Positions 1-64,000 of a stretch of 64,000 bases of DNA are shown one piece after another; the stretch's first letter is position 1, and each line of letters begins with the position of its first letter. The stretch comes from Paucibacter sp. KBW04 (lineage in GTDB: Bacteria > Pseudomonadota > Gammaproteobacteria > Burkholderiales > Burkholderiaceae_C): positions 62,724 through 126,723 of the forward strand of contig NZ_QAJN01000010.1 in NCBI RefSeq assembly GCF_003852425.1, given 5' to 3'. Both the position numbers and the translations under genes were made by a program. The notes beneath the pieces were generated by a model that was not told where the DNA came from, ran no database searches, and saw only the letters and a list, made by a program, of their open reading frames with translations.

Positions 1-64
1 GCGTTCATGCAGTCGATCAGCCCCTTTGCTGACAGCCGCCATTGCCCGCGCCGATTCGAGCAGC

Positions 65-388
65 ATGCAGGCCCTGGACCACAAGCAGTGGGATTCCGTT
101 CGCTACGTCCGTCGATGGAGCCGCAACGGCGACGGCATTACTGCTCTAGTCGCGTCCGACCAAGAGTTGGACGTCTATTGGACCGCTCCATGGAGCGGGA
201 GGACCAACTGGCGGATAGTGCAGCGTGACCGCGTTGACGGGTTCATCCAGACGACCATCTTCGACAGCGTTGGAATCAGTGAGCTAAGGGCGATGGCCTT
301 GTCCGACAAAGAGGCTGAGATTCTTCGCAGTTTGCAATCGCCCGTTGGGGAGCAGTCTTCCTCGCGGCTCCAAAGCGGGAGGCTTTGA
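65..388 (+). CDS. Hypothetical protein, possibly cut by the window edge
   Basis: I do not recognise this 107-residue frame. It has a plausible protein composition with a Trp-rich centre (WTAPWSGRTNWR around residues 40-51) and a charged helical end (LSDKEAEILRSL). The frame stays open to base 2, so the true start may lie outside the window. The ATG at 65 is the first one inside it and has no clear ribosome-binding site. A short frame overlaps the stop by four bases (385-495, TTG start) and could be a coupled small gene or the displaced end of this one. Existence as a gene is uncertain. Confidence 0.4.
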   Translation: MQALDHKQWDSVRYVRRWSRNGDGITALVASDQELDVYWTAPWSGRTNWRIVQRDRVDGFIQTTIFDSVGISELRAMALSDKEAEILRSLQSPVGEQSSSRLQSGRL

Positions 389-510
389 GTGCGGAGCAAC
401 TGCCGTGTCTTAGTTTCCTGCTTGCAGAGGCCGATCTCAGCGTGCCATCAGTGCTTGCGTTTCCTGCGCAGATGTTCCGCGAGCTGATCGACTAGGCCGG
501 CCACCAAGGC

Positions 511-735
511 TCAGTGAGCAGGGGAAAGCTCCGCGAGCTGGGCCTCGATCGCGTCCGGGTCGGTGTTGCGGGTGCTTGCTTCGAGCAGCAGCTTGTCCAT
601 CCAGCAGACAAAGAGCTCGGCGAATTCAAGGAGCCCGGCCAAGGTCAGCGGCCCCAACTCGCCTCGATCCTTGAAATCGTCTCGGTCCCTGACGGCGCCC
701 CTTCGGCGCGATCTCGAGTCATGGGCGCCCGTGGA
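511..735 (-). pseudogene. C-terminal remnant of a Fic-family-like protein
   Basis: An open minus-strand frame runs from an in-frame stop at 736-738 to a TGA at 511-513 without a usable start codon. Its residues (RDDFKDRGELGPLTLAGLLEF, then a hydrophobic stretch FAELFVCWMDKLLLEA) resemble the segment after the catalytic core in some Fic proteins, where an N-D-x-x-GRG-x-L-S pattern precedes a helix. The catalytic HPFxxGNGR motif is absent. It sits directly downstream of the AraC-type gene, so this probably marks an old deletion or recombination joint. The family assignment is tentative. Confidence 0.4.
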
Positions 736-738
736 TCA

Positions 739-1569
739 TCAACTAATCGCCCTGAGCAGGCTTGGCGTCATGCCGCTGGACAGTCGAAACGCTCGGCTCA
801 TTTGAGCTTGGTCAGAGAAGCCTTCTTCCAATGCGATGGTGGTGAGGCTGTCGCTGCTCCTGATTCGTTTCGTGGCGCGGATCAGGCGCGTGGCGGTGCG
901 AATGGCCTCGGCCGTCAAGCCTTCCTCGCGCAGGCGCCGTTCCATCGTGCGTTGATGGCAGCCGATCAGGCGAGCGGCCTCGCCAACGGGGACGTAGCCC
1001 TCCGCGTCGAAGACGACGGCGACTTCGGCGCTTGCCGAGCGAGCCACGCCCAGGTGGATGGCGAGGTCAGGAAGGCTCAGTATTCTCGGCGTCGATATTC
1101 CGTTCTCGTTGCGGGCGACGATGTCCATGACGGTTTGCAACACGAGCATGGAGCCAAGGCGACAGGGTTCGGGGTCATCACGAGTTGAGAGCAACTCACG
1201 CCTTTGGATGATGGGCTTCGAGCCGCCAGATGGCACTTGGGATGCCGCCGTCGTGCGTATGGCCAAATTGGCGGAGGCGTTGTAGGCGTTGTAGCAGCGA
1301 AGGGCGTTCGCCGTTTGGCTATGGCTTCTGAAAATTTGGACGGCTGGATTCAGGTCGCTGGTCAGCCAATCCTGGACAAGCCGTTCGATGACGCCCACCC
1401 CCGAGCGCGACTTGATCCGCACACGGCCTGCCGCGTGGTATCTCGCATAGGGCAGGTGGCCATGAATGACGTGCGTGACAGCTGATGCGAAGCGTGCTTG
1501 CGGCGTCCACCCACTCGAGGCCTCCAGCGCATGCACGACAGTGTGGTAGGCCTCCCCGCTATTTGCCAA
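739..1569 (-). CDS. AraC-family transcriptional regulator
   Basis: This is a 276-residue protein whose last 85 or so residues form a two-helix-turn-helix AraC domain. The first HTH is VGEAARLIGCHQRTMERRLREEG. The second contains the family signature A-L-E-E-G-F-S-D-Q-A-Q-M-S-R-A-F followed by GMTPSLLR. Proteins of this type bind promoter DNA as effector-responsive regulators. The N-terminal 190 residues show no sensor domain that I recognise. The start is a TTG at 1569. The frame continues open upstream, so the N-terminus is uncertain, and the first 100 residues could include non-native sequence. The gene is transcribed away from the membrane-protein cluster that begins at 1854, so it may regulate that promoter region; this is inference from position only. 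Confidence 0.65.
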   Translation of the reverse strand: MANSGEAYHTVVHALEASSGWTPQARFASAVTHVIHGHLPYARYHAAGRVRIKSRSGVGVIERLVQDWLTSDLNPAVQIFRSHSQTANALRCYNAYNASANLAIRTTAASQVPSGGSKPIIQRRELLSTRDDPEPCRLGSMLVLQTVMDIVARNENGISTPRILSLPDLAIHLGVARSASAEVAVVFDAEGYVPVGEAARLIGCHQRTMERRLREEGLTAEAIRTATRLIRATKRIRSSDSLTTIALEEGFSDQAQMSRAFRLSSGMTPSLLRAIS

Positions 1570-1853
1570 TCCATGCTCCCATTGATTGAGTTTTGATCGT
1601 AGCGCGCAAACCGCGCGTCTGTTCTGTCGAAGTCGGTGGGATTCTTTCCAGAAGACTCTTTTGTGAATTGAATCGATGCGACAGACGTGGCGTCCATGCC
1701 GCCCGTTAGTAGATAGCTACTTGGTGGATTGCCGGAATTCAATGTGGCGTGGGCGCCAAAGCTGGGGTTGTCGCATGGATTCAAGCGTCGCGGGCCGACG
1801 CTGCATACATTGGCTCGCATGTCGATTGCCGTGCCAAGGACCACAAACTCAAC

Positions 1854-2960
1854 ATGAGCTCTACGCCATCGGCTCCCGTCTCGGGCCATCCCTTCGAGGG
1901 GCTTTACGCCTTTGTCAGCCAGCATCTCGTGATCGTCAACAGTGTCCTGGTGGCCTGCGGCACCTTGGTCGGCGCGCTCGACTTCATGGCTCCAAGGCTT
2001 GCGCTGCTGCCGAGGCTTCTCTACTCATGCACTGCGTTGTTGGCGCTGGCCATGATCGCTGCGGCGCTGGCTCCGACCTTGGCCGCCCGGCTTTGGGCCG
2101 CGACGGGTAGGGCCTGGCCTTGGCGGGGCGGGCCGATGTGGCGCCGTCCAGGTTGGCAGTTCGGAGTCGCTCTCTTGATAGGCGTCAGCGTCTTGGGATT
2201 CGCGTCTGTGGCCAAGGCGTCCCAAGGCGGATGGATCGCCAGCGCCATCCCGGCGGCCCGAGCCTTGCAAGAAGACTTGCTTTCGATTCGGGCCGAAGTG
2301 TCTGATATCAAGTTGGGAGTGGGCGAGGCCAATACGAAGCTCGACCGGATCGCGCTGGCGGTCGATCCCTCCAACGCCGCCGACCGATGCGCCGACCTCG
2401 ACTGTGCCGTCTCCAACGGGGCCAGCCCCGAGGCCGTCGAGCGCATCTTCTCAAAGGGCGCTCAGATTCCGGGCGGGCCTATTCCGCAGGGGGCGTTGTT
2501 GCTTGCGGCGGCTCTCTCGCCGGGAGCGGGCCGACTTGAAGTCATCGATTTGCTGGTCCGCAAGGGCCTCGATCTCGACCTGTTGATCCCGCCGGTCCTG
2601 AGCGACCCGGCCACGCTTACCAAGCAGGGGCGGCGCGCGGTCGCCGACATCCAGCAGGCCGCCAATTTCGCGGCCAACCCCTTGGCCAAGCATGGGCAGG
2701 CTGGCGGCAACGCCGCAGCGAAGGACCTCGAAGCGTGGAACGCGGTCTCGTTTTGTTTCCTGCGGACATCGGGCGGTGTCTCGCTGGTCGAGCTCGCCGC
2801 CTTGCTGGGCGACTCCGAGCTGACGGCCCACCTGCGCGCCCGTGGGGCCAAGCCGCCCGAGCGCCCTTTGGCATGCCAGTGGAAGTTTGGCCATGCCGAG
2901 GGCTTCGCCCGCGTCGAGATCGACGCGGCAGGCAAATACGCGGGCGTCGCGGTCCGATGA
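1854..2960 (+). CDS. Membrane protein with coiled segment and ankyrin-like C-terminus
   Basis: This is a 368-residue protein of unknown function. The start ATG at 1854 is preferred over upstream in-frame codons because the upstream residues look non-coding. Three hydrophobic segments are visible, near residues 18-38, 42-66 and 92-115, followed by a short amphipathic stretch (LSIRAEVSDIKLGVGEANTKLDRI) that may form a coiled coil. The C-terminal half holds degenerate helical repeats (GASPEAVERIFSKGAQI; LEVIDLLVRKGLDLD; SLVELAALLGDSELTAHLRARGAK) reminiscent of ankyrin repeats. The stop overlaps an ATG of the next frame at 2957, so the lipoprotein gene that follows is probably cotranscribed. This suggests an envelope-associated pair. 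No homologous family is recognised. Confidence 0.65.
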   Translation: MSSTPSAPVSGHPFEGLYAFVSQHLVIVNSVLVACGTLVGALDFMAPRLALLPRLLYSCTALLALAMIAAALAPTLAARLWAATGRAWPWRGGPMWRRPGWQFGVALLIGVSVLGFASVAKASQGGWIASAIPAARALQEDLLSIRAEVSDIKLGVGEANTKLDRIALAVDPSNAADRCADLDCAVSNGASPEAVERIFSKGAQIPGGPIPQGALLLAAALSPGAGRLEVIDLLVRKGLDLDLLIPPVLSDPATLTKQGRRAVADIQQAANFAANPLAKHGQAGGNAAAKDLEAWNAVSFCFLRTSGGVSLVELAALLGDSELTAHLRARGAKPPERPLACQWKFGHAEGFARVEIDAAGKYAGVAVR

Positions 2961-2998
2961 GTTGGACCGATATCAGTTTCAATGAAGAAAGTGGCGAT

Positions 2999-3808
2999 AT
3001 GGCGATAACGAAGAAAATCATCGGAGCGGGAGCGATCGCGTCTTTGGCGGCGGCCCTCGGGGGCTGCGCAAACCAATCTGGCGGGGGCGGGGCATCCAAC
3101 GCGTTCAAAGGTGCGATCGACGCGATTGGGGCGGGCTTGGCGGCCGGGATGTCGGGCGGAGCCCCGGCGCAGCAAGGCGCTCCCACAGCGACTTCGAGCG
3201 GCAAGGTTGTTGTGATCAACGGAATCTTGATCGCTGTCGATGGCGAGCGTCCGAGCGATCCACGTTGGGCGGGCAAGCAGATCAAGGACACGCCGCTTTT
3301 TGGCTTCTTCAACGCCCACCCGATAAGCCGGCCCGGCGAATATTTTCCGCGCATCGGCATCCGCATCGACGACTACTCGCAGAGCTTGGTCTCCGACAAC
3401 GTCATCACCAAGCACTTGAACGCCAGTCCCGGGGCTACGCCTCGCGACAACGAGTGCATCAAGTTCACGGCCATGGTCTGGATGTCGGAGAAGCAATCGC
3501 AGAGGATCGACAACGTGGTCCTGTGCAGCTCCGATATCAGCTCGAAGGACGGCTACATGTCGCAAGGCGCGTTGAAGAACTACCGCAACAACGCGTATGC
3601 GCCGGTGTCGATCAGCTCCATGCAGCTTCGCACGCTTGGACCGCGCGAGCCGCAGAAGCTCCTGCCCGACTTCACTCCGGCAGATGTCGCGCTTTACGGG
3701 AGCGGCCAGCACTTGTTCTCTAGCCTGTTCAGCCAGCTTGGCTTCCAAGGCCCGGTCGATGGCGATCAGCGGCTTTGGTTCGTCAATCTGGCCTCCGCCG
3801 CGAAGTGA
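2999..3808 (+). CDS. Putative lipoprotein of unknown function
   Basis: This is a 269-residue protein that begins with a lipoprotein signal: MAITKKI, a hydrophobic core rich in Ala and Gly, and a lipobox ALGGC with Cys about residue 24. The mature region starts with a Gly/Ala/Ser-rich linker. The start at 2999 is chosen because it gives a clean signal peptide and follows an AAGAAAG-type ribosome-binding site. An alternative ATG at 2957 overlaps the upstream stop (ATGA) but would add 14 residues ahead of the signal. The mature domain carries no motif that I recognise. It probably acts at the outer or inner membrane, perhaps with the upstream membrane protein. Confidence 0.65.
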   Translation: MAITKKIIGAGAIASLAAALGGCANQSGGGGASNAFKGAIDAIGAGLAAGMSGGAPAQQGAPTATSSGKVVVINGILIAVDGERPSDPRWAGKQIKDTPLFGFFNAHPISRPGEYFPRIGIRIDDYSQSLVSDNVITKHLNASPGATPRDNECIKFTAMVWMSEKQSQRIDNVVLCSSDISSKDGYMSQGALKNYRNNAYAPVSISSMQLRTLGPREPQKLLPDFTPADVALYGSGQHLFSSLFSQLGFQGPVDGDQRLWFVNLASAAK

Positions 3809-3841
3809 TCGCGATGCCAATCCACTTTTAAATAGAACGCC

Positions 3842-4402
3842 ATGCTGTATTTCATCACCATCCCTTGGGCCTTCATGATTGGCGGCACTGCCATGTCCCT
3901 TTTCTTCCAGCCGGGCCCCGGCAAGCTCGGCTCCCTAATCCTCATGGCGGTGGGCCTCGGCCCGCTGTTCTTGCAGGTCCGCCGCAACCAAGTCAGGAAA
4001 GACAGGTCTGACGCCGCGCACGCGGCGATGCTCGCATGCGTTGGCGTGGTGCCCGGCGCGGGCTTCGACCATTCAGAAGGGGACTCGGCCGTGGCGATCA
4101 ACAGGCAGGCCAAAACCTTGGGCCTGCGAATCGGCGAGAAGTGGAAGGCCTACCCCTTCGCCGATGTTCGTGCTTGGGAAACCAACAAGGAAAGGGCAGG
4201 CCAGGTCGTGGCGTCGAACCTGACTGGGACGATGGCAGCGATGGGGCCGAACCTGAGGGCGATCCAAGATGCTGCGGCGGCCACGGGCTTCTTCGTGACC
4301 GTCCGCGACATCGAGAACCCGAAGTGGCGCATTGCCATGAGTGATTCCAACACACAGGCGAGGTGGATGGAAATCCTTCGGCAGTCGATCAACGAGGACT
4401 GA
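3842..4402 (+). CDS. DUF4755-like membrane-anchored protein
   Basis: This 186-residue protein has two hydrophobic segments near the N-terminus (about residues 2-19 and 29-44). A soluble domain follows, whose pattern (SAVAINRQAKTLGLR, then KAYPFADVRAWETN) resembles the uncharacterised DUF4755 family. In that family, a self-reference to 'is this the default value' style beta strands precedes an FADVRxW motif. The function of the family is not known. It lies 33 bases after the lipoprotein gene in the same orientation, so it is probably part of the same transcript. The family name is from recognition of the pattern only. Confidence 0.55.
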   Translation: MLYFITIPWAFMIGGTAMSLFFQPGPGKLGSLILMAVGLGPLFLQVRRNQVRKDRSDAAHAAMLACVGVVPGAGFDHSEGDSAVAINRQAKTLGLRIGEKWKAYPFADVRAWETNKERAGQVVASNLTGTMAAMGPNLRAIQDAAAATGFFVTVRDIENPKWRIAMSDSNTQARWMEILRQSINED

Positions 4403-4605
4403 GGCCCGGCAAGGGAGAAATCAAGGGCAAGTATCGGAACATGGTCATCGTCTAGGCCTTCATCGAGTTCATCGCGGCCGTCCTGAGCCCAGAGGCGGGG
4501 GGCGAGGGCCTGCGTTATCGGATGCGTCGGGAAGGTCGAGCAATCGTCAGGCGCGATGTCTGCGGTTGCCGGGGCTTGATTTGCCACCCCATGCGCGCGA
4601 GAACA

Positions 4606-5331
4606 ATGATGAAAATGGGGGAGGCGATGGTGAATGCGAGGCAAATTGGGCGGTGGTCGAAATTGTTCGGGAAATGGCTGAGCTTTGAAGAAGAAGTCGC
4701 CTCCGCCCGCGAAATTGCGTCGAAGTGGAAGCTTGGGCTCGAGGGCAAGCAGCTCGATGCCGTGATCGAGCCGATTGCGGGGTATGCGAGTCCCGCGTGG
4801 GGCTCCGACAGCCAATGGCTCTATCTGCGCAGGCCAGAGGGAGTATGGAAGACTCGACTGCCGCAAACGGTGGAAGGCGACTGGGTCATGCTTTGCCAAA
4901 AGGATGCGAATCAAGGTGTTCTGGGCGCGCTGAGCTTCAAGACGGACTTTCTCGGCGACGGCGGGTGGCATTGGAAGGACGAAGGCCCCCTCAGCGCGCG
5001 TGAGATCGACGATTTGCATATGCCGATCATTGGATGTCCTGACGATGCCACGGAGATATGGGAGCCCCTTTGGGAAGTGGTCGAGATCGCCAATGGCAGG
5101 ACTCTTTTGAGCGCGGGGGAGGCCTTCGGCGATGAAGAGCTCAGCTTTTCCCGCTCTGGCGACTGGTTGCTTGCCATGGACGCATCGAAGGCTCGCAATG
5201 TTGCCTTTGACACGTCCAAGAGCAAGGCGGCCAAGAGGGGCTTGGAGGACGGAACACTTTGGCTGAGGCTGCAAGGGGAGTGGATGCAATCTCGGGATAT
5301 TCAGGTCAATTTGACCAAAAGCGCCATCTGA
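4606..5331 (+). CDS. Hypothetical protein
   Basis: I do not recognise this protein of about 241 residues. It is rich in Trp and acidic residues (for example WGSDSQWLYLRRPEGVW, WEPLWEVVEIANGRTLL, FSRSGDWLLAMDASK), consistent with a soluble beta-rich domain. The start is ambiguous. In-frame ATGs occur at 4591, 4606, 4609, 4615 and 4627, and the last is preceded by a GGGGGAGG run that sits unusually close. It ends 26 bases inside the 3' end of the opposing HExxH gene, so the two genes converge and overlap. It closes the run of uncharacterised plus-strand genes that begins at 1854. Confidence 0.5.
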   Translation: MMKMGEAMVNARQIGRWSKLFGKWLSFEEEVASAREIASKWKLGLEGKQLDAVIEPIAGYASPAWGSDSQWLYLRRPEGVWKTRLPQTVEGDWVMLCQKDANQGVLGALSFKTDFLGDGGWHWKDEGPLSAREIDDLHMPIIGCPDDATEIWEPLWEVVEIANGRTLLSAGEAFGDEELSFSRSGDWLLAMDASKARNVAFDTSKSKAAKRGLEDGTLWLRLQGEWMQSRDIQVNLTKSAI

Positions 5332-6145
5332 TTCCCGTCTTCGGTGGTGCGTAAGCGAGCTTTCCTGCCGCAGCGTTGAGCGCTTGCTGAACCTCAGCCT
5401 TGTGACCAACAGCGGCGAGGACATTGAAAGCCATGGTCCAGATCGCGGGAGAAGCATCGCGTTCCGGGATAAGCGGCTGGATGATGGCAAGTTGGTTGAG
5501 TTCCACCGAAATGGCATATGCGTTGGGATCGGCAGCCTCGTCGAGCTGCCGCTTTTGCACCAAGTCTTGCGCGATTTTTGGCCAATTGAATCCGAGAGAT
5601 TTCATTGCATTCAATGCCCGGATGTCAGCCCGAAGCTCGCTGACCAAATGAGCCGCCTTACGAACAGTGGGAGTCATGATTGGGTAAGAGTCATATTCGG
5701 CGGCAAGCTGATTGGCGGCATGCTTCCACTCATCGGCCATATCGTATTCCATGCCTTGGGCAAAGCCGGACCTCGAAACGTAGGGCGTAGCTCCTCCCGA
5801 CCTCATTCGTGATATTTCCGAGAGATGGGATGTCTCGTGGGCAAGCAGCAAGGTGGCTGTCTGGTCCGGCGTCCAATTGGGAGCGAAGAAAGCTCCAATG
5901 CCCGATGTCAGGACATCCACGCCGAACAAAACCTTCCCTATCGGAGGTTTCTTCGGATCAGTCGGCATGGACGTAAAGGTGTCGATGGTGGTCGTAGGAA
6001 CGACTTCGATCACTGGGACGCCATGCTCATGCCCGTGAGGCCACCAACCGGCCAACGCATTTGCGGCTCGCTCAATGACGGGGCGAAGCAATATGTATTG
6101 CTGCTCGTCAACTTTTGGATGGCGCTGGATATCAGGAATGAACAA
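5306..6145 (-). CDS. Putative zincin metallopeptidase (HETSH)
   Basis: This 279-residue protein contains a hydrophobic helix ending in HExxH (LLLAHETSHL, about residues 100-109), the zinc-binding signature of gluzincin peptidases. A later acidic helix (SELRADIRAL, about residues 164-173) could supply the third ligand. There is no signal peptide, so a cytoplasmic location is likely. The TTG start at 6145 is supported by GAGGAG nine bases upstream. Catalysis is inferred from the motif alone and the family is not recognised. It is transcribed toward the four-gene unknown cluster and overlaps its last gene tail to tail. Confidence 0.5.
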   Translation of the reverse strand: MFIPDIQRHPKVDEQQYILLRPVIERAANALAGWWPHGHEHGVPVIEVVPTTTIDTFTSMPTDPKKPPIGKVLFGVDVLTSGIGAFFAPNWTPDQTATLLLAHETSHLSEISRMRSGGATPYVSRSGFAQGMEYDMADEWKHAANQLAAEYDSYPIMTPTVRKAAHLVSELRADIRALNAMKSLGFNWPKIAQDLVQKRQLDEAADPNAYAISVELNQLAIIQPLIPERDASPAIWTMAFNVLAAVGHKAEVQQALNAAAGKLAYAPPKTGIRWRFWSN

Positions 6146-6301
6146 TGCAGATGGCTCCTCTTCTGTTGATCATTTTCGCCGATGGCAATATGGTCCGCAA
6201 AGCCGTGCGGCAGATGTTGATGAGTTAGGTTGCCGTATGTGCTGACTCTCGTGGGCAGGGCTGGCATGCGTGGAAATATGGATGCACCTGACGCACCATC
6301 T

Positions 6302-6374
6302 GCATAGCGTTTGCTATGCGCGATGGATTGCAGGCTTTAAGACCGATGTGCATATCGTTCGATATGCACATCGG
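6302..6374. repeat. Two perfect hairpins at the end of the relaxase operon
   Basis: The first hairpin (6302-6319) has 7-bp arms GCATAGC/GCTATGC around GTTT. The second (6343-6374) has 14-bp perfect arms CCGATGTGCATATC/GATATGCACATCGG around GTTC, and touches the stop codon of the 6375-6728 gene. Neither is followed by a good U-tract on the minus strand. The pair could therefore be a weak terminator, or part of an origin of transfer, since MobF oriT regions contain inverted repeats near their nic site. Assignment as oriT is inference. Confidence 0.5.
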
Positions 6375-6728
6375 CTATTGATCGTCCCAGCCTTCGGGGT
6401 CAGGCCTAGCCGCAGCCGCTGCGAGAAGGTCGAGGACGGCCTTTGAATTTTGCATAGCGCTTGTGATGCCGGCCGAGCTCTTGTCGGCGTCCTCCCTGCG
6501 TTCGATGAGGATTTGATCGACGACCTCTTGAATGCAAGCGAGCTTATCCAAGACGAGGTCGCTTCCCGAATTGTTTCCGGCGCAGGCCAAGTCAATTGCG
6601 CGTTCAATGGCATCGCTTGGCGTGGCCGAAACCGACATGTCTTTGGCGATGGCCAAAAGCTTTGCCTTGCGCCGCTTGCTCATGCGGACATATACGGCTT
6701 CGCGTTCCCAAGAATCGTTTGGCTCCAT
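6375..6728 (-). CDS. Small probable relaxosome accessory protein
   Basis: This is a 117-residue protein downstream of the relaxase gene on the same strand. The ATG at 6728 is supported by AGGGAAGG six bases upstream; longer in-frame extensions run back into the relaxase 3' end. The N-terminal part (VYVRMSKRRKAKLLAIAKDMSVSATPSDAIERAIDLA) looks like a ribbon-helix-helix or short helical DNA-binding unit of the type found next to mobilisation genes. A helical segment with a possible coil follows. Its position, 40 bases after the relaxase stop, suggests a role in DNA processing for transfer; this is inference. Confidence 0.55.
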   Translation of the reverse strand: MEPNDSWEREAVYVRMSKRRKAKLLAIAKDMSVSATPSDAIERAIDLACAGNNSGSDLVLDKLACIQEVVDQILIERREDADKSSAGITSAMQNSKAVLDLLAAAAARPDPEGWDDQ

Positions 6729-6761
6729 GTCCTTCCCTCTCTTTGCCCGTTGGGCTTGGTG

Positions 6762-8472
6762 GCTGATATCAGCGACGTAGTTCCTGTTCCTTGTGCTTGG
6801 ACGCCTCCCACGGGGCCATCTTGTCCAGCAGCGAGCGGGCGGCATTGACGGCGCGCGCGGGAACCTTTGTCGTTGCGGCGGAGCCGAGGCTGCTATCAGA
6901 CGTCTCGTAATCTAGTGAGGTTCCTTTGGCGCGGCTGCGACGCATGCGCGATGCCAGTGCGTCGATGGCGGCTTCGCGCGACTTGGGCTTGGAGTCGGCC
7001 TCGCGGTGCGACTCGGGATCGACCAGGCCCAGCAGTGCGGTGTTGACGTAGAGCGTGGTGGCAAACCGGGAGCGGCTTGCCGCCACGTAGGTCCACTCGC
7101 GGTCACCCATGGCCGGGTTGACAAGTGCGTGGGTCGAGGACAGCGTCCGCCCCTGCGAACGGTGAGTTGTCAGTGCGAATCCCAAGTCGAAGCGGGCGAA
7201 CGAAGCGGGGATGTGGACCAAGGTGTCGCCGCGCTCATTGGGAGCGTCGAGCTCGACGGCCATCAACGGGCCGCCGATTCGAAAGGTGTCGATGCTGCGG
7301 ATCGCGCCGGTCATGCCATTGGCGACGCCCAAGGGCTTGTCGTTCATGGTGAACACGATCCGGTCGCCGGGGGCGAAGCGCCTGATATCAGTCGATTCGT
7401 CGCGGTGGATGATTTTGACTTCGATCTCGCGTGAGGCATCGACTAGTCCGGCCCCGATCAATTGTTCGCGGGCCAGTCGGTTGAGCTCGGCGACCTCGGC
7501 ACGCGTGCCGGCGATGATGGCCTTGTCATGAAGTGGCGTCTTGTCGGCGGCCCAAGCTGATATCAGCTCGGCATACGCGCTGTCTTGGCCTGATATCAGC
7601 TTCAATCGGCCACGGGCGTCGAGCAGTTCCAGCGCGGACTTGGCCTCGCCCCTGGCGAAGAACTCGACCGCCTCGCGCATCCATTGAAAATCGTATCGCT
7701 CCTGCCAGCGGGCGAAGGCCCGGCCAAGCTTGTTGTCCTTGGTGCAGAGTGCTTCGATGGCGGGCAGGCGGGCGTCTTCGGGGACGACCCGCAGGGCTTT
7801 GGCTTGCGCTGGGGTGAGCCCGCCATCGCGTCGGGTGGCGCGCGCGTCGAGCCAATCGAGCAGTGGCTCGAAGTCCGTCCGCTGTCGCTGAATGTTGGAA
7901 ATCTCGGCCTTGCCATGCTTGCGCATCAAGGCGCCGAAGATGCCGCCCGCTTCGATGGGCTGCAACTGTTTGGAGTCGCCGACCGACACAAGCTTGCCAC
8001 CAGCATCGAGCACAGCCGCTTGCAGCAGGCCAAACTCGCGCGAGCCGACCATGCCTGCTTCGTCCAGGAAGAGGATCGACTTGGCCGACAGCTTGCAACG
8101 GCCTGCCCGCAGCGACAGCAGCAGGCTCGCGATGGTGCGCGACGGGATGCCGGTCTCGCGGGCCAGGTTTTGAGATGCCGCAGCAGACTGGCAGCAACCC
8201 AAGACTTCAAAGCCTGCTTGCTTGTAGGCAGAGCCCACCGCCTGCAACATGGTCGTCTTCCCCGTTCCGGCCCATCCCTCCACAAAGGAGTGGGCGCCGG
8301 TGTCGCATGCGATGTGCAGGGCCGCCGCGCGTTGCTGCGACAGCGAGACCTCCACGCCGAGTTTGGCGCGGAGCTGGGTTTCGAGTTCATTGAACTTGTC
8401 GTCAATGGCCTGGCGGGCGACGCGGTGGCGGGAGCTGGCCTTGCCCGCCTCGACCTTGGCGCTGATATCAGC
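6762..8472. repeat. Five copies of palindrome CTGATATCAG inside the relaxase gene
   Basis: Perfect CTGATATCAG occurs at 6763-6772, 7382-7391, 7557-7566, 7590-7599 and 8462-8471. Three copies extend to GCTGATATCAGC, and the one at 7555-7568 to a 14-bp palindrome AGCTGATATCAGCT. The copies fall in different reading frames of the relaxase (read as Asp-Ile or as Leu-Ile with the rare ATA codon), and one overlaps its stop codon. I saw no other perfect copy in the window. Near matches lie around 2303, 2970, 3533 and 6128. The function is unknown. Confidence 0.8.
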
Positions 8473-9669
8473 TTCCAGGTCTTTGGTGGCTTTGGAGGTG
8501 AACACGGGCGTCAGGAGCTCGGTCTGTCCCAATTGGATGACATGCTCGTGCCGCATGAAGCGGTCCAGTTCGGCCAGGCACTGCGCCGCGTTCCACTGGC
8601 CCATGGCCTTTTCGCAAATCGACGCCAAGGCTTCCTGCGGCGTTGAGCAGGATTGGGATTGCATGAGCTCTGTAAGTAAGGCTTCGTGATCGATGGAGAA
8701 GGGTGTTTTGGGCTGGGGCGAAGCATGTCGCATGGCGGCGACCGACTCGGGTGTGATGCCAACGCTCGCGGCCTGCGCTTCGAAGCGGCCTAGCAGTTCC
8801 GGCAGACTAGGCTCGGACTTGGCCGAGCGAGTGTTGAGTGCCGCGATCTCGCGGGCGGCCGAGCTGGCGTCCGCTCCCATGCCAGCGTCTTGCAAGTAGG
8901 CGGCGATTTGCCTGCTGCGGGTGGAGAGCGCCTCGCGCTGGCGGTCGTCGATGCCGCGCAGCGTGAAGTAGGGGCCGTCCTTGACGATGCCGAAGCCGAG
9001 CCCGCGCAGCCGGTGCGCGAGCTCGGCCCGGAACAGAATGCCGGTGGCCATTTTTCTTTCGAATTGCGGGCGGTGTTCCAGTGCGCTCCACTCATTTGAG
9101 CCCTGGCGCTTGCCGACATTGAAGAAGAATGCATGGATATGGGCCTGAGGGTCCAACGCCCTGGAACTGAAGTGGGTGTAGCAGCAAGCGACAGCGGCCT
9201 CGGCGACTTGCTTGATTCGGCCTCCATGGCCGTGGCGTGTGACAGCCGCCGACTCGGCGTATTCCAATGCTGTCCGGGCCGACTGCTGCAAGCACTCGAT
9301 CAAGGCGCTCTGCGTGGCCGGATCGGCCCCGGCGAAGACGGCTGAGAAGTCCTTGGGCGCTGAGAAGGTCATGTCCAAGCCCATGACGTGGGATGAGCCC
9401 GCGCCCTTCACCAAGGGCTCCCCAGTCATGGGGTGCAGGCCAACGGCTAAACGCTCGACCTGCTCGGCCTGCGCGATGTCATCAAGTCCTAGCAGGGCGG
9501 GGCCGTTGCATGCCCAAAACGGCGCAGGCCCGCTGGGGCCATCCTTGCCCCGCGCGTAGTCGTCAAAGTCGCCGCGTTGGCGCGTGCTGGGTTCGCCCAA
9601 GTAGTGAACATAGCCGTCGCCGGCCTTGCCTTGGTGGTATGCCGCATTGATCTTGACGATGGAGAGCAT
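6769..9669 (-). CDS. MobF (TrwC/TraI-type) conjugative relaxase-helicase
   Basis: This is a 966-residue bifunctional relaxase. The N-terminal domain (about 1-300) has candidate catalytic tyrosines (Tyr11, Tyr20, Tyr23) and the metal-binding histidine triad His166, His177 and His179 within LDPQAHIHAFFFN. It would nick the transfer origin and bond covalently to the 5' end. The C-terminal part is an SF1 helicase of the RecD/TraI type, with Walker A GWAGTGKTT (about 465-473) and Walker B LFLDEAG (about 533-539). The length agrees with TrwC of R388 (966 residues). It begins with an ATGA overlap with the stop of the small upstream gene, so the two are translationally coupled. A cognate coupling protein is encoded at 13727-15976, separated from it by the integrase and a tRNA fragment. 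Confidence 0.93.
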   Translation of the reverse strand: MLSIVKINAAYHQGKAGDGYVHYLGEPSTRQRGDFDDYARGKDGPSGPAPFWACNGPALLGLDDIAQAEQVERLAVGLHPMTGEPLVKGAGSSHVMGLDMTFSAPKDFSAVFAGADPATQSALIECLQQSARTALEYAESAAVTRHGHGGRIKQVAEAAVACCYTHFSSRALDPQAHIHAFFFNVGKRQGSNEWSALEHRPQFERKMATGILFRAELAHRLRGLGFGIVKDGPYFTLRGIDDRQREALSTRSRQIAAYLQDAGMGADASSAAREIAALNTRSAKSEPSLPELLGRFEAQAASVGITPESVAAMRHASPQPKTPFSIDHEALLTELMQSQSCSTPQEALASICEKAMGQWNAAQCLAELDRFMRHEHVIQLGQTELLTPVFTSKATKDLEADISAKVEAGKASSRHRVARQAIDDKFNELETQLRAKLGVEVSLSQQRAAALHIACDTGAHSFVEGWAGTGKTTMLQAVGSAYKQAGFEVLGCCQSAAASQNLARETGIPSRTIASLLLSLRAGRCKLSAKSILFLDEAGMVGSREFGLLQAAVLDAGGKLVSVGDSKQLQPIEAGGIFGALMRKHGKAEISNIQRQRTDFEPLLDWLDARATRRDGGLTPAQAKALRVVPEDARLPAIEALCTKDNKLGRAFARWQERYDFQWMREAVEFFARGEAKSALELLDARGRLKLISGQDSAYAELISAWAADKTPLHDKAIIAGTRAEVAELNRLAREQLIGAGLVDASREIEVKIIHRDESTDIRRFAPGDRIVFTMNDKPLGVANGMTGAIRSIDTFRIGGPLMAVELDAPNERGDTLVHIPASFARFDLGFALTTHRSQGRTLSSTHALVNPAMGDREWTYVAASRSRFATTLYVNTALLGLVDPESHREADSKPKSREAAIDALASRMRRSRAKGTSLDYETSDSSLGSAATTKVPARAVNAARSLLDKMAPWEASKHKEQELRR

Positions 9670-10061
9670 CAGTCGCCCCCATCAGTCGAACCGAAGAGAG
9701 CGTCGAATTCAGCGGCAGCGGACTCTGCCGGAATTGCCTGTGGTTCAGGCGCGGACAGCGAAGCATCTATGGCGGCCGATAGGAACTGGGCCAGGCTCTG
9801 CCCACGAGCGGACCTGGCTTTGTCGATGTCGGCCAACCTAGCGGCGACCGCGCCGAGCGTGGGAGCGAGGAACATTCGAATGAAGGCCGCGCGGCTGACC
9901 CCGACGGCTTGGCTCGCCGCGCCCAATAGCGCGCGATCACCCTTGTCCAAGCGCAGCAAGACATGGTCATGCTGCGCCTTGCTCTTCTCATAGTCGCGTC
10001 GATTGAGCTGACCCTTGCGGGATCGATCGGAGCGGAGCGTAGTAGATGTTTGTCCTTCCAT
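9669..10061 (-). CDS. Small relaxosome accessory or mobilisation protein
   Basis: This is a 130-residue basic-N-terminal protein coupled to the relaxase by a four-base ATGA overlap. The sequence HDHVLLRLDKGDRALLGAASQAVGVSRAAFIRMFLAPTL reads like a ribbon-helix-helix domain (a beta strand followed by two helices), as in NikA/MobC-type proteins that bind oriT and assist the relaxase. The C-terminus is acidic. The start at 10061 lies inside the 3' end of the integrase gene (74-base overlap) without a clear ribosome-binding site, so the N-terminus may be shorter. The function is inferred from fold pattern and position. Confidence 0.6.
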   Translation of the reverse strand: MEGQTSTTLRSDRSRKGQLNRRDYEKSKAQHDHVLLRLDKGDRALLGAASQAVGVSRAAFIRMFLAPTLGAVAARLADIDKARSARGQSLAQFLSAAIDASLSAPEPQAIPAESAAAEFDALFGSTDGGD

Positions 10062-11220
10062 AGTCTGGTAGGCCGCCGGGGACGAAGCTTGGCAGGCTTG
10101 GAGGCTGCTGGGGTGACCGGCGGCGGATGAGTCTGTTCATCTCGTGCGGGCGCAGTTTCGCGTATCGGTTGAGCATTTCTATGCTGCTGTGTCCGACCAT
10201 CTCCATGAGCGCTTTGATTGGCAAATCAATCTGAGTGAGCACCAGGCGGCTGATCCCCTCATGTCTTAGGTCGTGCAGGACAAAATCAACAAGCCCCGCA
10301 TCACGCGCATGCTTTGCGAAGCCGTCGGAGACATTGTCGGGCTCACCGAGGGTATGAAAGATGCGCTTGCTGTTTGGCGACCTGAGCGCTTTGAGCTGTT
10401 CGAGCACGTCCATGGCTTCGTCGGTGAGCATCATGGTGCGCGCTTTGGTTTTGGAGTGCTCGCCAGGAATGTGCCACCACTCCCCCGAGGGGTCGATCTC
10501 CTTCCACTCTGCCCAGACCATCTCTTGCAGCCGGGCGCCAGTGTGCATGGCGAATTGGACGAAAAGCGGCCAATGGTCTTTGCCCTTCTTTCTAGGGTCG
10601 ATGTTTCGAAGCACTCGCATGAGCGCTTCTTCCTCTCCCGGTTCTAAGCGCCGATTTCGCTCGTTGTTCAGAGCTTCCTTGCGAAGTCCTTCGGCCTTGG
10701 CCGCCTCCACAAAAGCCTTTTCTGTGACGACGAATGGGGGTGGGTTCATGTCGAGCTGCTCCGCGCGCCACTTGATCGCCGAGCTGATGACGGAAAGTTG
10801 ATGCCTGATGGAGCCCCATGCATAAGGCTTTTTGCGGATGGTCGTGGTTTTGCGAGCCCGCAGTATGTATTTCTTGATCCAGCTCGGGTAGAGCTGGCCG
10901 ATGGTGGGATCCCCGCAGACTTCCAACAACGCCGGGATCGTGGAGTGGTGCCATGCGTTTTCGGGCAACGCTTTCTGAAAGTTCCCCAAGACTTCAACAA
11001 GCCTCTGATCGGCTAGGTCGCCGCTCTTCGGCAGCCAAGCGCGCGGGTCGGCGGCTTCCCGCTGCTCTTTCCGCAGGCGCTTCTCCGTGCTCGTTTGATA
11101 CTCGATGGCCGCCTCGTAAGTGGAGTAGGTTTTGAAGATGGGCGGCAAGTCTTTGATGCGGATCGAGACCTGATATGAGACGACTCCCTGCTTGTTGACT
11201 CTCTTCTGTGGTTTAGCCAT
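9988..11220 (-). CDS. Tyrosine-recombinase integrase
   Basis: This 410-residue site-specific recombinase has an N-terminal arm-binding part, a core-binding domain and a C-terminal catalytic domain. Catalytic residues are visible as Arg in HTGARLQEM, His-x-x-Arg in LHDLRHEG, His in MVGHSSIEM and the nucleophile Tyr in LNRYAKL. It would integrate and excise the element at an attachment site, and the tRNA-Ser 3' fragment 180 bases upstream is the obvious candidate. The ATG at 11220 follows AAGGAACC. The C-terminal tail after the Tyr is about 50 residues long and overlaps the start of the relaxase operon. Confidence 0.92.
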   Translation of the reverse strand: MAKPQKRVNKQGVVSYQVSIRIKDLPPIFKTYSTYEAAIEYQTSTEKRLRKEQREAADPRAWLPKSGDLADQRLVEVLGNFQKALPENAWHHSTIPALLEVCGDPTIGQLYPSWIKKYILRARKTTTIRKKPYAWGSIRHQLSVISSAIKWRAEQLDMNPPPFVVTEKAFVEAAKAEGLRKEALNNERNRRLEPGEEEALMRVLRNIDPRKKGKDHWPLFVQFAMHTGARLQEMVWAEWKEIDPSGEWWHIPGEHSKTKARTMMLTDEAMDVLEQLKALRSPNSKRIFHTLGEPDNVSDGFAKHARDAGLVDFVLHDLRHEGISRLVLTQIDLPIKALMEMVGHSSIEMLNRYAKLRPHEMNRLIRRRSPQQPPSLPSFVPGGLPDYGRTNIYYAPLRSIPQGSAQSTRL

Positions 11221-11752
11221 GATGGTTCCTTATTGTTTTTTTGTGGGCCGATGACCTTGGTAGTGGCCGCTCAGGCCGGTCAAAAGCAGGGAAATTTCTT
11301 TGCGCCGCGAGCCGCGCTGAAAACAGTTGTGGCGCGCTGCATTCCCTTAGAACAGGATGCCTTCCACCATAGGAGAAACAAGGAGGTTTCGGCGAGGAAA
11401 AATGGGGCGGTTCGAATCCCCCTCTCTCTGCCATACGTTAAGTTACTAATTTTTAGGCCCGAAACAACGGTTGGGTCAATGAGTTATATCGAAGAGTTTC
11501 AGAGTTCAATGGCGGTTTTGTCGGAAATCGCAAGTCCGGCGATGTCAGTGATTGCAGCGGATGCAGCGCGAATATTTTTTAAAAACTGACCGTTTCCGCT
11601 GAACGGCAATGTCGCCCATGCGTCCAAGGCGGCCATCTACGTAACTTCGCCGCGACTGGCGCCCCTATCTTCGAGAATAAGCCCAATTTTCCTGACGCAA
11701 GAGCACCTCGAAAGCCTACTTAGGTGAGGCGACGCGAATTGAGGAGGTGGGA
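11221..11752. other. Intergenic region between integrase and HTH gene, with att-like site
   Basis: This 532-base stretch holds the integrase leader, the tRNA-Ser 3' fragment at 11404-11433 and an AT-rich segment (about 11434-11600). It also holds a GAGGAGG ribosome-binding site at 11741-11747 for the HTH gene. A 36-codon frame at 11479-11589 is open but has no convincing start signal. I see no other gene. The AT-rich part next to the fragment would suit arm sites for recombinase and excisionase. Confidence 0.5.
11404..11433 (+). other. tRNA-Ser 3'-end fragment, probable attachment (att) core
   Basis: The sequence reads as the end of a tRNA: a T-arm with loop TTCGAAT (11411-11417) between GGCGG and CCCCC, then a 7-nt acceptor strand TCTCTCT, a discriminator G and the encoded CCA (11431-11433). 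The T-stem has one C/C mismatch. No matching 5' acceptor, D-arm or anticodon arm precedes it, so this is not a functional tRNA. Integrative elements of this type recombine in tRNA 3' ends and leave such fragments. The long acceptor/T-arm pattern fits tRNA-Ser best. Confidence 0.7.
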
Positions 11753-12193
11753 ATGGCGGACATGTCGGCGGACATCGGTGGGGACGGCTGCGAGCGCCAA
11801 GTCGAGAAGGTCACGGCGATTGCGGCAAGGCTTGGCGTTCACGGCGATTTCATCCGCGTGCCTCAGCTTGCGAAGGCCCTCGGCATCTCCTCGACTTCGA
11901 TCCATGCGCAGATACGTCGTGGCAGCTTCCCTATTCAGCATCGACGCGTTGGCAACGTGATCGTCGTAAAGCTCGATGACTATGTTCGCTGGTTTGAGAC
12001 AGGTGCTTCAATAGCTGCCAAAGCTACGGAACCGCAGCAGGTTCCGCAACGCGCGCGCGAGGAGTCCGAAGTCATGGAGGTCATGCCGGCCAAGCCTCAT
12101 TTGGCAAGACGTGAAACAAGCAAGGAGTTCAAGGCTCGCATCCACCGTGAAGTGATAGCCGATATGCGACGCAAGGGCTTCGATGTGGAATGA
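11753..12193 (+). CDS. Small helix-turn-helix (excisionase-like) protein
   Basis: This is a 146-residue protein. The ATG at 11753 sits six bases after GAGGAGG, a strong ribosome-binding site; a GTG at 11747 overlaps that site and is unlikely. The central segment (VPQLAKALGISSTSIHAQIRRGSFPIQHRRVGNVIVVKLDDYVRWFE) matches the winged-helix HTH found in MerR-like and excisionase-like proteins that recognise att arms or promoters. The tail is Ala/Glu rich and ends in a charged helix. The first gene beyond the att-like fragment, it could be the recombination directionality factor or a regulator; neither is proven. Confidence 0.65.
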   Translation: MADMSADIGGDGCERQVEKVTAIAARLGVHGDFIRVPQLAKALGISSTSIHAQIRRGSFPIQHRRVGNVIVVKLDDYVRWFETGASIAAKATEPQQVPQRAREESEVMEVMPAKPHLARRETSKEFKARIHREVIADMRRKGFDVE

Positions 12194-12222
12194 AAACCGC
12201 CGGGTTGATAGCCCGGCGTTTC
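12193..12222. terminator. Hairpin between convergent genes
   Basis: GCCGGG (12199-12204) pairs with CCCGGC (12212-12217) around a 7-base loop and is extended by A/T pairs on both sides, with TTT following. It lies between the HTH gene and the S24 gene, which converge here, and can terminate either transcript. Confidence 0.6.
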
Positions 12223-12244
12223 CTCCAATCACCCACGGCCGGTC

Positions 12245-12892
12245 TCAAATTTTGCCGGCCCGGCCCTTGACCACGCCACGGATGGACAATCGTTCAGGGT
12301 CATTGATCACAATCGACTTGAATGTGGGGTTAGCCGATTCCAAGACGAGGTGATCTCGATCGATGATGCGGAGACGTTTTACCATTTGGCCTTCGCCTGA
12401 GATGCAGGCGAGCACGATGTCGCCGTCCTTCGGCTTGGCCTTCGGGTCCACCAGAACTACATCGCCGTCCTTGATGTGATCCTCCTTCATGGACCAACCC
12501 GAAACAGTGGCCACGAACATCGAGCTCACGTCTTGGTGCCCAAAGAAGTCGCTTGCCCGTGCCTTCCGGTAGGGGACATCTCCTCCATCGCCTGATGGGA
12601 AGCCGGCCGCGACCGTGTCTTCGTAGAACCTCAGTGATTCGAGGCCGTCGTCCACGTTTTCAAAGTCGTCGTCCTCATAAGTGTCAGGTGGAAACTGTGC
12701 GGCGACGGCCTGGATCATGATGTCGAATTGCTGCGAGACGCTTTGCGAGCTCAATCCTCGGGACCGAATGTCGGCTGCCACCTCTTGCGGCGTGATGCGA
12801 AGCATTGCGTGCAACTTGCTGGGATAGTTGCGCGCGTTGTCGGTTAGTTCGATGGTGCCGCTTCGGTTTCTGTCTTGTTGTTGTGTAGCCAT
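12245..12892 (-). CDS. S24-family self-cleaving regulator (LexA/UmuD-like)
   Basis: This 215-residue protein has a C-terminal S24 peptidase domain. The catalytic Ser lies in GWSM (Ser134), the Lys in QMVKRLRI (Lys172), and a scissile Ala-Gly lies in VAAGFPSG (Ala96-Gly97), as in LexA, UmuD and CI. Such proteins cut themselves when RecA-ssDNA accumulates. The N-terminal 90 residues do not show a standard LexA HTH, so it may be UmuD-like or act through a partner. The ATG at 12892 follows AAAGGAG. A second in-frame ATG at 12946, after AAGGAATC, overlaps the stop of the upstream sigma-like gene (ATGA) and would add 18 residues. The gene is cotranscribed with that sigma-like factor. Confidence 0.75.
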   Translation of the reverse strand: MATQQQDRNRSGTIELTDNARNYPSKLHAMLRITPQEVAADIRSRGLSSQSVSQQFDIMIQAVAAQFPPDTYEDDDFENVDDGLESLRFYEDTVAAGFPSGDGGDVPYRKARASDFFGHQDVSSMFVATVSGWSMKEDHIKDGDVVLVDPKAKPKDGDIVLACISGEGQMVKRLRIIDRDHLVLESANPTFKSIVINDPERLSIRGVVKGRAGKI

Positions 12893-12942
12893 GTTGGACT
12901 CCTTTGCGTAGTTGAGTTTGACGATGATTGGATGGGCGCCTC

Positions 12943-13509
12943 TCATTGAGGATTCCTTTGCCCGAAAACCTTGAGCCGGCTCGTCACCCTCTGGCGGGCC
13001 GCCTTGAATGCCGCTGGGCTCAGGTTGAACGCGTCGCACATTTCTTCAGGTTCGAGGCCGACCAGCATGCCTTCCAACACCTGTCGTCCTTGCTCGTCTT
13101 CACCTAGGGTGGCCTTGACGAACTTCGCGGCCTTGTGTGTGATGCCCGTCCGCTCGTTGCGCAAGGCCACATCCTCCGCCGACATGGTCTGAGCGTGATG
13201 TGAGCGCATCTCGGCGAAATCGTCTTCGCTCAATGCGTCCAGCGATAAATTGGACCACTCGGCGAGCTTGCGCGAGTTGCTGGCGATGCTGCGAACGCAG
13301 TTGGCGATGAACACGCCGAGGTCAACGTCCGGAGGCCAATTCCTCCTGCCATCCATGACTCTGATGATGACCTCATGGATGATGTCCATTGGGCTGGTGT
13401 AGATCGTTCCTCCGATGCATCTGCTCGCGAAGACTTCCAAGAGTTCCCTCTCTTTTGAGTTCATTCGCGAAAAGGCGTTGAAGAAATCATCTTGTGCTTT
13501 TGTTCTCAT
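12943..13509 (-). CDS. Sigma-70-like (ECF-type) factor
   Basis: This is a 188-residue protein with the layout of a small sigma factor. The N-terminal segment (ELLEVFASRCIGGTIYTSPMDIIHEVIIRVMDGRRNWPP, then VFIANCVRSIASNSRK) fits region 2. The C-terminal HTH (LEPEEMCDAFNLSPAAFKAARQRVTSRLKVF) fits region 4. It would redirect RNA polymerase to element promoters. The ATG at 13509 follows AAGGAG. Its stop overlaps an ATG of the S24 gene, so the two form an operon. The gene is divergent from the coupling-protein gene at 13727, whose promoter it might serve (inference). Confidence 0.6.
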   Translation of the reverse strand: MRTKAQDDFFNAFSRMNSKERELLEVFASRCIGGTIYTSPMDIIHEVIIRVMDGRRNWPPDVDLGVFIANCVRSIASNSRKLAEWSNLSLDALSEDDFAEMRSHHAQTMSAEDVALRNERTGITHKAAKFVKATLGEDEQGRQVLEGMLVGLEPEEMCDAFNLSPAAFKAARQRVTSRLKVFGQRNPQ

Positions 13510-13726
13510 GGGGCTCCTTCTTGTTTTATTGGCGACTTGAATGCCTTCTGTGATCCAGAGGACCGAGGGCGCTTCTACGCCCCTATCTCCCGTTGCTGGC
13601 GAGTGGGCATGTCAGCTGACTGGTTTGTGTCGAAGCCGATGGACGGCACTTCCACCGCACGTCGATCAAGCTCGCGAAACGCCTTCCTGACCGGCCTTCC
13701 ATGGAGAGCAACTCCAAGGCGGCGGC

Positions 13727-15976
13727 ATGGATGGAAAGACTGTTTACGACTGGGGGCAGGCGCCTCCATTGGCTCCTTCCATCAAGCGAGTCGATCCGCT
13801 CGGTTGGCTTGCGGCGAGCGCCGTGGCGGGAATCGTCGTGGCGCTGCTCGCGCTGTTGCTCGTTTGGCGTCCCATTCCCGGGCTGGCTATGCCACCGGGG
13901 CAGCTCTCGGAGCATTTGTCGTATTGGATGAAGCTGGCCGCGCACGCCGCGTCCCCTGCGTTCTGCCCGGTCGAGGCTCGGTTCTATCAGAGGTTCTTTG
14001 CGGGCCTGGCCGATGAACAGCGCAGCGGTTTGATTTGCCGAATGGTGTTTGTGGCGTGTGCCTTCTTCATTCCCGCTGTCTTCCTGGCAAAGCCATTTCT
14101 GCGCTCACGCGATGGCCTGATCCATTTGAGGGGATCGAGTCGCCACAGCGGCGCGGAGGCGACCAAGCGTTTGGCTGAGGCATTGCACGAGAGGGTCAAG
14201 CGACGCCCCGACCATGAGATCGCTCCTGGTGTGGTGTATCCCGCCGACATGTTCACAAGACACGTTCTTGTTGTTGGGGGAACCGGTTCAGGAAAATCCA
14301 CCGCCTTGAAAGGCTTGATCGACAAGATCGTGGCCTCGCGCGAGCAGATGCTTCTGTTCGATCCAAAGAGCGAATTCACGGTCGGCTTTGCCCGGCCTGC
14401 ATTGATCGCCCCTTGGGACAAGCGCAGCCTTTCGTGGGACATCGCGCGCGACATGCGAAACCCCTTGGACATGCGCAGGTTCGCCGCCGCGATGATCCGC
14501 GAGAGCCAGGACCCCATGTGGTCAAACGCCTCGCGTCAACTGCTGGTCGGCCTAATGATCTACCTACGCGGCACTCGCGAGTTTGATTGGGGCTGGTTGG
14601 AGCTGCGCGAGCTCATCTCTCAGCCGCAGTCCCAGTTGCTGGCGATCATGAAGGAATGGCACCCGGAGGCCATTCGCGCGGTCGAGAAAGCGTCAGTCAC
14701 CACGGCAGGCATCTTGATCAACTTGTCTTCCTTCTGCTCGACCATCTTCGACCTGGCCGAGGCATGGGGCGAGGTGCCAGCGAGCCGGCGCATCAGCTTC
14801 GTCGAATGGACGCAGGGTCGCTCGAAGTTTCCGCAGATCATCTTGCAAGGGCACGGAGCCTACTCTGAGCTCACCAAGAGCTACGTGGAAGGCATCGTCG
14901 GCATCATGTCGGCCATCGTCAACTCGGTTGAGATGGAGGACGACCCGAAGCGCAAGATTTGGTTCGTGGCCGACGAGTTCGCGCAAATGGGCAAAATTCC
15001 AGTGCGACCACTGTTCGAGGTGGGCCGCTCGCGTGGCGTCCGGTGCGTCGTCGCATGCCAGGACTTCGCCCAATTGGATGAGCTCTATGGCGCTTCGATG
15101 GTCAAGGCGCTGATCGGCATGTGCGGCACCCTAATTGTGGGGCAGATGATGCAGGGCGAAACGGCCGAGCAGCTCTGCAAGGCCTTCGGCGCCCGCGAGG
15201 TCGAGCGGGCCAACATGTCATCGTCATATGGCGGCGCAGGCGGCGGCCCAAACCGCTCCACGACTTTATCTTTCAATCGTGATGAGGTGGCGCTCTACAA
15301 GCCATCCGAGCTCTCGTCACGGTTGGGCTTGACCCAGGATGGAAAAGGCGTCGTGCTGATTTTGTTCACAGGCGGCCAAGCCTACGAACTGTATTGGCCG
15401 CACTACCAAATTCGACGCGAGCGCCTTGCTCACGTTCCTGCTCCGTGGACTACAGGAGTTGCGGCCATTGCCGCGCGCGTGGCTGTATCAAAGGCGGTGG
15501 CGCGTGGCTCGCAGGAGCAAAAGACAGAGGCGGAGCCTGCGCAGGGGAATTCGCGATCCTCTGTGCCACTTGGGCCGGGGGCTTCGATTGAAGAAGCGGC
15601 CGAATTCTCGGCGGAGGATGCCGTGGCTAGATATGGAATCGCTGGTCAACCAACTCAGGCCGCGAATGTGATCGTTCCCGCCCCGGTCGAAGTCAGGGCC
15701 GCGCATGTGCAGGCTACGCCTGCACAAGGCTCGGAAGACCAACCGTCGCCGCTCGCCGACGCAGTGGTCGATGTCGCCTTGCGCGGCGCCGGCATGGATG
15801 CCATGTCAGCCGCGACCGTGGCGCTGACCATCGCCAACGCCATTTCAGACGGCCGCAGCGGCCCTCGCGAAGTGGCCGTGTTTGCCCCAACGCCGCCAAC
15901 GAAGCCGACTGATGCTGGTGCAAAGCCTGGCAGCCGCGCGGATCGCAAGCCACGCCGCTCGCAGCCGCTGCAATAG
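13727..15976 (+). CDS. Type IV coupling protein (TraD/TrwB family ATPase)
   Basis: This 749-residue protein is the conjugative DNA pump that links a relaxosome to a type IV secretion channel. Two N-terminal membrane segments (about residues 27-48 and 104-121) precede the ATPase domain, with Walker A GGTGSGKST (184-192) and Walker B KIWFVADEFAQMG (about 403-415). The last 160 residues are Ala/Pro/Glu rich and probably disordered. Together with the MobF relaxase this is a TrwB/TrwC-like pair. No channel (MPF) genes are visible, so transfer would need help from another element. The start ATG at 13727 has only a weak GGCGG upstream. Confidence 0.9.
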   Translation: MDGKTVYDWGQAPPLAPSIKRVDPLGWLAASAVAGIVVALLALLLVWRPIPGLAMPPGQLSEHLSYWMKLAAHAASPAFCPVEARFYQRFFAGLADEQRSGLICRMVFVACAFFIPAVFLAKPFLRSRDGLIHLRGSSRHSGAEATKRLAEALHERVKRRPDHEIAPGVVYPADMFTRHVLVVGGTGSGKSTALKGLIDKIVASREQMLLFDPKSEFTVGFARPALIAPWDKRSLSWDIARDMRNPLDMRRFAAAMIRESQDPMWSNASRQLLVGLMIYLRGTREFDWGWLELRELISQPQSQLLAIMKEWHPEAIRAVEKASVTTAGILINLSSFCSTIFDLAEAWGEVPASRRISFVEWTQGRSKFPQIILQGHGAYSELTKSYVEGIVGIMSAIVNSVEMEDDPKRKIWFVADEFAQMGKIPVRPLFEVGRSRGVRCVVACQDFAQLDELYGASMVKALIGMCGTLIVGQMMQGETAEQLCKAFGAREVERANMSSSYGGAGGGPNRSTTLSFNRDEVALYKPSELSSRLGLTQDGKGVVLILFTGGQAYELYWPHYQIRRERLAHVPAPWTTGVAAIAARVAVSKAVARGSQEQKTEAEPAQGNSRSSVPLGPGASIEEAAEFSAEDAVARYGIAGQPTQAANVIVPAPVEVRAAHVQATPAQGSEDQPSPLADAVVDVALRGAGMDAMSAATVALTIANAISDGRSGPREVAVFAPTPPTKPTDAGAKPGSRADRKPRRSQPLQ

Positions 15977-16051
15977 TCGTGCCGAAGGGTCGCGTCGGGA
16001 GCATTTACAGATGAGGCCGGAGCGTCTTCGGCCCATCTTAAGGAGACCGAC

Positions 16052-16660
16052 ATGGAGGCAGGAAAAGGGCTGGGAGGTGGCGCACAGCAACGCGAAGGCG
16101 GAGGGGACCGCTTTCATCAGCGAGCCCAAGGCGCGGTAGAACGTCGCCAGGACGCGCAGGCGCTGGAGGACGACGAAGTCGAAATGATTGGCGACCTCGG
16201 CAACGAGTTCGACGATCCGGAGGGCTGGATGTCGGAGCACCCGGACTATTGGAAAGACCTTGGCGACCCACCGCTGCCGACTCGTGCCCAGTTGCTGCGC
16301 CACCGAATCGGCGAGTTCATCGCCTTGCTGCGCTCGTTCATGCCAGGCAGTGCTCCTGCCTGGCCCATCGAGCGAATTCCCGAAACTGTGTGGCGTCGAG
16401 CGGCTCATGAAGTGTTCGGACCTGATACGTTTCAGGACTACAGGTTCGATGCCGACTTGCGCGGCGCTGCTCAAACGCCGATGGCTGAGGACGGGCCGCA
16501 GCCCTCCAGCAATGGTGGGCAGGCCGGAGCGAAGACAGGCGAGACGCCTGACTTCGGGAATCCCGCGCGGCATGCCGAGCAAGTCGGCACCACGCCCAGC
16601 GATGCCAGCGGCATCGCCACAGACACTCCACCGCGAGCAGGAAGGCAACCGAAGCCATAA
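16052..16660 (+). CDS. Hypothetical element protein
   Basis: This is a 202-residue hydrophilic protein with no recognised domain. The start ATG at 16052 follows TAAGGAGA, a good ribosome-binding site. The middle (WMSEHPDYWKDLGDPPLPTRAQLLRHRIGEFIALLRSFMP) may form helices. Both ends are rich in Gly, Glu, Gln and Ala and likely unstructured. It lies between the coupling-protein gene and ardC in the same direction with short gaps, so it is probably part of the same transfer/establishment transcript. Confidence 0.6.
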   Translation: MEAGKGLGGGAQQREGGGDRFHQRAQGAVERRQDAQALEDDEVEMIGDLGNEFDDPEGWMSEHPDYWKDLGDPPLPTRAQLLRHRIGEFIALLRSFMPGSAPAWPIERIPETVWRRAAHEVFGPDTFQDYRFDADLRGAAQTPMAEDGPQPSSNGGQAGAKTGETPDFGNPARHAEQVGTTPSDASGIATDTPPRAGRQPKP

Positions 16661-16716
16661 GCGGGGAGCAGCGGCGCCAGCTATCCAACAAAAAACAATA
16701 AGAACAGGAGGCAGCC

Positions 16717-17754
16717 ATGGAGGCAGTCCAAGAAGTGCCGCAGGGAGGCGACGTTAGATTCAACGTGAAGCAGCAAGTCGCCCAGACCCTGATCGCAGCG
16801 ATGGAGAAGGGCGACACGCCATGGCAGCGGCCATGGGACGTGCAATCGGGTTCATCGTTGAACCCAAAAAATCCAACCACAGGCAATGCATACCGGGGCG
16901 TGAATCGCATCCTGCTTGCCATCGCCGGAACGGGATATGGCTCAAACCTTTGGTTGACATACCAACAGGCCGCAGCCAAGGGCTGGCAAGTCAGGAAAGG
17001 CCAGAAAGGCACCATGATCGTGAAGGTCGTGGACTTCGAGCGCAATCGAGCTGGCGTCGAGGGACGCCCGGCTGCTGCCAATGAGGGCGGCAGCGCGGTT
17101 GGCTCCAAAGAAGCGGAGCAAGAGCCAGCAATGGGTAAGGCGCTCAGGCGCTACTGGGTCTTCAATGCTGAGCAGATCGAGGGCATGCCACAACCAGAGG
17201 CGAAGCCGGAGCGTGACTTCGAGCCTGTTGAGCGAGCTGAGGCGGTAATGCAAGCCCTGATCGAAAAGACTGGCTTGATGGTCATCCATGGCGGCAGCAA
17301 GGCGTGCTACGTGCCTGCCCATGACGAGATCCGATTGCCGCCCAAGAATGCATTTCATTCGGCATACGACCTATGGGCGACAAAATTGCATGAGGCAGCC
17401 CACTCGACCATGGCGGAACATAGGTTGAACAGGACGGAGGCTTATGCCAAACGGTGGGGCGATTCCGCCTATGCGCTCGAGGAACTGACTGCTGAGATCG
17501 CGTCGGCCATTTTGGCCAGCGAAACCGGCGTGCCTATGAGCCAGGACCCCAAGCATGTCCAAAGCCATGCGAGTTACCTGCGGTGTTGGATCAAGGCGAT
17601 CCAGAACGATCCCCAGGCGGTCTTCACTGCGGCGAAGAACGCCGACCGCATCTGCGAATACCTGCTTGGCTTGGTTCAACAAAGGATGGTGATCGAGCCG
17701 CACAAGGAATGGATTGAAGAATACGAAGCGACACCCATGGCAAGGAGGGCCTGA
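16717..17754 (+). CDS. ardC: ArdC-type antirestriction protein
   Basis: This 345-residue protein has two domains. An N-terminal ssDNA-binding domain of the DUF1738/ArdC-N type (MEKGDTPWQRPW, NPTTGNAYRGVN, YQQAAAKGWQVRKGQKGT) precedes a C-terminal zincin-like domain with HExxH (KLHEAAHSTM) and a downstream Glu helix (EELTAEIASA). ArdC proteins coat incoming single-stranded DNA and protect it from host restriction during conjugation. The start follows AGGAGG at the ideal distance. An unusual low-complexity insert of about 30 residues sits between the domains. It is followed after one base by a small gene. Confidence 0.88.
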   Translation: MEAVQEVPQGGDVRFNVKQQVAQTLIAAMEKGDTPWQRPWDVQSGSSLNPKNPTTGNAYRGVNRILLAIAGTGYGSNLWLTYQQAAAKGWQVRKGQKGTMIVKVVDFERNRAGVEGRPAAANEGGSAVGSKEAEQEPAMGKALRRYWVFNAEQIEGMPQPEAKPERDFEPVERAEAVMQALIEKTGLMVIHGGSKACYVPAHDEIRLPPKNAFHSAYDLWATKLHEAAHSTMAEHRLNRTEAYAKRWGDSAYALEELTAEIASAILASETGVPMSQDPKHVQSHASYLRCWIKAIQNDPQAVFTAAKNADRICEYLLGLVQQRMVIEPHKEWIEEYEATPMARRA

Positions 17755-17755
17755 T

Positions 17756-18076
17756 ATGAAAACCAATAGCGACAAATCGATCAAGCAATCTCACGTAGCA
17801 GACGGAGCGATGGGGCAGTCGGTCCGGGAGGCATGCATCAACATTGCCGACAGCGACGAGCCCTTGCTCTTCATCGAAGGGCACGACAACGCGATCATTG
17901 GCGTCACCGAGCGCGGCGGGGTGGCTCTTATCGTTTACGACAGCGAGAAAATTCTGCGGCGATTGAGGAAGCGAGACGGCATGTCCAAGGATGATGCCGA
18001 AGAATTCTTCGCCTACAACATCTACGGTGCATGGAGAGGGGAGCAGACGCCAATATTCGTTGCGAAGATTAGGTGA
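17756..18076 (+). CDS. Small hypothetical protein downstream of ardC
   Basis: This is a 106-residue acidic protein starting two bases after the ardC stop codon. AAGGAGG in the end of ardC (about 17741-17747) serves as its ribosome-binding site. The sequence (EPLLFIEGHDNAIIGVTERGGVALIVYDSEKILRRL, then MSKDDAEEFFAYNIYGAWRGEQTPIFV) resembles small proteins carried by phages and plasmids that begin with a beta hairpin. I cannot name the family. Tight spacing suggests coordinated expression with ardC, perhaps in establishment of the element. Confidence 0.6.
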   Translation: MKTNSDKSIKQSHVADGAMGQSVREACINIADSDEPLLFIEGHDNAIIGVTERGGVALIVYDSEKILRRLRKRDGMSKDDAEEFFAYNIYGAWRGEQTPIFVAKIR

Positions 18077-18084
18077 GTCTCGAT

Positions 18085-18112
18085 AAAGGCTGGAAGGAGT
18101 CAACCGGCCTTT
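18085..18112. terminator. Bidirectional terminator between convergent operons
   Basis: AAAGGCTGG (18085-18093) pairs with CCGGCCTTT (18104-18112) with one G-T pair and a 10-base loop. It separates the plus-strand transfer genes from the minus-strand methylase operon. Confidence 0.65.
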
Positions 18113-18128
18113 GTCTTTGGCGGCTGGC

Positions 18129-19259
18129 TCAGAGCAAGTGGGACAACGCAGGAAATCCGAGCATGAACGTGTCGTTCTTCCACTCGCTGTCCATCGCGGT
18201 GATGCGGTGGATGAACGCGTTGCTCACGTCGTCGGAGTAGTCGATGAGCCCTCGCAGCAACTCGAAGGTTTCGGTCTGCGCGGCGCTCCACGCCTTTTTG
18301 CGCGCCAGCAGCTCCGGCAGCCGATGCTTCTCGACGAAATCCTCATACTTGCCGATCAGGCCCACCGTCACGTCAGCTAGCTGGATGCCCGGGTCGGTTT
18401 TGGAATCTGAGAACCGATAGTCGATGTCCTGCGCGCGCTGCTTGAAGCCGTCGGTGCCCAAGCTCTTCTCGACTTGGATTTCACGATCGAAGACATGCGT
18501 GGCGTTTTTGAACAGCAGGACCGGCATGGTGAAGAACGAGCTGAAGCTGCCAATGAGCACATCGGCGTCGTTGCCTTCAAGGAACGGCAGTTCGGTCAGC
18601 GCCGTGGCCTTCCTCACCATCTCCTTGAGCAACTCGGTGGGCAGATTGACAGCCCCGGGGCTGTGCAGTGTGAGGAACGCGTCCACGTCAGCAATGAAGC
18701 TGCCCACCTTGCCGATGGGGATGCCGGGGTAGCCGTGGCGCCGCATCAAAGCCAGGAATGCAGGCTTGTCCATGCAGGCGATGCGGTATAGCTCGTTTTT
18801 CATCTCGCGCCGCGCGTGGCTGAACGCCTCGAAGCGCTTGCTGGCGATGATCGAGTCGACGATGTCCACGATGGACCAATAGACAATGTTGATGCTCGAG
18901 TAATGAATCGCCAGCCTGTGCTCGGTCAGCCAGGCCAAGAAGCGCGCCATCTTGTGCGACGCAAGAGCAGCCTCGAAGTCGCCGCTGGCGATGTGTTTGA
19001 ACTTGATCTCCGGCGCGTTGACCTGCATGCCCAGGGCCTCGCGCAGTGGCGCGATGTCTGGCAAGGCTTGACCCTCTTGAAGCACGATGCCGCCGAGGAC
19101 GAAGTTCTTGTGCTCATTGACGTTTGTCCCCGCGTCGGTCAGCGCGAACTTGCGGATGTTGTTTGTCTCATCGTAGAAGAAGGCGAACTTGTCGTCGGCC
19201 CGGCGGATGCCGTGGACCCCGATCATCATGGCTCGCATCTCACCCCAGTCGAACGCCAT
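18129..19259 (-). CDS. DUF3800-domain protein (RNase H-fold, defence-associated)
   Basis: This is a 376-residue protein with the marks of DUF3800: an N-terminal FAFFYDETNN strand with paired acidic residues and a C-terminal GIQLADVTVG helix. DUF3800 proteins are predicted to have an RNase H-like fold with acidic active-site residues, and they often sit among phage-defence genes; no biochemical role is firmly known to me. The ATG at 19259 follows AAGGGA. It is the last gene of the methyltransferase operon, 14 bases after the truncated gene before it. A nuclease or nucleic-acid-binding role in that system is inference. Confidence 0.75.
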   Translation of the reverse strand: MAFDWGEMRAMMIGVHGIRRADDKFAFFYDETNNIRKFALTDAGTNVNEHKNFVLGGIVLQEGQALPDIAPLREALGMQVNAPEIKFKHIASGDFEAALASHKMARFLAWLTEHRLAIHYSSINIVYWSIVDIVDSIIASKRFEAFSHARREMKNELYRIACMDKPAFLALMRRHGYPGIPIGKVGSFIADVDAFLTLHSPGAVNLPTELLKEMVRKATALTELPFLEGNDADVLIGSFSSFFTMPVLLFKNATHVFDREIQVEKSLGTDGFKQRAQDIDYRFSDSKTDPGIQLADVTVGLIGKYEDFVEKHRLPELLARKKAWSAAQTETFELLRGLIDYSDDVSNAFIHRITAMDSEWKNDTFMLGFPALSHLL

Positions 19260-19273
19260 GTGAGTCCCTTGTC

Positions 19274-19801
19274 CTATTGGCCTAGCACCATTGCAGTCTG
19301 AGGCAGAACCTCTTGTCGCCCAACGCGCAGGTCGAGGGCGTCCATCTCTTCAAGCGTCTGAGCGACAGACTCCACATAATCAGCATCGAAGTCGTCACGG
19401 TTCGCTTCTTCGTGCGTGCCCTTGTTCAAGTAAGTCCACACGAGGTTGACGGCCGGGATGCCCAAAATACGGCCATACGCAGCCAACAGCACTGGCTTGT
19501 TCGCGTGGTTGAAGGTCGCCGCGTCTTCCAGCCGTTTGCGTAGAGCGTCGCACAGGTTGCGAAGGCCTGGCTCGGCGCCGACGCCAGCGAGTTGCAAGTT
19601 GAGCATGCCCAGCTCGTGGCTACCGAGCCAGCGCCATACCTTCTCGGAAAGCACTTCGAGCCCTTGCCGGCACGCGGCCAAAGACTCTCGGTGGTCGAGG
19701 TTGTCCTTTGCCGCTCGGGCCTTCGCCACATAGTTCTTGATGGCGATGTTGCCGGAGACGCGGGGTTGGTAGTTGCCGGTGCCTTCCGGCGCAGTCCATG
19801 G
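19274..19801 (-). pseudogene. C-terminal remnant of a larger, possibly ATPase, protein
   Basis: The frame is open from 19801 (just after an in-frame TGA at 19802-19804) to the stop at 19274. The first possible start is a GTG at 19729, 24 codons in. Coding-quality sequence precedes that GTG (EGTGNYQPRVSGNIAIKNYV), so the protein looks N-terminally truncated. The remaining 150 residues are helical (LEVLSEKVWRWLGSHELGMLNLQLAG, RLEDAATFNHANKPVLLAAYGRILGI, WTYLNKGTHEE) and look like the end of an AAA/SMC-type ATPase or a HEPN-like helical domain. No Walker motif is present. Only 16 bases separate it from the stop of the methylase gene upstream. A functional short protein from the GTG is possible. 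Confidence 0.5.
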
Positions 19802-19817
19802 TCAACGCTCAGTGTGC

Positions 19818-22800
19818 TCAAACACCATAGAGGTTGGCGCAGGCGTCCTGGTAGGCGTCCCAGCCAGGCAGTTGCACAAGCGCCGCTCGAATCTTCGTCC
19901 GCCGCGTGATCATGTGCTTCTGAGGCGATAGCATAGGTTGCATGTCAGGTTGCGTGCGCCGGGTGGCCCATTCGGACAGCAACGCCTTGGTTGCATCAAC
20001 GATCGCTCGGTGGTCTGGGTTTGCCGCGTCAAACGCCGGAGTTCGATCGAATGCCAGCTTGTGGATATGGCGTTCGCCAAAGGCTCCGCGAGGCTGATGC
20101 GCCTTGATCACCTCGATGACGGCTTGGCTGTTTATCAACGCGGTGATGTAGATTGCCTCGTCCTCGGTCGCCACGCGCCCCCAATAAAGCGTCTGGTCGA
20201 TGACAGTCTTACCGCAAGGGATCTGGTCGCCGCGCACATACGCTGCGCACGGCAGCTTGCCGCCAGCCGAGGCGAATACCAGCCAGTCCTGGCCGGTCCA
20301 TCCTTGGCCAGACAGCTTTTTGCGGTCCGAATCCACCGTCTCGAAGAATTCATCGACGCTCTCGTTGATGGCAGTCAAGGCAGCTTTGATCGCGCCACCT
20401 GTCGCTCCGCCAAGCGCAGCGATCCCCGGTCCTGTGCGAGGCTCCCACCCGCCGGTCCCGTATCGAAACGGCAAAAGTCCTTTGGCGCCGGCGGCGAGCT
20501 CATACGGTGCCAAATGCTTTGAGATCAGCACGTCGAACATCACCTGGTCGCTAACGCTGTTTGCAGTCAGCGCGAAATCTTTAAGCCGATGGCCGTCCGA
20601 TCTGAGGAAGTAGAAGGGCGAGCCGGCGTTGATTGGCCCCAAGTTCCAACCCGCGCCGCTCTTTGCCGCTGCATGAAAAACGATGCCGCGAGGCATCACG
20701 TCGGCGCCTTGCCGAAACAGCGGCCCGATGGATTTCTTGGTCGCGACTTTCACGGCTGGCTCAGCGGGGGGCGTGGTGGTCCATGCAGTGCGGCCATTGG
20801 ATTTGATGATGTGGTAGGTCGTCGCAATCTCTGATGTTCTGCCTACGTCCCGTCCCGCGAAAGTCGTGGAGCCGCTAGGGTGCGACTTGGAGCCAAAGAG
20901 CACGATTGCCTCGTTTTTGAAGGTCTGGTTGGCAATCTTCCAGATTTCGCCAGGAGCGAATTGCACGGGCTTGTTCGCCGTGAGGTAGCCGGCAGAGCGA
21001 AATGGCTCGTGGTGCGACCCGTTGAGCACCGTGTCCGGCAGGATGCATCCGATCACCGCACCCGGAGTCAAATAGCGTTCGACGGCGTGCAAGAGAAAGA
21101 TTGTTGCGATTTCCACATGCAAATGGGAAGAGCCTGGCGCTTTGATGCCGTGGAGATCAGACTTGGCTTTCAGCGCATCCTGATAGGGGTTGCTCGCGAT
21201 TTTGCTGAGAGTCAGCCATGGCGGGTTCGTCACGACTCCGTTGAACCGCCCCGCGACGAGAGCTGGCCGGAAACTGTTTCGGAGAACGAATGCCCATATG
21301 CCGTTGCGACCGGCGCGCTGGAGTTTCTCCAATGCACTGAGCAGCTTCTTGCAGAACTCGATCGAAGCGGCCCTTTCATCGATGGTCAGTGCGACCCCAG
21401 TGTCAGACAAAACAGCGTCCACCATCGTCTCGATGTCTTGATCGGTGAGCGTCGTGCTCGTTGCCGCTGCACTGCTCATCGCCATGTCATAGCCACGCGA
21501 GAGCAGGGCGTCGAATAAAGTCTGATTCGATGCAGTGATCAAAAACTGGGGGAGTTGGACCTCTTCCGTGTCGAGCGTGAGCTTGCGTTGTTCTTCGCCT
21601 GTCGCGCTAAACACCTTTGTCACCGGCGTGTTCGCAAGCAGCGAGTCGGCGTGATAGACGGGAATCTGGGCCTCGTGCCCTGCTGCGAGCCAATCCTTGC
21701 TGGCTAGCACCCAACCAACCTTGGCAAGCATCACAGCCAATGGGTCGATGTCGAATGCGGTGATCGCAGTAGTGAGTTCGCTAAGTGCAGCGGGGTCGCC
21801 TGGAACTCGGCCAGCAGCTCGAAGGCGCTGTTGAGCGCGCTTCACTGTTTCCACGATCATCGCTCCCGATCCGCAGCACATATCGATAAAGCGCGGCTGT
21901 TGTCCCTCGGGGAGTGCCGACATGACATGCTCGACAAGCTTACCAGCGAGCCAAGAAGGGGTCCATTCCTGCCCAAGCAGAAGTCGTTGCGATCGGGCCG
22001 CCAACTGCGCCATGAGTGTGCCAAAAAGGTCTTCGGCGGGGGACGATTCGAAATCGTAGGCGCGAAGATCGTTTTGAAGTTCGCGCGCGACGGCGACCAA
22101 GTCGCTTACATAGGGGCTGGCGTTGAGCCAACCGAAATAGTCATATTCGACGAGGTTGGGCAGCCCACGAGCTTTGAAGAATGAGCCGTCTAAGATCGCT
22201 TGCAACTCTGCGTTGTCGCTGATCAAGGCCCTCCCGTTCAGAACGTTGGCGCAAATGAGCTTGGCGAGGGTGAGGATGTAGAGTTCCCCGACATACGAAC
22301 CTTTGTCGAACTTGCCTGCAGCCGCGTCTCCACCCAAGTAGGAGACGAAGTCTGTCCAAAGCTTTGTGATCAAGCTGGCATAGGTGGGGTCATGGGCGAA
22401 CGCATGGTCCACAAGTGCATCAATCGGCTGGACGTGGGCTTGGCAAAAAGGGCTGTTAAAGCCCAAGTCCTTCGCGAGGGTGAGCGCGGCCAACAAGCGG
22501 CCACCCTCGCGGCCAAGATGGCGGACCAAAAAAGCCCCGAGCTTCTTCGCCTCGACATCGCCAGCTGCTGAAAGGTCGCATGATTCGATCTCGGCGAGCT
22601 CGATGTGCTCCGGGCCGAAGCTCGTGGCGCCAGGAACGGCAGAAAGGTCCTTGACTTCCGAGATGCCAAAGGCGTGCCATCGGACAGTGTCGGAGAGCAC
22701 GCCAACAAGCAAGTCGCGAGGTGTCCCCGCGTTGAGCTGGCCAGCGCAATATTGCTTCACCTGGTGGAGGCCGTGGGCAAAGGTGCCCAGCGCGTGCAAG

Positions 22801-23060
22801 TCCCTCTCGTATTCGATCACCGTGGCGCCCACGAGCACATCGACGAAACCATGCTTCTTGGCCCCGAGCTCGTGAAATTTTGCCAACGACTCCGTCCCGG
22901 TGACGTGAGCCTTGGTCCACCAAGGCTGGTCGGGAAACATCAACGGCAGCTTAGCTGAGAGCGCGTGCCGCAGCACATCCTCCGCCTTGCCTTCACGGAT
23001 GAGGTCGCTGGCTTCCTTCAGGAAAGCCTTCCCCTGCGCTTCAACATATTTCTCCATCAT
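19818..23060 (-). CDS. Large N6-adenine DNA methyltransferase with N-terminal PD-(D/E)XK-like domain
   Basis: This is a 1080-residue type IIG/ISP-like protein. Residues 60-110 show the PD-(D/E)XK pattern Asp74, Glu83-x-Glu85 and Gln100-x3-Tyr104, but the usual Lys is Glu85. A methyltransferase core follows, with SAM motif I FIDMCCGSGA (391-400), FDID about 436 and the catalytic NPPW at 612-615. The C-terminal part, with RGAFGERHIHKL near residue 1020, resembles TaqI/Eco57I target-recognition domains. The gene would modify adenine in a specific target and, if the nuclease domain worked, could also cut. It overlaps the upstream methylase gene by 20 bases, so the two are coupled. Two ATGs stand in tandem at the start. 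Confidence 0.85.
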   Translation of the reverse strand: MMEKYVEAQGKAFLKEASDLIREGKAEDVLRHALSAKLPLMFPDQPWWTKAHVTGTESLAKFHELGAKKHGFVDVLVGATVIEYERDLHALGTFAHGLHQVKQYCAGQLNAGTPRDLLVGVLSDTVRWHAFGISEVKDLSAVPGATSFGPEHIELAEIESCDLSAAGDVEAKKLGAFLVRHLGREGGRLLAALTLAKDLGFNSPFCQAHVQPIDALVDHAFAHDPTYASLITKLWTDFVSYLGGDAAAGKFDKGSYVGELYILTLAKLICANVLNGRALISDNAELQAILDGSFFKARGLPNLVEYDYFGWLNASPYVSDLVAVARELQNDLRAYDFESSPAEDLFGTLMAQLAARSQRLLLGQEWTPSWLAGKLVEHVMSALPEGQQPRFIDMCCGSGAMIVETVKRAQQRLRAAGRVPGDPAALSELTTAITAFDIDPLAVMLAKVGWVLASKDWLAAGHEAQIPVYHADSLLANTPVTKVFSATGEEQRKLTLDTEEVQLPQFLITASNQTLFDALLSRGYDMAMSSAAATSTTLTDQDIETMVDAVLSDTGVALTIDERAASIEFCKKLLSALEKLQRAGRNGIWAFVLRNSFRPALVAGRFNGVVTNPPWLTLSKIASNPYQDALKAKSDLHGIKAPGSSHLHVEIATIFLLHAVERYLTPGAVIGCILPDTVLNGSHHEPFRSAGYLTANKPVQFAPGEIWKIANQTFKNEAIVLFGSKSHPSGSTTFAGRDVGRTSEIATTYHIIKSNGRTAWTTTPPAEPAVKVATKKSIGPLFRQGADVMPRGIVFHAAAKSGAGWNLGPINAGSPFYFLRSDGHRLKDFALTANSVSDQVMFDVLISKHLAPYELAAGAKGLLPFRYGTGGWEPRTGPGIAALGGATGGAIKAALTAINESVDEFFETVDSDRKKLSGQGWTGQDWLVFASAGGKLPCAAYVRGDQIPCGKTVIDQTLYWGRVATEDEAIYITALINSQAVIEVIKAHQPRGAFGERHIHKLAFDRTPAFDAANPDHRAIVDATKALLSEWATRRTQPDMQPMLSPQKHMITRRTKIRAALVQLPGWDAYQDACANLYGV

Positions 23061-25125
23061 CGTTTCCTCCCTTTTTTGTGTTGTGTTTTGAGCGTCTTTC
23101 CTGTCCCGCGCGCGCGATTTGCAGCAATTCCTTGAATCCTTCGCGATCGCACCCGAGAGCTTCGCCCACCACGCAGTTGATGCTGTTCAGCACCGCTTCA
23201 ACTTCTGCGGGCTCGGCCATGGCAGCGAGCTCGTCGCCATGCAGTGAGAGCGTGCGAAGCTGCTCTTCATTGAACGCGGGAACGGGTAAGCGGCGCAGGT
23301 GCGCGGCTTCCACCTTCAGGGCGCCGCCGCCCATGACTGCTCCCGACGTCTCGATTACCGCCTGCGCCCAGGCGCTATTCATGAAAGCGAGCAAAGCAGC
23401 CGCGTTCCATTTGCTTAGCGGCAAAGTCCATATCGTCGAAAAGTTTGCGTCGATGAGGCATTGCCTAGCCTTGTTTAGGTAGGCCCTCGGAGTGGATGAG
23501 TTCACTCTCGCCAACAGAACGTCCGGCAAGTGCCTCGGCGCGAAGTCGGGCAACATATACCAATGTCGCGGCGGCATGCCGCGAGCCGCAGGCCTGATGT
23601 TTGGAAAGACGGCGGTGAGATTCCAAACCTTTTGTGGCTTTGCGTCAGTGCCGAAGTTGGCCTGTCCTGCCGCCCGAACTACCGCAGCAATTGACTCGGG
23701 CATGCGTTCATAGACCGTGGGAAACATGTCGACTTCGCCCAAGTCCTCCGGCAGCGCATGTTGTCTGAGGTCCAGCGCCCATCCCGTGGCGAGCTCAGTC
23801 GAGACGGCGAAGCCCGCCGGAAGCTCAGATTGCCGGCGAATGACGGGCCGAGCAACGCCTTCTGGTGCCTGTGCTGCCAATCCCGCCAGCGGGCCGGAAA
23901 AGGACAGCGCTATGTGCCCTGACGAGCGCGCGCCGTCGGCGTAGAAGAAGCCATTGGCTCCGGTGCGCAGGCCCTGGCCAACGCCCACGCCCTGCGACTC
24001 CAACGTGGAGAAGGAGGGGGCGATGCCCTGGCGGGTAAGCCACTCATGAATCTCGTGAGAGACGTAGATGCCTTCCGACGCTTGACTGCTTGTTTCGCCG
24101 ATGGCTGCGAACCACTTTTGCCTCGATGCGGCTGCAATCATGTTTCTGCATGCGAGCTTCATCGACGCGGGACGCGCGCGAGCGAGCCCTGTGGGGTGGC
24201 TCGCGCCATTGCGAAGCCACGATCGCGCTTGTTTTGCGAAATCTCGCTCTGGTCTCGATCCTCCGGCAAGTGCGATTCGCCCAATGGGGCTCTCCGGGCT
24301 GGCCGCAGCGGCGGAGATCAAGATGTGGCAGTAGGTGGAGCTGTTAGCTCGCACAAGAGCCGACGCGCGCCGCTTCACCCGCTTGGCCACGATGAGCGTC
24401 GTCTTGATCTGGGCGTCGTCGAACCAAGAGGCATGCTCGTCTTCAACGATGAACTCAATATCGAACCATCGGAACAACAGGTAGTGCACGATAGTCGCGT
24501 AGTCTCGCGTCAGCCACGACTCAGGCACCACCAACGCCAAACGGCCGCCAAGCTTTACGAGGCCGGCGCAAAGAATCCAGGAGGGAACTGCTAGGTCGGA
24601 CAGGCCGGAGTAGCCGCTGATGAGGTGCGCGAACAGGCGTTTGTCTTCCGCGTCGAGAGCAGAGAGCCTTGGCAAGGTTTGCAACAGCCCGGTCCGAATT
24701 TGCATCGCGCTCGGAAGAAAACGGTCAACCTCTGCTTTATCTGAGAACGACTGATATCGAACATAGGGAGGATTGCCAATCACCAAGTCCCACTCCGTCT
24801 TTGGCAGGAGCGAGATGGTGTCTGGGTCGAAAGCGCTCCCGAGAATGCAGTCGGCCTGCGGCAATCGGTTGGAGCACGCGTCTCGAGCGGCACGGTCGAT
24901 TTCGATGCCAGCGATCAAGGCCGGAGCGGCGCCAATTCCCAGGCACGAAGCCAGCAGATCGCCAGACCCAGCCATAGGATCGATGATGCTCTCAGCCTTC
25001 TCCGCTTGGGCCAACGCGGCGAGGATGCGGCCCAGGCCCACGCCGGTGAAGTATTGACCCAGGCGTTTGCGGCGCTCCGCATCTGGCGTGTGGCTAGCAG
25101 TCGGGGGCTGGTTAGCCTGGCTCAT
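23041..25125 (-). CDS. Eco57I/TaqI-like N6-adenine DNA methyltransferase
   Basis: This 694-residue gamma-type methyltransferase opens with RLGQYFTGVGLGRILAAL, the usual N-terminal entry of type I/IIG methylases. SAM motif I IIDPMAGSGD (47-56), acidic motif II (GIEID, about 73-77) and the catalytic NPPY (118-121) follow. The C-terminal 350 residues contain a TaqI-C-like recognition domain (MGGGALKVEAAHLRRLPVP). No nuclease domain is visible. The start overlaps the stop of the preceding methylase gene by four bases (ATGA), and its own end overlaps the next gene by 20, which argues for fixed stoichiometry. It probably supplies self-recognition in a restriction or defence system. Confidence 0.87.
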   Translation of the reverse strand: MSQANQPPTASHTPDAERRKRLGQYFTGVGLGRILAALAQAEKAESIIDPMAGSGDLLASCLGIGAAPALIAGIEIDRAARDACSNRLPQADCILGSAFDPDTISLLPKTEWDLVIGNPPYVRYQSFSDKAEVDRFLPSAMQIRTGLLQTLPRLSALDAEDKRLFAHLISGYSGLSDLAVPSWILCAGLVKLGGRLALVVPESWLTRDYATIVHYLLFRWFDIEFIVEDEHASWFDDAQIKTTLIVAKRVKRRASALVRANSSTYCHILISAAAASPESPIGRIALAGGSRPERDFAKQARSWLRNGASHPTGLARARPASMKLACRNMIAAASRQKWFAAIGETSSQASEGIYVSHEIHEWLTRQGIAPSFSTLESQGVGVGQGLRTGANGFFYADGARSSGHIALSFSGPLAGLAAQAPEGVARPVIRRQSELPAGFAVSTELATGWALDLRQHALPEDLGEVDMFPTVYERMPESIAAVVRAAGQANFGTDAKPQKVWNLTAVFPNIRPAARGMPPRHWYMLPDFAPRHLPDVLLARVNSSTPRAYLNKARQCLIDANFSTIWTLPLSKWNAAALLAFMNSAWAQAVIETSGAVMGGGALKVEAAHLRRLPVPAFNEEQLRTLSLHGDELAAMAEPAEVEAVLNSINCVVGEALGCDREGFKELLQIARAGQERRSKHNTKKGGNDDGEIC

Positions 25126-26918
25126 CGGTCTGCGGAGGGCATAGGGCCTGAACTGGCCTCTGCGCGCGCAAGGGCATAGAAGGCCTTCGCGTCCATCTCG
25201 ATGTCACGGCCAAGCTGCAAGCACTTGCCGACGAATTGCGAATAGAGTAACTGCGGATCAGAAAGCGAGCCATTGCCGGCATCTCGAATCACTTCCGCTG
25301 CGATCTTGGAACTCGTCTTACCAACTGCCCGATCCAGCCGGCGCTTCGACAGCAACAACAATGGATCGCCTTTGACTGAGACGGTGGAGACGACCTGCTT
25401 AAAGCTTGCTTGAATCTTGTCCAGGACGCTCGTGGCTTCGACTGTGAAGCCAGCAGTCGCATAGGCCTGCGCAAGCGCCCGCCAAACCTCCGAGTGCGCG
25501 GAGTGAAATACCACTGTCGCCAAGCCTTCTGGTTTGAGCACGCGCGAAATGTCTTTGAAGACGCTTGCCATCATTGCTCCATATTCCAACACGCCTTTGG
25601 ACTGCGAGGGGCTCACGATCACTTCGCGAGCGCGGTCAGTCGTCTTGCCAAGCCAATGCTCGTTGATCTGATTGAGCTCCGCGTAGGGGATGTAGGCGCC
25701 GAAAGGAGGGTCTGTGAAGACGTAGTCCACCGAATGAGGTTTTAGCGGCATGCTTTCACTGGTGCTGTTGTGGACGACAACCGTGCTTCTGCTGCCATGA
25801 AGCAGGTGGAAGGAGTCGATGAATGCTTTGGACTTGCGTCGCACGCCTTCAAGAATGTTTTTCTCCACCGGCAGTCCGCTGATGTAAAGCACGCCGCTTT
25901 GCGACCCAGTGAGAACGAAGTCGCTCTGCCCCTTTTTGAGAACCACGCGGGTCATGAGCGTTGAGTGGCTCGAGTTGTAGCTAAGGACCAGCAGTCGCAA
26001 TGCGTCGCGCACGTGCTCTGGGAAATCGGCGGCGAGATCAAAAAGTGTCGCCATCGCGATGAAGTTGCGCTTCGTGTAGAAGTGATGAAGCTTCTCGATG
26101 CCGACGTGATAGCCAGTGCGGCGCAGCTCGCCCCAAACAAGATCGGCGTTGGGCGCGGACTTCGGCAGTTTCGCTTTGGCGATTCGCGCGAGGACTGCGT
26201 GGTCTTCGGGCGTGGGCGGACGCTGCCATTTCGCGGACCCGGTCCGGCCATGCACTCGCGCGATCACGCGTTTCTTTGTCAGCTGCTTGCGTCCAAATGC
26301 GTCTAGGGACGATTCAAGCGCTCGCTCGCAGGCTCCGACCGGGACCTGTGTCCGGCAGCTCTTGCAACGGAAAGTGTCCGACATGCTCAGTGGCTTTGTC
26401 TTCACGCTCGCGTCCCACAGCGAGACTTCGTTGCCGCAGTGTGGGCAAACAAGCATTTCGGACCAGATCATGTGGCGCAGAGTTCCGGGAGAGCCGCTCG
26501 CGTCCTTCGCCTCGTATAGCCAGGAAAGCTTTTCTTCTGCGCGTCGGCACAGCTCATTGACCGCCGCTGCGAATGTCTCCGGCTCTGGCGGGCGGCATAG
26601 AGTTTCTGATACGAACGCGCCCAATGTGCCGATTTCAAAAAGATGGGCGGTGCGTGGTCCCCACTTCGGCGTGATTCCGAGCGCGTCGGCCATGCGGCGC
26701 ATCTCATCGGTGGGACGATCGCACAGCAGTGTCGCGAGCCCTGTGGTTCCGCTTCCTGCAAATGCATCGAGCACGGTCGCGCCTGGCTTAGTGTGCGCGG
26801 CAATGAAGAGGGCAATGACCTCGGGCGAGATTTTCGTCGGATAGGAAAAAGCGTTGTAAAGCGGTCCCGTGCGCGTTGATGGCAAGGGAGTTCTGTAAAG
26901 GTCGGCGATGTTTGCCAC
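25122..26918 (-). CDS. COG1743-like DNA methyltransferase with zinc ribbon
   Basis: This is a 598-residue methyltransferase of the amino-MTase superfamily with motif I first: VLDAFAGSGTTG (49-60) and the catalytic DPPF in DYVFTDPPFGAYIPY (403-406). Between them is a four-Cys zinc ribbon (CPHC 158-161, CKSC 185-188) and a basic linker that may contact DNA. The order and the N-terminal RTGPLYNAFSYPTKISPE resemble the COG1743/DUF1156-type enzymes found in defence clusters. The GTG start at 26918 has no strong ribosome-binding site. It is the first methylase of the operon, 81 bases after a small regulator-like gene, and is coupled by ATGA to the next. Confidence 0.82.
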   Translation of the reverse strand: MANIADLYRTPLPSTRTGPLYNAFSYPTKISPEVIALFIAAHTKPGATVLDAFAGSGTTGLATLLCDRPTDEMRRMADALGITPKWGPRTAHLFEIGTLGAFVSETLCRPPEPETFAAAVNELCRRAEEKLSWLYEAKDASGSPGTLRHMIWSEMLVCPHCGNEVSLWDASVKTKPLSMSDTFRCKSCRTQVPVGACERALESSLDAFGRKQLTKKRVIARVHGRTGSAKWQRPPTPEDHAVLARIAKAKLPKSAPNADLVWGELRRTGYHVGIEKLHHFYTKRNFIAMATLFDLAADFPEHVRDALRLLVLSYNSSHSTLMTRVVLKKGQSDFVLTGSQSGVLYISGLPVEKNILEGVRRKSKAFIDSFHLLHGSRSTVVVHNSTSESMPLKPHSVDYVFTDPPFGAYIPYAELNQINEHWLGKTTDRAREVIVSPSQSKGVLEYGAMMASVFKDISRVLKPEGLATVVFHSAHSEVWRALAQAYATAGFTVEATSVLDKIQASFKQVVSTVSVKGDPLLLLSKRRLDRAVGKTSSKIAAEVIRDAGNGSLSDPQLLYSQFVGKCLQLGRDIEMDAKAFYALARAEASSGPMPSADR

Positions 26919-26999
26919 GGGTGATTGATTCTTTTGGTTGTCGACCTCTTGCGAGTCCGAATGGACGCAGGCCGCTTCTCGTTCGAGGCTCGTATCCCG

Positions 27000-27221
27000 T
27001 CAAGCCACGGCTTTGACGTGCTGCTTGTTAACGGCTCGCGCGCGAGCCGCTCGCTCGGTGGGAAGGGCAATGTCTTTGGATTCGCAAAACCCTGCGACGA
27101 GCACTTCAAGCATATTGACCATGCTTCTTTGCTCATGGTCGGCAGCAGCTTTCAAAGCTAGCTTGAAAGATGGCGAAACACGTAGATTCAGCGTGTCGCT
27201 TTTTACGTCATCGAATCGCAT
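27000..27221 (-). CDS. Small ribbon-helix-helix-like protein
   Basis: This is a 73-residue protein with a strand-helix-helix pattern: SDTLNLRVSPSFKLALKAAADHEQ, then SMVNMLEVLVAGFCESKDI. This is typical of Arc/CopG/MetJ-type DNA-binding proteins and of antitoxins. An alternative ATG at 27248 adds nine residues; neither start has a clear ribosome-binding site. It lies 81 bases upstream of the first methylase on the same strand. A palindrome at 27258-27274 just upstream could be its operator. It most likely represses the methylase operon (inference). Confidence 0.6.
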   Translation of the reverse strand: MRFDDVKSDTLNLRVSPSFKLALKAAADHEQRSMVNMLEVLVAGFCESKDIALPTERAARARAVNKQHVKAVA

Positions 27222-27257
27222 GGGATAGCCCCGCAAGTGTCTGTGCATTTGCGGTAT

Positions 27258-27274
27258 TCTAGCTGCGCGCTAGA
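27258..27274. promoter_or_regulatory. Palindrome upstream of the RHH gene, candidate operator
   Basis: TCTAGC (27258-27263) and GCTAGA (27269-27274) are perfect inverted arms around TGCGC. They lie 37 bases upstream of the ATG at 27221, where a promoter for the methylase operon is expected. RHH proteins bind such short palindromes as dimers of dimers. Confidence 0.4.
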
Positions 27275-27362
27275 GTCGGTCATTTGGGGGGCTAGGGCTG
27301 CCAATTGCTTGGCGCGTGTGGTTTGTCGGTAGCCTCAATCGTGCAATGTTTAGTGGGATGGG

Positions 27363-27938
27363 CTATCTGGCTTCATTAAGCCTGCACTGCAGTGCCATCT
27401 CGTAGGCCTTCTCGAAATGAGGCGCTAGCGGACGCTCCAGCGACTGATGCTGTGCGATCACGGTAGGCTTGTCGGAGTCCCCAAGGCGGCCTTTGAAGAT
27501 CAGCCAGGAAAACAGATGCGGCGTGGTTTGCGTGAGGGCGTGGCCTGAATCCACGGCCAGCTTGCGCGCCTTTTTGTCGTCGGTGATGACAGCTTGGCCG
27601 ATTTTCATGGCGAAGGCGATGGACGACAGCTCGCCCTTGCCAAGCCTCTTCCTGCTTTCAAGGAGTTTTATGGCCTGCAAGTCCCCGATGTCGCAGGAGT
27701 GGGCGGCGAATCCGCCACGAGCCTGTTCTTGTGTAAGCCGTCGCATCAGTTCTGTCTCAGCCGGAGTCGGGGCTTTTCTCGGCTTGGTCAGGCATTCGTA
27801 GCGGACGAAGCTGGTGACGCAGAACTCGCAGCGAGCCTCTTTGGCGGCGGCGTGTAGTCGAGCCGAGGACAGCACGTTCCATACGGAACAGGTGTCGGCG
27901 ACATTGATCAGATGGAATTTCGATGGATCAATGGCCAT
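27363..27938 (-). CDS. PIN-domain ribonuclease-like protein
   Basis: This 191-residue protein has the acidic residues of the PIN fold: Asp in NVADTCSVWN (about residue 15), Glu in RYECL (about 48), Glu in GKGELSSIAFA (about 102) and the pair in VITDDKKAR (about 117). PIN proteins are metal-dependent RNases and are often toxins. The ATG at 27938 overlaps the end of the XRE/ImmA gene by 11 bases, so the two form an operon with the regulator first. XRE-ImmA proteins paired with PIN-like proteins are common in islands and may act as toxin-antitoxin or stress-response modules. RNase activity is inferred from the residues. Confidence 0.72.
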   Translation of the reverse strand: MAIDPSKFHLINVADTCSVWNVLSSARLHAAAKEARCEFCVTSFVRYECLTKPRKAPTPAETELMRRLTQEQARGGFAAHSCDIGDLQAIKLLESRKRLGKGELSSIAFAMKIGQAVITDDKKARKLAVDSGHALTQTTPHLFSWLIFKGRLGDSDKPTVIAQHQSLERPLAPHFEKAYEMALQCRLNEAR

Positions 27939-29070
27939 GAAGCGTCCGGTTATAGAGGGAAGCCAACTCAGCCAACTCGCCGTGGCTGCAGAGCAGGGCT
28001 TCGGCCAGTCGGCCGACGCTGATCACACCTGCGCTGAAGCCGTCGAAACATAGGCCAACGTAAAAATCCGAAAGGCCGAGTTCAAGGAGGTGGGCCTTGC
28101 GCTGACGCTGTGTGGCGTTGAGGCTCTCGGGAAGCTCGGGGTCGATCTTGGCCTCGCGCGGCACGCGCAATCGGCGAATGCGGTCGTAATTGCCTTGGTC
28201 GATGAGCTTGGCCTCTTTGAGGGCGATGGCAAGCGCGACGCAGCTCACGCGCAAATCGTTTGCCCACCGCTGCGCGTCCGCGTCGCTCCACTGATTCGGC
28301 GGAGGCATCTTCCTCAGGAATTCGGGCGGCATCAAGAAGCACGATGCGAAGCGATTGGCGCGAAGCTCCAAGTAATCCGACCCGCTGGGGCCATCGAAGC
28401 TGACGCTGGCGCCTTGCGCGGAGTCGAAGATGGCATGGGCCATTTCATGGGCCGCGCTGAATCGCTGGCGGTAAATGTCCTCGCTGTGGTTGACCAAGGC
28501 GCACTTGCCGGCGACCGGATGCATGATAAAGAGGCCGGATATGTTCGAGTTCCCCAGCTTGCGGCGGAACATATGCACTCCGACGCTGCGAAACTCCGCG
28601 TAGACATCGCGAGGAACCGCGCGATCATCATGGCCCAGGGCGGTCCGCAATCGTGCGGCGGCGGCTTCACCGTGACCTTTGAAGTAGTCGCCGCTGGGTG
28701 AGAAGGCAAAGTCCTTGGGCGGGCGACCAAGCTCTCGCATCAAGAAGTCTTCCGTCTCGCACAGGTAAAGGAAGTCTTGGACAGCTCGGCGGTCTTCTTT
28801 TGTGAAGTCGTTTCCATGGGCGCGATAGAGCGTCTCGGTTTGCTCGAACGGCGCGACCTGTTCGTTCGAGATGAAGAACTTGAAGTCGCAGCGGTAATGA
28901 TCCGCCAGGATCAGCACGTCGTCGCCCGAGGGTTCGACCTGGCCGGCTTCGATTGCCGCCAGTCGTGCGGCGTCAATGCCGGTCGCGGAGGCGACCTCAA
29001 TGGTGGACTCCTTGAGCTGTCCACGATATTTGGCGAGTTTGGAGCCTAGGGCTTTGAGGTTGATGGCCAT
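27928..29070 (-). CDS. XRE-ImmA/IrrE family regulator-metallopeptidase
   Basis: This is a 380-residue protein. The N-terminal XRE helix-turn-helix (KESTIEVASATGIDAARLAAIEAGQVEPS) is followed by an ImmA/IrrE (DUF955) zinc peptidase domain with FSAAHEMAHAIFD carrying HExxH at about residue 210. Such proteins bind DNA and cleave or sense a partner, as ImmA does with the ICEBs1 repressor and IrrE with DdrO. The ATG at 29070 has GAGAG upstream; a TTG at 29079 is an alternative. It is translationally linked to the PIN gene downstream and probably controls it. Confidence 0.85.
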   Translation of the reverse strand: MAINLKALGSKLAKYRGQLKESTIEVASATGIDAARLAAIEAGQVEPSGDDVLILADHYRCDFKFFISNEQVAPFEQTETLYRAHGNDFTKEDRRAVQDFLYLCETEDFLMRELGRPPKDFAFSPSGDYFKGHGEAAAARLRTALGHDDRAVPRDVYAEFRSVGVHMFRRKLGNSNISGLFIMHPVAGKCALVNHSEDIYRQRFSAAHEMAHAIFDSAQGASVSFDGPSGSDYLELRANRFASCFLMPPEFLRKMPPPNQWSDADAQRWANDLRVSCVALAIALKEAKLIDQGNYDRIRRLRVPREAKIDPELPESLNATQRQRKAHLLELGLSDFYVGLCFDGFSAGVISVGRLAEALLCSHGELAELASLYNRTLHGH

Positions 29071-29148
29071 TACTCTCAATCATAGGTGCAGGACTGCTGA
29101 CCTAACGCCAGGCGATTTCGACGTTATGGGCAAACCGCAAGATTGCCT

Positions 29149-29739
29149 TTAAGAGCGAGGGGCGTAGTTCCGGACTCGTTCAACTTCGACGAGCTTGCGC
29201 CAATCAACGGTGAATTCGCTCTCGCCAAGCCAGTTGGCGCTATGGGCTGACGGCCCAGCGATGATCGATTCAACGGGCGCGTTGGTTCGCAAAATCACGC
29301 CGCCTCGGCCTTCAGCATTCCATCCGCTTGCGAACATTCGAGCCGTCTCTTCCTTGTCGCTCCATGCGGAGCCGATCCTGCCCGCTTCCAAGCGGTCGAT
29401 GTTTTCACCTCGATAAAGGATCATTCCGGGACCTTCAAAACGCGGGAGCCAGACCCAGAGCATGTCGAGCAGAAGCTCATCGTCGTCCACAAGTTCGCGG
29501 ATGAAGTGGTGGGACACATGCCACTGGGTATGGAAGCGTTCAGCGATTGCGAGGTCTCTGGGCGGACATGCGATCAAGCTCTTGAACAAGGCTCGCCATT
29601 TAGTTCGATGCTGAGCGACCTCAGGGCTGCGTAGCATCGGGCCGTAGTGCTTGCCATCCAGGATGTGTTCCAGCAGAGGTGGGTAACCGCTGAGTGCGGC
29701 GGCGATGCTTGGCAGCATCAAATGGTTCCCGACAGCCAT
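29149..29739 (-). CDS. ADP-ribosyltransferase-like protein
   Basis: This 196-residue protein has what look like the three ADP-ribosyltransferase motifs in order. Arg110 lies in MILYRGEN, the Ser-x-x-Ser strand in GSAWSDKEETARMFA (124-127) and the catalytic ExE in LGESEFTVD (Glu173, Glu175). This R-S-E arrangement fits cholera-toxin-like or ART-type enzymes, which transfer ADP-ribose to proteins or nucleic acids. The N-terminal 100 residues are helical. The ATG at 29739 lies 22 bases after the stop of an acidic gene, so the two probably form an operon. This is a fold assignment by eye and needs structural support. Confidence 0.5.
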   Translation of the reverse strand: MAVGNHLMLPSIAAALSGYPPLLEHILDGKHYGPMLRSPEVAQHRTKWRALFKSLIACPPRDLAIAERFHTQWHVSHHFIRELVDDDELLLDMLWVWLPRFEGPGMILYRGENIDRLEAGRIGSAWSDKEETARMFASGWNAEGRGGVILRTNAPVESIIAGPSAHSANWLGESEFTVDWRKLVEVERVRNYAPRS

Positions 29740-29761
29740 TGCAGGTGAGCCTGTCGCATGA

Positions 29762-30481
29762 TCAAGCCTTGGCGCCAGCAGTGGTCCCAATGGCTTTCTT
29801 AAACGTTGCGACCAACGACTTGACCCGTTCACCGGCCTTCGCGCGGGTGGCGCTGTCCACGTCGAACCCATCGAGAAATGCCTCTGATGAGTCGACGAGG
29901 AAATACGTCGTCATGACGGCTAAGTCTGGGTCTCCCGTGGACTCTGGATTGAGGAACGTGAATTCGGTTTCAATTGCAGCGAACTGTTCGTCGTCAGCCC
30001 CTAGGCTGCATCCCAGGGCCAATCCAACGGCTTGCATGTTCTGAACGGCAGCCGCTTCGAAGCCGTCTTCACGCTCATATCGTTTCTTGAACCTGGCAGC
30101 CAAGTCTTTGGGGATGTTGTCTAGGAAATCACTGACTGCATGTTGAAGCTCAGCCGTATCGTCCTCCGACTCATCTTCGCTTTCGCCAGAGTTTCCGGTG
30201 ATCTTGCCTGCGTCCTCGGTGTCGAGGACCTCTTTGCCATTCAAGAATTCTTCGAGCCATCGGTCTGCGCTCTCTTGGGGGCCATGGCCTTCATAGACGC
30301 CTTCGAGCCATTCTGCGTCTCCGATGTAACGCACGGCCTTGAATGCCTCATCCACGGAGGTGCCAATGGCCCACCCAGGAAGTTCGACGCCGTCCAGGTG
30401 CCCACCGAGTTGGAGCTCGACGAGCAATTGGCACACTGAGTCCATCGCAGGGATGTGCGTCATTCGTCTTTTCATCGCCAT
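29762..30481 (-). CDS. Acidic hypothetical protein, partner of the ART-like gene
   Basis: This is a 239-residue protein of unknown family. The ATG at 30481 follows GGAGG at a good distance. A central Glu/Asp/Ser-rich linker (GESEDESEDDTAEL) separates two helical parts; the second (LDNIPKDLAARFKKRYEREDGFEAAAVQNMQAVG) may be a small helical domain. Strong acidity and position immediately before the ART-like gene are compatible with an immunity or antitoxin role, but nothing in the sequence proves it. Confidence 0.55.
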   Translation of the reverse strand: MAMKRRMTHIPAMDSVCQLLVELQLGGHLDGVELPGWAIGTSVDEAFKAVRYIGDAEWLEGVYEGHGPQESADRWLEEFLNGKEVLDTEDAGKITGNSGESEDESEDDTAELQHAVSDFLDNIPKDLAARFKKRYEREDGFEAAAVQNMQAVGLALGCSLGADDEQFAAIETEFTFLNPESTGDPDLAVMTTYFLVDSSEAFLDGFDVDSATRAKAGERVKSLVATFKKAIGTTAGAKA

Positions 30482-30749
30482 AGGTTGCCTCCGTTGTTTT
30501 CACATTCTCGTGGAAATGGGGGTGGGGCTTGCGCGGCCCGCCTGCGAGTTCTAAGTCGTCTACTGCTTGGGCATGGAGGAAGGTCCGGGAGCCGATCTAG
30601 CGGCCCGGCATCAAGCTGGCCAAGGTCGGCGAGATGCTGCTCGAATTGCCCCGGCCAGCCATAGCAATTCGAGCTCGATCTAGGCGAGCCGGAAACTGAG
30701 CAATTGGGTTCGATCGAAAGTCGAGCTGGCCAGGCCAGCCGGGTTGAGA

Positions 30750-31106
30750 TCAGTCGGAGAAGACCATGGCGCGCCTGCCTGCCAAGCCGGTCATGGCGAT
30801 CAACGCCACCTCAAACGCAAACATCGCGAAAGCTCGAGTGCAGGGCAACCAGACAAGAAGAAATGCGATGGCCGCTAGGCTCGCCCTGAGCGCCAATGAG
30901 GCAGGGGCGATGGGGGGCGAGGCCGCTCCTGCGGCCCTGTGAGCGGGGCGGATCGAAGGCGCGAATGCGATGTCTATGCAAAAGATGGTGGTGCACCCCA
31001 GCGCAACTTCGATACGGCCAAAAGCCGCTGACGGGTCGATCCATGGGGCGGCGGCAAACGCGACGCTCAGAACCAAAAGCGATGGAAGGGAGTATGGAAT
31101 TTTCAA
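30750..31106 (-). CDS. Small four-segment membrane protein
   Basis: This is a 118-residue hydrophobic protein with four predicted membrane segments: LPSLLVLSVAFAAAPWI; VALGCTTIFCIDIAFA; LRASLAAIAFLLVWL; and FAFEVALIAMTGLAG. The start is a TTG at 31106 with no ATG available and no clear ribosome-binding site, so the call is moderate. It lies 45 bases downstream of the M48 protease gene on the same strand. It could anchor or be a substrate of that protease (inference). Confidence 0.45.
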   Translation of the reverse strand: MKIPYSLPSLLVLSVAFAAAPWIDPSAAFGRIEVALGCTTIFCIDIAFAPSIRPAHRAAGAASPPIAPASLALRASLAAIAFLLVWLPCTRAFAMFAFEVALIAMTGLAGRRAMVFSD

Positions 31107-31151
31107 CGCGGGCCTCTGTCTGAGGCCATTCCAGCGCGCCGGCCATGAAAG

Positions 31152-31790
31152 TCAACCGCGCGGTTGCCAGATCGACGGCTTCTTGTTCTGAAGTCGGTCG
31201 CGCTTGTTGTCGTAAAAAGCGTTCATCGACGGGCTGCGGAGTGCCTTGATCAAGGCGATCCCGGCCAACATTTCCGCAGTTCCCGTTGGACCCAGCATGC
31301 GCGCGGCGCGGCGATCAGCGTCCCATTCAAAAAGCATCGACTTGTCGTATGCGATAGCGGTCGCGATGCCGACAACTATGAGCGGGCCGGCAAATGAGAG
31401 CACTGACTTTGGGTTTCCGCTGAACAATTTGACGTATGCCGACATGAGAGCTATTGAGAGAAGCGCCAAAATTACCCCTGCCGAGCTGACCAAAGAGTGG
31501 TGTCCCTCCACATGTCCAAGTTCATGGGCGATGAAATAGCGGCGCAGATTCGCGTTGATGGGAAGCATGTCGCGCGAGATTGTGAAATCTCTCCCATTGG
31601 TGGAGGCTTGGTGCGTCAGACTCTTCGAGATCCCCGCATTGAGTTCGATGATCACCAAGCGTGGAGCCGCCTTGGCGAGACTCTTTGACCTCGAGCGCAA
31701 AGCCAGCTCTCGAATCTCTTTCGTCCAGTCCAGCAGCTGCGCTTGTTCCAGTGGGTTCAGCGAAGCTGGCGATACGTAAATTATGCTCAT
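31152..31790 (-). CDS. M48-family metalloprotease with membrane segments
   Basis: This 212-residue protein has the M48 signature: FIAHELGHVEGHH (HExxH about residues 86-90) and a later EWDADRRAARMLG that provides the Glu third ligand. Two membrane segments (about 103-119 and 131-148) lie between the two motifs, as in HtpX-like proteases. The family normally cleaves membrane or envelope proteins. The ATG at 31790 is taken because an upstream in-frame start would add unlikely residues. It follows the nuclease gene by 38 bases in one operon. A protease beside a nuclease is unusual for ordinary housekeeping and fits accessory defence modules. Confidence 0.78.
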   Translation of the reverse strand: MSIIYVSPASLNPLEQAQLLDWTKEIRELALRSRSKSLAKAAPRLVIIELNAGISKSLTHQASTNGRDFTISRDMLPINANLRRYFIAHELGHVEGHHSLVSSAGVILALLSIALMSAYVKLFSGNPKSVLSFAGPLIVVGIATAIAYDKSMLFEWDADRRAARMLGPTGTAEMLAGIALIKALRSPSMNAFYDNKRDRLQNKKPSIWQPRG

Positions 31791-31828
31791 GTGCTGCCGC
31801 CACCGGCGATTGGAATGGTCATGCTGAG

Positions 31829-32842
31829 TCAACCCTCGCTCTTCTCGGCGGCAGCCAATCGGAGCTTGGTTTCGTCGCGGGCTTGGCCAAGTTGCTCAAA
31901 CTGGCCTGTCAGCAACGTGTCTATCGCGCACCACACGCGCGCGCTTCGTTTGACGGTGTCGTCATTGCCGGCGGCCCCGAGCTTCGCTGCGGGCCGCATG
32001 GCCGGGCCGAGCGTGTAGACGAAGTGATCCCCGTCGGTTGGGATCCATGTGGGATCAACGGTGGACACGTCGAAGACGATGTCGTGCCTCTCGATGCGGT
32101 GGACTGAATGCACTTCGCCCCAGTAGCGGAAGGCGATGTAGTTCGGAGGCTGCATGGGCCATCCGTTGCCCACCGGATGAAAGTAGCTGCCATCTTGCTC
32201 CACCACGTCGATCCATGTCTTCGGACCATCGGCTCGCATCGGGGCGGAGCTCAGCGAAACGACATAGACCAGGTTGTCCCTTGTTCTTTCCATGGCGGCG
32301 AAGCCCTCCAAATGCTGAATCAGTTCGCGAAGCCAGAGCTTCTCTTCGAGGCCGCTCGCTTGGTTGCGGGCCGTCTTTGCCATTCCTCGGATGGTGCCCC
32401 AAGAGAGGTGCACGAGCGGAGCTCCGTCGATGTGGGAGGGCAGGCGGCGAGCGGCAATGGACTGCGCCACTGCCGACACCGAGACGAGCACTTGGCGCGC
32501 CGCTGGTTCGATGCCGAGCCTGGGGCGGTAGCGGCTGAGCTGCTCGATGCTCGGCAGCTCGAAGCCCTGCTTGGCCTCGAGGATCGCATGGAGCTCGTCG
32601 CCGCAGCGGATTTCCATGTCGGTGAAGCCTCGGTCGTGCCCATGGGTTTGCAGGGCAATCCGAATCTCGTTCGCGTTGAGGGGTTTGCCGGCGAGCCTCT
32701 CGGCCAGGATGGCAGCGAGGCTCGGGCATCGCGCGAGCGTCCACCCGAGTGCATAGGTTGCGCTGTTTTCGTCCTTGCCCATGAGTTCGAAGACGTTCTT
32801 CGGAAACGAAGCGCGGATGGCCAAGGTCGCTTGCGGCGCCAT
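31829..32842 (-). CDS. PD-(D/E)XK nuclease-family protein
   Basis: This 337-residue protein has a nuclease core in the first 110 residues. Glu25 lies in a helix with ALGWTL, Asp75 in GFTDMEIR, Glu89-x-Lys91 in AILEAKQGF, and Gln101-x3-Tyr105 in EQLSRY. These are the expected metal-binding and catalytic positions of PD-(D/E)XK nucleases. The C-terminal 200 residues contain strands and several Trp residues and may recognise substrate. The ATG at 32842 follows GAGG eight bases upstream. It heads a three-gene operon with the M48 protease and the membrane protein. DNA cleavage is inferred from the motif. Confidence 0.7.
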   Translation of the reverse strand: MAPQATLAIRASFPKNVFELMGKDENSATYALGWTLARCPSLAAILAERLAGKPLNANEIRIALQTHGHDRGFTDMEIRCGDELHAILEAKQGFELPSIEQLSRYRPRLGIEPAARQVLVSVSAVAQSIAARRLPSHIDGAPLVHLSWGTIRGMAKTARNQASGLEEKLWLRELIQHLEGFAAMERTRDNLVYVVSLSSAPMRADGPKTWIDVVEQDGSYFHPVGNGWPMQPPNYIAFRYWGEVHSVHRIERHDIVFDVSTVDPTWIPTDGDHFVYTLGPAMRPAAKLGAAGNDDTVKRSARVWCAIDTLLTGQFEQLGQARDETKLRLAAAEKSEG

Positions 32843-32906
32843 CAACGCGCCTCGCCCAAGCAGCCGTTCAGTCGGTCAAAACGCTCCGCCAAAAACGACG
32901 TGGACG

Positions 32907-33005
32907 GGCTCCAATGAGGCTCCATAGCCTGAGAATTTGGCTCCATGCGAAGCATATGCGACCGGTCAGAGCGATGCCGTGGAGCATCGGCCCCAAATGG
33001 CTCCA
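32907..33005. repeat. Four GGCTCCA direct repeats upstream of the nuclease operon
   Basis: GGCTCCA occurs at 32907-32913, 32918-32924, 32939-32945 and 32999-33005. A near-inverse GTGGAGCAT lies at 32979-32987. The first three are spaced 11 and 21 bases, so they fall on one face of the helix. They sit 65 to 160 bases upstream of the nuclease start, where operators would be. Confidence 0.55.
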
Positions 33006-33145
33006 CCTAGGCACCGCCAAAAGTTTTCAAATAAGGCTGTAGCCCGCATGAATGCTAGGCCGCGCTGGTCATGGGCCATGACTGGCGTGTGGGCGGAGAA
33101 GTCCGGAGCTTGGCTCATCTTGGGTAGGGCGTTCTGAAAATGAAC

Positions 33146-33167
33146 AAAGCCCTCATCAGAGGGCTTT
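33146..33167. terminator. Perfect-stem terminator between the island and suhB
   Basis: AAAGCCCTC and GAGGGCTTT pair perfectly around ATCA. The hairpin lies 33 bases beyond the end of suhB on its strand and is palindromic, so it can stop transcription from both sides. Confidence 0.8.
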
Positions 33168-33200
33168 ACATTGGTTTTGCTTGGAAGCTTGGGACGGAGT

Positions 33201-34163
33201 TTAGTTCGTCTCGTCGCCCTCAGACTTCTTGATGCGCACTGCCGCGCGCTTCTTGGGGGCGGCAGGTGCATTACCAGCGGCTGCGGCAGCCACCACGGCG
33301 GCAGCATCTTTGCCTTCACCGGTGGCGTCGGCGGCCACGTCTTCTTCCTTGATCACACGGGTGTAAGGCGCCAGCAACTGCACCAGCTGGCCGTAAATCT
33401 TGGGGCTGCCGGCCACCACTTCGCGCTGCATCAGGAAGTCGGACTCGCCGGTGAAGTTGCCGATCAAGCCACCGGCTTCGGTGATGATCAGCGAGCCTGC
33501 GGCCACATCCCAGGGCTGCAGACCGGTCTCAAAGAAGGCGTCGTAGTAACCGGCGGCCACATAGCAGAGGTCCAGGGCGGCCGCGCCCGGGCGGCGCAGG
33601 CCGGCGCACTCGGTCATGACGGTTTCAAACATCTTCAGATAGCGCTTGAAGTTGTCGCCACGACGGAAGGGGAAGCCGGTGCCGATCAAGGCGTCGCTCA
33701 TGCGGGTGCGCTTGGAGACGCGCAGGCGGCGGTCGTTCATGAAGGCGCCACGGCCCTTGGTGGCGTAGAACAGATCGTTTCGGGTGGGGTCGTAAACAAC
33801 GGCTTGTTGCACCACGCCGCGGTGTGCCAAGGCGATGGATACGCAGTACATGGGCAGGCCGTGGATGAAGTTGGTGGTTCCGTCGAGCGGGTCGATGATC
33901 CAGACGAATTCAGAATGCTTGGCGCCATGCTCGCGGCCCGACTCTTCGGCGAGGATGCCGTGGTCGGGGTAGGCTTGCAGCAGGGTTTCGATGATGATCT
34001 TTTCAGCGGCTTGGTCCACCTCGGTCACGAAGTCATTGGGCGACTTGGTGTTGATCTTCAGGATATCGAGGTCCATCGAAGCGCGGTTGATGATGGCACC
34101 GGCTGCGCGCGCCGCCTTGATGGCGACATTGAGCATGGGATGGAGCGAAGCTTGCTGCGTCAT
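33201..34163 (-). CDS. suhB: Inositol-1-monophosphatase family protein SuhB
   Basis: This 320-residue enzyme hydrolyses inositol phosphates; in bacteria SuhB also binds NusA/RNA polymerase in rRNA antitermination. The metal and substrate motifs are visible: [28 protein letters not shown] and [10 protein letters not shown]. The ATG at 34163 gives [12 protein letters not shown], matching the family start. A C-terminal tail of about 60 residues ([20 protein letters not shown] then [10 protein letters not shown]) extends beyond the usual length and is typical of some Burkholderiales. It is divergent from trmJ. Confidence 0.93.
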
Positions 34164-34412
34164 TCGTGAAACCTTGGAAAAATGGGGTAGCGACATCGCT
34201 GACCCTAGGGCCTGCGAGGAAGAGGTGGACTGGCGAAGAGAAAGAGCGAATCCCGTTCAGGATGCTTTGACGAAGACGGTGGGGCTGGCAAGAAGAATTC
34301 TTTTGCGGATTTTCTTATTGCAGGAGTCTTCATCTGCGCATGCTGCGGATAATCCTCTATTTTAACCGAAATCCCCTAAAAGCGGCTAGTTTTACGCTGT
34401 GCCCGCGTTGAT

Positions 34413-35186
34413 ATGACACGATTCGTCCTGATCCAGACCAGCCACCCCGGCAATGTCGGCTCCGCCGCCCGCGCCATGAAGGTGATGGGCTTTTCCGAAC
34501 TGGTGCTGGTGGCGCCGCGCTTTGCCGATGTCTTGTGCCAGGAGGAAACCGTGGCCATGGCCAGCGGTGCGGCAGATATCCTGGCCCGCGCCCGCATCGT
34601 GGCCACGCTGGAAGAAGCCCTGGATGGCTGCACTTTTGCCTGCGCCACAGCCATGACGCCGCGCGACTTCGGCCCGCCGGTGCGCGAGCCGCGTGCCTTG
34701 TTTGCCGAGTTGGCGGCGGCGCCAGCCGAGAGCGCGCACAAGCTGGCCCTGGTCTTTGGCTCCGAGCGCTACGGCATGAGCAATGAGGATGTGTACCGTT
34801 GCCACGCGGTGCTGTCGATCCCCACCCATCCGGACTACGGCTCGCTCAACCTCGCCCAGGCGGTGCAATTGCTGGCCTATGACTGGCGCCAGGCCCTGGG
34901 CGGCTTCTCGGTGCAGGCCCGCACGGCCGATCCGCGCCTGGCCGATGCCGTGGCCGTGCAGGGTTTGTTGAGTCATCTGGAGGAGGCGCTGGTGGCGGTG
35001 GAGTATCTGGACCCGGCCGCACCCAAGAAACTGATCCCGCGCCTGAATCAGCTTTTCAATCGCGCCCAGCTGACGGTGGAAGAGGTGCATATCTGGCGCG
35101 GCATTGCGCGCGCCATGCTCAAGCAAAGCGCGGCACTTGGCGCCACGGCCGCTACGGGCAAAACGGGTAGCGACGACGCGGCTTGA
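34413..35186 (+). CDS. trmJ: tRNA 2'-O-methyltransferase TrmJ
   Basis: This 257-residue SPOUT-class enzyme methylates the 2'-OH of residue 32 in several tRNAs with SAM. The N-terminus TSHPGNVGSAARAMKVMGF and the knot motifs LVFGSERYGMSNED and IPTHPDYGSLNLAQAVQLLAY are characteristic. The C-terminal 80 residues are the usual helical dimerisation extension. It is divergent from suhB, as is common in betaproteobacteria. Confidence 0.93.
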   Translation: MTRFVLIQTSHPGNVGSAARAMKVMGFSELVLVAPRFADVLCQEETVAMASGAADILARARIVATLEEALDGCTFACATAMTPRDFGPPVREPRALFAELAAAPAESAHKLALVFGSERYGMSNEDVYRCHAVLSIPTHPDYGSLNLAQAVQLLAYDWRQALGGFSVQARTADPRLADAVAVQGLLSHLEEALVAVEYLDPAAPKKLIPRLNQLFNRAQLTVEEVHIWRGIARAMLKQSAALGATAATGKTGSDDAA

Positions 35187-35239
35187 AGCGGGCCGCTAAA
35201 CTGGCCGCCCCCTCCCGTCCCTTTGTGAAGTAGCCCCTC

Positions 35240-36016
35240 ATGTTTCAGCGCATCCGCGAAGACATTGCCTGCATTCTTGAACGCGACCCTGCGGCGCGCA
35301 GTCGCTGGGAGGTGCTGACCTGTTATCCGGGCCTGCATGCGCTGATGTTTCATCGTCTCGCGCATGGCTGCTGGATCCGTGACTGGAAGTGGTTGGGCCG
35401 CTTCATCTCGCATCTGGCGCGATTCTTCACCGGCATCGAGATTCATCCCGGTGCCAAGATCGCACGCCGCGTCTTCATCGACCACGGCATGGGCATCGTC
35501 ATCGGTGAGATGGCCGAGATCGGCGAAGGCTGCACCATTTACCAGGGTGTGACCCTGGGCGGCACGGCCTTGGTCAAGGGCGCCAAACGCCACCCCACGC
35601 TGGAGGCCGGTGTCATCATCGGCGCCAATGCCTGCGTGCTCGGCGGTTTCACCGTCGGCGCAGGTGCTCGAGTTGGCTCAGGCGCGGTGGTGACCAAGCC
35701 GGTGCCGGCAGGTGCTACGGCCGTGGGCAACCCGGCGCGCATCATCGAAGCCAAGGCCGACGCCCAGCGCGAGGAGGTTGCGGCTCGCATGGGCTTCTCG
35801 GCCTACGGTGTGTCGCAGGGCGATGACCCTGTAGCCCAGGCCATGCGTGGCCTGATCGACAACGCCGCCGGCCATGAGCATCAGATCGCTTTGCTGTGGC
35901 AGGCGGTGTGCAAACTCTCCGCCGCTTCGGGCGAGAAGGTGGGCGACTGCGTCCCGCAAGACGCCCAGCAAGCCGAAGCCTTTGACGCGGCAGGTTTGAA
36001 TCGCCTCGTGAAGTAG
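35240..36016 (+). CDS. cysE: Serine O-acetyltransferase CysE
   Basis: This 258-residue enzyme makes O-acetylserine from serine and acetyl-CoA, the first committed step of cysteine synthesis. The N-terminal helical part ([30 protein letters not shown]) precedes a left-handed beta helix with hexapeptide repeats. It carries the catalytic segments [21 protein letters not shown] and [11 protein letters not shown]-like [12 protein letters not shown]. The C-terminus is longer than the short epsilon-type CysE. It follows trmJ by 53 bases. Confidence 0.95.
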
Positions 36017-36023
36017 CCGACTG

Positions 36024-36617
36024 TCAGGCGGCTTTCACAGGCCTTTGCGCTGATTTTGGGCGGAAGGCCTTGACGACCTCCTCGGCGGTTTCCAGGTAAG
36101 GGCCGCCGATCAGGTCGATGCAATAGGGCACGGCTGCGAAGATGCCGGGCACCAGGGTTTCGCCGTCCGAGCTTTTCAGGCCTTCCAGGGTTTCGGCAAT
36201 CGCCTTGGGCTGGCCCGGCAGATTGATGATCAGGCTTTTGCCTCGGATCACGGCGACCTGGCGCGACAAAATTGCCGTCGGTACAAAGCGCAGGGAGATC
36301 TGCCGCATCTGCTCGCCAAAGCCGGGCATTTCTTTGTCGGCCACATCTAGCGTGGCCTCGGGCGTCACATCCCGCAGTGCCGGGCCGGTGCCGCCGGTGG
36401 TCAGTACCAGATCGCAAGCGGCCTCGTCCACCAGCTCGCGCAAGGTCTGGGCGATCAGGGCGCGTTCATCGGGAATCAGGCGCGGCTCGAAGCTGATGGG
36501 GTTGCGCAAGGCGCGGCTCAGCCAGTCTTGCAGGGCAGGCAGGCCTTTGTCTTCATAGACGCCGCTGGAGGCGCGGTCGCTGATGGAGACGATGCCGATG
36601 CGAACGGCGTCACTCAT
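36024..36617 (-). CDS. mog: Molybdopterin adenylyltransferase Mog
   Basis: This 197-residue enzyme adenylates molybdopterin before molybdenum insertion in Moco synthesis. It has the MoaB/Mog fold, with the motif LVLTTGGTGPALRDVTPEATLDVADKEMPGF. The ATG at 36617 gives MSDAVRIGIVSISDRAS, the expected N-terminus. It overlaps the end of darP by eight bases, so the two are cotranscribed. Confidence 0.93.
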   Translation of the reverse strand: MSDAVRIGIVSISDRASSGVYEDKGLPALQDWLSRALRNPISFEPRLIPDERALIAQTLRELVDEAACDLVLTTGGTGPALRDVTPEATLDVADKEMPGFGEQMRQISLRFVPTAILSRQVAVIRGKSLIINLPGQPKAIAETLEGLKSSDGETLVPGIFAAVPYCIDLIGGPYLETAEEVVKAFRPKSAQRPVKAA

Positions 36618-37191
36618 CGGCGCCGTCCTCATCTTCTTCGTCCTGCTTGCCCTCGCTGGGATTGACGCGCAGCTGCTCGGTCTTGATGAACTGGAACAAG
36701 TCGCGGTAAGCGCGGCCGCTGCGCTTTTCGGGCTCCAGGGCGGCGTCTTTGCGGGCCGCGCGTACCAGGCTGCGCAGCTGCTGCACATCGATGCCGCCGT
36801 GAGCCTCGATAAAGGCTTGCAGGGCGCTATCGTTCTTGAGCAGACGCTCACGCCAGGCCTCGCTTTGGTGCAGGGCCAGGCTGTCCTTGGCATGACCCAG
36901 TTTGAAGGCGGCCACGGCTTGGCGCAGAGGCTCGGGGTCGACCCGGCGCATCAGCTTGCCGATGTATTGCATCTGGCGGCGGCGGCCTTCGTGGGCGGTG
37001 ATTTTCTTAGCAGCCTTGATGGCATCGGCCAGAATTTCCGGCAGGCCCAGCGGTTCGATACGGCTGGCCGGCAGGGTCAGCAAGTCTTCGCCAAGCGTTT
37101 GCAATTCAAGCATGTCACGCTTGAGCTGGCTCTTGCTGGGGCGGTTGTCGAAGTCGTCGTCTTCGGCCGTGAATTCTTCTTGTGTTCTCAT
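36610..37191 (-). CDS. darP: Ribosome-associated protein DarP (YjgA, DUF615)
   Basis: This is a 193-residue helical protein that helps late maturation of the 50S subunit. Family features are PSKSQLKRDMLELQTLGEDL, RRRQMQYIGKLMR and RAYRDLFQFIK. The ATG at 37191 fits the usual start (MRTQEEF). The C-terminal tail is acidic. It lies upstream of mog in an operon and is divergent from pmbA. Confidence 0.93.
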   Translation of the reverse strand: MRTQEEFTAEDDDFDNRPSKSQLKRDMLELQTLGEDLLTLPASRIEPLGLPEILADAIKAAKKITAHEGRRRQMQYIGKLMRRVDPEPLRQAVAAFKLGHAKDSLALHQSEAWRERLLKNDSALQAFIEAHGGIDVQQLRSLVRAARKDAALEPEKRSGRAYRDLFQFIKTEQLRVNPSEGKQDEEDEDGADE

Positions 37192-37504
37192 GATGACGCT
37201 GCTGCTTGTGTTGCGGCTCACCCCAAAAAGGGAGCGAGCAAAGTTCAGGGTGCTGGGATTCAAGGGCCAAGGCCTTGTTGGGCTGCTTGGGATTGCCAAG
37301 CAATTTGCCCGGCCGACCTTGAATCTGGCAAAAGAGGCCTATCTAGGCTGATATGGCTGCGGCATCATGCCGCGACCTTATGATTGTCCCCTAGTTCTGA
37401 GATTTATTGCCGCACTGCAGGCGGCCCTTTTCATCCGGGGCCTGCGTCAAGCCCTGTGCCTGCCAACAGCGTCAGTCCCAAATCCCCCAGCCCAAGTCCT
37501 ATTC

Positions 37505-38929
37505 ATGCCCAAGTTCGCCGTGCCTTCTAGCCCTGCCTCTACTGCCGCCTCGTCTCCAGCCCATTCGGCGTCGGGCAGCGGTTTTGCCTACCGTGTGGAG
37601 CAATTCCAGCAGCTGATCGAAGACGTGCTGCAAGAGGCCAAGCGCATCGGCGCCAGCGACGCCGGTGCCGAAGTGTCGGAGGGCTGTGGCCTGTCGGTGT
37701 CCACCCGCATGGGCGAGCTGGAGAATGTGGAGCGCAATCGCGACAAGTCCTTGGGCATCTCGGTCTATGTGGGCCAGCGTCGCGGCAATGCCAGTACCTC
37801 GGACTTCTCGCCCAAGGCCTTGCGCGACACGGTGCGTGCGGCCTTCGACATCGCCCGCTTCACCGCCGAAGACCCGGTGGCTGGCTTGCCCGATGTGGAA
37901 GACTTGTCGCTGGATGCGAGTACCCGCCCCGAGCTGGATCTCTTCCACCCCTGGGCCATCGATGCCCAAGCCGCTGCCGAGTTGGCCCTGCGTTGCGAGG
38001 CCGCGGCCTTTGCCACCGACCCGCGCATCCGCAATAGCGAAGGTGCTGCCGTCTCGGCCCAGACCTCGCATTTCTACACCGGCAATAGCCGCGGCTTCCG
38101 TGGCGGCTATGCCAGCTCGCGCCACTCCATCTCGGTAGCCCCCATCGCCGGACGCGGCGCCGATATGCAGCGCGATGCCTGGTACAGCTCTATGCGCGAT
38201 GCCAAGGATCTGGCTTCGCCCGAGGCCGTCGGCCGTTATGCAGCGGAGCGTGCGCTCTCCCGCCTGAAGTCGCGCCGCGTCGCCACGGCCGAGGTGCCGG
38301 TCTTGTTTGAGAACTCGGCGGCAGCTGGTTTGCTGGGCTCCTTGGTGCAAGCGACCAGCGGCGGTGCTCTGTATCGCCGGGCCAGCTTCTTGCTGGACAG
38401 CCTGGGCAAACCGGTCCTGGCCTCGCATATCGACATCGACGAGAACCCTCATGAACTCAAGGGCAAGGGCAGCTCGCCCTTTGACGATGAAGGCGTGACG
38501 ACCCGTGCCCGCAAGGTGGTGGAAGCCGGCCAGTTGCAGGGTTACTTTTTGTCCACCTACACCGCGCGCAAACTGGGCATGCGCACCACGGGCAATGCCG
38601 GTGGTTCGCACAATCTGCGAATGACGAGCCGGCTCACCGCGCCTGGCGATGATCTGCCCACCATGTTGCGTCGCCTGGGCACCGGCCTTTTCGTCACCGA
38701 GTTGATGGGGCAGGGCGTCAACTATGTGACGGGGGACTATTCGCGGGGCGCCAGTGGTTACTGGGTCGAGAACGGCGAGATCGCCTACCCGGTGCACGAG
38801 GTGACGATCGCGGGGACCTTGCCGGAAATGTTCCAAAACATCATCGGCATCGGCCGCGACGCCTACACCATGGGCGGCAAGACCGTGGGTTCGCTGCTGA
38901 TCTCCCGCATGAAGCTGGCTGGCAGCTAA
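37505..38929 (+). CDS. pmbA: Metalloprotease subunit PmbA (TldE)
   Basis: This is a 474-residue subunit that forms a heterodimer with TldD and takes part in peptide processing (microcin B17 in E. coli, CcdA turnover). The PmbA/TldD family segments are clear: GASDAGAEVSEGCGLSVSTR near the N-terminus and ENGEIAYPVHEVTIAGTLPEMFQNI near the C-terminus. It lacks the HExxxH zinc motif of TldD, as expected for PmbA. The ATG at 37505 is chosen after a poorly coding upstream extension. It is normally adjacent to darP in proteobacteria, as here. Confidence 0.93.
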   Translation: MPKFAVPSSPASTAASSPAHSASGSGFAYRVEQFQQLIEDVLQEAKRIGASDAGAEVSEGCGLSVSTRMGELENVERNRDKSLGISVYVGQRRGNASTSDFSPKALRDTVRAAFDIARFTAEDPVAGLPDVEDLSLDASTRPELDLFHPWAIDAQAAAELALRCEAAAFATDPRIRNSEGAAVSAQTSHFYTGNSRGFRGGYASSRHSISVAPIAGRGADMQRDAWYSSMRDAKDLASPEAVGRYAAERALSRLKSRRVATAEVPVLFENSAAAGLLGSLVQATSGGALYRRASFLLDSLGKPVLASHIDIDENPHELKGKGSSPFDDEGVTTRARKVVEAGQLQGYFLSTYTARKLGMRTTGNAGGSHNLRMTSRLTAPGDDLPTMLRRLGTGLFVTELMGQGVNYVTGDYSRGASGYWVENGEIAYPVHEVTIAGTLPEMFQNIIGIGRDAYTMGGKTVGSLLISRMKLAGS

Positions 38930-39062
38930 GCCCTGGCATTTTTGACGCGCGTCTGCACGGGTTTGCCCCGGCAAAAACGCCCGGTCTGGGTCGCAGCTCA
39001 ACCCTAGAATTGTGCGGAGGCCCACCTTGGATTGGGCGCTCCCAACAAACTAGGAGACCTTG

Positions 39063-40145
39063 ATGCAACGTCGTTCCTTTGTTCGTCACGCGGGCCTGGC
39101 CGGTGTGCTGGCGGCGGGGGCCGCGCCTGCCGTCGTGCATGCGCAGGCCAATATCCGTTGGCGGCTGGCCTCCAGCTTTCCCAAATCGCTGGACACCTTG
39201 TTTGGTGCCTCCGAGTTGTTCGCCAAAAAGGTGAGCGAGATGAGCGGCGGCAAGTTCCAGATCTCCTTGCACGCTGGCGGCGAGTTGATGCCGCCGGGCC
39301 AGGTGGTGGATGGGGTGCAAAGCGGTGCGGTGGAAATCGCGCACACGGCGCCCTATTACTTCTTCGGCAAGGACGAAACCTTTGCCCTGGGCTGCGCCAT
39401 CCCCTTTGGCTTGAACAGCCGGCAGATGACGGCCTGGATGGTGGAGGGCAATGGCCTGAAGCTGATGCGCGAGTTTTACCGCCAGTACAACATCATCAAT
39501 TTCCTGGGTGGCAATACCGGGGCGCAGATGGGCGGTTGGTTCCGCAAGGAGATCAAGTCCGTCGGCGATATGAAGGGCTTGAAGTTCCGGGTGGGTGGCT
39601 TTGCCGGCCGTATTCTGGAGCGCATGGGCGCGGTGCCGCTCAATATTCCCGGCGGCGAGATTTACTCGGCCCTGGAAAAGGGCACCATCGACGCGGCCGA
39701 ATGGGTGGGCCCTTACGACGACCAGAAGCTGGGCTTCAACAAGGTGGCGCCGTATTACGCCTACCCTGCCTGGTGGGAGGGTGGCCCCCAGGTGGACTTC
39801 TTCATCAACACCAAGTCCTTTGAAGGCCTGACGGCCGAGTACAAGGCGATTGTCGAGTGCGCGGCCTTTGCCGCCCATGTGGACATGCAGGCCAAGTACG
39901 ACGCCAAGAACCCTGCGGCGCTCAAGCAATTGGTGGGCTCGGGCACCAAGCTGTTCCGCTTCCCCAAGGAGGTGATGGACATCGCCTTCAAGGAGTCGCA
40001 AGCCGTCTACAGCGATCTCTCGGCCAAGAACCCGCATTGGAAAAAGGTCTACGAGGACTTCAGTACCTTCCGCCGCGACCAGAACCTCTGGTTCCGCTTT
40101 ACTGAAGCCGGCTTCGACGATTTCATGCAATCGCAAAAACTCTGA
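39063..40145 (+). CDS. dctP: TRAP transporter substrate-binding protein DctP
   Basis: This 360-residue periplasmic receptor begins with a twin-arginine signal (MQRRSFVRHAGLAGVLAAG...VVHAQA), which suggests Tat export. The mature protein matches the DctP family: IRWRLASSFPKSLDTLF; VDGVQSGAVEIAHTAPYYFFGKD; and LEKGTIDAAEWVGPYDD with the conserved Arg/Trp ligand area. Its pattern is close to receptors for 2-oxo or chloro acids of the alpha-keto acid type. The permease genes lie downstream on the opposite strand, so the set is convergent rather than one operon. Confidence 0.93.
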   Translation: MQRRSFVRHAGLAGVLAAGAAPAVVHAQANIRWRLASSFPKSLDTLFGASELFAKKVSEMSGGKFQISLHAGGELMPPGQVVDGVQSGAVEIAHTAPYYFFGKDETFALGCAIPFGLNSRQMTAWMVEGNGLKLMREFYRQYNIINFLGGNTGAQMGGWFRKEIKSVGDMKGLKFRVGGFAGRILERMGAVPLNIPGGEIYSALEKGTIDAAEWVGPYDDQKLGFNKVAPYYAYPAWWEGGPQVDFFINTKSFEGLTAEYKAIVECAAFAAHVDMQAKYDAKNPAALKQLVGSGTKLFRFPKEVMDIAFKESQAVYSDLSAKNPHWKKVYEDFSTFRRDQNLWFRFTEAGFDDFMQSQKL

Positions 40146-40163
40146 GAGCCGCTGGTTCAAAAC

Positions 40164-40196
40164 AAGCCCTGCCTATCGATCTGGCAGGGCTTTTTT
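40164..40196 (+). terminator. Intrinsic terminator after dctP
   Basis: AAGCCCTGCC (40164-40173) pairs with GGCAGGGCTT (40183-40192), loop of nine bases, with a run of six T. It also separates the convergent dctM. Confidence 0.9.
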
Positions 40197-40203
40197 CTGC
40201 GCA

Positions 40204-41808
40204 CTACTTCTTAGCGGCTTCTTCTTGCAAGGCTCGCCGCACAGCTTCCATCGGGTCCTCCGCCTGGCTCGCCTTGCCAATGCCGCTAGCCGCGCTGCTG
40301 GCGCTCTCAGGCTTGGCTTGGCTCATCTGTCGCATGGCTTCGTCGGCATTGGTCTGGGCCTGATCGGCCTTGCCATTGGGGTGGCTAAGGTCTTGCAGCA
40401 ACTCGGTCGCATGATTGAGGTCGACGGCCTTCTCTTTGTCGAGAAAGGCGGTGACCGACTGTGGAAAGAAAATCACGATGGCCACCAAGATCAGCTGCAT
40501 CAAGACCCAGGGGATGGCGCCCATATAGATGTCCGAGGACGCCACCTTGCGCGGAATGGCGCCGGTCTTGAACAAGGTGTCTGAGATGCCGCGCAGATAA
40601 AACAGGGCAAAGCCAAAGGGCGGGTGCATAAAGCTGGTCTGCATATTGACGCACAGCATCACGCCGAACCAGACCAGGTCTATGCCCATCTTGTCGGCCA
40701 CCGGGCCCAGCAGGGGCAGGATGATGAAGGCGATCTCGAAGAAGTCGAGGAAGAAGGCCAGGAAGAAGATGAAGATATTGACGGCAATAAGAAAGCCTGT
40801 CTGCCCACCCGGCAGATGACTGAGCATGTGCTCGATCCAGGCGCCGCCTTCGACACCCTGGAAGACCAGGGAAAAGGTGCGCGAGCCGATCAGGATGAAC
40901 ACCACCATGGCGGTGATGCGCATGGTGCCGGCCATGGCCTCGCGAATCAGCGGCCAGTTCAGACGCCCATGCAGGGCCGCCAAGATGAATGCGCCCACGG
41001 CCCCCATGGCCCCCGCCTCGGTAGGCGTGCAGACGGCGGTGTCAATGCCCGGCAGGCCGCCCATGCTGCCCAGTACGGCAAAGATCAGAATCGCCGAGGG
41101 GATGATGCCGCGCAAGCACTTCTTCCACAGCGCCCAGCCTTGCAGCGAGCGCTCGGTCTTGGGGATGCCGGGCAGGTAGTGAGGCTTGAAGCGGGTGAGG
41201 GCAAAGGTGTAGAGCGCGAAGATCAGCACCTGCAAGATCGACGGTCCCCAGGCGGCCTTGTACATATCGCCGACCGAGCGACCCAGCTGATCGGCCAGTA
41301 CCACCAGCACCAGGGAAGGCGGCACCAACTGGGTGATGGTGCCCGAGGCCGCCAGCACGCCGGTGGCGTAACGCATGTTGTAGCCATAGCGCATCATCAC
41401 CGGCAGCGAGATCATGGCCATGGCGATCACCTGACCCGCCACCGTGCCGGTGATGGCGCCCAAGATGAAGCCAACGATGATGACCGAATAGCCCAGGCCG
41501 CCGCGCACCGGGCCGAAGAGCTGGCCCATGGAGTCCAGCATGTCTTCGGCCAAGCCGCAGCGTTCCAGTAGGGCGCCCATCAGGGTGAAGAAGGGAATGG
41601 CCAGCAGTAGATCGTTGGACAAGATGCCGAACACGTTCTGCGGCAGATTGGCCATGAACTCGGGCGGGAACCAGCCCTGCGACACGGCGAAAAAGCCGCA
41701 GGCCAGACCCAGCGCCGCCAAGGAAAAAGCGACCGGGAAGCCGATCAGCATGATGATGATCAGCCCCGCAAACATCAGGGGCGGGAAGTTCTCCATCGCC
41801 ATCATCAT
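40204..41808 (-). CDS. dctM: TRAP transporter large permease DctM
   Basis: This 534-residue inner-membrane protein of about 12 segments is the ion-coupled translocator of the TRAP system. Recognisable parts are LAIPFFTLMGALLERCGLAEDMLD; GQVIAMAMISLPVMMRYGYN; and FILIGSRTFSLVF. A C-terminal tail of about 70 residues rich in Gln, Ala and Ser extends beyond the last membrane segment and is unusual for the family. The start overlaps the stop of dctQ by ATGA (41805-41808). Confidence 0.92.
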   Translation of the reverse strand: MMMAMENFPPLMFAGLIIIMLIGFPVAFSLAALGLACGFFAVSQGWFPPEFMANLPQNVFGILSNDLLLAIPFFTLMGALLERCGLAEDMLDSMGQLFGPVRGGLGYSVIIVGFILGAITGTVAGQVIAMAMISLPVMMRYGYNMRYATGVLAASGTITQLVPPSLVLVVLADQLGRSVGDMYKAAWGPSILQVLIFALYTFALTRFKPHYLPGIPKTERSLQGWALWKKCLRGIIPSAILIFAVLGSMGGLPGIDTAVCTPTEAGAMGAVGAFILAALHGRLNWPLIREAMAGTMRITAMVVFILIGSRTFSLVFQGVEGGAWIEHMLSHLPGGQTGFLIAVNIFIFFLAFFLDFFEIAFIILPLLGPVADKMGIDLVWFGVMLCVNMQTSFMHPPFGFALFYLRGISDTLFKTGAIPRKVASSDIYMGAIPWVLMQLILVAIVIFFPQSVTAFLDKEKAVDLNHATELLQDLSHPNGKADQAQTNADEAMRQMSQAKPESASSAASGIGKASQAEDPMEAVRRALQEEAAKK

Positions 41809-42413
41809 TGCAGCGGCCTCTCGTACTGCACATCCATCTCTAACTGCTGATTCAAGCAGGCGATGCGCTTGATCACCTCCGCCAGCGCCTGCAGGCAGAG
41901 CAGGCCGAAGCCCAGGGGTAGCAGCAAGGCGGCAGGCCAGCGGATCAATCCACCGGCGTTGGCCGACATCTCGCCGCTGCTGAGCAACTTCCAGAGATAG
42001 GGCAGGGCGCCCAGGCTGGCCACGCTGTCCGAGGGGCTCATGCCGGTGTTCAGCTTGAGCCAGAACATCTGGCCCGATAGCCAAGTCAGATAGGCCATCA
42101 CCGGCAGCAAGAAGACGATCAGGCCAAACAGGTCGATACCCAGCTTGCCGCGTCCGCTCAGGCGGCTGTAAACGAGGTCAACCCGCACATGCTCATTGAC
42201 CTTGAGCACCTGGGCCGCGCCCAGCATCACGCAGGCCGCGAAGAGATACCACTGAATCTCGCTAAAGGCGTTGGAGCTGTAATCCAAGGCATAGCGCACG
42301 ACTGCATTGGCCGCGCTGATCAGGCAGGACAGCAGAACCGCCCAGCTGGCGAGCGTGGCAAAACGGGCGCTGATCTTGTCTATACCCTGGGCCAGGGCGA
42401 GAAGGGCTTTCAT
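41805..42413 (-). CDS. dctQ: TRAP transporter small permease DctQ
   Basis: This is a 202-residue four-segment membrane protein that binds the large permease and helps receptor docking. DctQ features include the N-terminal helix with LASWAVLLSCLISAANAVVRYAL, then SSNAFSEIQWYLFAACVMLGAAQVLKVNEHVRVD. The ATG at 42413 follows GGGAG. It is coupled to dctM by overlapping stop and start codons. Confidence 0.9.
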   Translation of the reverse strand: MKALLALAQGIDKISARFATLASWAVLLSCLISAANAVVRYALDYSSNAFSEIQWYLFAACVMLGAAQVLKVNEHVRVDLVYSRLSGRGKLGIDLFGLIVFLLPVMAYLTWLSGQMFWLKLNTGMSPSDSVASLGALPYLWKLLSSGEMSANAGGLIRWPAALLLPLGFGLLCLQALAEVIKRIACLNQQLEMDVQYERPLQ

Positions 42414-42421
42414 GGCGCTCC

Positions 42422-42459
42422 CAAAAGAAAACGGACTCGCTGCATGCGCAACGAGTCCG
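42422..42459 (-). terminator. Hairpin with U-tract just upstream of dctQ
   Basis: CGGACTCG (42432-42439) pairs with CGAGTCCG (42452-42459), and on the minus strand TTTTCTTTT follows. It is probably the terminator of the 42541-42885 gene, but it ends only nine bases before the dctQ start and could also modulate dctQM. Confidence 0.7.
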
Positions 42460-42540
42460 CCACTTTAGCGAGCCCTATCGCCCCAAGCGCTCAATCAGGC
42501 CTGAAATGACCCAGCTTCAGGGAAAGCACTGAGGGCGTAT

Positions 42541-42885
42541 TCACAGCGCCGAAGCGGCCATGAACAGCTTGGTCGAACGCGCGCCCGAGCGGCAAAAAGC
42601 CAGCACGGGCTTGGGCAGGCTGTCCAATAGCGCGCGAAAAGCCGCAATCTCTTCGGGCGACTGATAGCCACCTTGCACCGGCAGGTGCTGATAAACCAAG
42701 CCAGCGGCCGCGGCGGCCTCGGCCATCTGCGCGCTGGTGGGTTGATCGGGGCCGCCTTCGAAATCGGGGCGGTTATTGATCACGCTGCGAAAGCCGGCCG
42801 CAGCCGCTTCCTGCATCGATTCCGGCGCCAGCTGGGGAGCGACGCAGAACTCGGGCGCGACGGTTTGAATGGGCAACAAGCTCAT
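42541..42885 (-). CDS. TIGR01244-family sulfurtransferase/phosphatase-like protein
   Basis: This 114-residue single-domain protein belongs to the DUF442/BLH (beta-lactamase hydrolase-like) group. It has the PTP-like active-site loop FCRSGARST and an N-terminal AGFRSVINNRPDFE pattern. In other bacteria such domains are linked to sulfide oxidation or H2S response, but the substrate is not known here. It stands 19 bases after yqeY in the same orientation. Confidence 0.82.
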   Translation of the reverse strand: MSLLPIQTVAPEFCVAPQLAPESMQEAAAAGFRSVINNRPDFEGGPDQPTSAQMAEAAAAAGLVYQHLPVQGGYQSPEEIAAFRALLDSLPKPVLAFCRSGARSTKLFMAASAL

Positions 42886-42903
42886 GCGGGGCTCCGTGGG
42901 GGT

Positions 42904-43350
42904 TCAGTTGCTCAAGGCTTTTTTGACCGCGGCGGACACCAGGCCCATATCGGCCTTGCCTGCCAGCTGCGCCTTGACGGCACCCATCACCTTGCCCATA
43001 TCGGCGGCACCCTTGGCGCCCAATTCGGTGACGATGGCGGCAACGGCGGCGCCAATCTCCTCGGCCGACATGCGCTGGGGCAGATAGGCTTCCAGCACGG
43101 TCAGCTCAATCGCTTCCTTGTCGGCCAGATCTTGGCGGCCGCCGGCGATGAACTGGGTGATGGAGTCCTTGCGCTGCTTGACCAGCTTGTCGACGATGGC
43201 GATCAAGGCCACATCGTCCACCACCACGCGCTCATCCACCTCTTTTTGCTTGACGGCTGCCAGCAGGCCACGGATGGTGGTCAGCTTGTCGGCTTCCTTG
43301 GCACGCATGGCGGCTTTCATGTCTTCGGTGATGCGGTCTTTCAAGCTCAT
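42904..43350 (-). CDS. yqeY: GatB/YqeY domain protein
   Basis: This is a 148-residue protein with the YqeY fold related to the tRNA-binding tail of GatB. MSLKDRITEDMKAAMRAKEADKLTTIRGL at the start and the GKVMGAVKAQLAGKADMGLVS motif at the end are typical. Its exact role is unsettled; it may contact tRNA. Location next to rpsU is conserved in proteobacteria. The ATG at 43350 follows AGGAACCACC. Confidence 0.92.
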   Translation of the reverse strand: MSLKDRITEDMKAAMRAKEADKLTTIRGLLAAVKQKEVDERVVVDDVALIAIVDKLVKQRKDSITQFIAGGRQDLADKEAIELTVLEAYLPQRMSAEEIGAAVAAIVTELGAKGAADMGKVMGAVKAQLAGKADMGLVSAAVKKALSN

Positions 43351-43420
43351 GGTGGTTCCTCGTGTTGGGATTGGATTTGATTGTCGGGTGAGAGTTAAAG
43401 CCAGCGCAAAACAGGCACAA

Positions 43421-43456
43421 AAAGAAAAAGCCCGCGACAGCGTCCTGTGCGGGCTT
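43421..43456 (-). terminator. Terminator downstream of rpsU
   Basis: AAGCCCGC (43428-43435) pairs with GCGGGCTT (43449-43456). On the minus strand the stem is followed by TTTTTCTTTTT, which makes a strong terminator for rpsU before yqeY. Confidence 0.85.
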
Positions 43457-43551
43457 CTTCTGGAGAGCTTTGGAAGCTCAAGGAGGCTTGTTACCGGATC
43501 AATCAATTGAAAATTGATTGGGCTTCAAGCTCCTGCTGACTCTGGAAAGAA

Positions 43552-43764
43552 TCAGTACAGCTTCTTAGGCAGCTGCATGCTGCGAACGCGCTTGTAGTGA
43601 CGCTTGACGGCGGCAGCCTTCTTGCGCTTGCGCTCTGCAGTGGGCTTCTCGTAAAACTCGCGGGCGCGCAGGTCGGTCAGCAGGCCCAGTTTTTCGATAG
43701 TGCGCTTAAAGCGGCGCAGTGCCACATCAAACGGCTCGTTCTCTTTGACGCGAATCGTGGTCAT
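43552..43764 (-). CDS. rpsU: 30S ribosomal protein bS21
   Basis: This is a 70-residue basic ribosomal protein of the small subunit involved in translation initiation near the anti-Shine-Dalgarno. The N-terminal [29 protein letters not shown] and the basic [19 protein letters not shown] are typical. It has its own terminator and is probably monocistronic or upstream of yqeY. Confidence 0.97.
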
Positions 43765-43937
43765 GAAAAGGTAGTTCCTTCAATATGCGCTCGGTGTTCG
43801 CCATCCACTTTTTTCAAAACATCGAAACTAGTTTTGATGCAGTGTCTGAAACGGCTTATCCGGATTCCGCTTCAGTAGTGTTGCGAATCGACGCGCAGGG
43901 TTTGCCAGCAAAGAGGGAGATTGTAGCCTGAAAATTG

Positions 43938-45164
43938 TCAGTTTGACAAATTCATTGGCAATGATCGCGCGCAGGCTGCGGCACTGGCCCAGGCCCATTG
44001 AAAGTTGTAGCCGCCCAGCCAGCCGGTGACGTCCATCACCTCACCGATGAAGAAGAGGCCGGGTATCCGTTTGCTCTCCATGGTCTGCGAACTCAGCTCA
44101 CGGGTGTCGACGCCACCCCGCATCACCTCGGCCTTGCGCCAGCCCTCGCTGCCGTTTGGCGTGAGTTGCCAAGCCTGCAGCTGTTGGGCCAGGTTTTGCA
44201 GATCCTTGTCCTTGCACTCGGGCATGCTGCGTTGACTGCTTAGGCCCAGACGCTCGATCCAGGCCTGCGCCAGTCGCTGTGGGAAGAGGGCGGCCACCAC
44301 ATTGCCTAACTGCCGCTTGGAGTCGTTCTTGGCGTTCATCAGCTGTTCTTGCAAATCTTGGTCAGGTGCCAAATCGATTTGCAAGGCCTGACCTTCTTGC
44401 CAGAAGCTGGAAATCTGCAGAATCGCAGGGCCGCTGAGGCCGCGGTGGGTGAACAGCAGGTCCTCCAGGAAGCGAGCTTTCTCCTTGCCTTTGCCGGTAC
44501 TCACCGCCACGGGCAAGGACAGGCCGGACAAGGCGGAGAAGGGGGCCCAGTTCTCGGCGTCAAAGGTCAGGGGCACGAGCGCGGGGCGGGGTTCAACAAT
44601 GGCGTGCCCGAAACGCTTTGCCAGGCGCAAGCCCCAATCGCTGGCGCCAATCTTGGGGATGGAGAGGCCGCCAGTGGCGATCACCAGCCGGGCGGTTTTC
44701 ACCAGGCCGCGGCTGGTATCGAGCTCGAAGGCGGGTTCGGCATCGGCGGCCGTTTCCATTTGGCGCACATCCGCGACGGTGCAGGGTTGCCAGCGTTGCA
44801 CGCCACCGGCCTCGCATTCGTCCAGCAGCATGCGAATGATTTGTTCGGCGGAGTCATCGCAAAAGAGTTGCCCCTTGTGCTTTTCGTGAAAGGCGATGCC
44901 GTGTTGTTGCACCAGATTGATGAAGTCCTGCGCGCTGTAGCGGGCCAGGGCCGAACGGCAAAAAGCCGGGTTGTTAGAGATGAAATTGCCTGGGCCCGCA
45001 TCACGGTTGGTGAAGTTGCAGCGGCCGCCGCCCGAGATGCGAATTTTCTCGGCCACTTTCTCGGCATGGTCTATCACCAGTACGCGCAAGCCGCGCTGCC
45101 CGGCCATGCCGGCACAAAACAAACCGGCGGCACCGGCGCCAACAACCACCAAATCAAACTGCAT
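43938..45164 (-). CDS. HI0933-family flavoprotein (BaiN/YhiN type)
   Basis: This 408-residue FAD-dependent oxidoreductase has the dinucleotide motif VVVGAGAAGLFCAGMAG at the N-terminus, ISGGGRCNFTNRD (the family signature) near residue 44 and a second GEVMDVTGWLGGYNFQWAWASA motif at the C-terminus. The family includes BaiN of gut bacteria; the usual substrate is unknown. It is isolated between rpsU and a gap of 411 bases. Confidence 0.9.
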   Translation of the reverse strand: MQFDLVVVGAGAAGLFCAGMAGQRGLRVLVIDHAEKVAEKIRISGGGRCNFTNRDAGPGNFISNNPAFCRSALARYSAQDFINLVQQHGIAFHEKHKGQLFCDDSAEQIIRMLLDECEAGGVQRWQPCTVADVRQMETAADAEPAFELDTSRGLVKTARLVIATGGLSIPKIGASDWGLRLAKRFGHAIVEPRPALVPLTFDAENWAPFSALSGLSLPVAVSTGKGKEKARFLEDLLFTHRGLSGPAILQISSFWQEGQALQIDLAPDQDLQEQLMNAKNDSKRQLGNVVAALFPQRLAQAWIERLGLSSQRSMPECKDKDLQNLAQQLQAWQLTPNGSEGWRKAEVMRGGVDTRELSSQTMESKRIPGLFFIGEVMDVTGWLGGYNFQWAWASAAACARSLPMNLSN

Positions 45165-45575
45165 GGGTTTTCTTTTTGTTCACGGAAGCAAGAGTCGCGA
45201 AAAATCTTCGCGGGAATGGCGCTATTGTCCGGCGGAACTAGCGTTCGCAATTTGGGCCTGAAACCGCCGGTGTTCCATGGATCAAATTGCGCGTTTGCCT
45301 GCATCATCTCGGGCAAGGCTTGGTGTGGGCGCCCAGCGTTAACGGTCGGCGACATTTCGCACGGGAATGCAACACCTGTGTAAAGTTTTTTCGTAATCGC
45401 CTGTAAACCGGCAAGGGCTTGGATACCATGCCGCGACATTGCCAATCTAGGGGGAAAAAGCAGGCGCAAGGTCTGGCCCTCTTGATCATGCAAGGCCATG
45501 CCATCTACATTCGATGTATCGCTGCGAAGTTTTGCGGCAAGGCTTGTTTGTCGGCCCTGGTTTTCTTGAGGATTC
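45165..45575. other. Divergent intergenic region without a gene
   Basis: This 411-base region lies between the starts of two divergent genes. I see no coding frame or stable RNA in it. An AT-rich part with TTTTTTCG at about 45390-45396 and scattered TTGA-type hexamers could hold promoters for both genes, but I cannot assign them. Confidence 0.4.
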
Positions 45576-46598
45576 ATGGACATTTCAGCCGCTTCGCACG
45601 ATGAGGAAACACCCCAGCCGGGCAGCCTTGCGCTGTGGTTGCGGGAGCATGCTGAACTGGCCCAGAGCCTGGCCGTCAAGTTGCTGAGCTTGACCGAACC
45701 GCTCAATACTTTTGCCGCCATTAAGGCCGTTGCGAATGGGCGTTATGTTTTTGCCAGTGGTGGGCTGGATCAACTCTTTGCCAACAAGCCCGTGGTGGGC
45801 AGCAATGACAATGATTTGATGCGCAGCGAAGAGGTGGTGGCCATGCGCCGGGTTGAGCAAGCCGTGATGGCGCAGGACTCGGTGGTGGTGAGCGAGCATC
45901 GCCTGGAATTGGCGGGCCGCCGCCGTGAGTTCACCGTCACCCGCGCACCGGTCGGCAAGGATTTCTTGCTCTCCGTCTGGCATGAACGCACGGAAGAGCG
46001 GCATCGCGAATCCCATCTGCAAAGAGCCTTGTTGCAGATTGAGCAGCAGCAGAAGGCGCTGGAACAGATTCGACGCGAGTTGCAGCAGGGCAGTGGCCGG
46101 GACGATATGTCGGGCCTATATCTGCGCGCCCAGTTCGATGACCAGCTACTGCGCGAGATTGATCTCTCCACCCGCGAACACCGGGAGTTTGCTCTGGTCA
46201 TCATCGCCCTGGATCCCTTGCCCGCCACCATGGAGGCTTTGGGCGAGGCGGCGCATGAGCGTTTGCTTGAAGGCATGGGCCGCATGCTGCGGGCCAATAC
46301 CCGGGCCATGGATGCAGCCTGCCGCATCGGCGAGTCGCAGTTTGCGGTGCTGCTGTCAGGCGTGGGCTTGGCGACTGCCCATGCGCGCATGGAGCAGCTG
46401 CGCCGCCAATGCACGGCGCAAATCATTGTCATGAATGGCCAGGACATGGGCTTGTCCCTGTCCATGGGTGTCTCCAGCTTTCCGCATACCGCCTCCAAAC
46501 AAGACGAGTTGCAAGCCGCCAGCGAGGCCGCGGTGCGCGAAGCCCAGCGGCGCGGTGGCAATCAGGTGGTGCTGGCCTCCATTCCCTTTGAACTTTGA
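45576..46598 (+). CDS. PAS-like plus degenerate GGDEF-domain protein
   Basis: This is a 340-residue protein. The N-terminal part has a PAS-like segment (ANGRYVFASGGLDQLFANKPVVGSNDNDLM). A coiled helix (ESHLQRALLQIEQQQKALEQIRRELQQ) leads into a GGDEF-type fold. In that fold the signature loop is CRIGESQFAVLLSG, with GESQF in place of GGDEF. Loss of the metal and substrate residues suggests that it does not make c-di-GMP; it may bind a nucleotide or partner. The ATG at 45576 has GAGGA upstream. Confidence 0.85.
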   Translation: MDISAASHDEETPQPGSLALWLREHAELAQSLAVKLLSLTEPLNTFAAIKAVANGRYVFASGGLDQLFANKPVVGSNDNDLMRSEEVVAMRRVEQAVMAQDSVVVSEHRLELAGRRREFTVTRAPVGKDFLLSVWHERTEERHRESHLQRALLQIEQQQKALEQIRRELQQGSGRDDMSGLYLRAQFDDQLLREIDLSTREHREFALVIIALDPLPATMEALGEAAHERLLEGMGRMLRANTRAMDAACRIGESQFAVLLSGVGLATAHARMEQLRRQCTAQIIVMNGQDMGLSLSMGVSSFPHTASKQDELQAASEAAVREAQRRGGNQVVLASIPFEL

Positions 46599-46609
46599 GG
46601 GCTTGGGGC

Positions 46610-47071
46610 CTATACGGCCAGCAGCTCTTGCAAGACCTGCCATTCCTCTGCGCTAACGGGCGTGATCGACAGACGGTTGCCCGCTTGCAGCACCCGCATG
46701 CTTTGTAAGCGGGGTTCGACCCGCATCTCGACCAGGCTCAGCAAACGGGTTTTGCGGCAAAAGCGCACATCCACATGCAACCAGCGCGGCGCCTCCGGCT
46801 TTGACTTGGGGTCGTGGTAGGGGCTGTTTGGATCGAACTGGGTCGCGTCCACATAGGCGCTGCTGGCGACTTCCGCAAAACCGGCGATGCCAGGCTGGGG
46901 GCAGGACGAGTGGTAGAACAGCACGCCGTCGCCCAGGGCGAAGACGTCGCGCATGAAGTTGCGCGCCTGGTAATTTCTGACGCCGACCCAGGGCAGGGTT
47001 TGCTGCGGGGCGCGGGCTAGGTCATCGATCGAGCACTCATCGGGCTCGGACTTCATCAACCAGTAGTTCAA
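46610..47071 (-). CDS. EVE-domain protein
   Basis: This 153-residue protein is almost entirely an EVE domain (PUA-like fold), thought to bind modified bases. The signature NYWLMKSEPDECSIDDL at the N-terminus, GVRNYQARNFMRD and VFALGDGVLFYHSSC are clear. The start is placed at a TTG (47071) because the family begins with N-Y-W; GTG at 47119 and ATG at 47056 are alternatives. It lies beside the probable 6S RNA and zapA. Confidence 0.88.
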   Translation of the reverse strand: MNYWLMKSEPDECSIDDLARAPQQTLPWVGVRNYQARNFMRDVFALGDGVLFYHSSCPQPGIAGFAEVASSAYVDATQFDPNSPYHDPKSKPEAPRWLHVDVRFCRKTRLLSLVEMRVEPRLQSMRVLQAGNRLSITPVSAEEWQVLQELLAV

Positions 47072-47136
47072 GGGCTTGGCCTTTGACCGATGGGGTGAGT
47101 GGAAATTGGGGGTGTCCACCGCGAGCCGCGAGCCGC

Positions 47137-47325
47137 ATTCCTGAACCGGGGGTTCAGGGGGGCGAGGTCAGCCAAGCTTCGGGTTCATCTGACGCGAGAT
47201 GATCACACCTGCAGAGGAAATGTTCCAAGCCCGAGCTCAAAGAGCATTGGTTCAAGGAAATATAAGACTCGCGCAAACGCAGTGGACAAGGCGGATTCTA
47301 AGGCCTGGCGACTGACTCGCAGGCA
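47137..47325 (-). ncRNA. ssrS: Probable 6S RNA
   Basis: This is a non-coding interval of suitable size directly downstream of zapA, the usual place of ssrS in proteobacteria. The minus-strand transcript can fold into a long hairpin. An apical stem TCATCT/AGATGA is visible at 47185-47202. Near the 3' side a perfect stem CCTGAACC/GGTTCAGG (47140-47158) resembles the CUUGAACC element of 6S RNA. I could not verify the central bubble. Boundaries are approximate. Confidence 0.4.
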
Positions 47326-47328
47326 AGA

Positions 47329-47673
47329 TCAGAGCAAATGTCCGTCGTGATCCAGGGCCTCATCGAGGCGCCGCATCAAGCCTTCCAGATCGGGCAGGCG
47401 GCCCAGCGCTTGCTCAGCGGCCTGAACGTCGGCCTGAGCCTGCACCGAACTTGTGGCCGGCGCAGGCCTGTCGCCATCCTCGGCCAATTGATAGGCCAGG
47501 TTCAAAGCGGCCAGCACGGCGATGCGTTCGCGCGCCTTGACCTTGCCGCCGTCGCGGATGGCGCACATCTCCCGATCCACCTGGCTGACGGCCTCGGCCA
47601 GCGCGGCTTCGCCGCCTTCGGGGCAGCCCAGCAGATAGCTCTGGCCCATGATGGTGACTTCCATCTGCTTCAT
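47329..47673 (-). CDS. zapA: Cell-division protein ZapA
   Basis: This is a 114-residue protein that bundles FtsZ filaments. The N-terminal domain (MEVTIMGQSYLLGCPEGGEAALAEAVSQVDREM) and the helix with ERIAVLAALNLAYQL fit ZapA. A coiled C-terminus follows. The ATG at 47673 overlaps the stop of the ZapB-like gene (ATGA). Confidence 0.92.
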   Translation of the reverse strand: MKQMEVTIMGQSYLLGCPEGGEAALAEAVSQVDREMCAIRDGGKVKARERIAVLAALNLAYQLAEDGDRPAPATSSVQAQADVQAAEQALGRLPDLEGLMRRLDEALDHDGHLL

Positions 47674-47888
47674 GAGGAGTGATTCTTTCCGGCTTCGTTG
47701 TCGACGGGCAGGCGTTCCAGCAAGGCGTCGATGCGCCCGCGTGCCGCGTTCAGGCGAGAGCGCAAGCTGTCGCGCTCCTGACTCAATTGCAATACCTGCT
47801 CTTGCAGCAAGGCATTGGTGCGTTTCAGTTCATCGTGTCGCAGCAGCAAACGCTCAACGCGTTCCAGCAAATCGGTGAGGCTTGGCAT
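47670..47888 (-). CDS. ZapB-like coiled-coil division protein
   Basis: This 72-residue protein is mostly coiled coil (LLERVERLLLRHDELKRTNALLQEQVLQLSQERDSLRSRL), matching the TIGR02449 group placed next to zapA in betaproteobacteria. It is expected to work with ZapA at the Z ring. It is coupled to zapA by overlapping codons. Confidence 0.85.
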   Translation of the reverse strand: MPSLTDLLERVERLLLRHDELKRTNALLQEQVLQLSQERDSLRSRLNAARGRIDALLERLPVDNEAGKNHSS

Positions 47889-47904
47889 GGCTTCCCGTGG
47901 CTAT

Positions 47905-48549
47905 CTAGTCAAGGATGGATTGTAGGCGGCGACCATGGTCGCACTGGCTGGAAACCGTGCAGGCGCTGCACAAAGGCTGACGTGCTTTGCACACATAGCG
48001 ACCGTGAAGAATCAGCCAGTGGTGGGCGTCGACCATGAATTCGGCCGGGATGCGTTTGAGCAGGCCCATCTCCACGGCCAGCGGCGTTTTGCCTGGCGCC
48101 AGACCGGTGCGATTGCTGACCCGGAATAGATGAGTGTCCACGGCCATGGTGGGCTCGCCAAAGGCGACGTTCAAGACCACATTGGCGGTTTTGCGGCCCA
48201 CGCCGGGCAAGGCTTCCAAGGCTTCACGGCTGCGTGGCACCTGGCCGCCGTGCTGGTCGACCAAGATCTGGCAGGTCGCCATCAAATGCTTGGCCTTGCT
48301 GCGGTACAGGCCGATGGTGCGGATGTATTCGCTCAAACCCTCCAATCCCAGGGCGAGAATCTTTTGGGGCGTATTGGCCACGGGGAACAGTCGCCGCGTT
48401 GCCTTGTTGACCCCTACGTCGGTGGCCTGGGCGGACAGCAACACGGCGCTGAGCAGCTCAAACACGCTGGCGTATTCCAGCTCGGTCTGCGGCGAGGGAT
48501 TGGCGGCTCTCAGGGTGGAGAAAAAGGTCTGGATCTGCTGGGCGTTCAT
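47905..48549 (-). CDS. nth: Endonuclease III
   Basis: This 214-residue DNA glycosylase/AP lyase removes oxidised pyrimidines. Visible features are the helix-hairpin-helix LEALPGVGRKTANVVLNVAF with the catalytic Lys, the catalytic Asp in AVDTHLFRVSNR, and the four-Cys [4Fe-4S] motif C-x6-C-x2-C-x5-C in CKARQPLCSACTVSSQC. The length is typical. Confidence 0.95.
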   Translation of the reverse strand: MNAQQIQTFFSTLRAANPSPQTELEYASVFELLSAVLLSAQATDVGVNKATRRLFPVANTPQKILALGLEGLSEYIRTIGLYRSKAKHLMATCQILVDQHGGQVPRSREALEALPGVGRKTANVVLNVAFGEPTMAVDTHLFRVSNRTGLAPGKTPLAVEMGLLKRIPAEFMVDAHHWLILHGRYVCKARQPLCSACTVSSQCDHGRRLQSILD

Positions 48550-48654
48550 GGCGAGCTATTGTCCTCTGTCGCCAAGCCTCCAAGCTCAGGCATGATGGCG
48601 CCCGTTACTTCTTGCAAAACCTTGCTCAAGAAGGTCATTTCCATTGTTCGCTCC

Positions 48655-50100
48655 ATGAATCTTTCCAAAGACATGCGTCTCTCCGTCCGGCCCTGGCTCT
48701 GGGTCTTGGCCTTGATCCTGCTGCTGCGCCTGCTGAGCCTGGCCACCATGCCTCTGACGGACCACACCGAGGCTCGCTATGCCGAGATCGCTCGGCTGAT
48801 GGTTCAGCTGGGTGACTGGGTGAGCCCGCACATCACACCCGATGAGGTGTTTTGGGCCAAACCACCGCTGTCGACCTGGAGCCAGGCGCTGAGCATGCAG
48901 GTCTTTAAGGTCAGCGAATGGGCGGCGCGTCTGCCCGCCGTGGGCTGGAGTTTGATGAGTTTGGGCGCTCTGGCCTGGATGTTGCGCGGCAGCCTGAGCT
49001 GCTTGCAAATCGCTGCTGTGTTGACCGTGCTGAGCCTGAGCCCCTTGTTCTTCATCAGCGCAGGCGCGGTGATGACCGACGCCACCCTGGGAGCTTGCGT
49101 CATGCTGGTGCAGGCCGCCTGGTGGCGGGTTTTGAATAGCGAGGGCAGGGCGCGTCAACGGGCGGCTCGGATCCTGGGTTTTGGCATGGCCTTGGCCTTG
49201 TTGACCAAGGGGCCGGCGGCGGCCGTGCTGGCCTTGCTGCCGATTCTGATTCACGCGGGCTGGCGCAAGCATTGGGCTGTGGTGCTGGCCGTGCTGCGCG
49301 ATCCTTCGGTCTGGTTGATCTGCTTGGGGCTGTCCTTGCCCTGGTACATCCTGGCCGAGATCAAGACGCCGGGTTTCTTGCAGTACTTTGTGCTGGGCGA
49401 GCATGTGATGCGGTTTTTGCAACCCGGCTGGAAGGGTGATCGCTACGGCTTCGCCCATGCCCAGCCCCTGGGCATCATCTGGGTCTACACCGTGGTGGCG
49501 GCCTTGCCGGCCGTCCTGCTCTTGCTGGCGCGCTTGCCCCTGCTGCGCTGGCGGCAAGGCTCGGGCAGTCTGAAGCGCGCCCTGCAGGCCTCGGGCGGCG
49601 TGGAGCTGGCTTGCTATGCCTTGTGCATTGTCCTGGCCCCGCTGCTGCTGTTCAGCGCTGCGCGCAATCTGATCTTCACCTATGCCATGACGGCCTTGCC
49701 TGGGCTGGCCTGGCTGGCGGTGATGGTTTTGCCAGAAAGGGCCTTGAGCGGCGCCAAAGCCTGGGGTTTGGCCCTGCTGTGGACGGCGCTCTATGCCTGG
49801 GCCTTCTTTTTCAAGCTGCCCGAGGTGGGGCAGCAGCATTCGGACAAGCCTTTGATCGACGCTTACCGTGTCGCTTGCCCGGCGCAAGATTGCGCGCTGC
49901 GCTACGAGGCCAAGCCGCCGTATTCGGCCTTCTTCTATACCGGAGGCAAGTTGTACACCGGTCTGCCGGGTCGGCCGGGTGCGCCAGCCTTCAAGGTCGT
50001 GCCGGTCGAGAAAAAATCTTCGCGCCCCAGCGATGCGCTGGTCTGTAACAAGGAACAATGTCTGCTGCGCGACGACGGCGTCGCGACCGGTTCACGCTGA
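48655..50100 (+). CDS. ArnT-like (GT39/83) lipid-sugar transferase
   Basis: This is a 481-residue GT-C glycosyltransferase with about 11 membrane segments. The catalytic acidic loop DHTEARYAEIARLM near the N-terminus and WAKPPLSTW match ArnT/PMT-family enzymes that move a sugar from undecaprenyl phosphate onto lipid A or protein. The C-terminal 80 residues form a periplasmic tail. The ATG at 48655 is the first good one; codons from 48592 are possible. It is followed by a TGATG overlap with the glycosyltransferase gene, so the four genes to 52314 are an operon. Homology to LgmB/FlmK is proposed from context. Confidence 0.82.
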   Translation: MNLSKDMRLSVRPWLWVLALILLLRLLSLATMPLTDHTEARYAEIARLMVQLGDWVSPHITPDEVFWAKPPLSTWSQALSMQVFKVSEWAARLPAVGWSLMSLGALAWMLRGSLSCLQIAAVLTVLSLSPLFFISAGAVMTDATLGACVMLVQAAWWRVLNSEGRARQRAARILGFGMALALLTKGPAAAVLALLPILIHAGWRKHWAVVLAVLRDPSVWLICLGLSLPWYILAEIKTPGFLQYFVLGEHVMRFLQPGWKGDRYGFAHAQPLGIIWVYTVVAALPAVLLLLARLPLLRWRQGSGSLKRALQASGGVELACYALCIVLAPLLLFSAARNLIFTYAMTALPGLAWLAVMVLPERALSGAKAWGLALLWTALYAWAFFFKLPEVGQQHSDKPLIDAYRVACPAQDCALRYEAKPPYSAFFYTGGKLYTGLPGRPGAPAFKVVPVEKKSSRPSDALVCNKEQCLLRDDGVATGSR

Positions 50101-51128
50101 TGCAACAAGCTATTTCTACCTCCCCCATCGTTTCTCCGTCCTCATCGTCCGCCTCTGTTGTGAGCAGGCGGGCTCAGCCGGGGCTCTTGTCCGTGGTTTT
50201 GCCGGCCTTCAATGAGGCTAAAAATCTGGCCTGGTTTCTGCCCGAGCTGGCCACGAAGCTGCAAGGCCAGGCCCGCCGTCTGGAGTTGCTGGTGGTGGAC
50301 GACGGCAGCAAGGACGAAACCGCGTTGGTGGTTCATGGCCTGATTCAGCAAGGGCTGCCGGTGCGTTTGTTGCGCTTGTCGCGTAATTTCGGCAAGGAAG
50401 CGGCCTTGTCGGCTGGCCTGGACGCGGCCGATGGCGATGTGGTGCTGACCATGGATTCCGACGGCCAGCACCCGATTGCCACCGCGCTTGAGATGCTGCC
50501 CGCCTGGCGCGAGGGTTTTGACGTGGTCTACGGTGTGCAGACGGGGCGGCGCGCCTCACAGTCCACCGCCAGACGCGGCTACACCAAGTTCTTTTACTGG
50601 CTGATGCAGCGCGACTCGCGTTTCGAGTTGCCCTCAGACGCTGGCGACTTCCGCCTCTTGGACCGCCGCGTGGTGCTGGCCTTGCGCAGCCTGCCCGAGC
50701 GGGCTCGCTATATGAAGGGCTTGTTTGCCTGGGTGGGCTTCAAGTCGCGCGCGATCGACTTCGTGCCCGATGCTCGCGCTCATGGCGAGACGAGCTTCAA
50801 CTTCATGCGCCTGCTCTCGCTGGCCGTGGTGGGGCTGACGGCCTTCAGCAAGGTGCCGCTGCGCATGGTCTCTTTGCTGGGCTTTGTGGTTTCGGCGGTG
50901 TCGGTGTTCTTCGGCTTTTGGATCATTCTGGAAAAGACCTTGTTCGGCAACCCGGTCTCCGGCTTTGCCACCTTGGCGGCCTCCATCACCTTTCTGGCTG
51001 GTGTGCAGCTGCTGTGCCTGGGCATCATTGCGGAGTATCTGGGCCGCGTGTTTGACGAGGTCAAGCAGCGCCCGCTCTACCTGGTGCAGGAGCTGACGCC
51101 CCCGCTGGACGCGCCGGAGGAGCTGTGA
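50100..51128 (+). CDS. GtrB/ArnC-type polyprenyl-phosphate glycosyltransferase
   Basis: This 342-residue GT2 enzyme charges undecaprenyl phosphate with a sugar. The motifs SVVLPAFNEAKNL, LLVVDDGSKDET, LSRNFGKEAALSAGLDAADGDVVLTMDSDGQH and GYTKFFYWLMQR are those of the DPM1/GtrB family. Two C-terminal membrane segments anchor it. It begins inside the stop codon of the ArnT-like gene. Confidence 0.9.
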   Translation: MQQAISTSPIVSPSSSSASVVSRRAQPGLLSVVLPAFNEAKNLAWFLPELATKLQGQARRLELLVVDDGSKDETALVVHGLIQQGLPVRLLRLSRNFGKEAALSAGLDAADGDVVLTMDSDGQHPIATALEMLPAWREGFDVVYGVQTGRRASQSTARRGYTKFFYWLMQRDSRFELPSDAGDFRLLDRRVVLALRSLPERARYMKGLFAWVGFKSRAIDFVPDARAHGETSFNFMRLLSLAVVGLTAFSKVPLRMVSLLGFVVSAVSVFFGFWIILEKTLFGNPVSGFATLAASITFLAGVQLLCLGIIAEYLGRVFDEVKQRPLYLVQELTPPLDAPEEL

Positions 51129-51502
51129 AGTCCTTGCTCTGGTTTGGCGCGGTCGGTGCCTCGGCCGCCGCCGTGCATTTCGGCGTGGTGTGGGCCTTGG
51201 TGGAGAACTGGGGCTTGCCGGCCCTGGCGGCCAATGTGGCCGGGTTCCTCTTGGCTTTTGGTGTCAGCTTTGCGGGCCACCATCGCCTCAGCTTTGCCGC
51301 GCAGAAGGCCACGGTGCGGGAGTCGTTGCCTCGCTTTGCCGCGGTGGCGGTCTTGGGTTTTGTCAGCAATGAGCTGCTCTACGCCTTGCTGCTGGGCCTG
51401 GGCATGGAGTACCGCCTGGCCCTGATCCTGGTGCTAGTTGGTGTGGCCGCCATGACCTGGATGCTGAGCCGCTTCTGGGCTTTTCGTGCGAGGGCTGCAT
51501 GA
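51125..51502 (+). CDS. GtrA-family membrane protein (flippase-like)
   Basis: This is a 125-residue four-segment membrane protein of the GtrA family, thought to flip undecaprenyl-phospho-sugars across the inner membrane. The pattern FGAVGASAAAVHFGVVWALVE ... NVAGFLLAFGVSFAGHHRLSF fits. It starts at a GTG that overlaps the previous stop (GTGA) and is coupled to the next gene through ATGA. Confidence 0.85.
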   Translation: MKSLLWFGAVGASAAAVHFGVVWALVENWGLPALAANVAGFLLAFGVSFAGHHRLSFAAQKATVRESLPRFAAVAVLGFVSNELLYALLLGLGMEYRLALILVLVGVAAMTWMLSRFWAFRARAA

Positions 51503-52314
51503 CAGGGGCAGGCGTGAAGCGCATTCAGATCTGCGCCGATGATTTTGGTTTTGACGACGCGATCAGCCAAGGCATTTTGGAATGCCTGGACGCGGGTCGC
51601 ATCAGCGCGACCAGCTGCATGGTCTTGTCGCCGCTCTGGTCGGCCTGGGCTCCGGCCTTGCGGGAGCGCGTTGGCGCTGCCGACTTCGGCCTGCACCTGG
51701 ACCTGAACGAGTTTGCCGAGTACGCACCTGGCCGAGCCTTGTCGGGCTGGATAGGGCAGGCCTACGCGCGCCGCCTGGATGCGCAAGAGGTTCAGACCTG
51801 GGTGAATACTCAGCTGGATGCCTATGAGGCCGCCATGCAGCGGGCGCCAGACTATGTCGATGGCCACCAGCATGTGCACCAACTGCCACAGATCCGGCAG
51901 GCGCTGCTGTCCGCCTTGAGTTCGCGTTATGGCAGGCGCTGTGCCTTGCGTTTCACCGGCAATCAAAGCTGGCGTGGACCCAAGGCCGCCATCATCGCGA
52001 CGCTGGGCTCGGCCGCACTGCGCCGCGGTGCCAGGCAGGTCGGCCTGCGTTGCAACCGTGACTTCGCTGGGGTTTATGACTTCGGCCCTGAGGCCCAGTT
52101 CCCTCGGCTCGCCGAAGCCTGGCTGGCCTCGCTGCCCGATGGTGGCTTGATGATGACGCATCCGGGCCGGGCTGCTGCCACCCAGACGCGGGCCGACGCG
52201 ATACGGGGCGCCCGTGTCAAGGAGCGGGCCTTTTGGCTGAGCGCCGAGGCGGGCGAGATGTTGGCCCGTCTGTCGGTTCAGTTAGGCATGAGCGAGGACT
52301 GGCCCCTGGCCTGA
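51499..52314 (+). CDS. ChbG/HpnK (YdjC)-family carbohydrate deacetylase
   Basis: This 271-residue deacetylase has the YdjC family residues: ICADDFGFDD (metal-binding Asp pair) at the N-terminus, FGLHLDLNEF (His), YVDGHQHVHQLPQI (His pair) and LMMTHPG near the end. Members such as Francisella NaxD remove the acetyl group from an undecaprenyl-linked hexosamine. Placed after an ArnT-like and an ArnC-like gene, this is the expected role here too. Confidence 0.85.
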   Translation: MTGAGVKRIQICADDFGFDDAISQGILECLDAGRISATSCMVLSPLWSAWAPALRERVGAADFGLHLDLNEFAEYAPGRALSGWIGQAYARRLDAQEVQTWVNTQLDAYEAAMQRAPDYVDGHQHVHQLPQIRQALLSALSSRYGRRCALRFTGNQSWRGPKAAIIATLGSAALRRGARQVGLRCNRDFAGVYDFGPEAQFPRLAEAWLASLPDGGLMMTHPGRAAATQTRADAIRGARVKERAFWLSAEAGEMLARLSVQLGMSEDWPLA

Positions 52315-52320
52315 GGAAAC

Positions 52321-53067
52321 TCAAGCCTGGGCTTCGCGCTTGGCCCGGGCGCGGGCCAAGGCCGCTTCGATGGTGGCTTTCTTGCGCGCCACTTCATCGG
52401 GCTCCGCATTCTTGGTGATTTCGGCGGGGTTCTTGCTCAGGCCCTCCAATTTGTGATGGGCCTTGAGCATAAGACGTGCTTCGTTCTCTGCTGGCGCGCG
52501 GGCTTCGCGGACCTGGTGGAATTCGTAGCGCTGCCGGGCTTGATTTGCCAGCGAGGGACTCCAGGCGCCCCAGCCGGTTTGCTCAGCGCTGACGTTGACC
52601 AGGCTGATGCAGTCCACCGGGCAGGCCGGCAAGCAGAGTTCGCAGCCGGTGCATTGCTCGGCCACGATCAGATGCATGGCCTTGGGCGCACCGACGATGC
52701 AGTCCACCGGGCAGGCCTTGATGCACAAGGTGCAACCGATGCACCAGTCCTCGTCAATCACAGCCAGCAGGCGGGGTGACTCCAGGCCATGCTCGGTGTT
52801 GAGTGGTGGGACGGGGCTGGTGCCGGTGATGGCGGCCAGGCGCTGTACGCCCTCGGCACCCCCTGGTGGGCACTGATTGATGTTCGCCTCGCCCTGCGCG
52901 ATGGCCTGGGCGTAGCTGTGGCAGTCCGGGTAGCCACAACGCGTGCACTGCGTTTGCGGCAGCGCGGCGTTGAGGCCTTCGATCAGCCTGAGTTGCGAGC
53001 CAATCGCTGGGGCAGAGGCTGCAAGCTCAGGCTTGGCGGGGGTGGGGAGTGGGGTCGGGAGGGTCAA
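52321..53067 (-). CDS. rnfB: RnfB-like iron-sulfur protein
   Basis: This 248-residue protein has an N-terminal RnfB-type cluster motif ([16 protein letters not shown] ... QCPPGG) and two 4Fe-4S ferredoxin motifs ([30 protein letters not shown]). It probably transfers electrons between soluble partners; the other Rnf subunits are not in the window. The N-terminal membrane anchor of true RnfB is missing. The start is a TTG overlapping the stop of phaZ (TTGA), so both may be cotranscribed. Confidence 0.85.
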
Positions 53068-54452
53068 GCAATACTTTTCTTGGCGCGTGCCTGGCGTTTG
53101 GGCGCCTTGGTGGTGGTCGTTGCCGCCGCGCTTGCGCTAGACGCCGCAGCCGCGATGGCTTTGGATGTCGAGCTTGTTGCCGCTTTCTTGGCGGGGCCGC
53201 CCACGGCATTCGGGTGGTCGTACTTGAGGATGAAATTCTTCACCTCGGGGTAGACATTGTCGCGCCAACGGCGGCCCGCAAAGATGCCGTAGTGACCGGC
53301 ACCGATGGCGTCGTAGTGGAATTGGTGCTCGTTGGAGACGCCCGAGCACAGATCATGGGCCGCGCGGGTCTGGCCGGCGCCGGAGATATCGTCCAACTCA
53401 CCTTCAATAGTCAGCAAGGCGGTTTGACTGATGTCTTGCGGCCGCACCAACTGGCCATTGACCTTCCAGGTGCCATTGACCAGGGCGAAGTCCTGGAAAA
53501 CAACGCGGATGGTTTCCAGATAGTACTCGGCTGGCATGTCCAGTACGGCGTTGTACTCGTCGTAGAACTGGCGGTGCGAGTCGGCGCTGTCGTCGTCGCC
53601 GCGCATCAGGTCGAGGAAGTAGTCGTAGTGCGAGGTCAGGTGGCGATCCGGGTTCATGGCCACAAAACCGGTGTGCTGCAAAAAGCCGGGGTAGACGGCA
53701 CGGCCGGCACCGGGGAAGTTGGTGGGCACCCGGTAGATCACATTGTTCTCGAACCAGCTATAGCTGCGGTTCATGGCCAGATTGTTGACGGCTGTCGGGC
53801 TCTTGCGGGCGTCGATGGGACCGCCCATCATGGTCATGCTGCGCGGTGTGGCTTCGCCATTGGATGCCATCAGCGAGATGGCAGCCAGCACCGGCACGGT
53901 GGGTTGGCAGACCGAGATCACATGGCAGTCGCTGCCAATGTGGCGGATGAACTCCTGCACATAGCTGATGTAGTCGTCCAGATGGAAGGGGCCGACTTCC
54001 AGCGGCACCATGCGGGCATCGGTCCAGTCGGTGATGAAGACCTTGTGATCTTTCAGCAACTGGCGCACGGTGTCGCGCAGCAGGGTGCTGTGGTGGCCAG
54101 ACAAGGGGGCCACGACCAGCACGGTGGGCTGATCTTTCATCTTGGTCAGCACGCCCGGATCGTCGGTATAGCGCTTGAAGCGCAGCAGGCGGCAAAAGGG
54201 CTTGGTCACCGGTACCAGTTCCTGCACGGCCACTTCCACGCCGTCGACCTCGACGCCACGAATGCCGAACTCGGGCTTCTCGTAGTCTTTGGCCAGGCGG
54301 TGCATCAGGTCCAGACCGGCGGAAACCCGCTGCGACATGGGGGTGTGAGCGAAGGGGGACAGCGGATGGCTGTAGAGCTTGGCGGACGCGCTTGCGAATT
54401 CCGAGAAGGGACTCATCAGCGCGCGCTGAGTTTCAAAAAGTTGATACAGCAT
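53064..54452 (-). CDS. phaZ: Intracellular polyhydroxyalkanoate depolymerase
   Basis: This 462-residue protein degrades stored PHB granules in the cytoplasm. It matches the PhaZ1-type intracellular family: [20 protein letters not shown] at the start, [40 protein letters not shown] with the nucleophile Cys, and [23 protein letters not shown] at the end. An Ala/Thr/Lys tail rich in basic residues follows. The ATG at 54452 is the family start. Confidence 0.92.
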
Positions 54453-54663
54453 GGGATGGACTCTGGCTTTCGGGGTGGGCAATTCTGGCCATGATGCCAG
54501 AATTTGTGCGCTGCAGCATTTTATCGAAATCCTGCCGTGAAACTGACAACTCGCTGACGCCAAAATGGCGAATCTGCTTGAGTTCTAGGCTAACTGGCAA
54601 AACTGATTTCGTCACCCCCGCAATGGCCCGAACTCCGGCAGAGTTGCCGCTTTGTTCCGGAAA

Positions 54664-54697
54664 TCACCCAGGGCTTGCCGTGGCGGGCCCTGGGTGA
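54664..54697 (-). terminator. Long-stem hairpin after the aminotransferase gene
   Basis: TCACCCAGGGC (54664-54674) pairs perfectly with GCCCTGGGTGA (54687-54697), loop of 12 bases. It stands 15 bases past the stop of the aminotransferase gene on the minus strand, with a weak U-tract. Confidence 0.7.
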
Positions 54698-54711
54698 ACT
54701 TGTGCCGACGA

Positions 54712-55914
54712 TCAGCCGCGCAAAACAGCGGCCATGGCTTGCGCCACTTGGGGCAGGTTTTTCTCATTCAGCGCGGCCACACAGATGCGGCCTGAGTCCA
54801 CGCCGTAGACGCCGAACTCGCTGCGCAAACGCTGCATCTGAGCGGCGTTCAGGCCGGAGTAGCTGAACATGCCTTTTTGGCGGGTGACGAAGCTGAGGTC
54901 TTGATCCACGCCTGCGGTTTTCAAGGCCTCGACCAAGGCACTGCGCATGGCGCGGATGCGCAGGCGCATGCCGGCCAACTCGTCTTCCCACAGCTGACGC
55001 AGGGCAGGTGTGCCCAGCACCAGGGCCACCACTTGGGCGCCGTGAGTCGGCGGGTTGGAGTAATTGGTGCGAATGACGATCTTCAGCTGGCTCAGCACGC
55101 GCCCGGCTTCCTCGGCGGAGGCGCAAACCACACTCAAGGCGCCCACACGCTCGCCGTAGAGCGAGAAGCTCTTGGAGAAGCTGGTGGAGACGAAGAAGTC
55201 CAGGCCAGCGGCCAGGAACTGCTGGATCACCGCGCCGTCTTCGGCAATGCCTTCGCCAAAGCCTTGGTAGGCCATGTCCAGGAAAGGCACGAGATTGCGT
55301 GCCTTGACGGCAGCCACCACCTGGTCCCATTGGGCGGCGCTGAGGTCATAGCCGGTCGGGTTGTGGCAGCAGGCGTGCAGCACGATGACGGTGCCTGCAG
55401 CGGCCGCATTCAAGGCCGCCAGCATGCCCTCGAAATTGATGCCCAGCTTGTCGGCGTCGTAGTAGGGGTAGCTGCCGACCTGGAAGCCGGCATTGCTGAA
55501 CAGGGCGCGGTGGTTCTCCCAGCTGGGGTCGGAGATCAGCACTTGGGCGCCGGGGTTCAGGCGCTTGAGGAAGTCGGCGCCAATTTTCAGGCCACCGGTG
55601 CCGCCAATGGCTTGCACGGTGGCCACGCGCTTGGCTTGCAGCACGGCACTGTCGGCACCAAAGACCAGGCCTTGCACGGCCTTGTCATAGGCCGCGATGC
55701 CGTCAATGGGCAGGTAACCGCGCGCCTTGGGGTCGGCCTGCATGCTCGCTTCGGCCTGGGCCACGCAGCGCAGCAGGGGTAGCTTGCCGTTCTCGTCGAA
55801 ATACACGCCCACGCCCAGATTGACCTTGGCGGGGTTGGGGTCGGCATTGAATTGCTCGTTCAGACCCAGGATGGGGTCGCGAGGGGCCATTTCGACGGCG
55901 GCGAACAAAGACAT
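54712..55914 (-). CDS. Aromatic/aspartate aminotransferase
   Basis: This 400-residue class I aminotransferase moves amino groups between aspartate or aromatic amino acids and 2-oxoglutarate. The PLP lysine is in STSFSKSFSLYGERVG. Other conserved parts are MSLFAAVEMAPRDPILGLNEQF at the start, HACCHNPTGYD, and FLDMAYQGFGEG. It could be TyrB or AspC; sequence alone does not decide. It is divergent from uvrB. Confidence 0.92.
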   Translation of the reverse strand: MSLFAAVEMAPRDPILGLNEQFNADPNPAKVNLGVGVYFDENGKLPLLRCVAQAEASMQADPKARGYLPIDGIAAYDKAVQGLVFGADSAVLQAKRVATVQAIGGTGGLKIGADFLKRLNPGAQVLISDPSWENHRALFSNAGFQVGSYPYYDADKLGINFEGMLAALNAAAAGTVIVLHACCHNPTGYDLSAAQWDQVVAAVKARNLVPFLDMAYQGFGEGIAEDGAVIQQFLAAGLDFFVSTSFSKSFSLYGERVGALSVVCASAEEAGRVLSQLKIVIRTNYSNPPTHGAQVVALVLGTPALRQLWEDELAGMRLRIRAMRSALVEALKTAGVDQDLSFVTRQKGMFSYSGLNAAQMQRLRSEFGVYGVDSGRICVAALNEKNLPQVAQAMAAVLRG

Positions 55915-56130
55915 GGGAAGGATTCCTGACAGGACGTTGGCAATAGCGGGGAGTGGATGCCTGAATGCGGCTGGCAATATCTGACCAGGCATCCGGCGCG
56001 AAGGCTTGGCCTGCGCTAACCTGTCGGGTTGCGCGGCGCTGCGATTTTAGGCGTTGCTGGGCCGGGTTTTGCTCTCGGCCCTTGTGAATGCCAAGCAGGC
56101 CATGACGGCCAAGACCCAGGAAAACGACGT

Positions 56131-58245
56131 ATGCAGGACTCTTCATCAGTCAGCCTTATTGACGAAGCCAACGAGCTAGCCGAACGGCCGAAGGGTGAGT
56201 TCGTTTCTTTCGAAGGCTCACCCTTTGAGTTGTTCCAGCCCTTTCCGCCGGCCGGCGATCAGCCCACGGCGATCGCGCAGCTGTGTGAAGGCATCAACGA
56301 CGGCCTGAGTTTTCAGACCTTGCTGGGTGTGACGGGCTCGGGCAAGACCTTCACCATGGCCAATGTGATCGCCCGTCTGGGCCGGCCGGCCATCATCTTT
56401 GCGCCCAACAAGACGCTGGCGGCCCAGCTTTACAGCGAGTTCCGGGATTTCTTTCCCAATAATGCGGTTGAGTATTTCGTTAGCTACTACGACTACTACC
56501 AGCCCGAGGCCTACGTGCCGCAGCGCGATCTTTTCATCGAAAAAGACAGCGCCATCAACGAGCACATCGAGCAGCTGCGCTTGTCGGCCACCAAGAGCTT
56601 GATGGAGCGGCGAGACGTGGTGATCGTGGCCTCGGTGTCGGCGATCTACGGCATTGGCAATCCGGCCGACTATCACCAGATGGTGATGACCTTGCGCAAT
56701 GGCGACAAGATGGGCCAGCGCGATGTGATCGCCCAGCTGATCCGCATGCAGTACACCCGCAACGAGGTGGAGTTCAGCCGCGGCGCCTTCCGGGTGCGGG
56801 GCGACACCATTGACGTCTTCCCGGCTGAGCATTCGGAACTGGCCTTGCGCATTGAGCTGTTCGACGACGAGGTCGAGACTCTGCAGCTCTTCGACCCCTT
56901 GACTGGCAAGGTGCGGCAGAAGATTCCGCGCTTCACCGTCTACCCCAGCAGCCATTACGTGACGCCGCGTGAGCGGGTGCTGGCTGCCATGGATGGCATC
57001 AAGGAAGAGCTGCGCGTGCGCCTAGGCGAGTTTGTGCGCGACGGCAAACTGGTGGAGGCGCAACGCCTGGAGCAGCGCACCCGCTTCGACCTGGAGATGC
57101 TGCAGGAGGTGGGGCATTGCAAGGGCATTGAGAACTACACCCGCCATCTCTCCGGCGCCCAGCCGGGTGAGGCGCCGCCCACTCTGATCGACTATCTGCC
57201 GGCTGATGCACTGATGTTTTTGGACGAGAGCCATGTGCTGATCGGCCAGTTCGGCGGCATGTACAACGGCGACCGGGCACGCAAGACCACGCTGGTGGAG
57301 TATGGCTTTCGCCTGCCATCGGCCTTGGATAACCGCCCGCTCAAATTCGCCGAGTTCGAGCGCAAGATGCGCCAGGCCGTCTTCGTTACCGCGACCCCGG
57401 CGGTGTATGAGCAGGAGAACTCCGGCCAGATCGTCGAGCAGGTGGTGCGGCCGACCGGCCTGGTCGACCCGGTCGTCGAGGTGCGTCCTGCCACCCATCA
57501 GGTCGATGACGTGCTGCAGGAAATCCGCGAACGGGTGGAGGTGAATGAACGCGTCTTGATCACCACGCTCACCAAGCGCATGGCCGAGCAGCTGACCGAC
57601 TATCTGAGCGATAACGGCGTCAAGGTGCGTTATCTGCACTCCGATGTGGACACGGTGGAGCGGGTGGAGATTCTGCGCGATCTGCGCCTGGGGGCCTTCG
57701 ATGTGCTGGTGGGCATCAACCTATTGCGCGAGGGTCTGGACATTCCCGAGGTCTCCCTGGTCGCCATATTGGACGCGGACAAGGAGGGCTTTTTGCGCTC
57801 CGAGCGCAGCCTGATCCAGACCATTGGCCGCTCGGCGCGAAATCTGCGCGGCAAGGCGATTCTCTACGCCGACCGCATCACCGATTCCATGCGCAAGGCC
57901 ATGGGCGAGACCGAGAGGCGCCGGACCAAGCAGCTGGCCTTTAATGAGGCGAACGGCATCACGCCGCGCTCCATCGTCAAACGGATCAAGGACATGATCG
58001 ACGGGGTCTACTCCGAGAAGTCCGGGCGCGACGATCAGAAGCTCTTGCAGATGGCGGCTGTGGAGGAGTTGTCCGAGAAAGACCTCAGCAAACGCATGGC
58101 CTTGTTGGAAAAGCAGATGCTGGAGCATGCGCGCAATCTGGAGTTCGAAAAAGCCGCCCGGGTGCGCGATCAGCTGGCCCAGCTGCGCGAGCAGGCTTTT
58201 GGCGCCGTGGTGCACGACCATGTGCCGTCCACGCCCAGGGCTTGA
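56131..58245 (+). CDS. uvrB: Excinuclease ABC subunit B
   Basis: This 704-residue helicase-like subunit verifies damage in nucleotide excision repair. It has Walker A GVTGSGKT, the beta-hairpin [21 protein letters not shown], motif FLDESHV, the helicase C-terminal motifs ([17 protein letters not shown] and QTIGRSARN) and a C-terminal UVR coiled coil ([25 protein letters not shown]). The ATG at 56131 gives a short N-terminal extension before the family core. Confidence 0.96.
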
Positions 58246-58314
58246 GAGAGTGGCAAGCCGCGAAATACCCCTTCTTTCGACCGGCTGAATTGGCGGCTCT
58301 GCAAGCCTGCCAGT

Positions 58315-58337
58315 AATTGAGTAAAATGGTCGGAAAT
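58315..58337 (+). promoter_or_regulatory. IscR-binding site (type 1-like) upstream of iscR
   Basis: The segment TTGAGTAAAATGGTCGG (58318-58334) fits the known IscR box pattern TTGACTAAAATAGTCGG with two mismatches and dyad symmetry. It lies about 111 bases before the iscR start, consistent with autoregulation by [2Fe-2S]-IscR. Confidence 0.65.
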
Positions 58338-58447
58338 AAACCAGGGTTTACCCGGCGCCGCTTGTTCGTGGCGGAAGGTGGCTCTGGCGGGCATCACCCG
58401 TGCTTGTTTGTGATGCTCCATGGTCTTGTTGACCGAAGGAGAGTTCG

Positions 58448-58981
58448 ATGCGCCTTACTACCAAAGGTCGTTTTGCTGTCACCGCGATGATTGATCTTGC
58501 CCTGCGTGAAAACGGCGGGCCGGTGGCGCTCGCGGCGATCAGCCAGCGGCAGCAAATCTCTTTGTCCTATCTCGAGCAACTGTTCGGCAAACTGCGCCGC
58601 CACGAGTTGGTGGAAAGCACACGCGGTCCAGGTGGCGGATATTCCTTGGGCCGTAAGTCCAGTGAAATCACGGTTGCCGACATTATCGTCGCGGTGGACG
58701 AGCCCATCGACGCGACCGGCTGCGGCGGCCATGAGAACTGTATGGGCGAGAATACCGGCCGCTGCATCACGCATGAGTTGTGGACCAGTTTGAACGCGAA
58801 AATGATCGAGTATCTCGACTCCGTTTCGCTGCGAAAATTGGTGGAAGACCAACTGGCCAAGGGTGTGACCATTGAGGAGGCTTCGATCAAACGGGCCATC
58901 TCCACCCAGCCGGTGGTCAAACCCATCCGCATCACCGCCCCCAATTCCGTTTTCGCTCTGGGTAATACCCTGAGCAAGTAA
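58448..58981 (+). CDS. iscR: Iron-sulfur cluster regulator IscR
   Basis: This 177-residue Rrf2-family repressor senses [2Fe-2S] clusters and controls the isc operon. [19 protein letters not shown] and the winged HTH ([29 protein letters not shown]) are typical. The three Cys ligands lie in [15 protein letters not shown]. The ATG at 58448 follows AAGGAGA. It heads the isc operon. Confidence 0.96.
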
Positions 58982-59042
58982 GTCGCGCCATCGCCTCGCC
59001 GGCGCGGCTTTCAGATTTCCGATTTCTTTGGCATTCAAAAAA

Positions 59043-60257
59043 ATGACACCGCATTTCCCTATCTATATGGACTACGGCGCAACGACGCCGGTTGACCCGC
59101 GCGTTGTGAGCGCCATGGTGCCCTGGCTCAGCGAGCATTTCGGCAACCCGGCTTCGCGCAGCCATGCCTGGGGCTGGGAGGCGGAAGCGATCGTGGAGAA
59201 ATCCCGCGAGCAGGTGGCGGCGCTGATCGGTGCGGATCCGCGTGAAATTGTCTGGACTTCGGGTGCGACCGAGTCCATTAATCTGGCCATCAAGGGTGCG
59301 GCGCATTTCTACAAGACCCGCGGCAAGCACATCATCACTTTGAAGACCGAGCACAAGGCCGTGCTGGACACCTGCCGCGAGCTGGAGCGTCAGGGCTTTG
59401 ACGTGACTTATCTCGATGTGGAAGAAAACGGCCTGCTGGACTTGGATAAGTTCAAGGCGGCGGTGCGCCCGGACACGATTTTGGCCTCGGTGCTTTTCGT
59501 GAACAACGAGATTGGCGTCATCCAGGACGTCGTCAGCATCGGCAATTTCTGTCGTGAGAAGGGCATCATCTTCCACGTCGATGCGGCCCAGGCAACCGGC
59601 AAGATCGACATCAATGTGGCCGAATTGCCCATCGACCTGATGAGCCTGGCTTCCCACAAGACCTACGGCCCCAAGGGCATTGGCGCCTTGTTCGTGCGCC
59701 GCAAGCCGCGCGTGCGTCTGGAGGCTCAGATGCACGGTGGTGGGCATGAGCGCGGCATGCGCTCGGGCACCTTGGCTACGCATCAAATCGTCGGCATGGG
59801 CGAGGCTTTCCGCATCGCGCGTGAAGACATGAAGGCCGACAACGAGCGCATTCGCGCTCTGCACAAGCGTTTGCTGGACGGCTTGCAAGGCATTGAGCAG
59901 GTGTTTGTGAACGGCGATCTGGAACGCCGCGTGCCGCACAACCTGAACATCTCCTTCAACTATGTGGAAGGCGAGTCGCTAATCATGGGCGTGAAGGGGC
60001 TGGCCGTGTCCTCGGGTTCGGCCTGCACCTCGGCTAGCTTGGAACCCAGCTATGTTTTGCGCGCTCTTGGTCGTAGCGACGAGTTGGCGCACTCCAGTCT
60101 GCGCATGACGATCGGCCGCTTCACCACCGAAGAAGAAATCGACTACGCCATCGCGACCCTGAAGGACCGTGTGGCCAAGCTGCGTGAGTTGTCGCCTCTG
60201 TGGGATATGTACAAAGACGGCATCGACATCAGCACCATCCAGTGGGCGGCCCACTGA
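59043..60257 (+). CDS. iscS: Cysteine desulfurase IscS
   Basis: This 404-residue PLP enzyme supplies sulfur for Fe-S clusters and tRNA thiolation. PLP lysine is in [14 protein letters not shown] and the persulfide Cys in [13 protein letters not shown]. The ATG at 59043 gives the usual length. No clear ribosome-binding site is seen, and a TTG at 59028 is possible. It is followed by an unusually structured gap before iscU. Confidence 0.96.
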
Positions 60258-60272
60258 CGAAATGGAACCCCC

Positions 60273-60330
60273 GGCTGCGGTGTACCGCAGCCACCCCCCG
60301 AGGGGATGCGGGGCCGCTTGGGAGCGGCCC
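60273..60330. repeat. Two stable hairpins in the iscS-iscU gap
   Basis: GGCTGCGG/CCGCAGCC (60273-60292) and GGGCCGCT/AGCGGCCC (60311-60330) are perfect stems with 4-base loops, separated by CCCCCGAGGGG-like sequence. The unit resembles dispersed hairpin repeats seen in Burkholderiales genomes and may affect mRNA stability. Confidence 0.7.
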
Positions 60331-60373
60331 GGCGCTGGCCCCATCGGAGCAAACAGATCGATAGGAGAACACC

Positions 60374-60763
60374 ATGGCATACAGCGACAAGGTCGTTGAC
60401 CACTATGAAAACCCCCGCAATGTCGGCGCTTTTGAAAAAGGTGACGACTCGGTTGGCACCGGCATGGTCGGCGCGCCGGCCTGCGGCGATGTGATGAAGC
60501 TGCAGATCAAGGTCAACCCGGCCACCGGTTTGATCGAAGACGCCAAATTCAAGACCTATGGTTGCGGCTCGGCGATTGCTTCCAGCTCCCTGGTGACCGA
60601 ATGGGTCAAGGGCAAGTCACTCGACCAGGCGCTGGACATCAAGAACACCCAGATTGCCGAAGAACTGGCCTTGCCGCCGGTCAAGATCCACTGCTCCATT
60701 CTGGCCGAAGACGCGATCAAGGCGGCGGTGGATGACTACCGCGCCAAGCACGCCGCGCAGTAA
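60374..60763 (+). CDS. iscU: Fe-S cluster scaffold IscU
   Basis: This is a 129-residue scaffold on which clusters are built. The three conserved Cys are in GAPACGDVMKLQI, KTYGCGSAIASSS and PPVKIHCSILAEDAIKAA. The LPPVK motif (LPPVKIHC) is the HscA-binding site. The ATG at 60374 follows AGGAGA. Confidence 0.97.
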   Translation: MAYSDKVVDHYENPRNVGAFEKGDDSVGTGMVGAPACGDVMKLQIKVNPATGLIEDAKFKTYGCGSAIASSSLVTEWVKGKSLDQALDIKNTQIAEELALPPVKIHCSILAEDAIKAAVDDYRAKHAAQ

Positions 60764-60799
60764 GACCATACAAAAAGAACAAAGCGTAAAGGAGTCTGC

Positions 60800-61123
60800 A
60801 TGTCTGTGACCTTGACCGAAGCGGCTGCCCGCCATGTGACGCGCTATATCGCCAAGCGTGGCCGCGGCGTGGGAGTGCGCCTGGGCGTGAAGACCACGGG
60901 CTGCTCTGGCCTTGCCTACAAGCTGGAGTACGCCGATGAAGTCGCCTCCGAGGACGTGGTGTTCGAAGGTCATGGCGTGAAGATCTTGATCGACCCCAAG
61001 AGCCTGCCCTATCTGGATGGCACCGAGCTGGACTTTGTGCGTGAAGGCCTGAACGAAGGCTTCAAGTTCCGCAACCCGCGCGAGAAAGATCGTTGCGGCT
61101 GCGGTGAGTCTTTCCGCGTTTAA
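60800..61123 (+). CDS. iscA: Iron-sulfur assembly protein IscA
   Basis: This is a 107-residue A-type carrier. The three cluster Cys are in [12 protein letters not shown] and [11 protein letters not shown]. The ATG at 60800 follows AAAGGAG. Its stop is followed by an intrinsic terminator. Confidence 0.96.
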
Positions 61124-61141
61124 GGCGCGATGCTCTGGACG

Positions 61142-61170
61142 AAGGCGCGGCCGAATGTCCGCGCCTTTTT
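61142..61170 (+). terminator. Intrinsic terminator between iscA and hscB
   Basis: AAGGCGCGG (61142-61150) pairs perfectly with CCGCGCCTT (61159-61167) and ends in TTTTT. It lies 19 bases after iscA and 33 before hscB, so it should lower expression of hscBA-fdx relative to iscRSUA. Confidence 0.85.
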
Positions 61171-61202
61171 CATGCTTCTCTCAAGTTTTAAAGACAGTTC
61201 CC

Positions 61203-61721
61203 ATGCAGCTCAGCGACGACGACTTCAGTCTGTTTGGTTTGCCCCAGCGCCAGGCGCAGGACAGGGCCGAGGTCGATGCGCGCTGGAAGGCCTTGCAGGC
61301 CAAGGTGCATCCTGACAAGTTCGCTGCCGAAGGCGCGGCCTCGCAGCGCCTAGCCATGCAATGGGCCGTGCGCGTCAATGAGGCGCACCAGCGTCTGCGC
61401 GACCCGATGAAGCGCGCCGCCTATCTGTGTGAAATGCGTGGCGCAGCGCTGCAGGCCGAGAGCAATACCCGCATGCCGACCAGCTTTTTGATGGAGCAGA
61501 TGAGCTGGCGAGAGGGGCTTGAGGAGGCGCGCACCGCCGCTGAGGTGGAGGCGATAGACGCCGAGGTGGCGGCCCGCGAGACCGCCTTGTTGAACGAGGT
61601 CCAGCGCCTGCTGGACGATGAGAATGATGCCGCGGCAGCCGCGGAGCAGGTGAGGGCATTGATGTTCATTCATCGCTTCCGCTCCGATATCGATAAACGG
61701 CTGGACGCCCTGGGACAATAA
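61203..61721 (+). CDS. hscB: J-domain co-chaperone HscB
   Basis: This 172-residue protein delivers IscU to HscA. The N-terminal J domain has the HPD motif in KVHPDKFA and helices typical of the family; the C-terminal helical part binds IscU. The ATG at 61203 comes after a terminator and a poor ribosome-binding site. Confidence 0.94.
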   Translation: MQLSDDDFSLFGLPQRQAQDRAEVDARWKALQAKVHPDKFAAEGAASQRLAMQWAVRVNEAHQRLRDPMKRAAYLCEMRGAALQAESNTRMPTSFLMEQMSWREGLEEARTAAEVEAIDAEVAARETALLNEVQRLLDDENDAAAAAEQVRALMFIHRFRSDIDKRLDALGQ

Positions 61722-61724
61722 GAC

Positions 61725-63581
61725 ATGGCTCTTTTGCAAATTTCCGAACCCGGTCAATCGCCCAATCCGCATGAGCGCCGCATCGCGGTGGGCATCGATC
61801 TGGGAACCACCCATTCCTTGGTGGCGGCCGTGCGGCATGGTGTGGCCGAGTGCCTGCCCGACGAGCAAGGGCGAGTGATCCTGCCTTCGGCCGTGCGTTA
61901 TCTGAGCGAGGGTAGACGCCAGATCGGCGCCGAGGCACTGGCGGCTCAGGCCGAAGACCCGGAAAACACCGTGGTCTCGGTCAAGCGCTTCATGGGCCGC
62001 AGCCTCAGCGATATCCGCGAGGCCAACAAGCTGCCCTATCGCTTTGAAGACACGCCGGGCATGGTCAGCCTGACGACCCGTCACGGCAGCAAGTCGCCGG
62101 TGGAAATCTCGGCCGAGATCCTGGCGACCCTGCGCTTCCGTGCCGAAGACTCGTTTGCCGATGATGTGTTTGGCGCGGTGATCACCGTGCCGGCCTACTT
62201 CGACGACGCCCAGCGTCAGGCTACCAAAGATGCCGCTCAGCTGGCGGGTTTGAATGTGCTACGCCTGATCAACGAGCCCACGGCGGCGGCGATTGCTTAC
62301 GGCCTCGATAACGCCAGTGAAGGCCTCTACGCGGTCTACGACTTGGGTGGTGGCACCTTTGATATCTCGCTGCTGCGCTTGAGTCGAGGTGTTTTTGAGG
62401 TGGTGGCCACGGGGGGCGACGCGGCCCTGGGTGGCGACGACTTTGATCGCGTTCTTGCCGACTGGGCCTTGGCGCAATCGGGTTTGCAGGCCGAGAGCAG
62501 CCACGACAAGCGCGCGGTGCTGGTGGCGGCACGTGCGGCCAAGGAGGCTTTGTCCGATGCGCAAGAAGTGCAGCTGGCAGCCCAGCTGAATGCCGGGGGA
62601 CTCAGCGTCACGATCAGCCGTCAAAAGTTTGACGAACTCGCCCAGCCCTTGTTGGAAAAGACTCTGACCGCCGTGCGTCGCGTGCTGCGCGATGCCCGGG
62701 TCAAGGCCGAGGAGGTGCAGGGCACGGTGATGGTGGGCGGCTCGACCCGCATGCCTTGCGTGCGCCAAGCCGTCAGCGCCCTGTTTGGTCGCGAGGTGCT
62801 GGTCAATCTGAACCCCGACGAAGTGGTGGCTCAGGGCGCCGCCATCCAGGCCAATCAGCTGGCAGGCAATGCCTCGGACGGCGAAATCCTCTTGCTGGAT
62901 GTGATCCCCTTGTCCCTGGGTCTGGAAACCATGGGTGGCCTGGTGGAGCGGGTGATTGAGCGCAATGCCACCATCCCTGTCGCCCAGGCTCAGGACTTCA
63001 CCACCTTCAAAGACGGGCAGACGGCCATGGCTGTGCACGTCTTGCAAGGCGAGCGAGAGTTGGTCAGTGAGTGTAGATCCTTAGCCCGATTTGAGTTGCG
63101 CGGCATTCCGCCCATGGTGGCCGGTGCGGCGCGCATTCGCGTGACCTTCCAGGTTGATGCCGACGGCTTGCTGAGTGTGTCGGCCAAGGAGCTGGGTTCC
63201 GGCGTCGAGGCGGCCATCACGGTCAAGCCCAGCTACGGCTTGTCGGACGACCAGATCGCCGAGATGCTGAAGGACGGCTTTGCCAGCGCCGAGACCGATA
63301 TGGCGGCCCGCAAACTGCGCGAGGCGCGGGTTGAGGCTGAACGCATGACTCTGGCCACTCAAAGCGCTCTGGCCGCCGATGGTGACCTGCTCACCGAGGA
63401 CGAGCGCGGCGATTTGCAGGCCTTGTTGCAGGCCTTGGCATTGAGCGCCGAGGCTGAAGATGCGGATGCCATCGACGCCGCCGTCGAGGCCTTGGCCAAG
63501 GGAACCGAAAGCTTTGCCGCCGCGCGTATGAATCGCGGCATCCACAAGGCCTTGACCGGCCGCAGCGTCGACCAAATCTGA
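61725..63581 (+). CDS. hscA: Hsp70-type chaperone HscA
   Basis: This 618-residue DnaK relative helps transfer of clusters from IscU. The ATPase domain starts with [17 protein letters not shown] and contains [15 protein letters not shown] and [16 protein letters not shown]. The substrate domain includes [23 protein letters not shown]. It follows hscB by three bases. Confidence 0.96.
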
Positions 63582-63593
63582 GGCCGCATCATC

Positions 63594-63932
63594 ATGCCCA
63601 TCATCAAAATCCTTCCCCACGCCGAGTATTGCCCTGAGGGCGCGACGGTGTCTGTGCCGGCTGGCACTTCCATCTGTGAGGCCTTGCTGGACAACAAGAT
63701 CGCCATCGAGCACGCCTGCGATATGGTCTGCGCCTGCACGACCTGCCACGTCATCGTGCGCGAAGGCATGCGTTCGCTCTCCGAGATGGAGGAGGAGGAA
63801 GAAGATATGCTGGATCGCGCCTGGGGCCTGGAGCCCGATTCGCGCCTGAGCTGCCAAGCCATTCTGGGCCAGCAGGATGTGACCATCGAGATCCCCAAGT
63901 ACTCGATCAATCACGCCAAAGAAAATCACTGA
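63594..63932 (+). CDS. fdx: [2Fe-2S] ferredoxin of the isc operon
   Basis: This is a 112-residue adrenodoxin-type ferredoxin that gives electrons for cluster assembly. Ligands are the C-x5-C-x2-C set in HACDMVCACTTCHV and the distant Cys in SRLSCQAIL. It stands 12 bases after hscA and closes the operon; iscX is not seen between fdx and tsaD. Confidence 0.95.
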   Translation: MPIIKILPHAEYCPEGATVSVPAGTSICEALLDNKIAIEHACDMVCACTTCHVIVREGMRSLSEMEEEEEDMLDRAWGLEPDSRLSCQAILGQQDVTIEIPKYSINHAKENH

Positions 63933-63948
63933 GAGGGCGTAAGCGCGA

Positions 63949-64000
63949 TGTTGGTCCTGGGTTTTGAATCCTCTTGCGATGAAACAGGCGTGGCCCTGGT
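63949..64000 (+). CDS. tsaD: TsaD, 5' end only
   Basis: Seventeen codons are present before the window ends: MLVLGFESSCDETGVAL. This is the N-terminal signature (GIESSCDETG-type) of TsaD/Gcp, which makes threonylcarbamoyl-adenosine at tRNA position 37. The gene runs off the right edge. Confidence 0.9.

Follow-up and report, generated by a model that had tools for sequence, protein, structure and literature searches.

The type IIG/IIC restriction-modification (R-M) enzyme BpuSI is encoded together with two companion methyltransferases, one of which is an N6-adenine and the other a cytosine enzyme, according to the available portions of PMC4081073 and PMC3817140. Single-gene type IIG enzymes are found on plasmids of Rhizobium Q54, Methylocystis and Rhodococcus; we refer to them as BseRI-like after the annotation of one record. 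A further point of comparison is provided by BREX type 3. As far as the accessible part of a 2026 survey (PMC12839542) goes, the Zn-finger insert of its methyltransferase is present in BREX-3 and in its DUF499 (BR) relatives, with no homologs elsewhere.

The ORF list of the 64-kb stretch of DNA that was analysed (the window) contains three methyltransferase genes on the minus strand, M1, M2 and M3 (Table 1), which encode proteins of 598 (GTG start), 694 and 1080 aa. The preliminary description had read them as one overlapping operon, and this was confirmed by their coordinates, by overlaps of 4 bases (M1/M2) and 20 bases (M2/M3), and by the motifs DPPF (residues 403-406 of M1), NPPY (118-121 of M2) and NPPW (612-615 of M3). 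Like the BpuSI system, as covered by the portions cited above, the locus combines one putatively bifunctional R-M protein with two separate methyltransferases, and M1 and M2 adjoin M3 in each of the 15 loci fetched in which M2 is full-length. The companions are nevertheless different, since here a beta-class enzyme resembling that of BREX-3 (M1) stands beside a gamma-class enzyme of the Eco57I kind (M2), and the motifs of both are of the adenine type. The fold of M3 agrees with that of RM.BpuSI only in part (11% identity, query TM-score 0.28). Considering gene order, conservation, domain make-up, motifs, predicted fold and an operator-like palindrome, we think it probable that the genes form a self-contained type IIG-like R-M cassette, in which M3 is served by two companion methyltransferases. 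The combination of an R-M enzyme and two methylases had already been described for BpuSI. The titles and abstract beginnings that were searched, with most subscription papers outside reach, contained no description of this three-methylase operon.

Table 1. Features of the cassette and its neighbours (positions in the window)
Feature	Position	Strand	Basis
DUF3800 gene (PF12686, 9.7e-07), PADLOC phage-defence candidate PDC-S51	18129..19259	-	profile matches
Remnant of SMC/RecF-like ATPase gene, C-terminal end only	19274..19781 (ORF 19274-19729)	-	matches to L020 ATPase
M3, type IIG-like: N-terminal nuclease-like domain, helical linker, gamma-class methyltransferase (NPPW), C-terminal target-recognition region	19818..23060	-	motifs, alignments, predicted model
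M3 putative C-terminal target-recognition region, residues 721-1080	19821..20900	-	role inferred from type IIG organisation
M3 nuclease-like domain, residues 1-135 (E57, D74, E83-Y-E85, Q100)	22656..23060	-	motif conservation, model
M2, gamma-class N6-adenine-type DNA methyltransferase (NPPY), Eco57I-like	23041..25125	-	profile and homologue searches
M1, beta-class N6-adenine-type DNA methyltransferase (DPPF), BREX-3 PglX/BrxXI-like	25122..26918	-	profile matches, alignment
M1 four-cysteine Zn ribbon (C158, C161, C185, C188)	26355..26447	-	alignment
Small RHH/HicB-like regulator gene	27000..27221, or to 27248	-	ORF, HicB match, homologues
Putative RHH operator, imperfect palindrome CCGCAAATG-CACAGA-CACTTGCGG	27231..27254	-	inverted repeat
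Putative -10 hexamer TAGAAT of the cassette promoter	27256..27261	-	9/12 consensus matches together with hexamer at 27283

The order M1-M2-M3 is the same in each of the 15 loci, the window included, and the hosts comprise Proteobacteria, a Hymenobacter plasmid and viral contigs. The proposal of one conserved system headed by a small DNA-binding protein was therefore borne out, and a chance neighbourhood is excluded. Moreover, when pairwise distances were compared over 13 loci, the three proteins gave a correlation of 0.99, a value reached in none of 2000 permutations (L019, in which M1 is split, and L082, a near-copy of L081, were omitted). Within the searches made, full-length relatives of M2 are known only from this operon. 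They were found in two of 399 genomes of the family, one being that of the window (the other 16 matches were short, at most 33 bits), and in one of 200 genomes of the order, again that of the window, 76 others having short matches that do not exceed 41 bits; a pattern scan returned 13 pattern stretches, five relatives and four loci. Full-length M3 was present in one of 398 genomes of the phylum, the window's own, and four others had distant partial relatives (best 107 bits). The exception to the co-occurrence consists of L148 and L149, found in the viral scan with M1, which hold M1 and only the first ~33 codons of M2 and represent a decayed copy of the cassette. In L020-L023, DNA homology to the window begins at 27257-27268, i.e. 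at the putative operator, and ends at 19817-19820, the stop codon of M3, or in L020 at 19775, at most 45 bases beyond. These limits among the four closest copies define the cassette as RHH-M1-M2-M3. The operon is limited to M1, M2 and M3 in the three E. coli loci that were viewed, and two viral copies add a PLD nuclease gene that overlaps M3.

The boundary at the M3 stop codon bears directly on the two genes that follow. The preliminary description had envisaged a composite defence system with DUF3800 as effector, to which the three methylases and a decayed gene in between would also belong. The middle gene is truncated, as had been noted: it matches, at 85%, the last ~155 of the 916 residues of an ATPase whose full-length gene, the intact copy that had been looked for, occupies the same position in L020. 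However, within the stretches fetched, the ATPase gene occurs in only that one of the 14 other M1-M2-M3 loci and DUF3800 in none of them, and the two families were seen in the absence of the methylases in six and three viewed plasmid regions, respectively. A composite system is thus highly improbable, even though the genes lie head to tail in the window, PDC-S51 is itself a phage-defence candidate and DUF3800 has been modelled as an RNase H fold, as stated in the accessible part of PMC10910872. On the grounds of gene content and cassette boundary, we rejected both an effector role of DUF3800 and the inclusion of the truncated gene; the ATPase remnant is a neighbour outside the cassette, and the DUF3800 gene a mere neighbour and a separate single-gene candidate, matching PDC-S51 over its full length (388 bits, 1-366 on 1-369 of 376) and standing apart from the cassette. 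Nor is the system partly decayed, as had been suggested, since the cassette is complete in the window.

M3 had been taken for a methylase. It does contain a gamma-class NPPW methylase, but it is more than that because a nuclease-like domain is present at its N-terminus; methylase, C-terminal recognition part and this further domain are joined in one chain, as in type IIG enzymes. The first ~135 residues display a PD-(D/E)x(K/E)...Q motif. Among 21 N-terminal sequences D74 is found in all, E83 in 20 and Q100 in at least 19 (manual count), and E57, D74, E83, Q100 and Y104 are invariant in the ten rows of an alignment that includes seven type IIG-like plasmid proteins. Most PD-(D/E)xK nucleases have a lysine where M3 has E85, and this glutamate is a point against the R-M reading; at the same position 15 of the 21 sequences have E and six have K. 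The dN/dS of residues 1-135 (0.025-0.099) is comparable to that of the methylase part (0.05-0.07), and the highest value among the four parts compared belongs to residues 721-1080. The BseRI-like enzymes have the same N-terminal motif, and for the seven viewed the alignment covers 58-93% of M3 with 22-28% identity. In contrast to the cassette, homologs of M1 and M2 are missing from their surroundings, which were viewed for 6 kb per side or up to the end of the record, and two of the seven (L036, L038) have another annotated methyltransferase nearby.

The predicted model of M3 (pLDDT 84) matches the folds of MmeI (1.9e-13), DrdV (3.1e-13) and BpuSI (3.7e-12), with partial superpositions on type IIG enzymes (query TM-scores 0.28-0.39); its top whole-model match is the plain methyltransferase M.BseCI, and BrxX folds are returned as well. 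With the isolated nuclease-like domain the best match was DrdV, at a non-significant E of 0.063 (probability 0.93). The sequence profile of this domain retrieved no solved nuclease from the PDB up to E 10, and no profile in the searched libraries names a nuclease for it. The PADLOC type IIG match to M3 is limited to residues 283-688; like the partial superpositions, the top match to M.BseCI and the negative nuclease searches, this counts against the R-M reading. A simple sequence search of the PDB gave no match to M3, and those of a deeper profile, to RM.BsaXI (2.6e-14) and MmeI, fall in the methylase part. The nuclease-like domain is probably the effector of the cassette.

M1 was compared with BREX type 3. 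It is homologous to BrxXI, with which it shares the four-cysteine Zn ribbon and DPPFG, and it matches PADLOC PglXI with 375 bits (residues 15-518 on 110-615 of 919), lacking the long (~300-residue) C-terminal region of BREX-3 PglX/BrxXI. The cysteines are invariant in all 11 aligned rows, three of which are BREX-3 PglX. Two PADLOC 'MTase_II' profiles also span the Zn-ribbon region (194-221 bits), so that M1 need not be the first such enzyme outside BREX. PDB sequence searches with M1 and M2 returned chiefly methyltransferases, plus zinc-finger and other weak matches. Of the other BREX components, BrxF, a BrxC-type ATPase/DUF499, a helicase, PglZ and a BrxL-like protein were all absent from the ten window proteins searched with PADLOC. 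The three viewed E. coli regions contain no named BREX gene; in two (L081 and L082) the helicase YjhR, which looks unrelated, and a phosphorothioate-dependent restriction gene lie upstream, past transposase genes, and both are absent from L084.

One could imagine a non-cleaving exclusion of the BREX or Pgl kind, in which the N-terminal domain of M3 would be dead or a DNA-binding nuclease fold and the three methyltransferases would mark self, unmarked DNA being blocked by another route. The kinship of M1 to BREX-3 PglX, the BrxX folds among the matches of M3 and the glutamate at the lysine position all fit such a scheme. We nevertheless find it unlikely, as the cassette has no BrxC/DUF499, PglZ or BrxL-like gene, the E. 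coli operon consists of three genes (qualified by the upstream genes of L081 and L082), the motif residues of M3 are kept across the clade at low dN/dS, and single-gene relatives such as L035 likewise have E at the lysine position.

Other multi-gene systems were compared as well. DISARM and Druantia are characterized by a signature helicase and DUF1998 or by large signature proteins, and no signature match was among the PADLOC matches listed for the ten window proteins. For MADS (a MAD1-8 set with a MAD2 methyltransferase) the mad2 matches were weak (NCBIfam 16-20 bits versus a cut-off of 720). Membership of BREX, MADS, DISARM or Druantia was rejected, the matches being to single proteins only.

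The cassette is carried as a unit by plasmids, genomic islands and probable prophages in bacteria that are unrelated to one another. For 12 of the 15 loci (the window, L019-L021, three from E. coli and five viral), either the contig is a plasmid or viral one or genes for an integrase, a relaxase or transfer are close by; at L022 a vestige of an integrase is left, and mobility is not apparent for L023 and L024. An M1-M2 match was obtained in four of 5426 complete E. coli genomes by word-11 blastn (megablast gave no match), with M3 present in all three viewed. The scan of viral contigs with a close M3 alignment gave no match; with a wider one it gave 25 loci, and tblastn on 15 of these (all but L100-L109) identified three with M1-M2-M3 and 12 with an M3 relative only. 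The viral scan with M2 yielded 23 loci, of which six were real (three contigs already seen, one cut by the contig end) and 17 matched short generic stretches, three of these 17 having been checked. That with M1 also yielded 23, including five contigs already fetched, with L115 recurring; L150-L152 resemble BREX-3 by their ORFs, M2 and M3 were both absent from L153-L159, and the follow-up covered all but L160-L164. Phage records gave a single weak M3 match.

Given this mobility, conjugative elements or prophages might use three methyltransferases that differ in specificity to shield their DNA against the restriction enzymes of the host, the nuclease domain of M3 being vestigial. The location of the 12 loci, the integrase vestige of L022 and a nearby ArdC-like antirestriction gene, named by reading its sequence, are in line with such self-protection. 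Yet loose protection does not need strict co-occurrence, a fixed order, overlapping genes and a kept nuclease motif, and in E. coli the cassette is located on islands of the chromosome; we rate this explanation as slightly less likely still than exclusion.

The small protein encoded ahead of M1 has a sub-threshold match to HicB (PF05534, E 0.0027) and homologues in L020-L024 (73-84% identity). Controller proteins time expression in other R-M systems. The RHH gene is present in six of the 15 loci, and in all six the operator core AAATGCACAGACA is found and TANNAT immediately precedes the operator; the core has one match in the whole window and is absent 5' of M1 in four tested loci that lack the gene. 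An alternative in-frame ATG of the RHH gene (27248) falls within the putative operator. In L110 and L113 a different small gene, which reads as XRE-type, takes the position of the regulator. The absence of the RHH gene from nine loci is another point against the R-M reading.

If the cassette is indeed an R-M system, the C-terminal region of M3 would bind a DNA site, probably an asymmetric one, and M3 would either methylate adenine or cut nearby via its PD-(D/E)x(K/E) domain. M1 and M2 would act as companion adenine methyltransferases and, probably with one enzyme for each strand, maintain the methylation of the host sites, leaving phage or plasmid DNA that enters unmethylated to be cut. The RHH protein may bind the operator just past the -10 box and thereby time expression. 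That all three enzymes look adenine-specific argues against this scheme, considering the cytosine-specific second companion in the portions cited for BpuSI, and the PLD nuclease gene of two viral copies could mean that M3 does not cut alone. A stricter variant, with M1, M2 and M3 in one complex with a shared site, DNA being spared only when it carries all three marks and M3 cutting as effector, is unlikely; if true, it would link the BREX modification enzymes to type IIG restriction.

The layout as such is known from BpuSI, and what is unusual in the cassette is M1, which resembles a shortened BREX-3 methyltransferase. It places a BREX-3-type enzyme with a Zn-finger insert outside both BREX and the DUF499 (BR) systems, although the type II methylase profiles of PADLOC, which extend across this region of M1 as well, make the novelty of this setting softer than the accessible part of the survey (PMC12839542) implies. 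Because E. coli genomes carry the cassette, direct testing in laboratory strains is possible. In annotations its parts appear one by one, under the names 'DNA methyltransferase', 'N-6 DNA methylase' and 'hypothetical protein'. The cassette would add a mobile R-M family that extends over two host phyla (Pseudomonadota and Bacteroidota) and viral contigs.

M1 and M3 (DPPF and NPPW motifs) lie upstream and downstream, respectively, of M2 (NPPY) in all 15 fetched loci with a full-length M2, i.e. the window, genome G311 of the same family (L020), Stenotrophomonas maltophilia (L021), Buttiauxella izardii (L022), a Comamonadaceae MAG (L023), Variovorax ginsengisoli (L024), a Hymenobacter plasmid (L019), E. 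coli (L081, L082, L084) and viral contigs (L085-L087, L110, L113). The three genes, which we take from their motifs to be of the N6-adenine type, overlap as window ORFs by 4 (M1/M2) and 20 bases (M2/M3). M1/M2/M3 identity to the window falls from 95/91/96% in L020 to 47/34/38% in viral copies. M1 is divided over two frames in L019, and L081 and L082 are near-identical (1 base different across the three genes). A fourth E. coli genome (H141) gave an M1-M2 match and locus L115 is cut off by a contig end. The exceptions are viral contigs L148 and L149, where M1 (44%) is followed by just the first ~33 codons of M2 and an integrase-like gene adjoins; these are decayed cassettes. No full-length relative of M2 occurred outside the operon within the genome, plasmid and viral sets searched. 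The three-methylase operon of the preliminary description is real, and it is a true cassette, widespread yet rare.

Features of the cassette and its surroundings in the window
Feature	Position	Strand	Remark
RHH/HicB-like small protein	27000-27221	-	window ORF; HicB match in Pfam sub-threshold
M1	25122-26918	-	Pfam N6_N4_Mtase + zinc ribbon
M2	23041-25125	-	Pfam Eco57I/N6_Mtase
M3	19818-23060	-	Pfam Eco57I/N6_Mtase, sub-threshold
Gene fragment downstream of M3	19274-19729	-	window ORF
DUF3800 gene	18129-19259	-	Pfam DUF3800
Tyrosine integrase	9988-11220		near cassette
TrwC relaxase	6769-9669		near cassette
TraG/VirD4-like gene	13727-15976		near cassette; name from sequence reading
Mobile element genes overall, incl. 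ArdC-like gene	6769-17754		ArdC-like name from sequence reading

In a BLASTN comparison of window 17000-33500 with L020-L023, each locus aligned as a single block starting at 27257 (L023: 27268) and ending at 19817-19820, the M3 stop (L020: 19775, with a separate match to the gene fragment). The more distant L024 aligns as two pieces inside the same limits. In all six RHH-bearing loci the block starts with the same short palindrome directly 3' of a TANNAT hexamer; the DNA farther upstream is mostly unlike among these loci, L021 and L022 being alike. The palindrome pattern has a single match in the window and none in 100 shuffles. Considering the block limits and this shared start, the cassette is delimited at the sequence level as operator-RHH-M1-M2-M3, the operator being putative. 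The Hymenobacter, E. coli and viral copies gave no RHH gene by tblastn; in L110 and L113 its position is taken by another small gene (XRE-type from sequence reading).

It had been proposed that the truncated gene and a DUF3800 effector complete a partly decayed defence system. In L020, M3 is followed by an intact 916-aa SMC/RecF-like ATPase (15424-18174), of which the window fragment represents the last ~155 residues (85%), the break lying a few tens of bases past the M3 stop. The ATPase matched 46 plasmid records (19 at at least 80% coverage) and the DUF3800 protein 147 (119 at at least 80%). M1, M2, M3 and DUF3800 were absent from the six plasmid ATPase regions viewed (one with only 3 kb upstream), as were cassette and ATPase from the three plasmid DUF3800 regions viewed; separateness was judged on plasmid regions, the family-genome loci of both genes being short, with too little flank. 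Since both occur apart from the cassette in the plasmid regions viewed and the homology block ends at about the M3 stop, they are rejected as cassette parts, and the DUF3800 model is left unsupported. The L020-type ATPase is a stand-alone plasmid SMC-like family with weak similarity to LmuB (Lamassu). The window DUF3800 protein matches the PADLOC single-gene candidate PDC-S51 (388 bits), and DUF3800 has been modelled by others as an RNase H fold (excerpt of PMC10910872).

Judged by its sequence, M1 is related to the BREX-3 methyltransferase. It matches PADLOC PglXI (375 bits) and shares 24-31% identity with its counterparts in four annotated BREX-3 loci. Their long C-terminus is missing from M1. 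Four Zn-ribbon cysteines and DPPFG are invariant in 11/11 alignment rows, 3 of them BREX-3. Over the Zn-ribbon region, M1 is also matched by two PADLOC 'type II methyltransferase' profiles (220 and 194 bits), and a Paenarthrobacter plasmid carries an M1-like gene (31%) with no BREX genes annotated nearby. According to an excerpt of PMC12839542, the Zn-finger insert is the hallmark of BREX-3 methyltransferases, is also present in DUF499 (BR) systems and has no homologs elsewhere; the two PADLOC profile matches and the Paenarthrobacter gene qualify this last point.

M3 is a fusion protein. Its best PADLOC match, type IIG (164 bits), is limited to residues 283-688. Plasmid single-gene type IIG-like proteins align with M3 in 76 records, 3 of which reach a coverage of 80% or more; seven viewed with flanks cover 58-93% of M3 at 22-28% identity. 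In the stretch viewed, M1 and M2 were absent beside all seven, and another annotated methyltransferase was near two. The N-terminal residues follow the PD-(D/E)xK nuclease pattern, including a QxxxY-like motif: E57, D74, E83, Q100 and Y104 (window M3 numbering) are invariant in a 10-row alignment of M3 and relatives. By manual count of 21 N-terminal sequences, all 21 have D74, 20 have E83 and at least 19 have Q100. Position 85 holds E in 15 sequences and K in the other 6; E replacing K in this motif has a precedent in BamHI. Compared with L020, L021 and L023, M3 has a dN/dS of 0.025-0.099 in residues 1-135, 0.05-0.07 in the methylase part and 0.12-0.17 in its C-terminus. An AlphaFold2 model (pLDDT 84, pTM 0.72) matched M.BseCI best (2e-14), then MmeI (1.9e-13), BREX BrxX (2.5e-13) and DrdV (3.1e-13), with many CamA entries and BpuSI (3.7e-12) besides; the type IIG matches are partial superpositions (query TM-scores 0.28-0.39). 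Modelled alone (pLDDT 82, residues 57-73 below 50), the nuclease part matched no fold at E <=0.001. Its top match was DrdV (E 0.063, probability 0.93), a 146-residue DrdV chain was third (probability 0.69) and BpuSI ranked 20; a sequence profile of this part found no nuclease. The non-significant fold search and the profile search without a nuclease hit count against a nuclease identity of the N-terminus.

Based on this anatomy, the best reading would be a type IIG R-M enzyme (M3) with two companion methyltransferases (M1, M2). By analogy with known enzymes of this layout, M1 and M2 would protect the host, M3 would cut unmodified DNA and RHH would control the operon. Such enzymes have one companion in some cases (Eco57I) and two in others (BpuSI) (excerpt of PMC4081073); own methylation by RM.BpuSI is weak and stable clones need both companions (excerpt of PMC3817140). 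BpuSI is thus a precedent for the layout of M3 with M1 and M2. In viral L085 and L086, M3 shares a 7-base overlap with the gene of a PLD nuclease resembling the restriction enzyme NgoFVII (both 9198-10283; assigned by Pfam for L085), which may act as an effector in addition to M3 or in its place.

Other genes were seen next to M3. In L035 the M3 relative is followed by a PLD-family gene. In two distant copies, L024 (15340-18979, Pfam) and L113 (14384-17918, ORF reading), M3 is immediately followed by McrBC-type modification-dependent restriction genes, and viral L087 has a downstream QueC-domain gene (9986-12106), possibly for DNA modification. An intact integrase end lies beside M3 in L021, with a vestige of the same end 3' of M3 in L022 (after 8317), and M3 is followed by an integrase gene and tRNA-Leu in each of the three viewed E. 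coli loci.

The cassette often adjoins island integrases. In the window, the nearby integrase, relaxase and TraG/VirD4-like gene make it probable that an integrative mobile element carries the region as cargo; the genes scanned past 33 kb are chromosomal in appearance. Directly upstream of the cassette (27363-29079) are overlapping genes for a PIN-match (sub-threshold) and an XRE/IrrE-like (Peptidase_M78) protein, likely a toxin-antitoxin-type pair.

The layout of an RM enzyme with two methyltransferases already has precedent; the point of interest is the placement of a BREX-3-type methyltransferase in a non-BREX operon, in a cassette that is easy to test experimentally.
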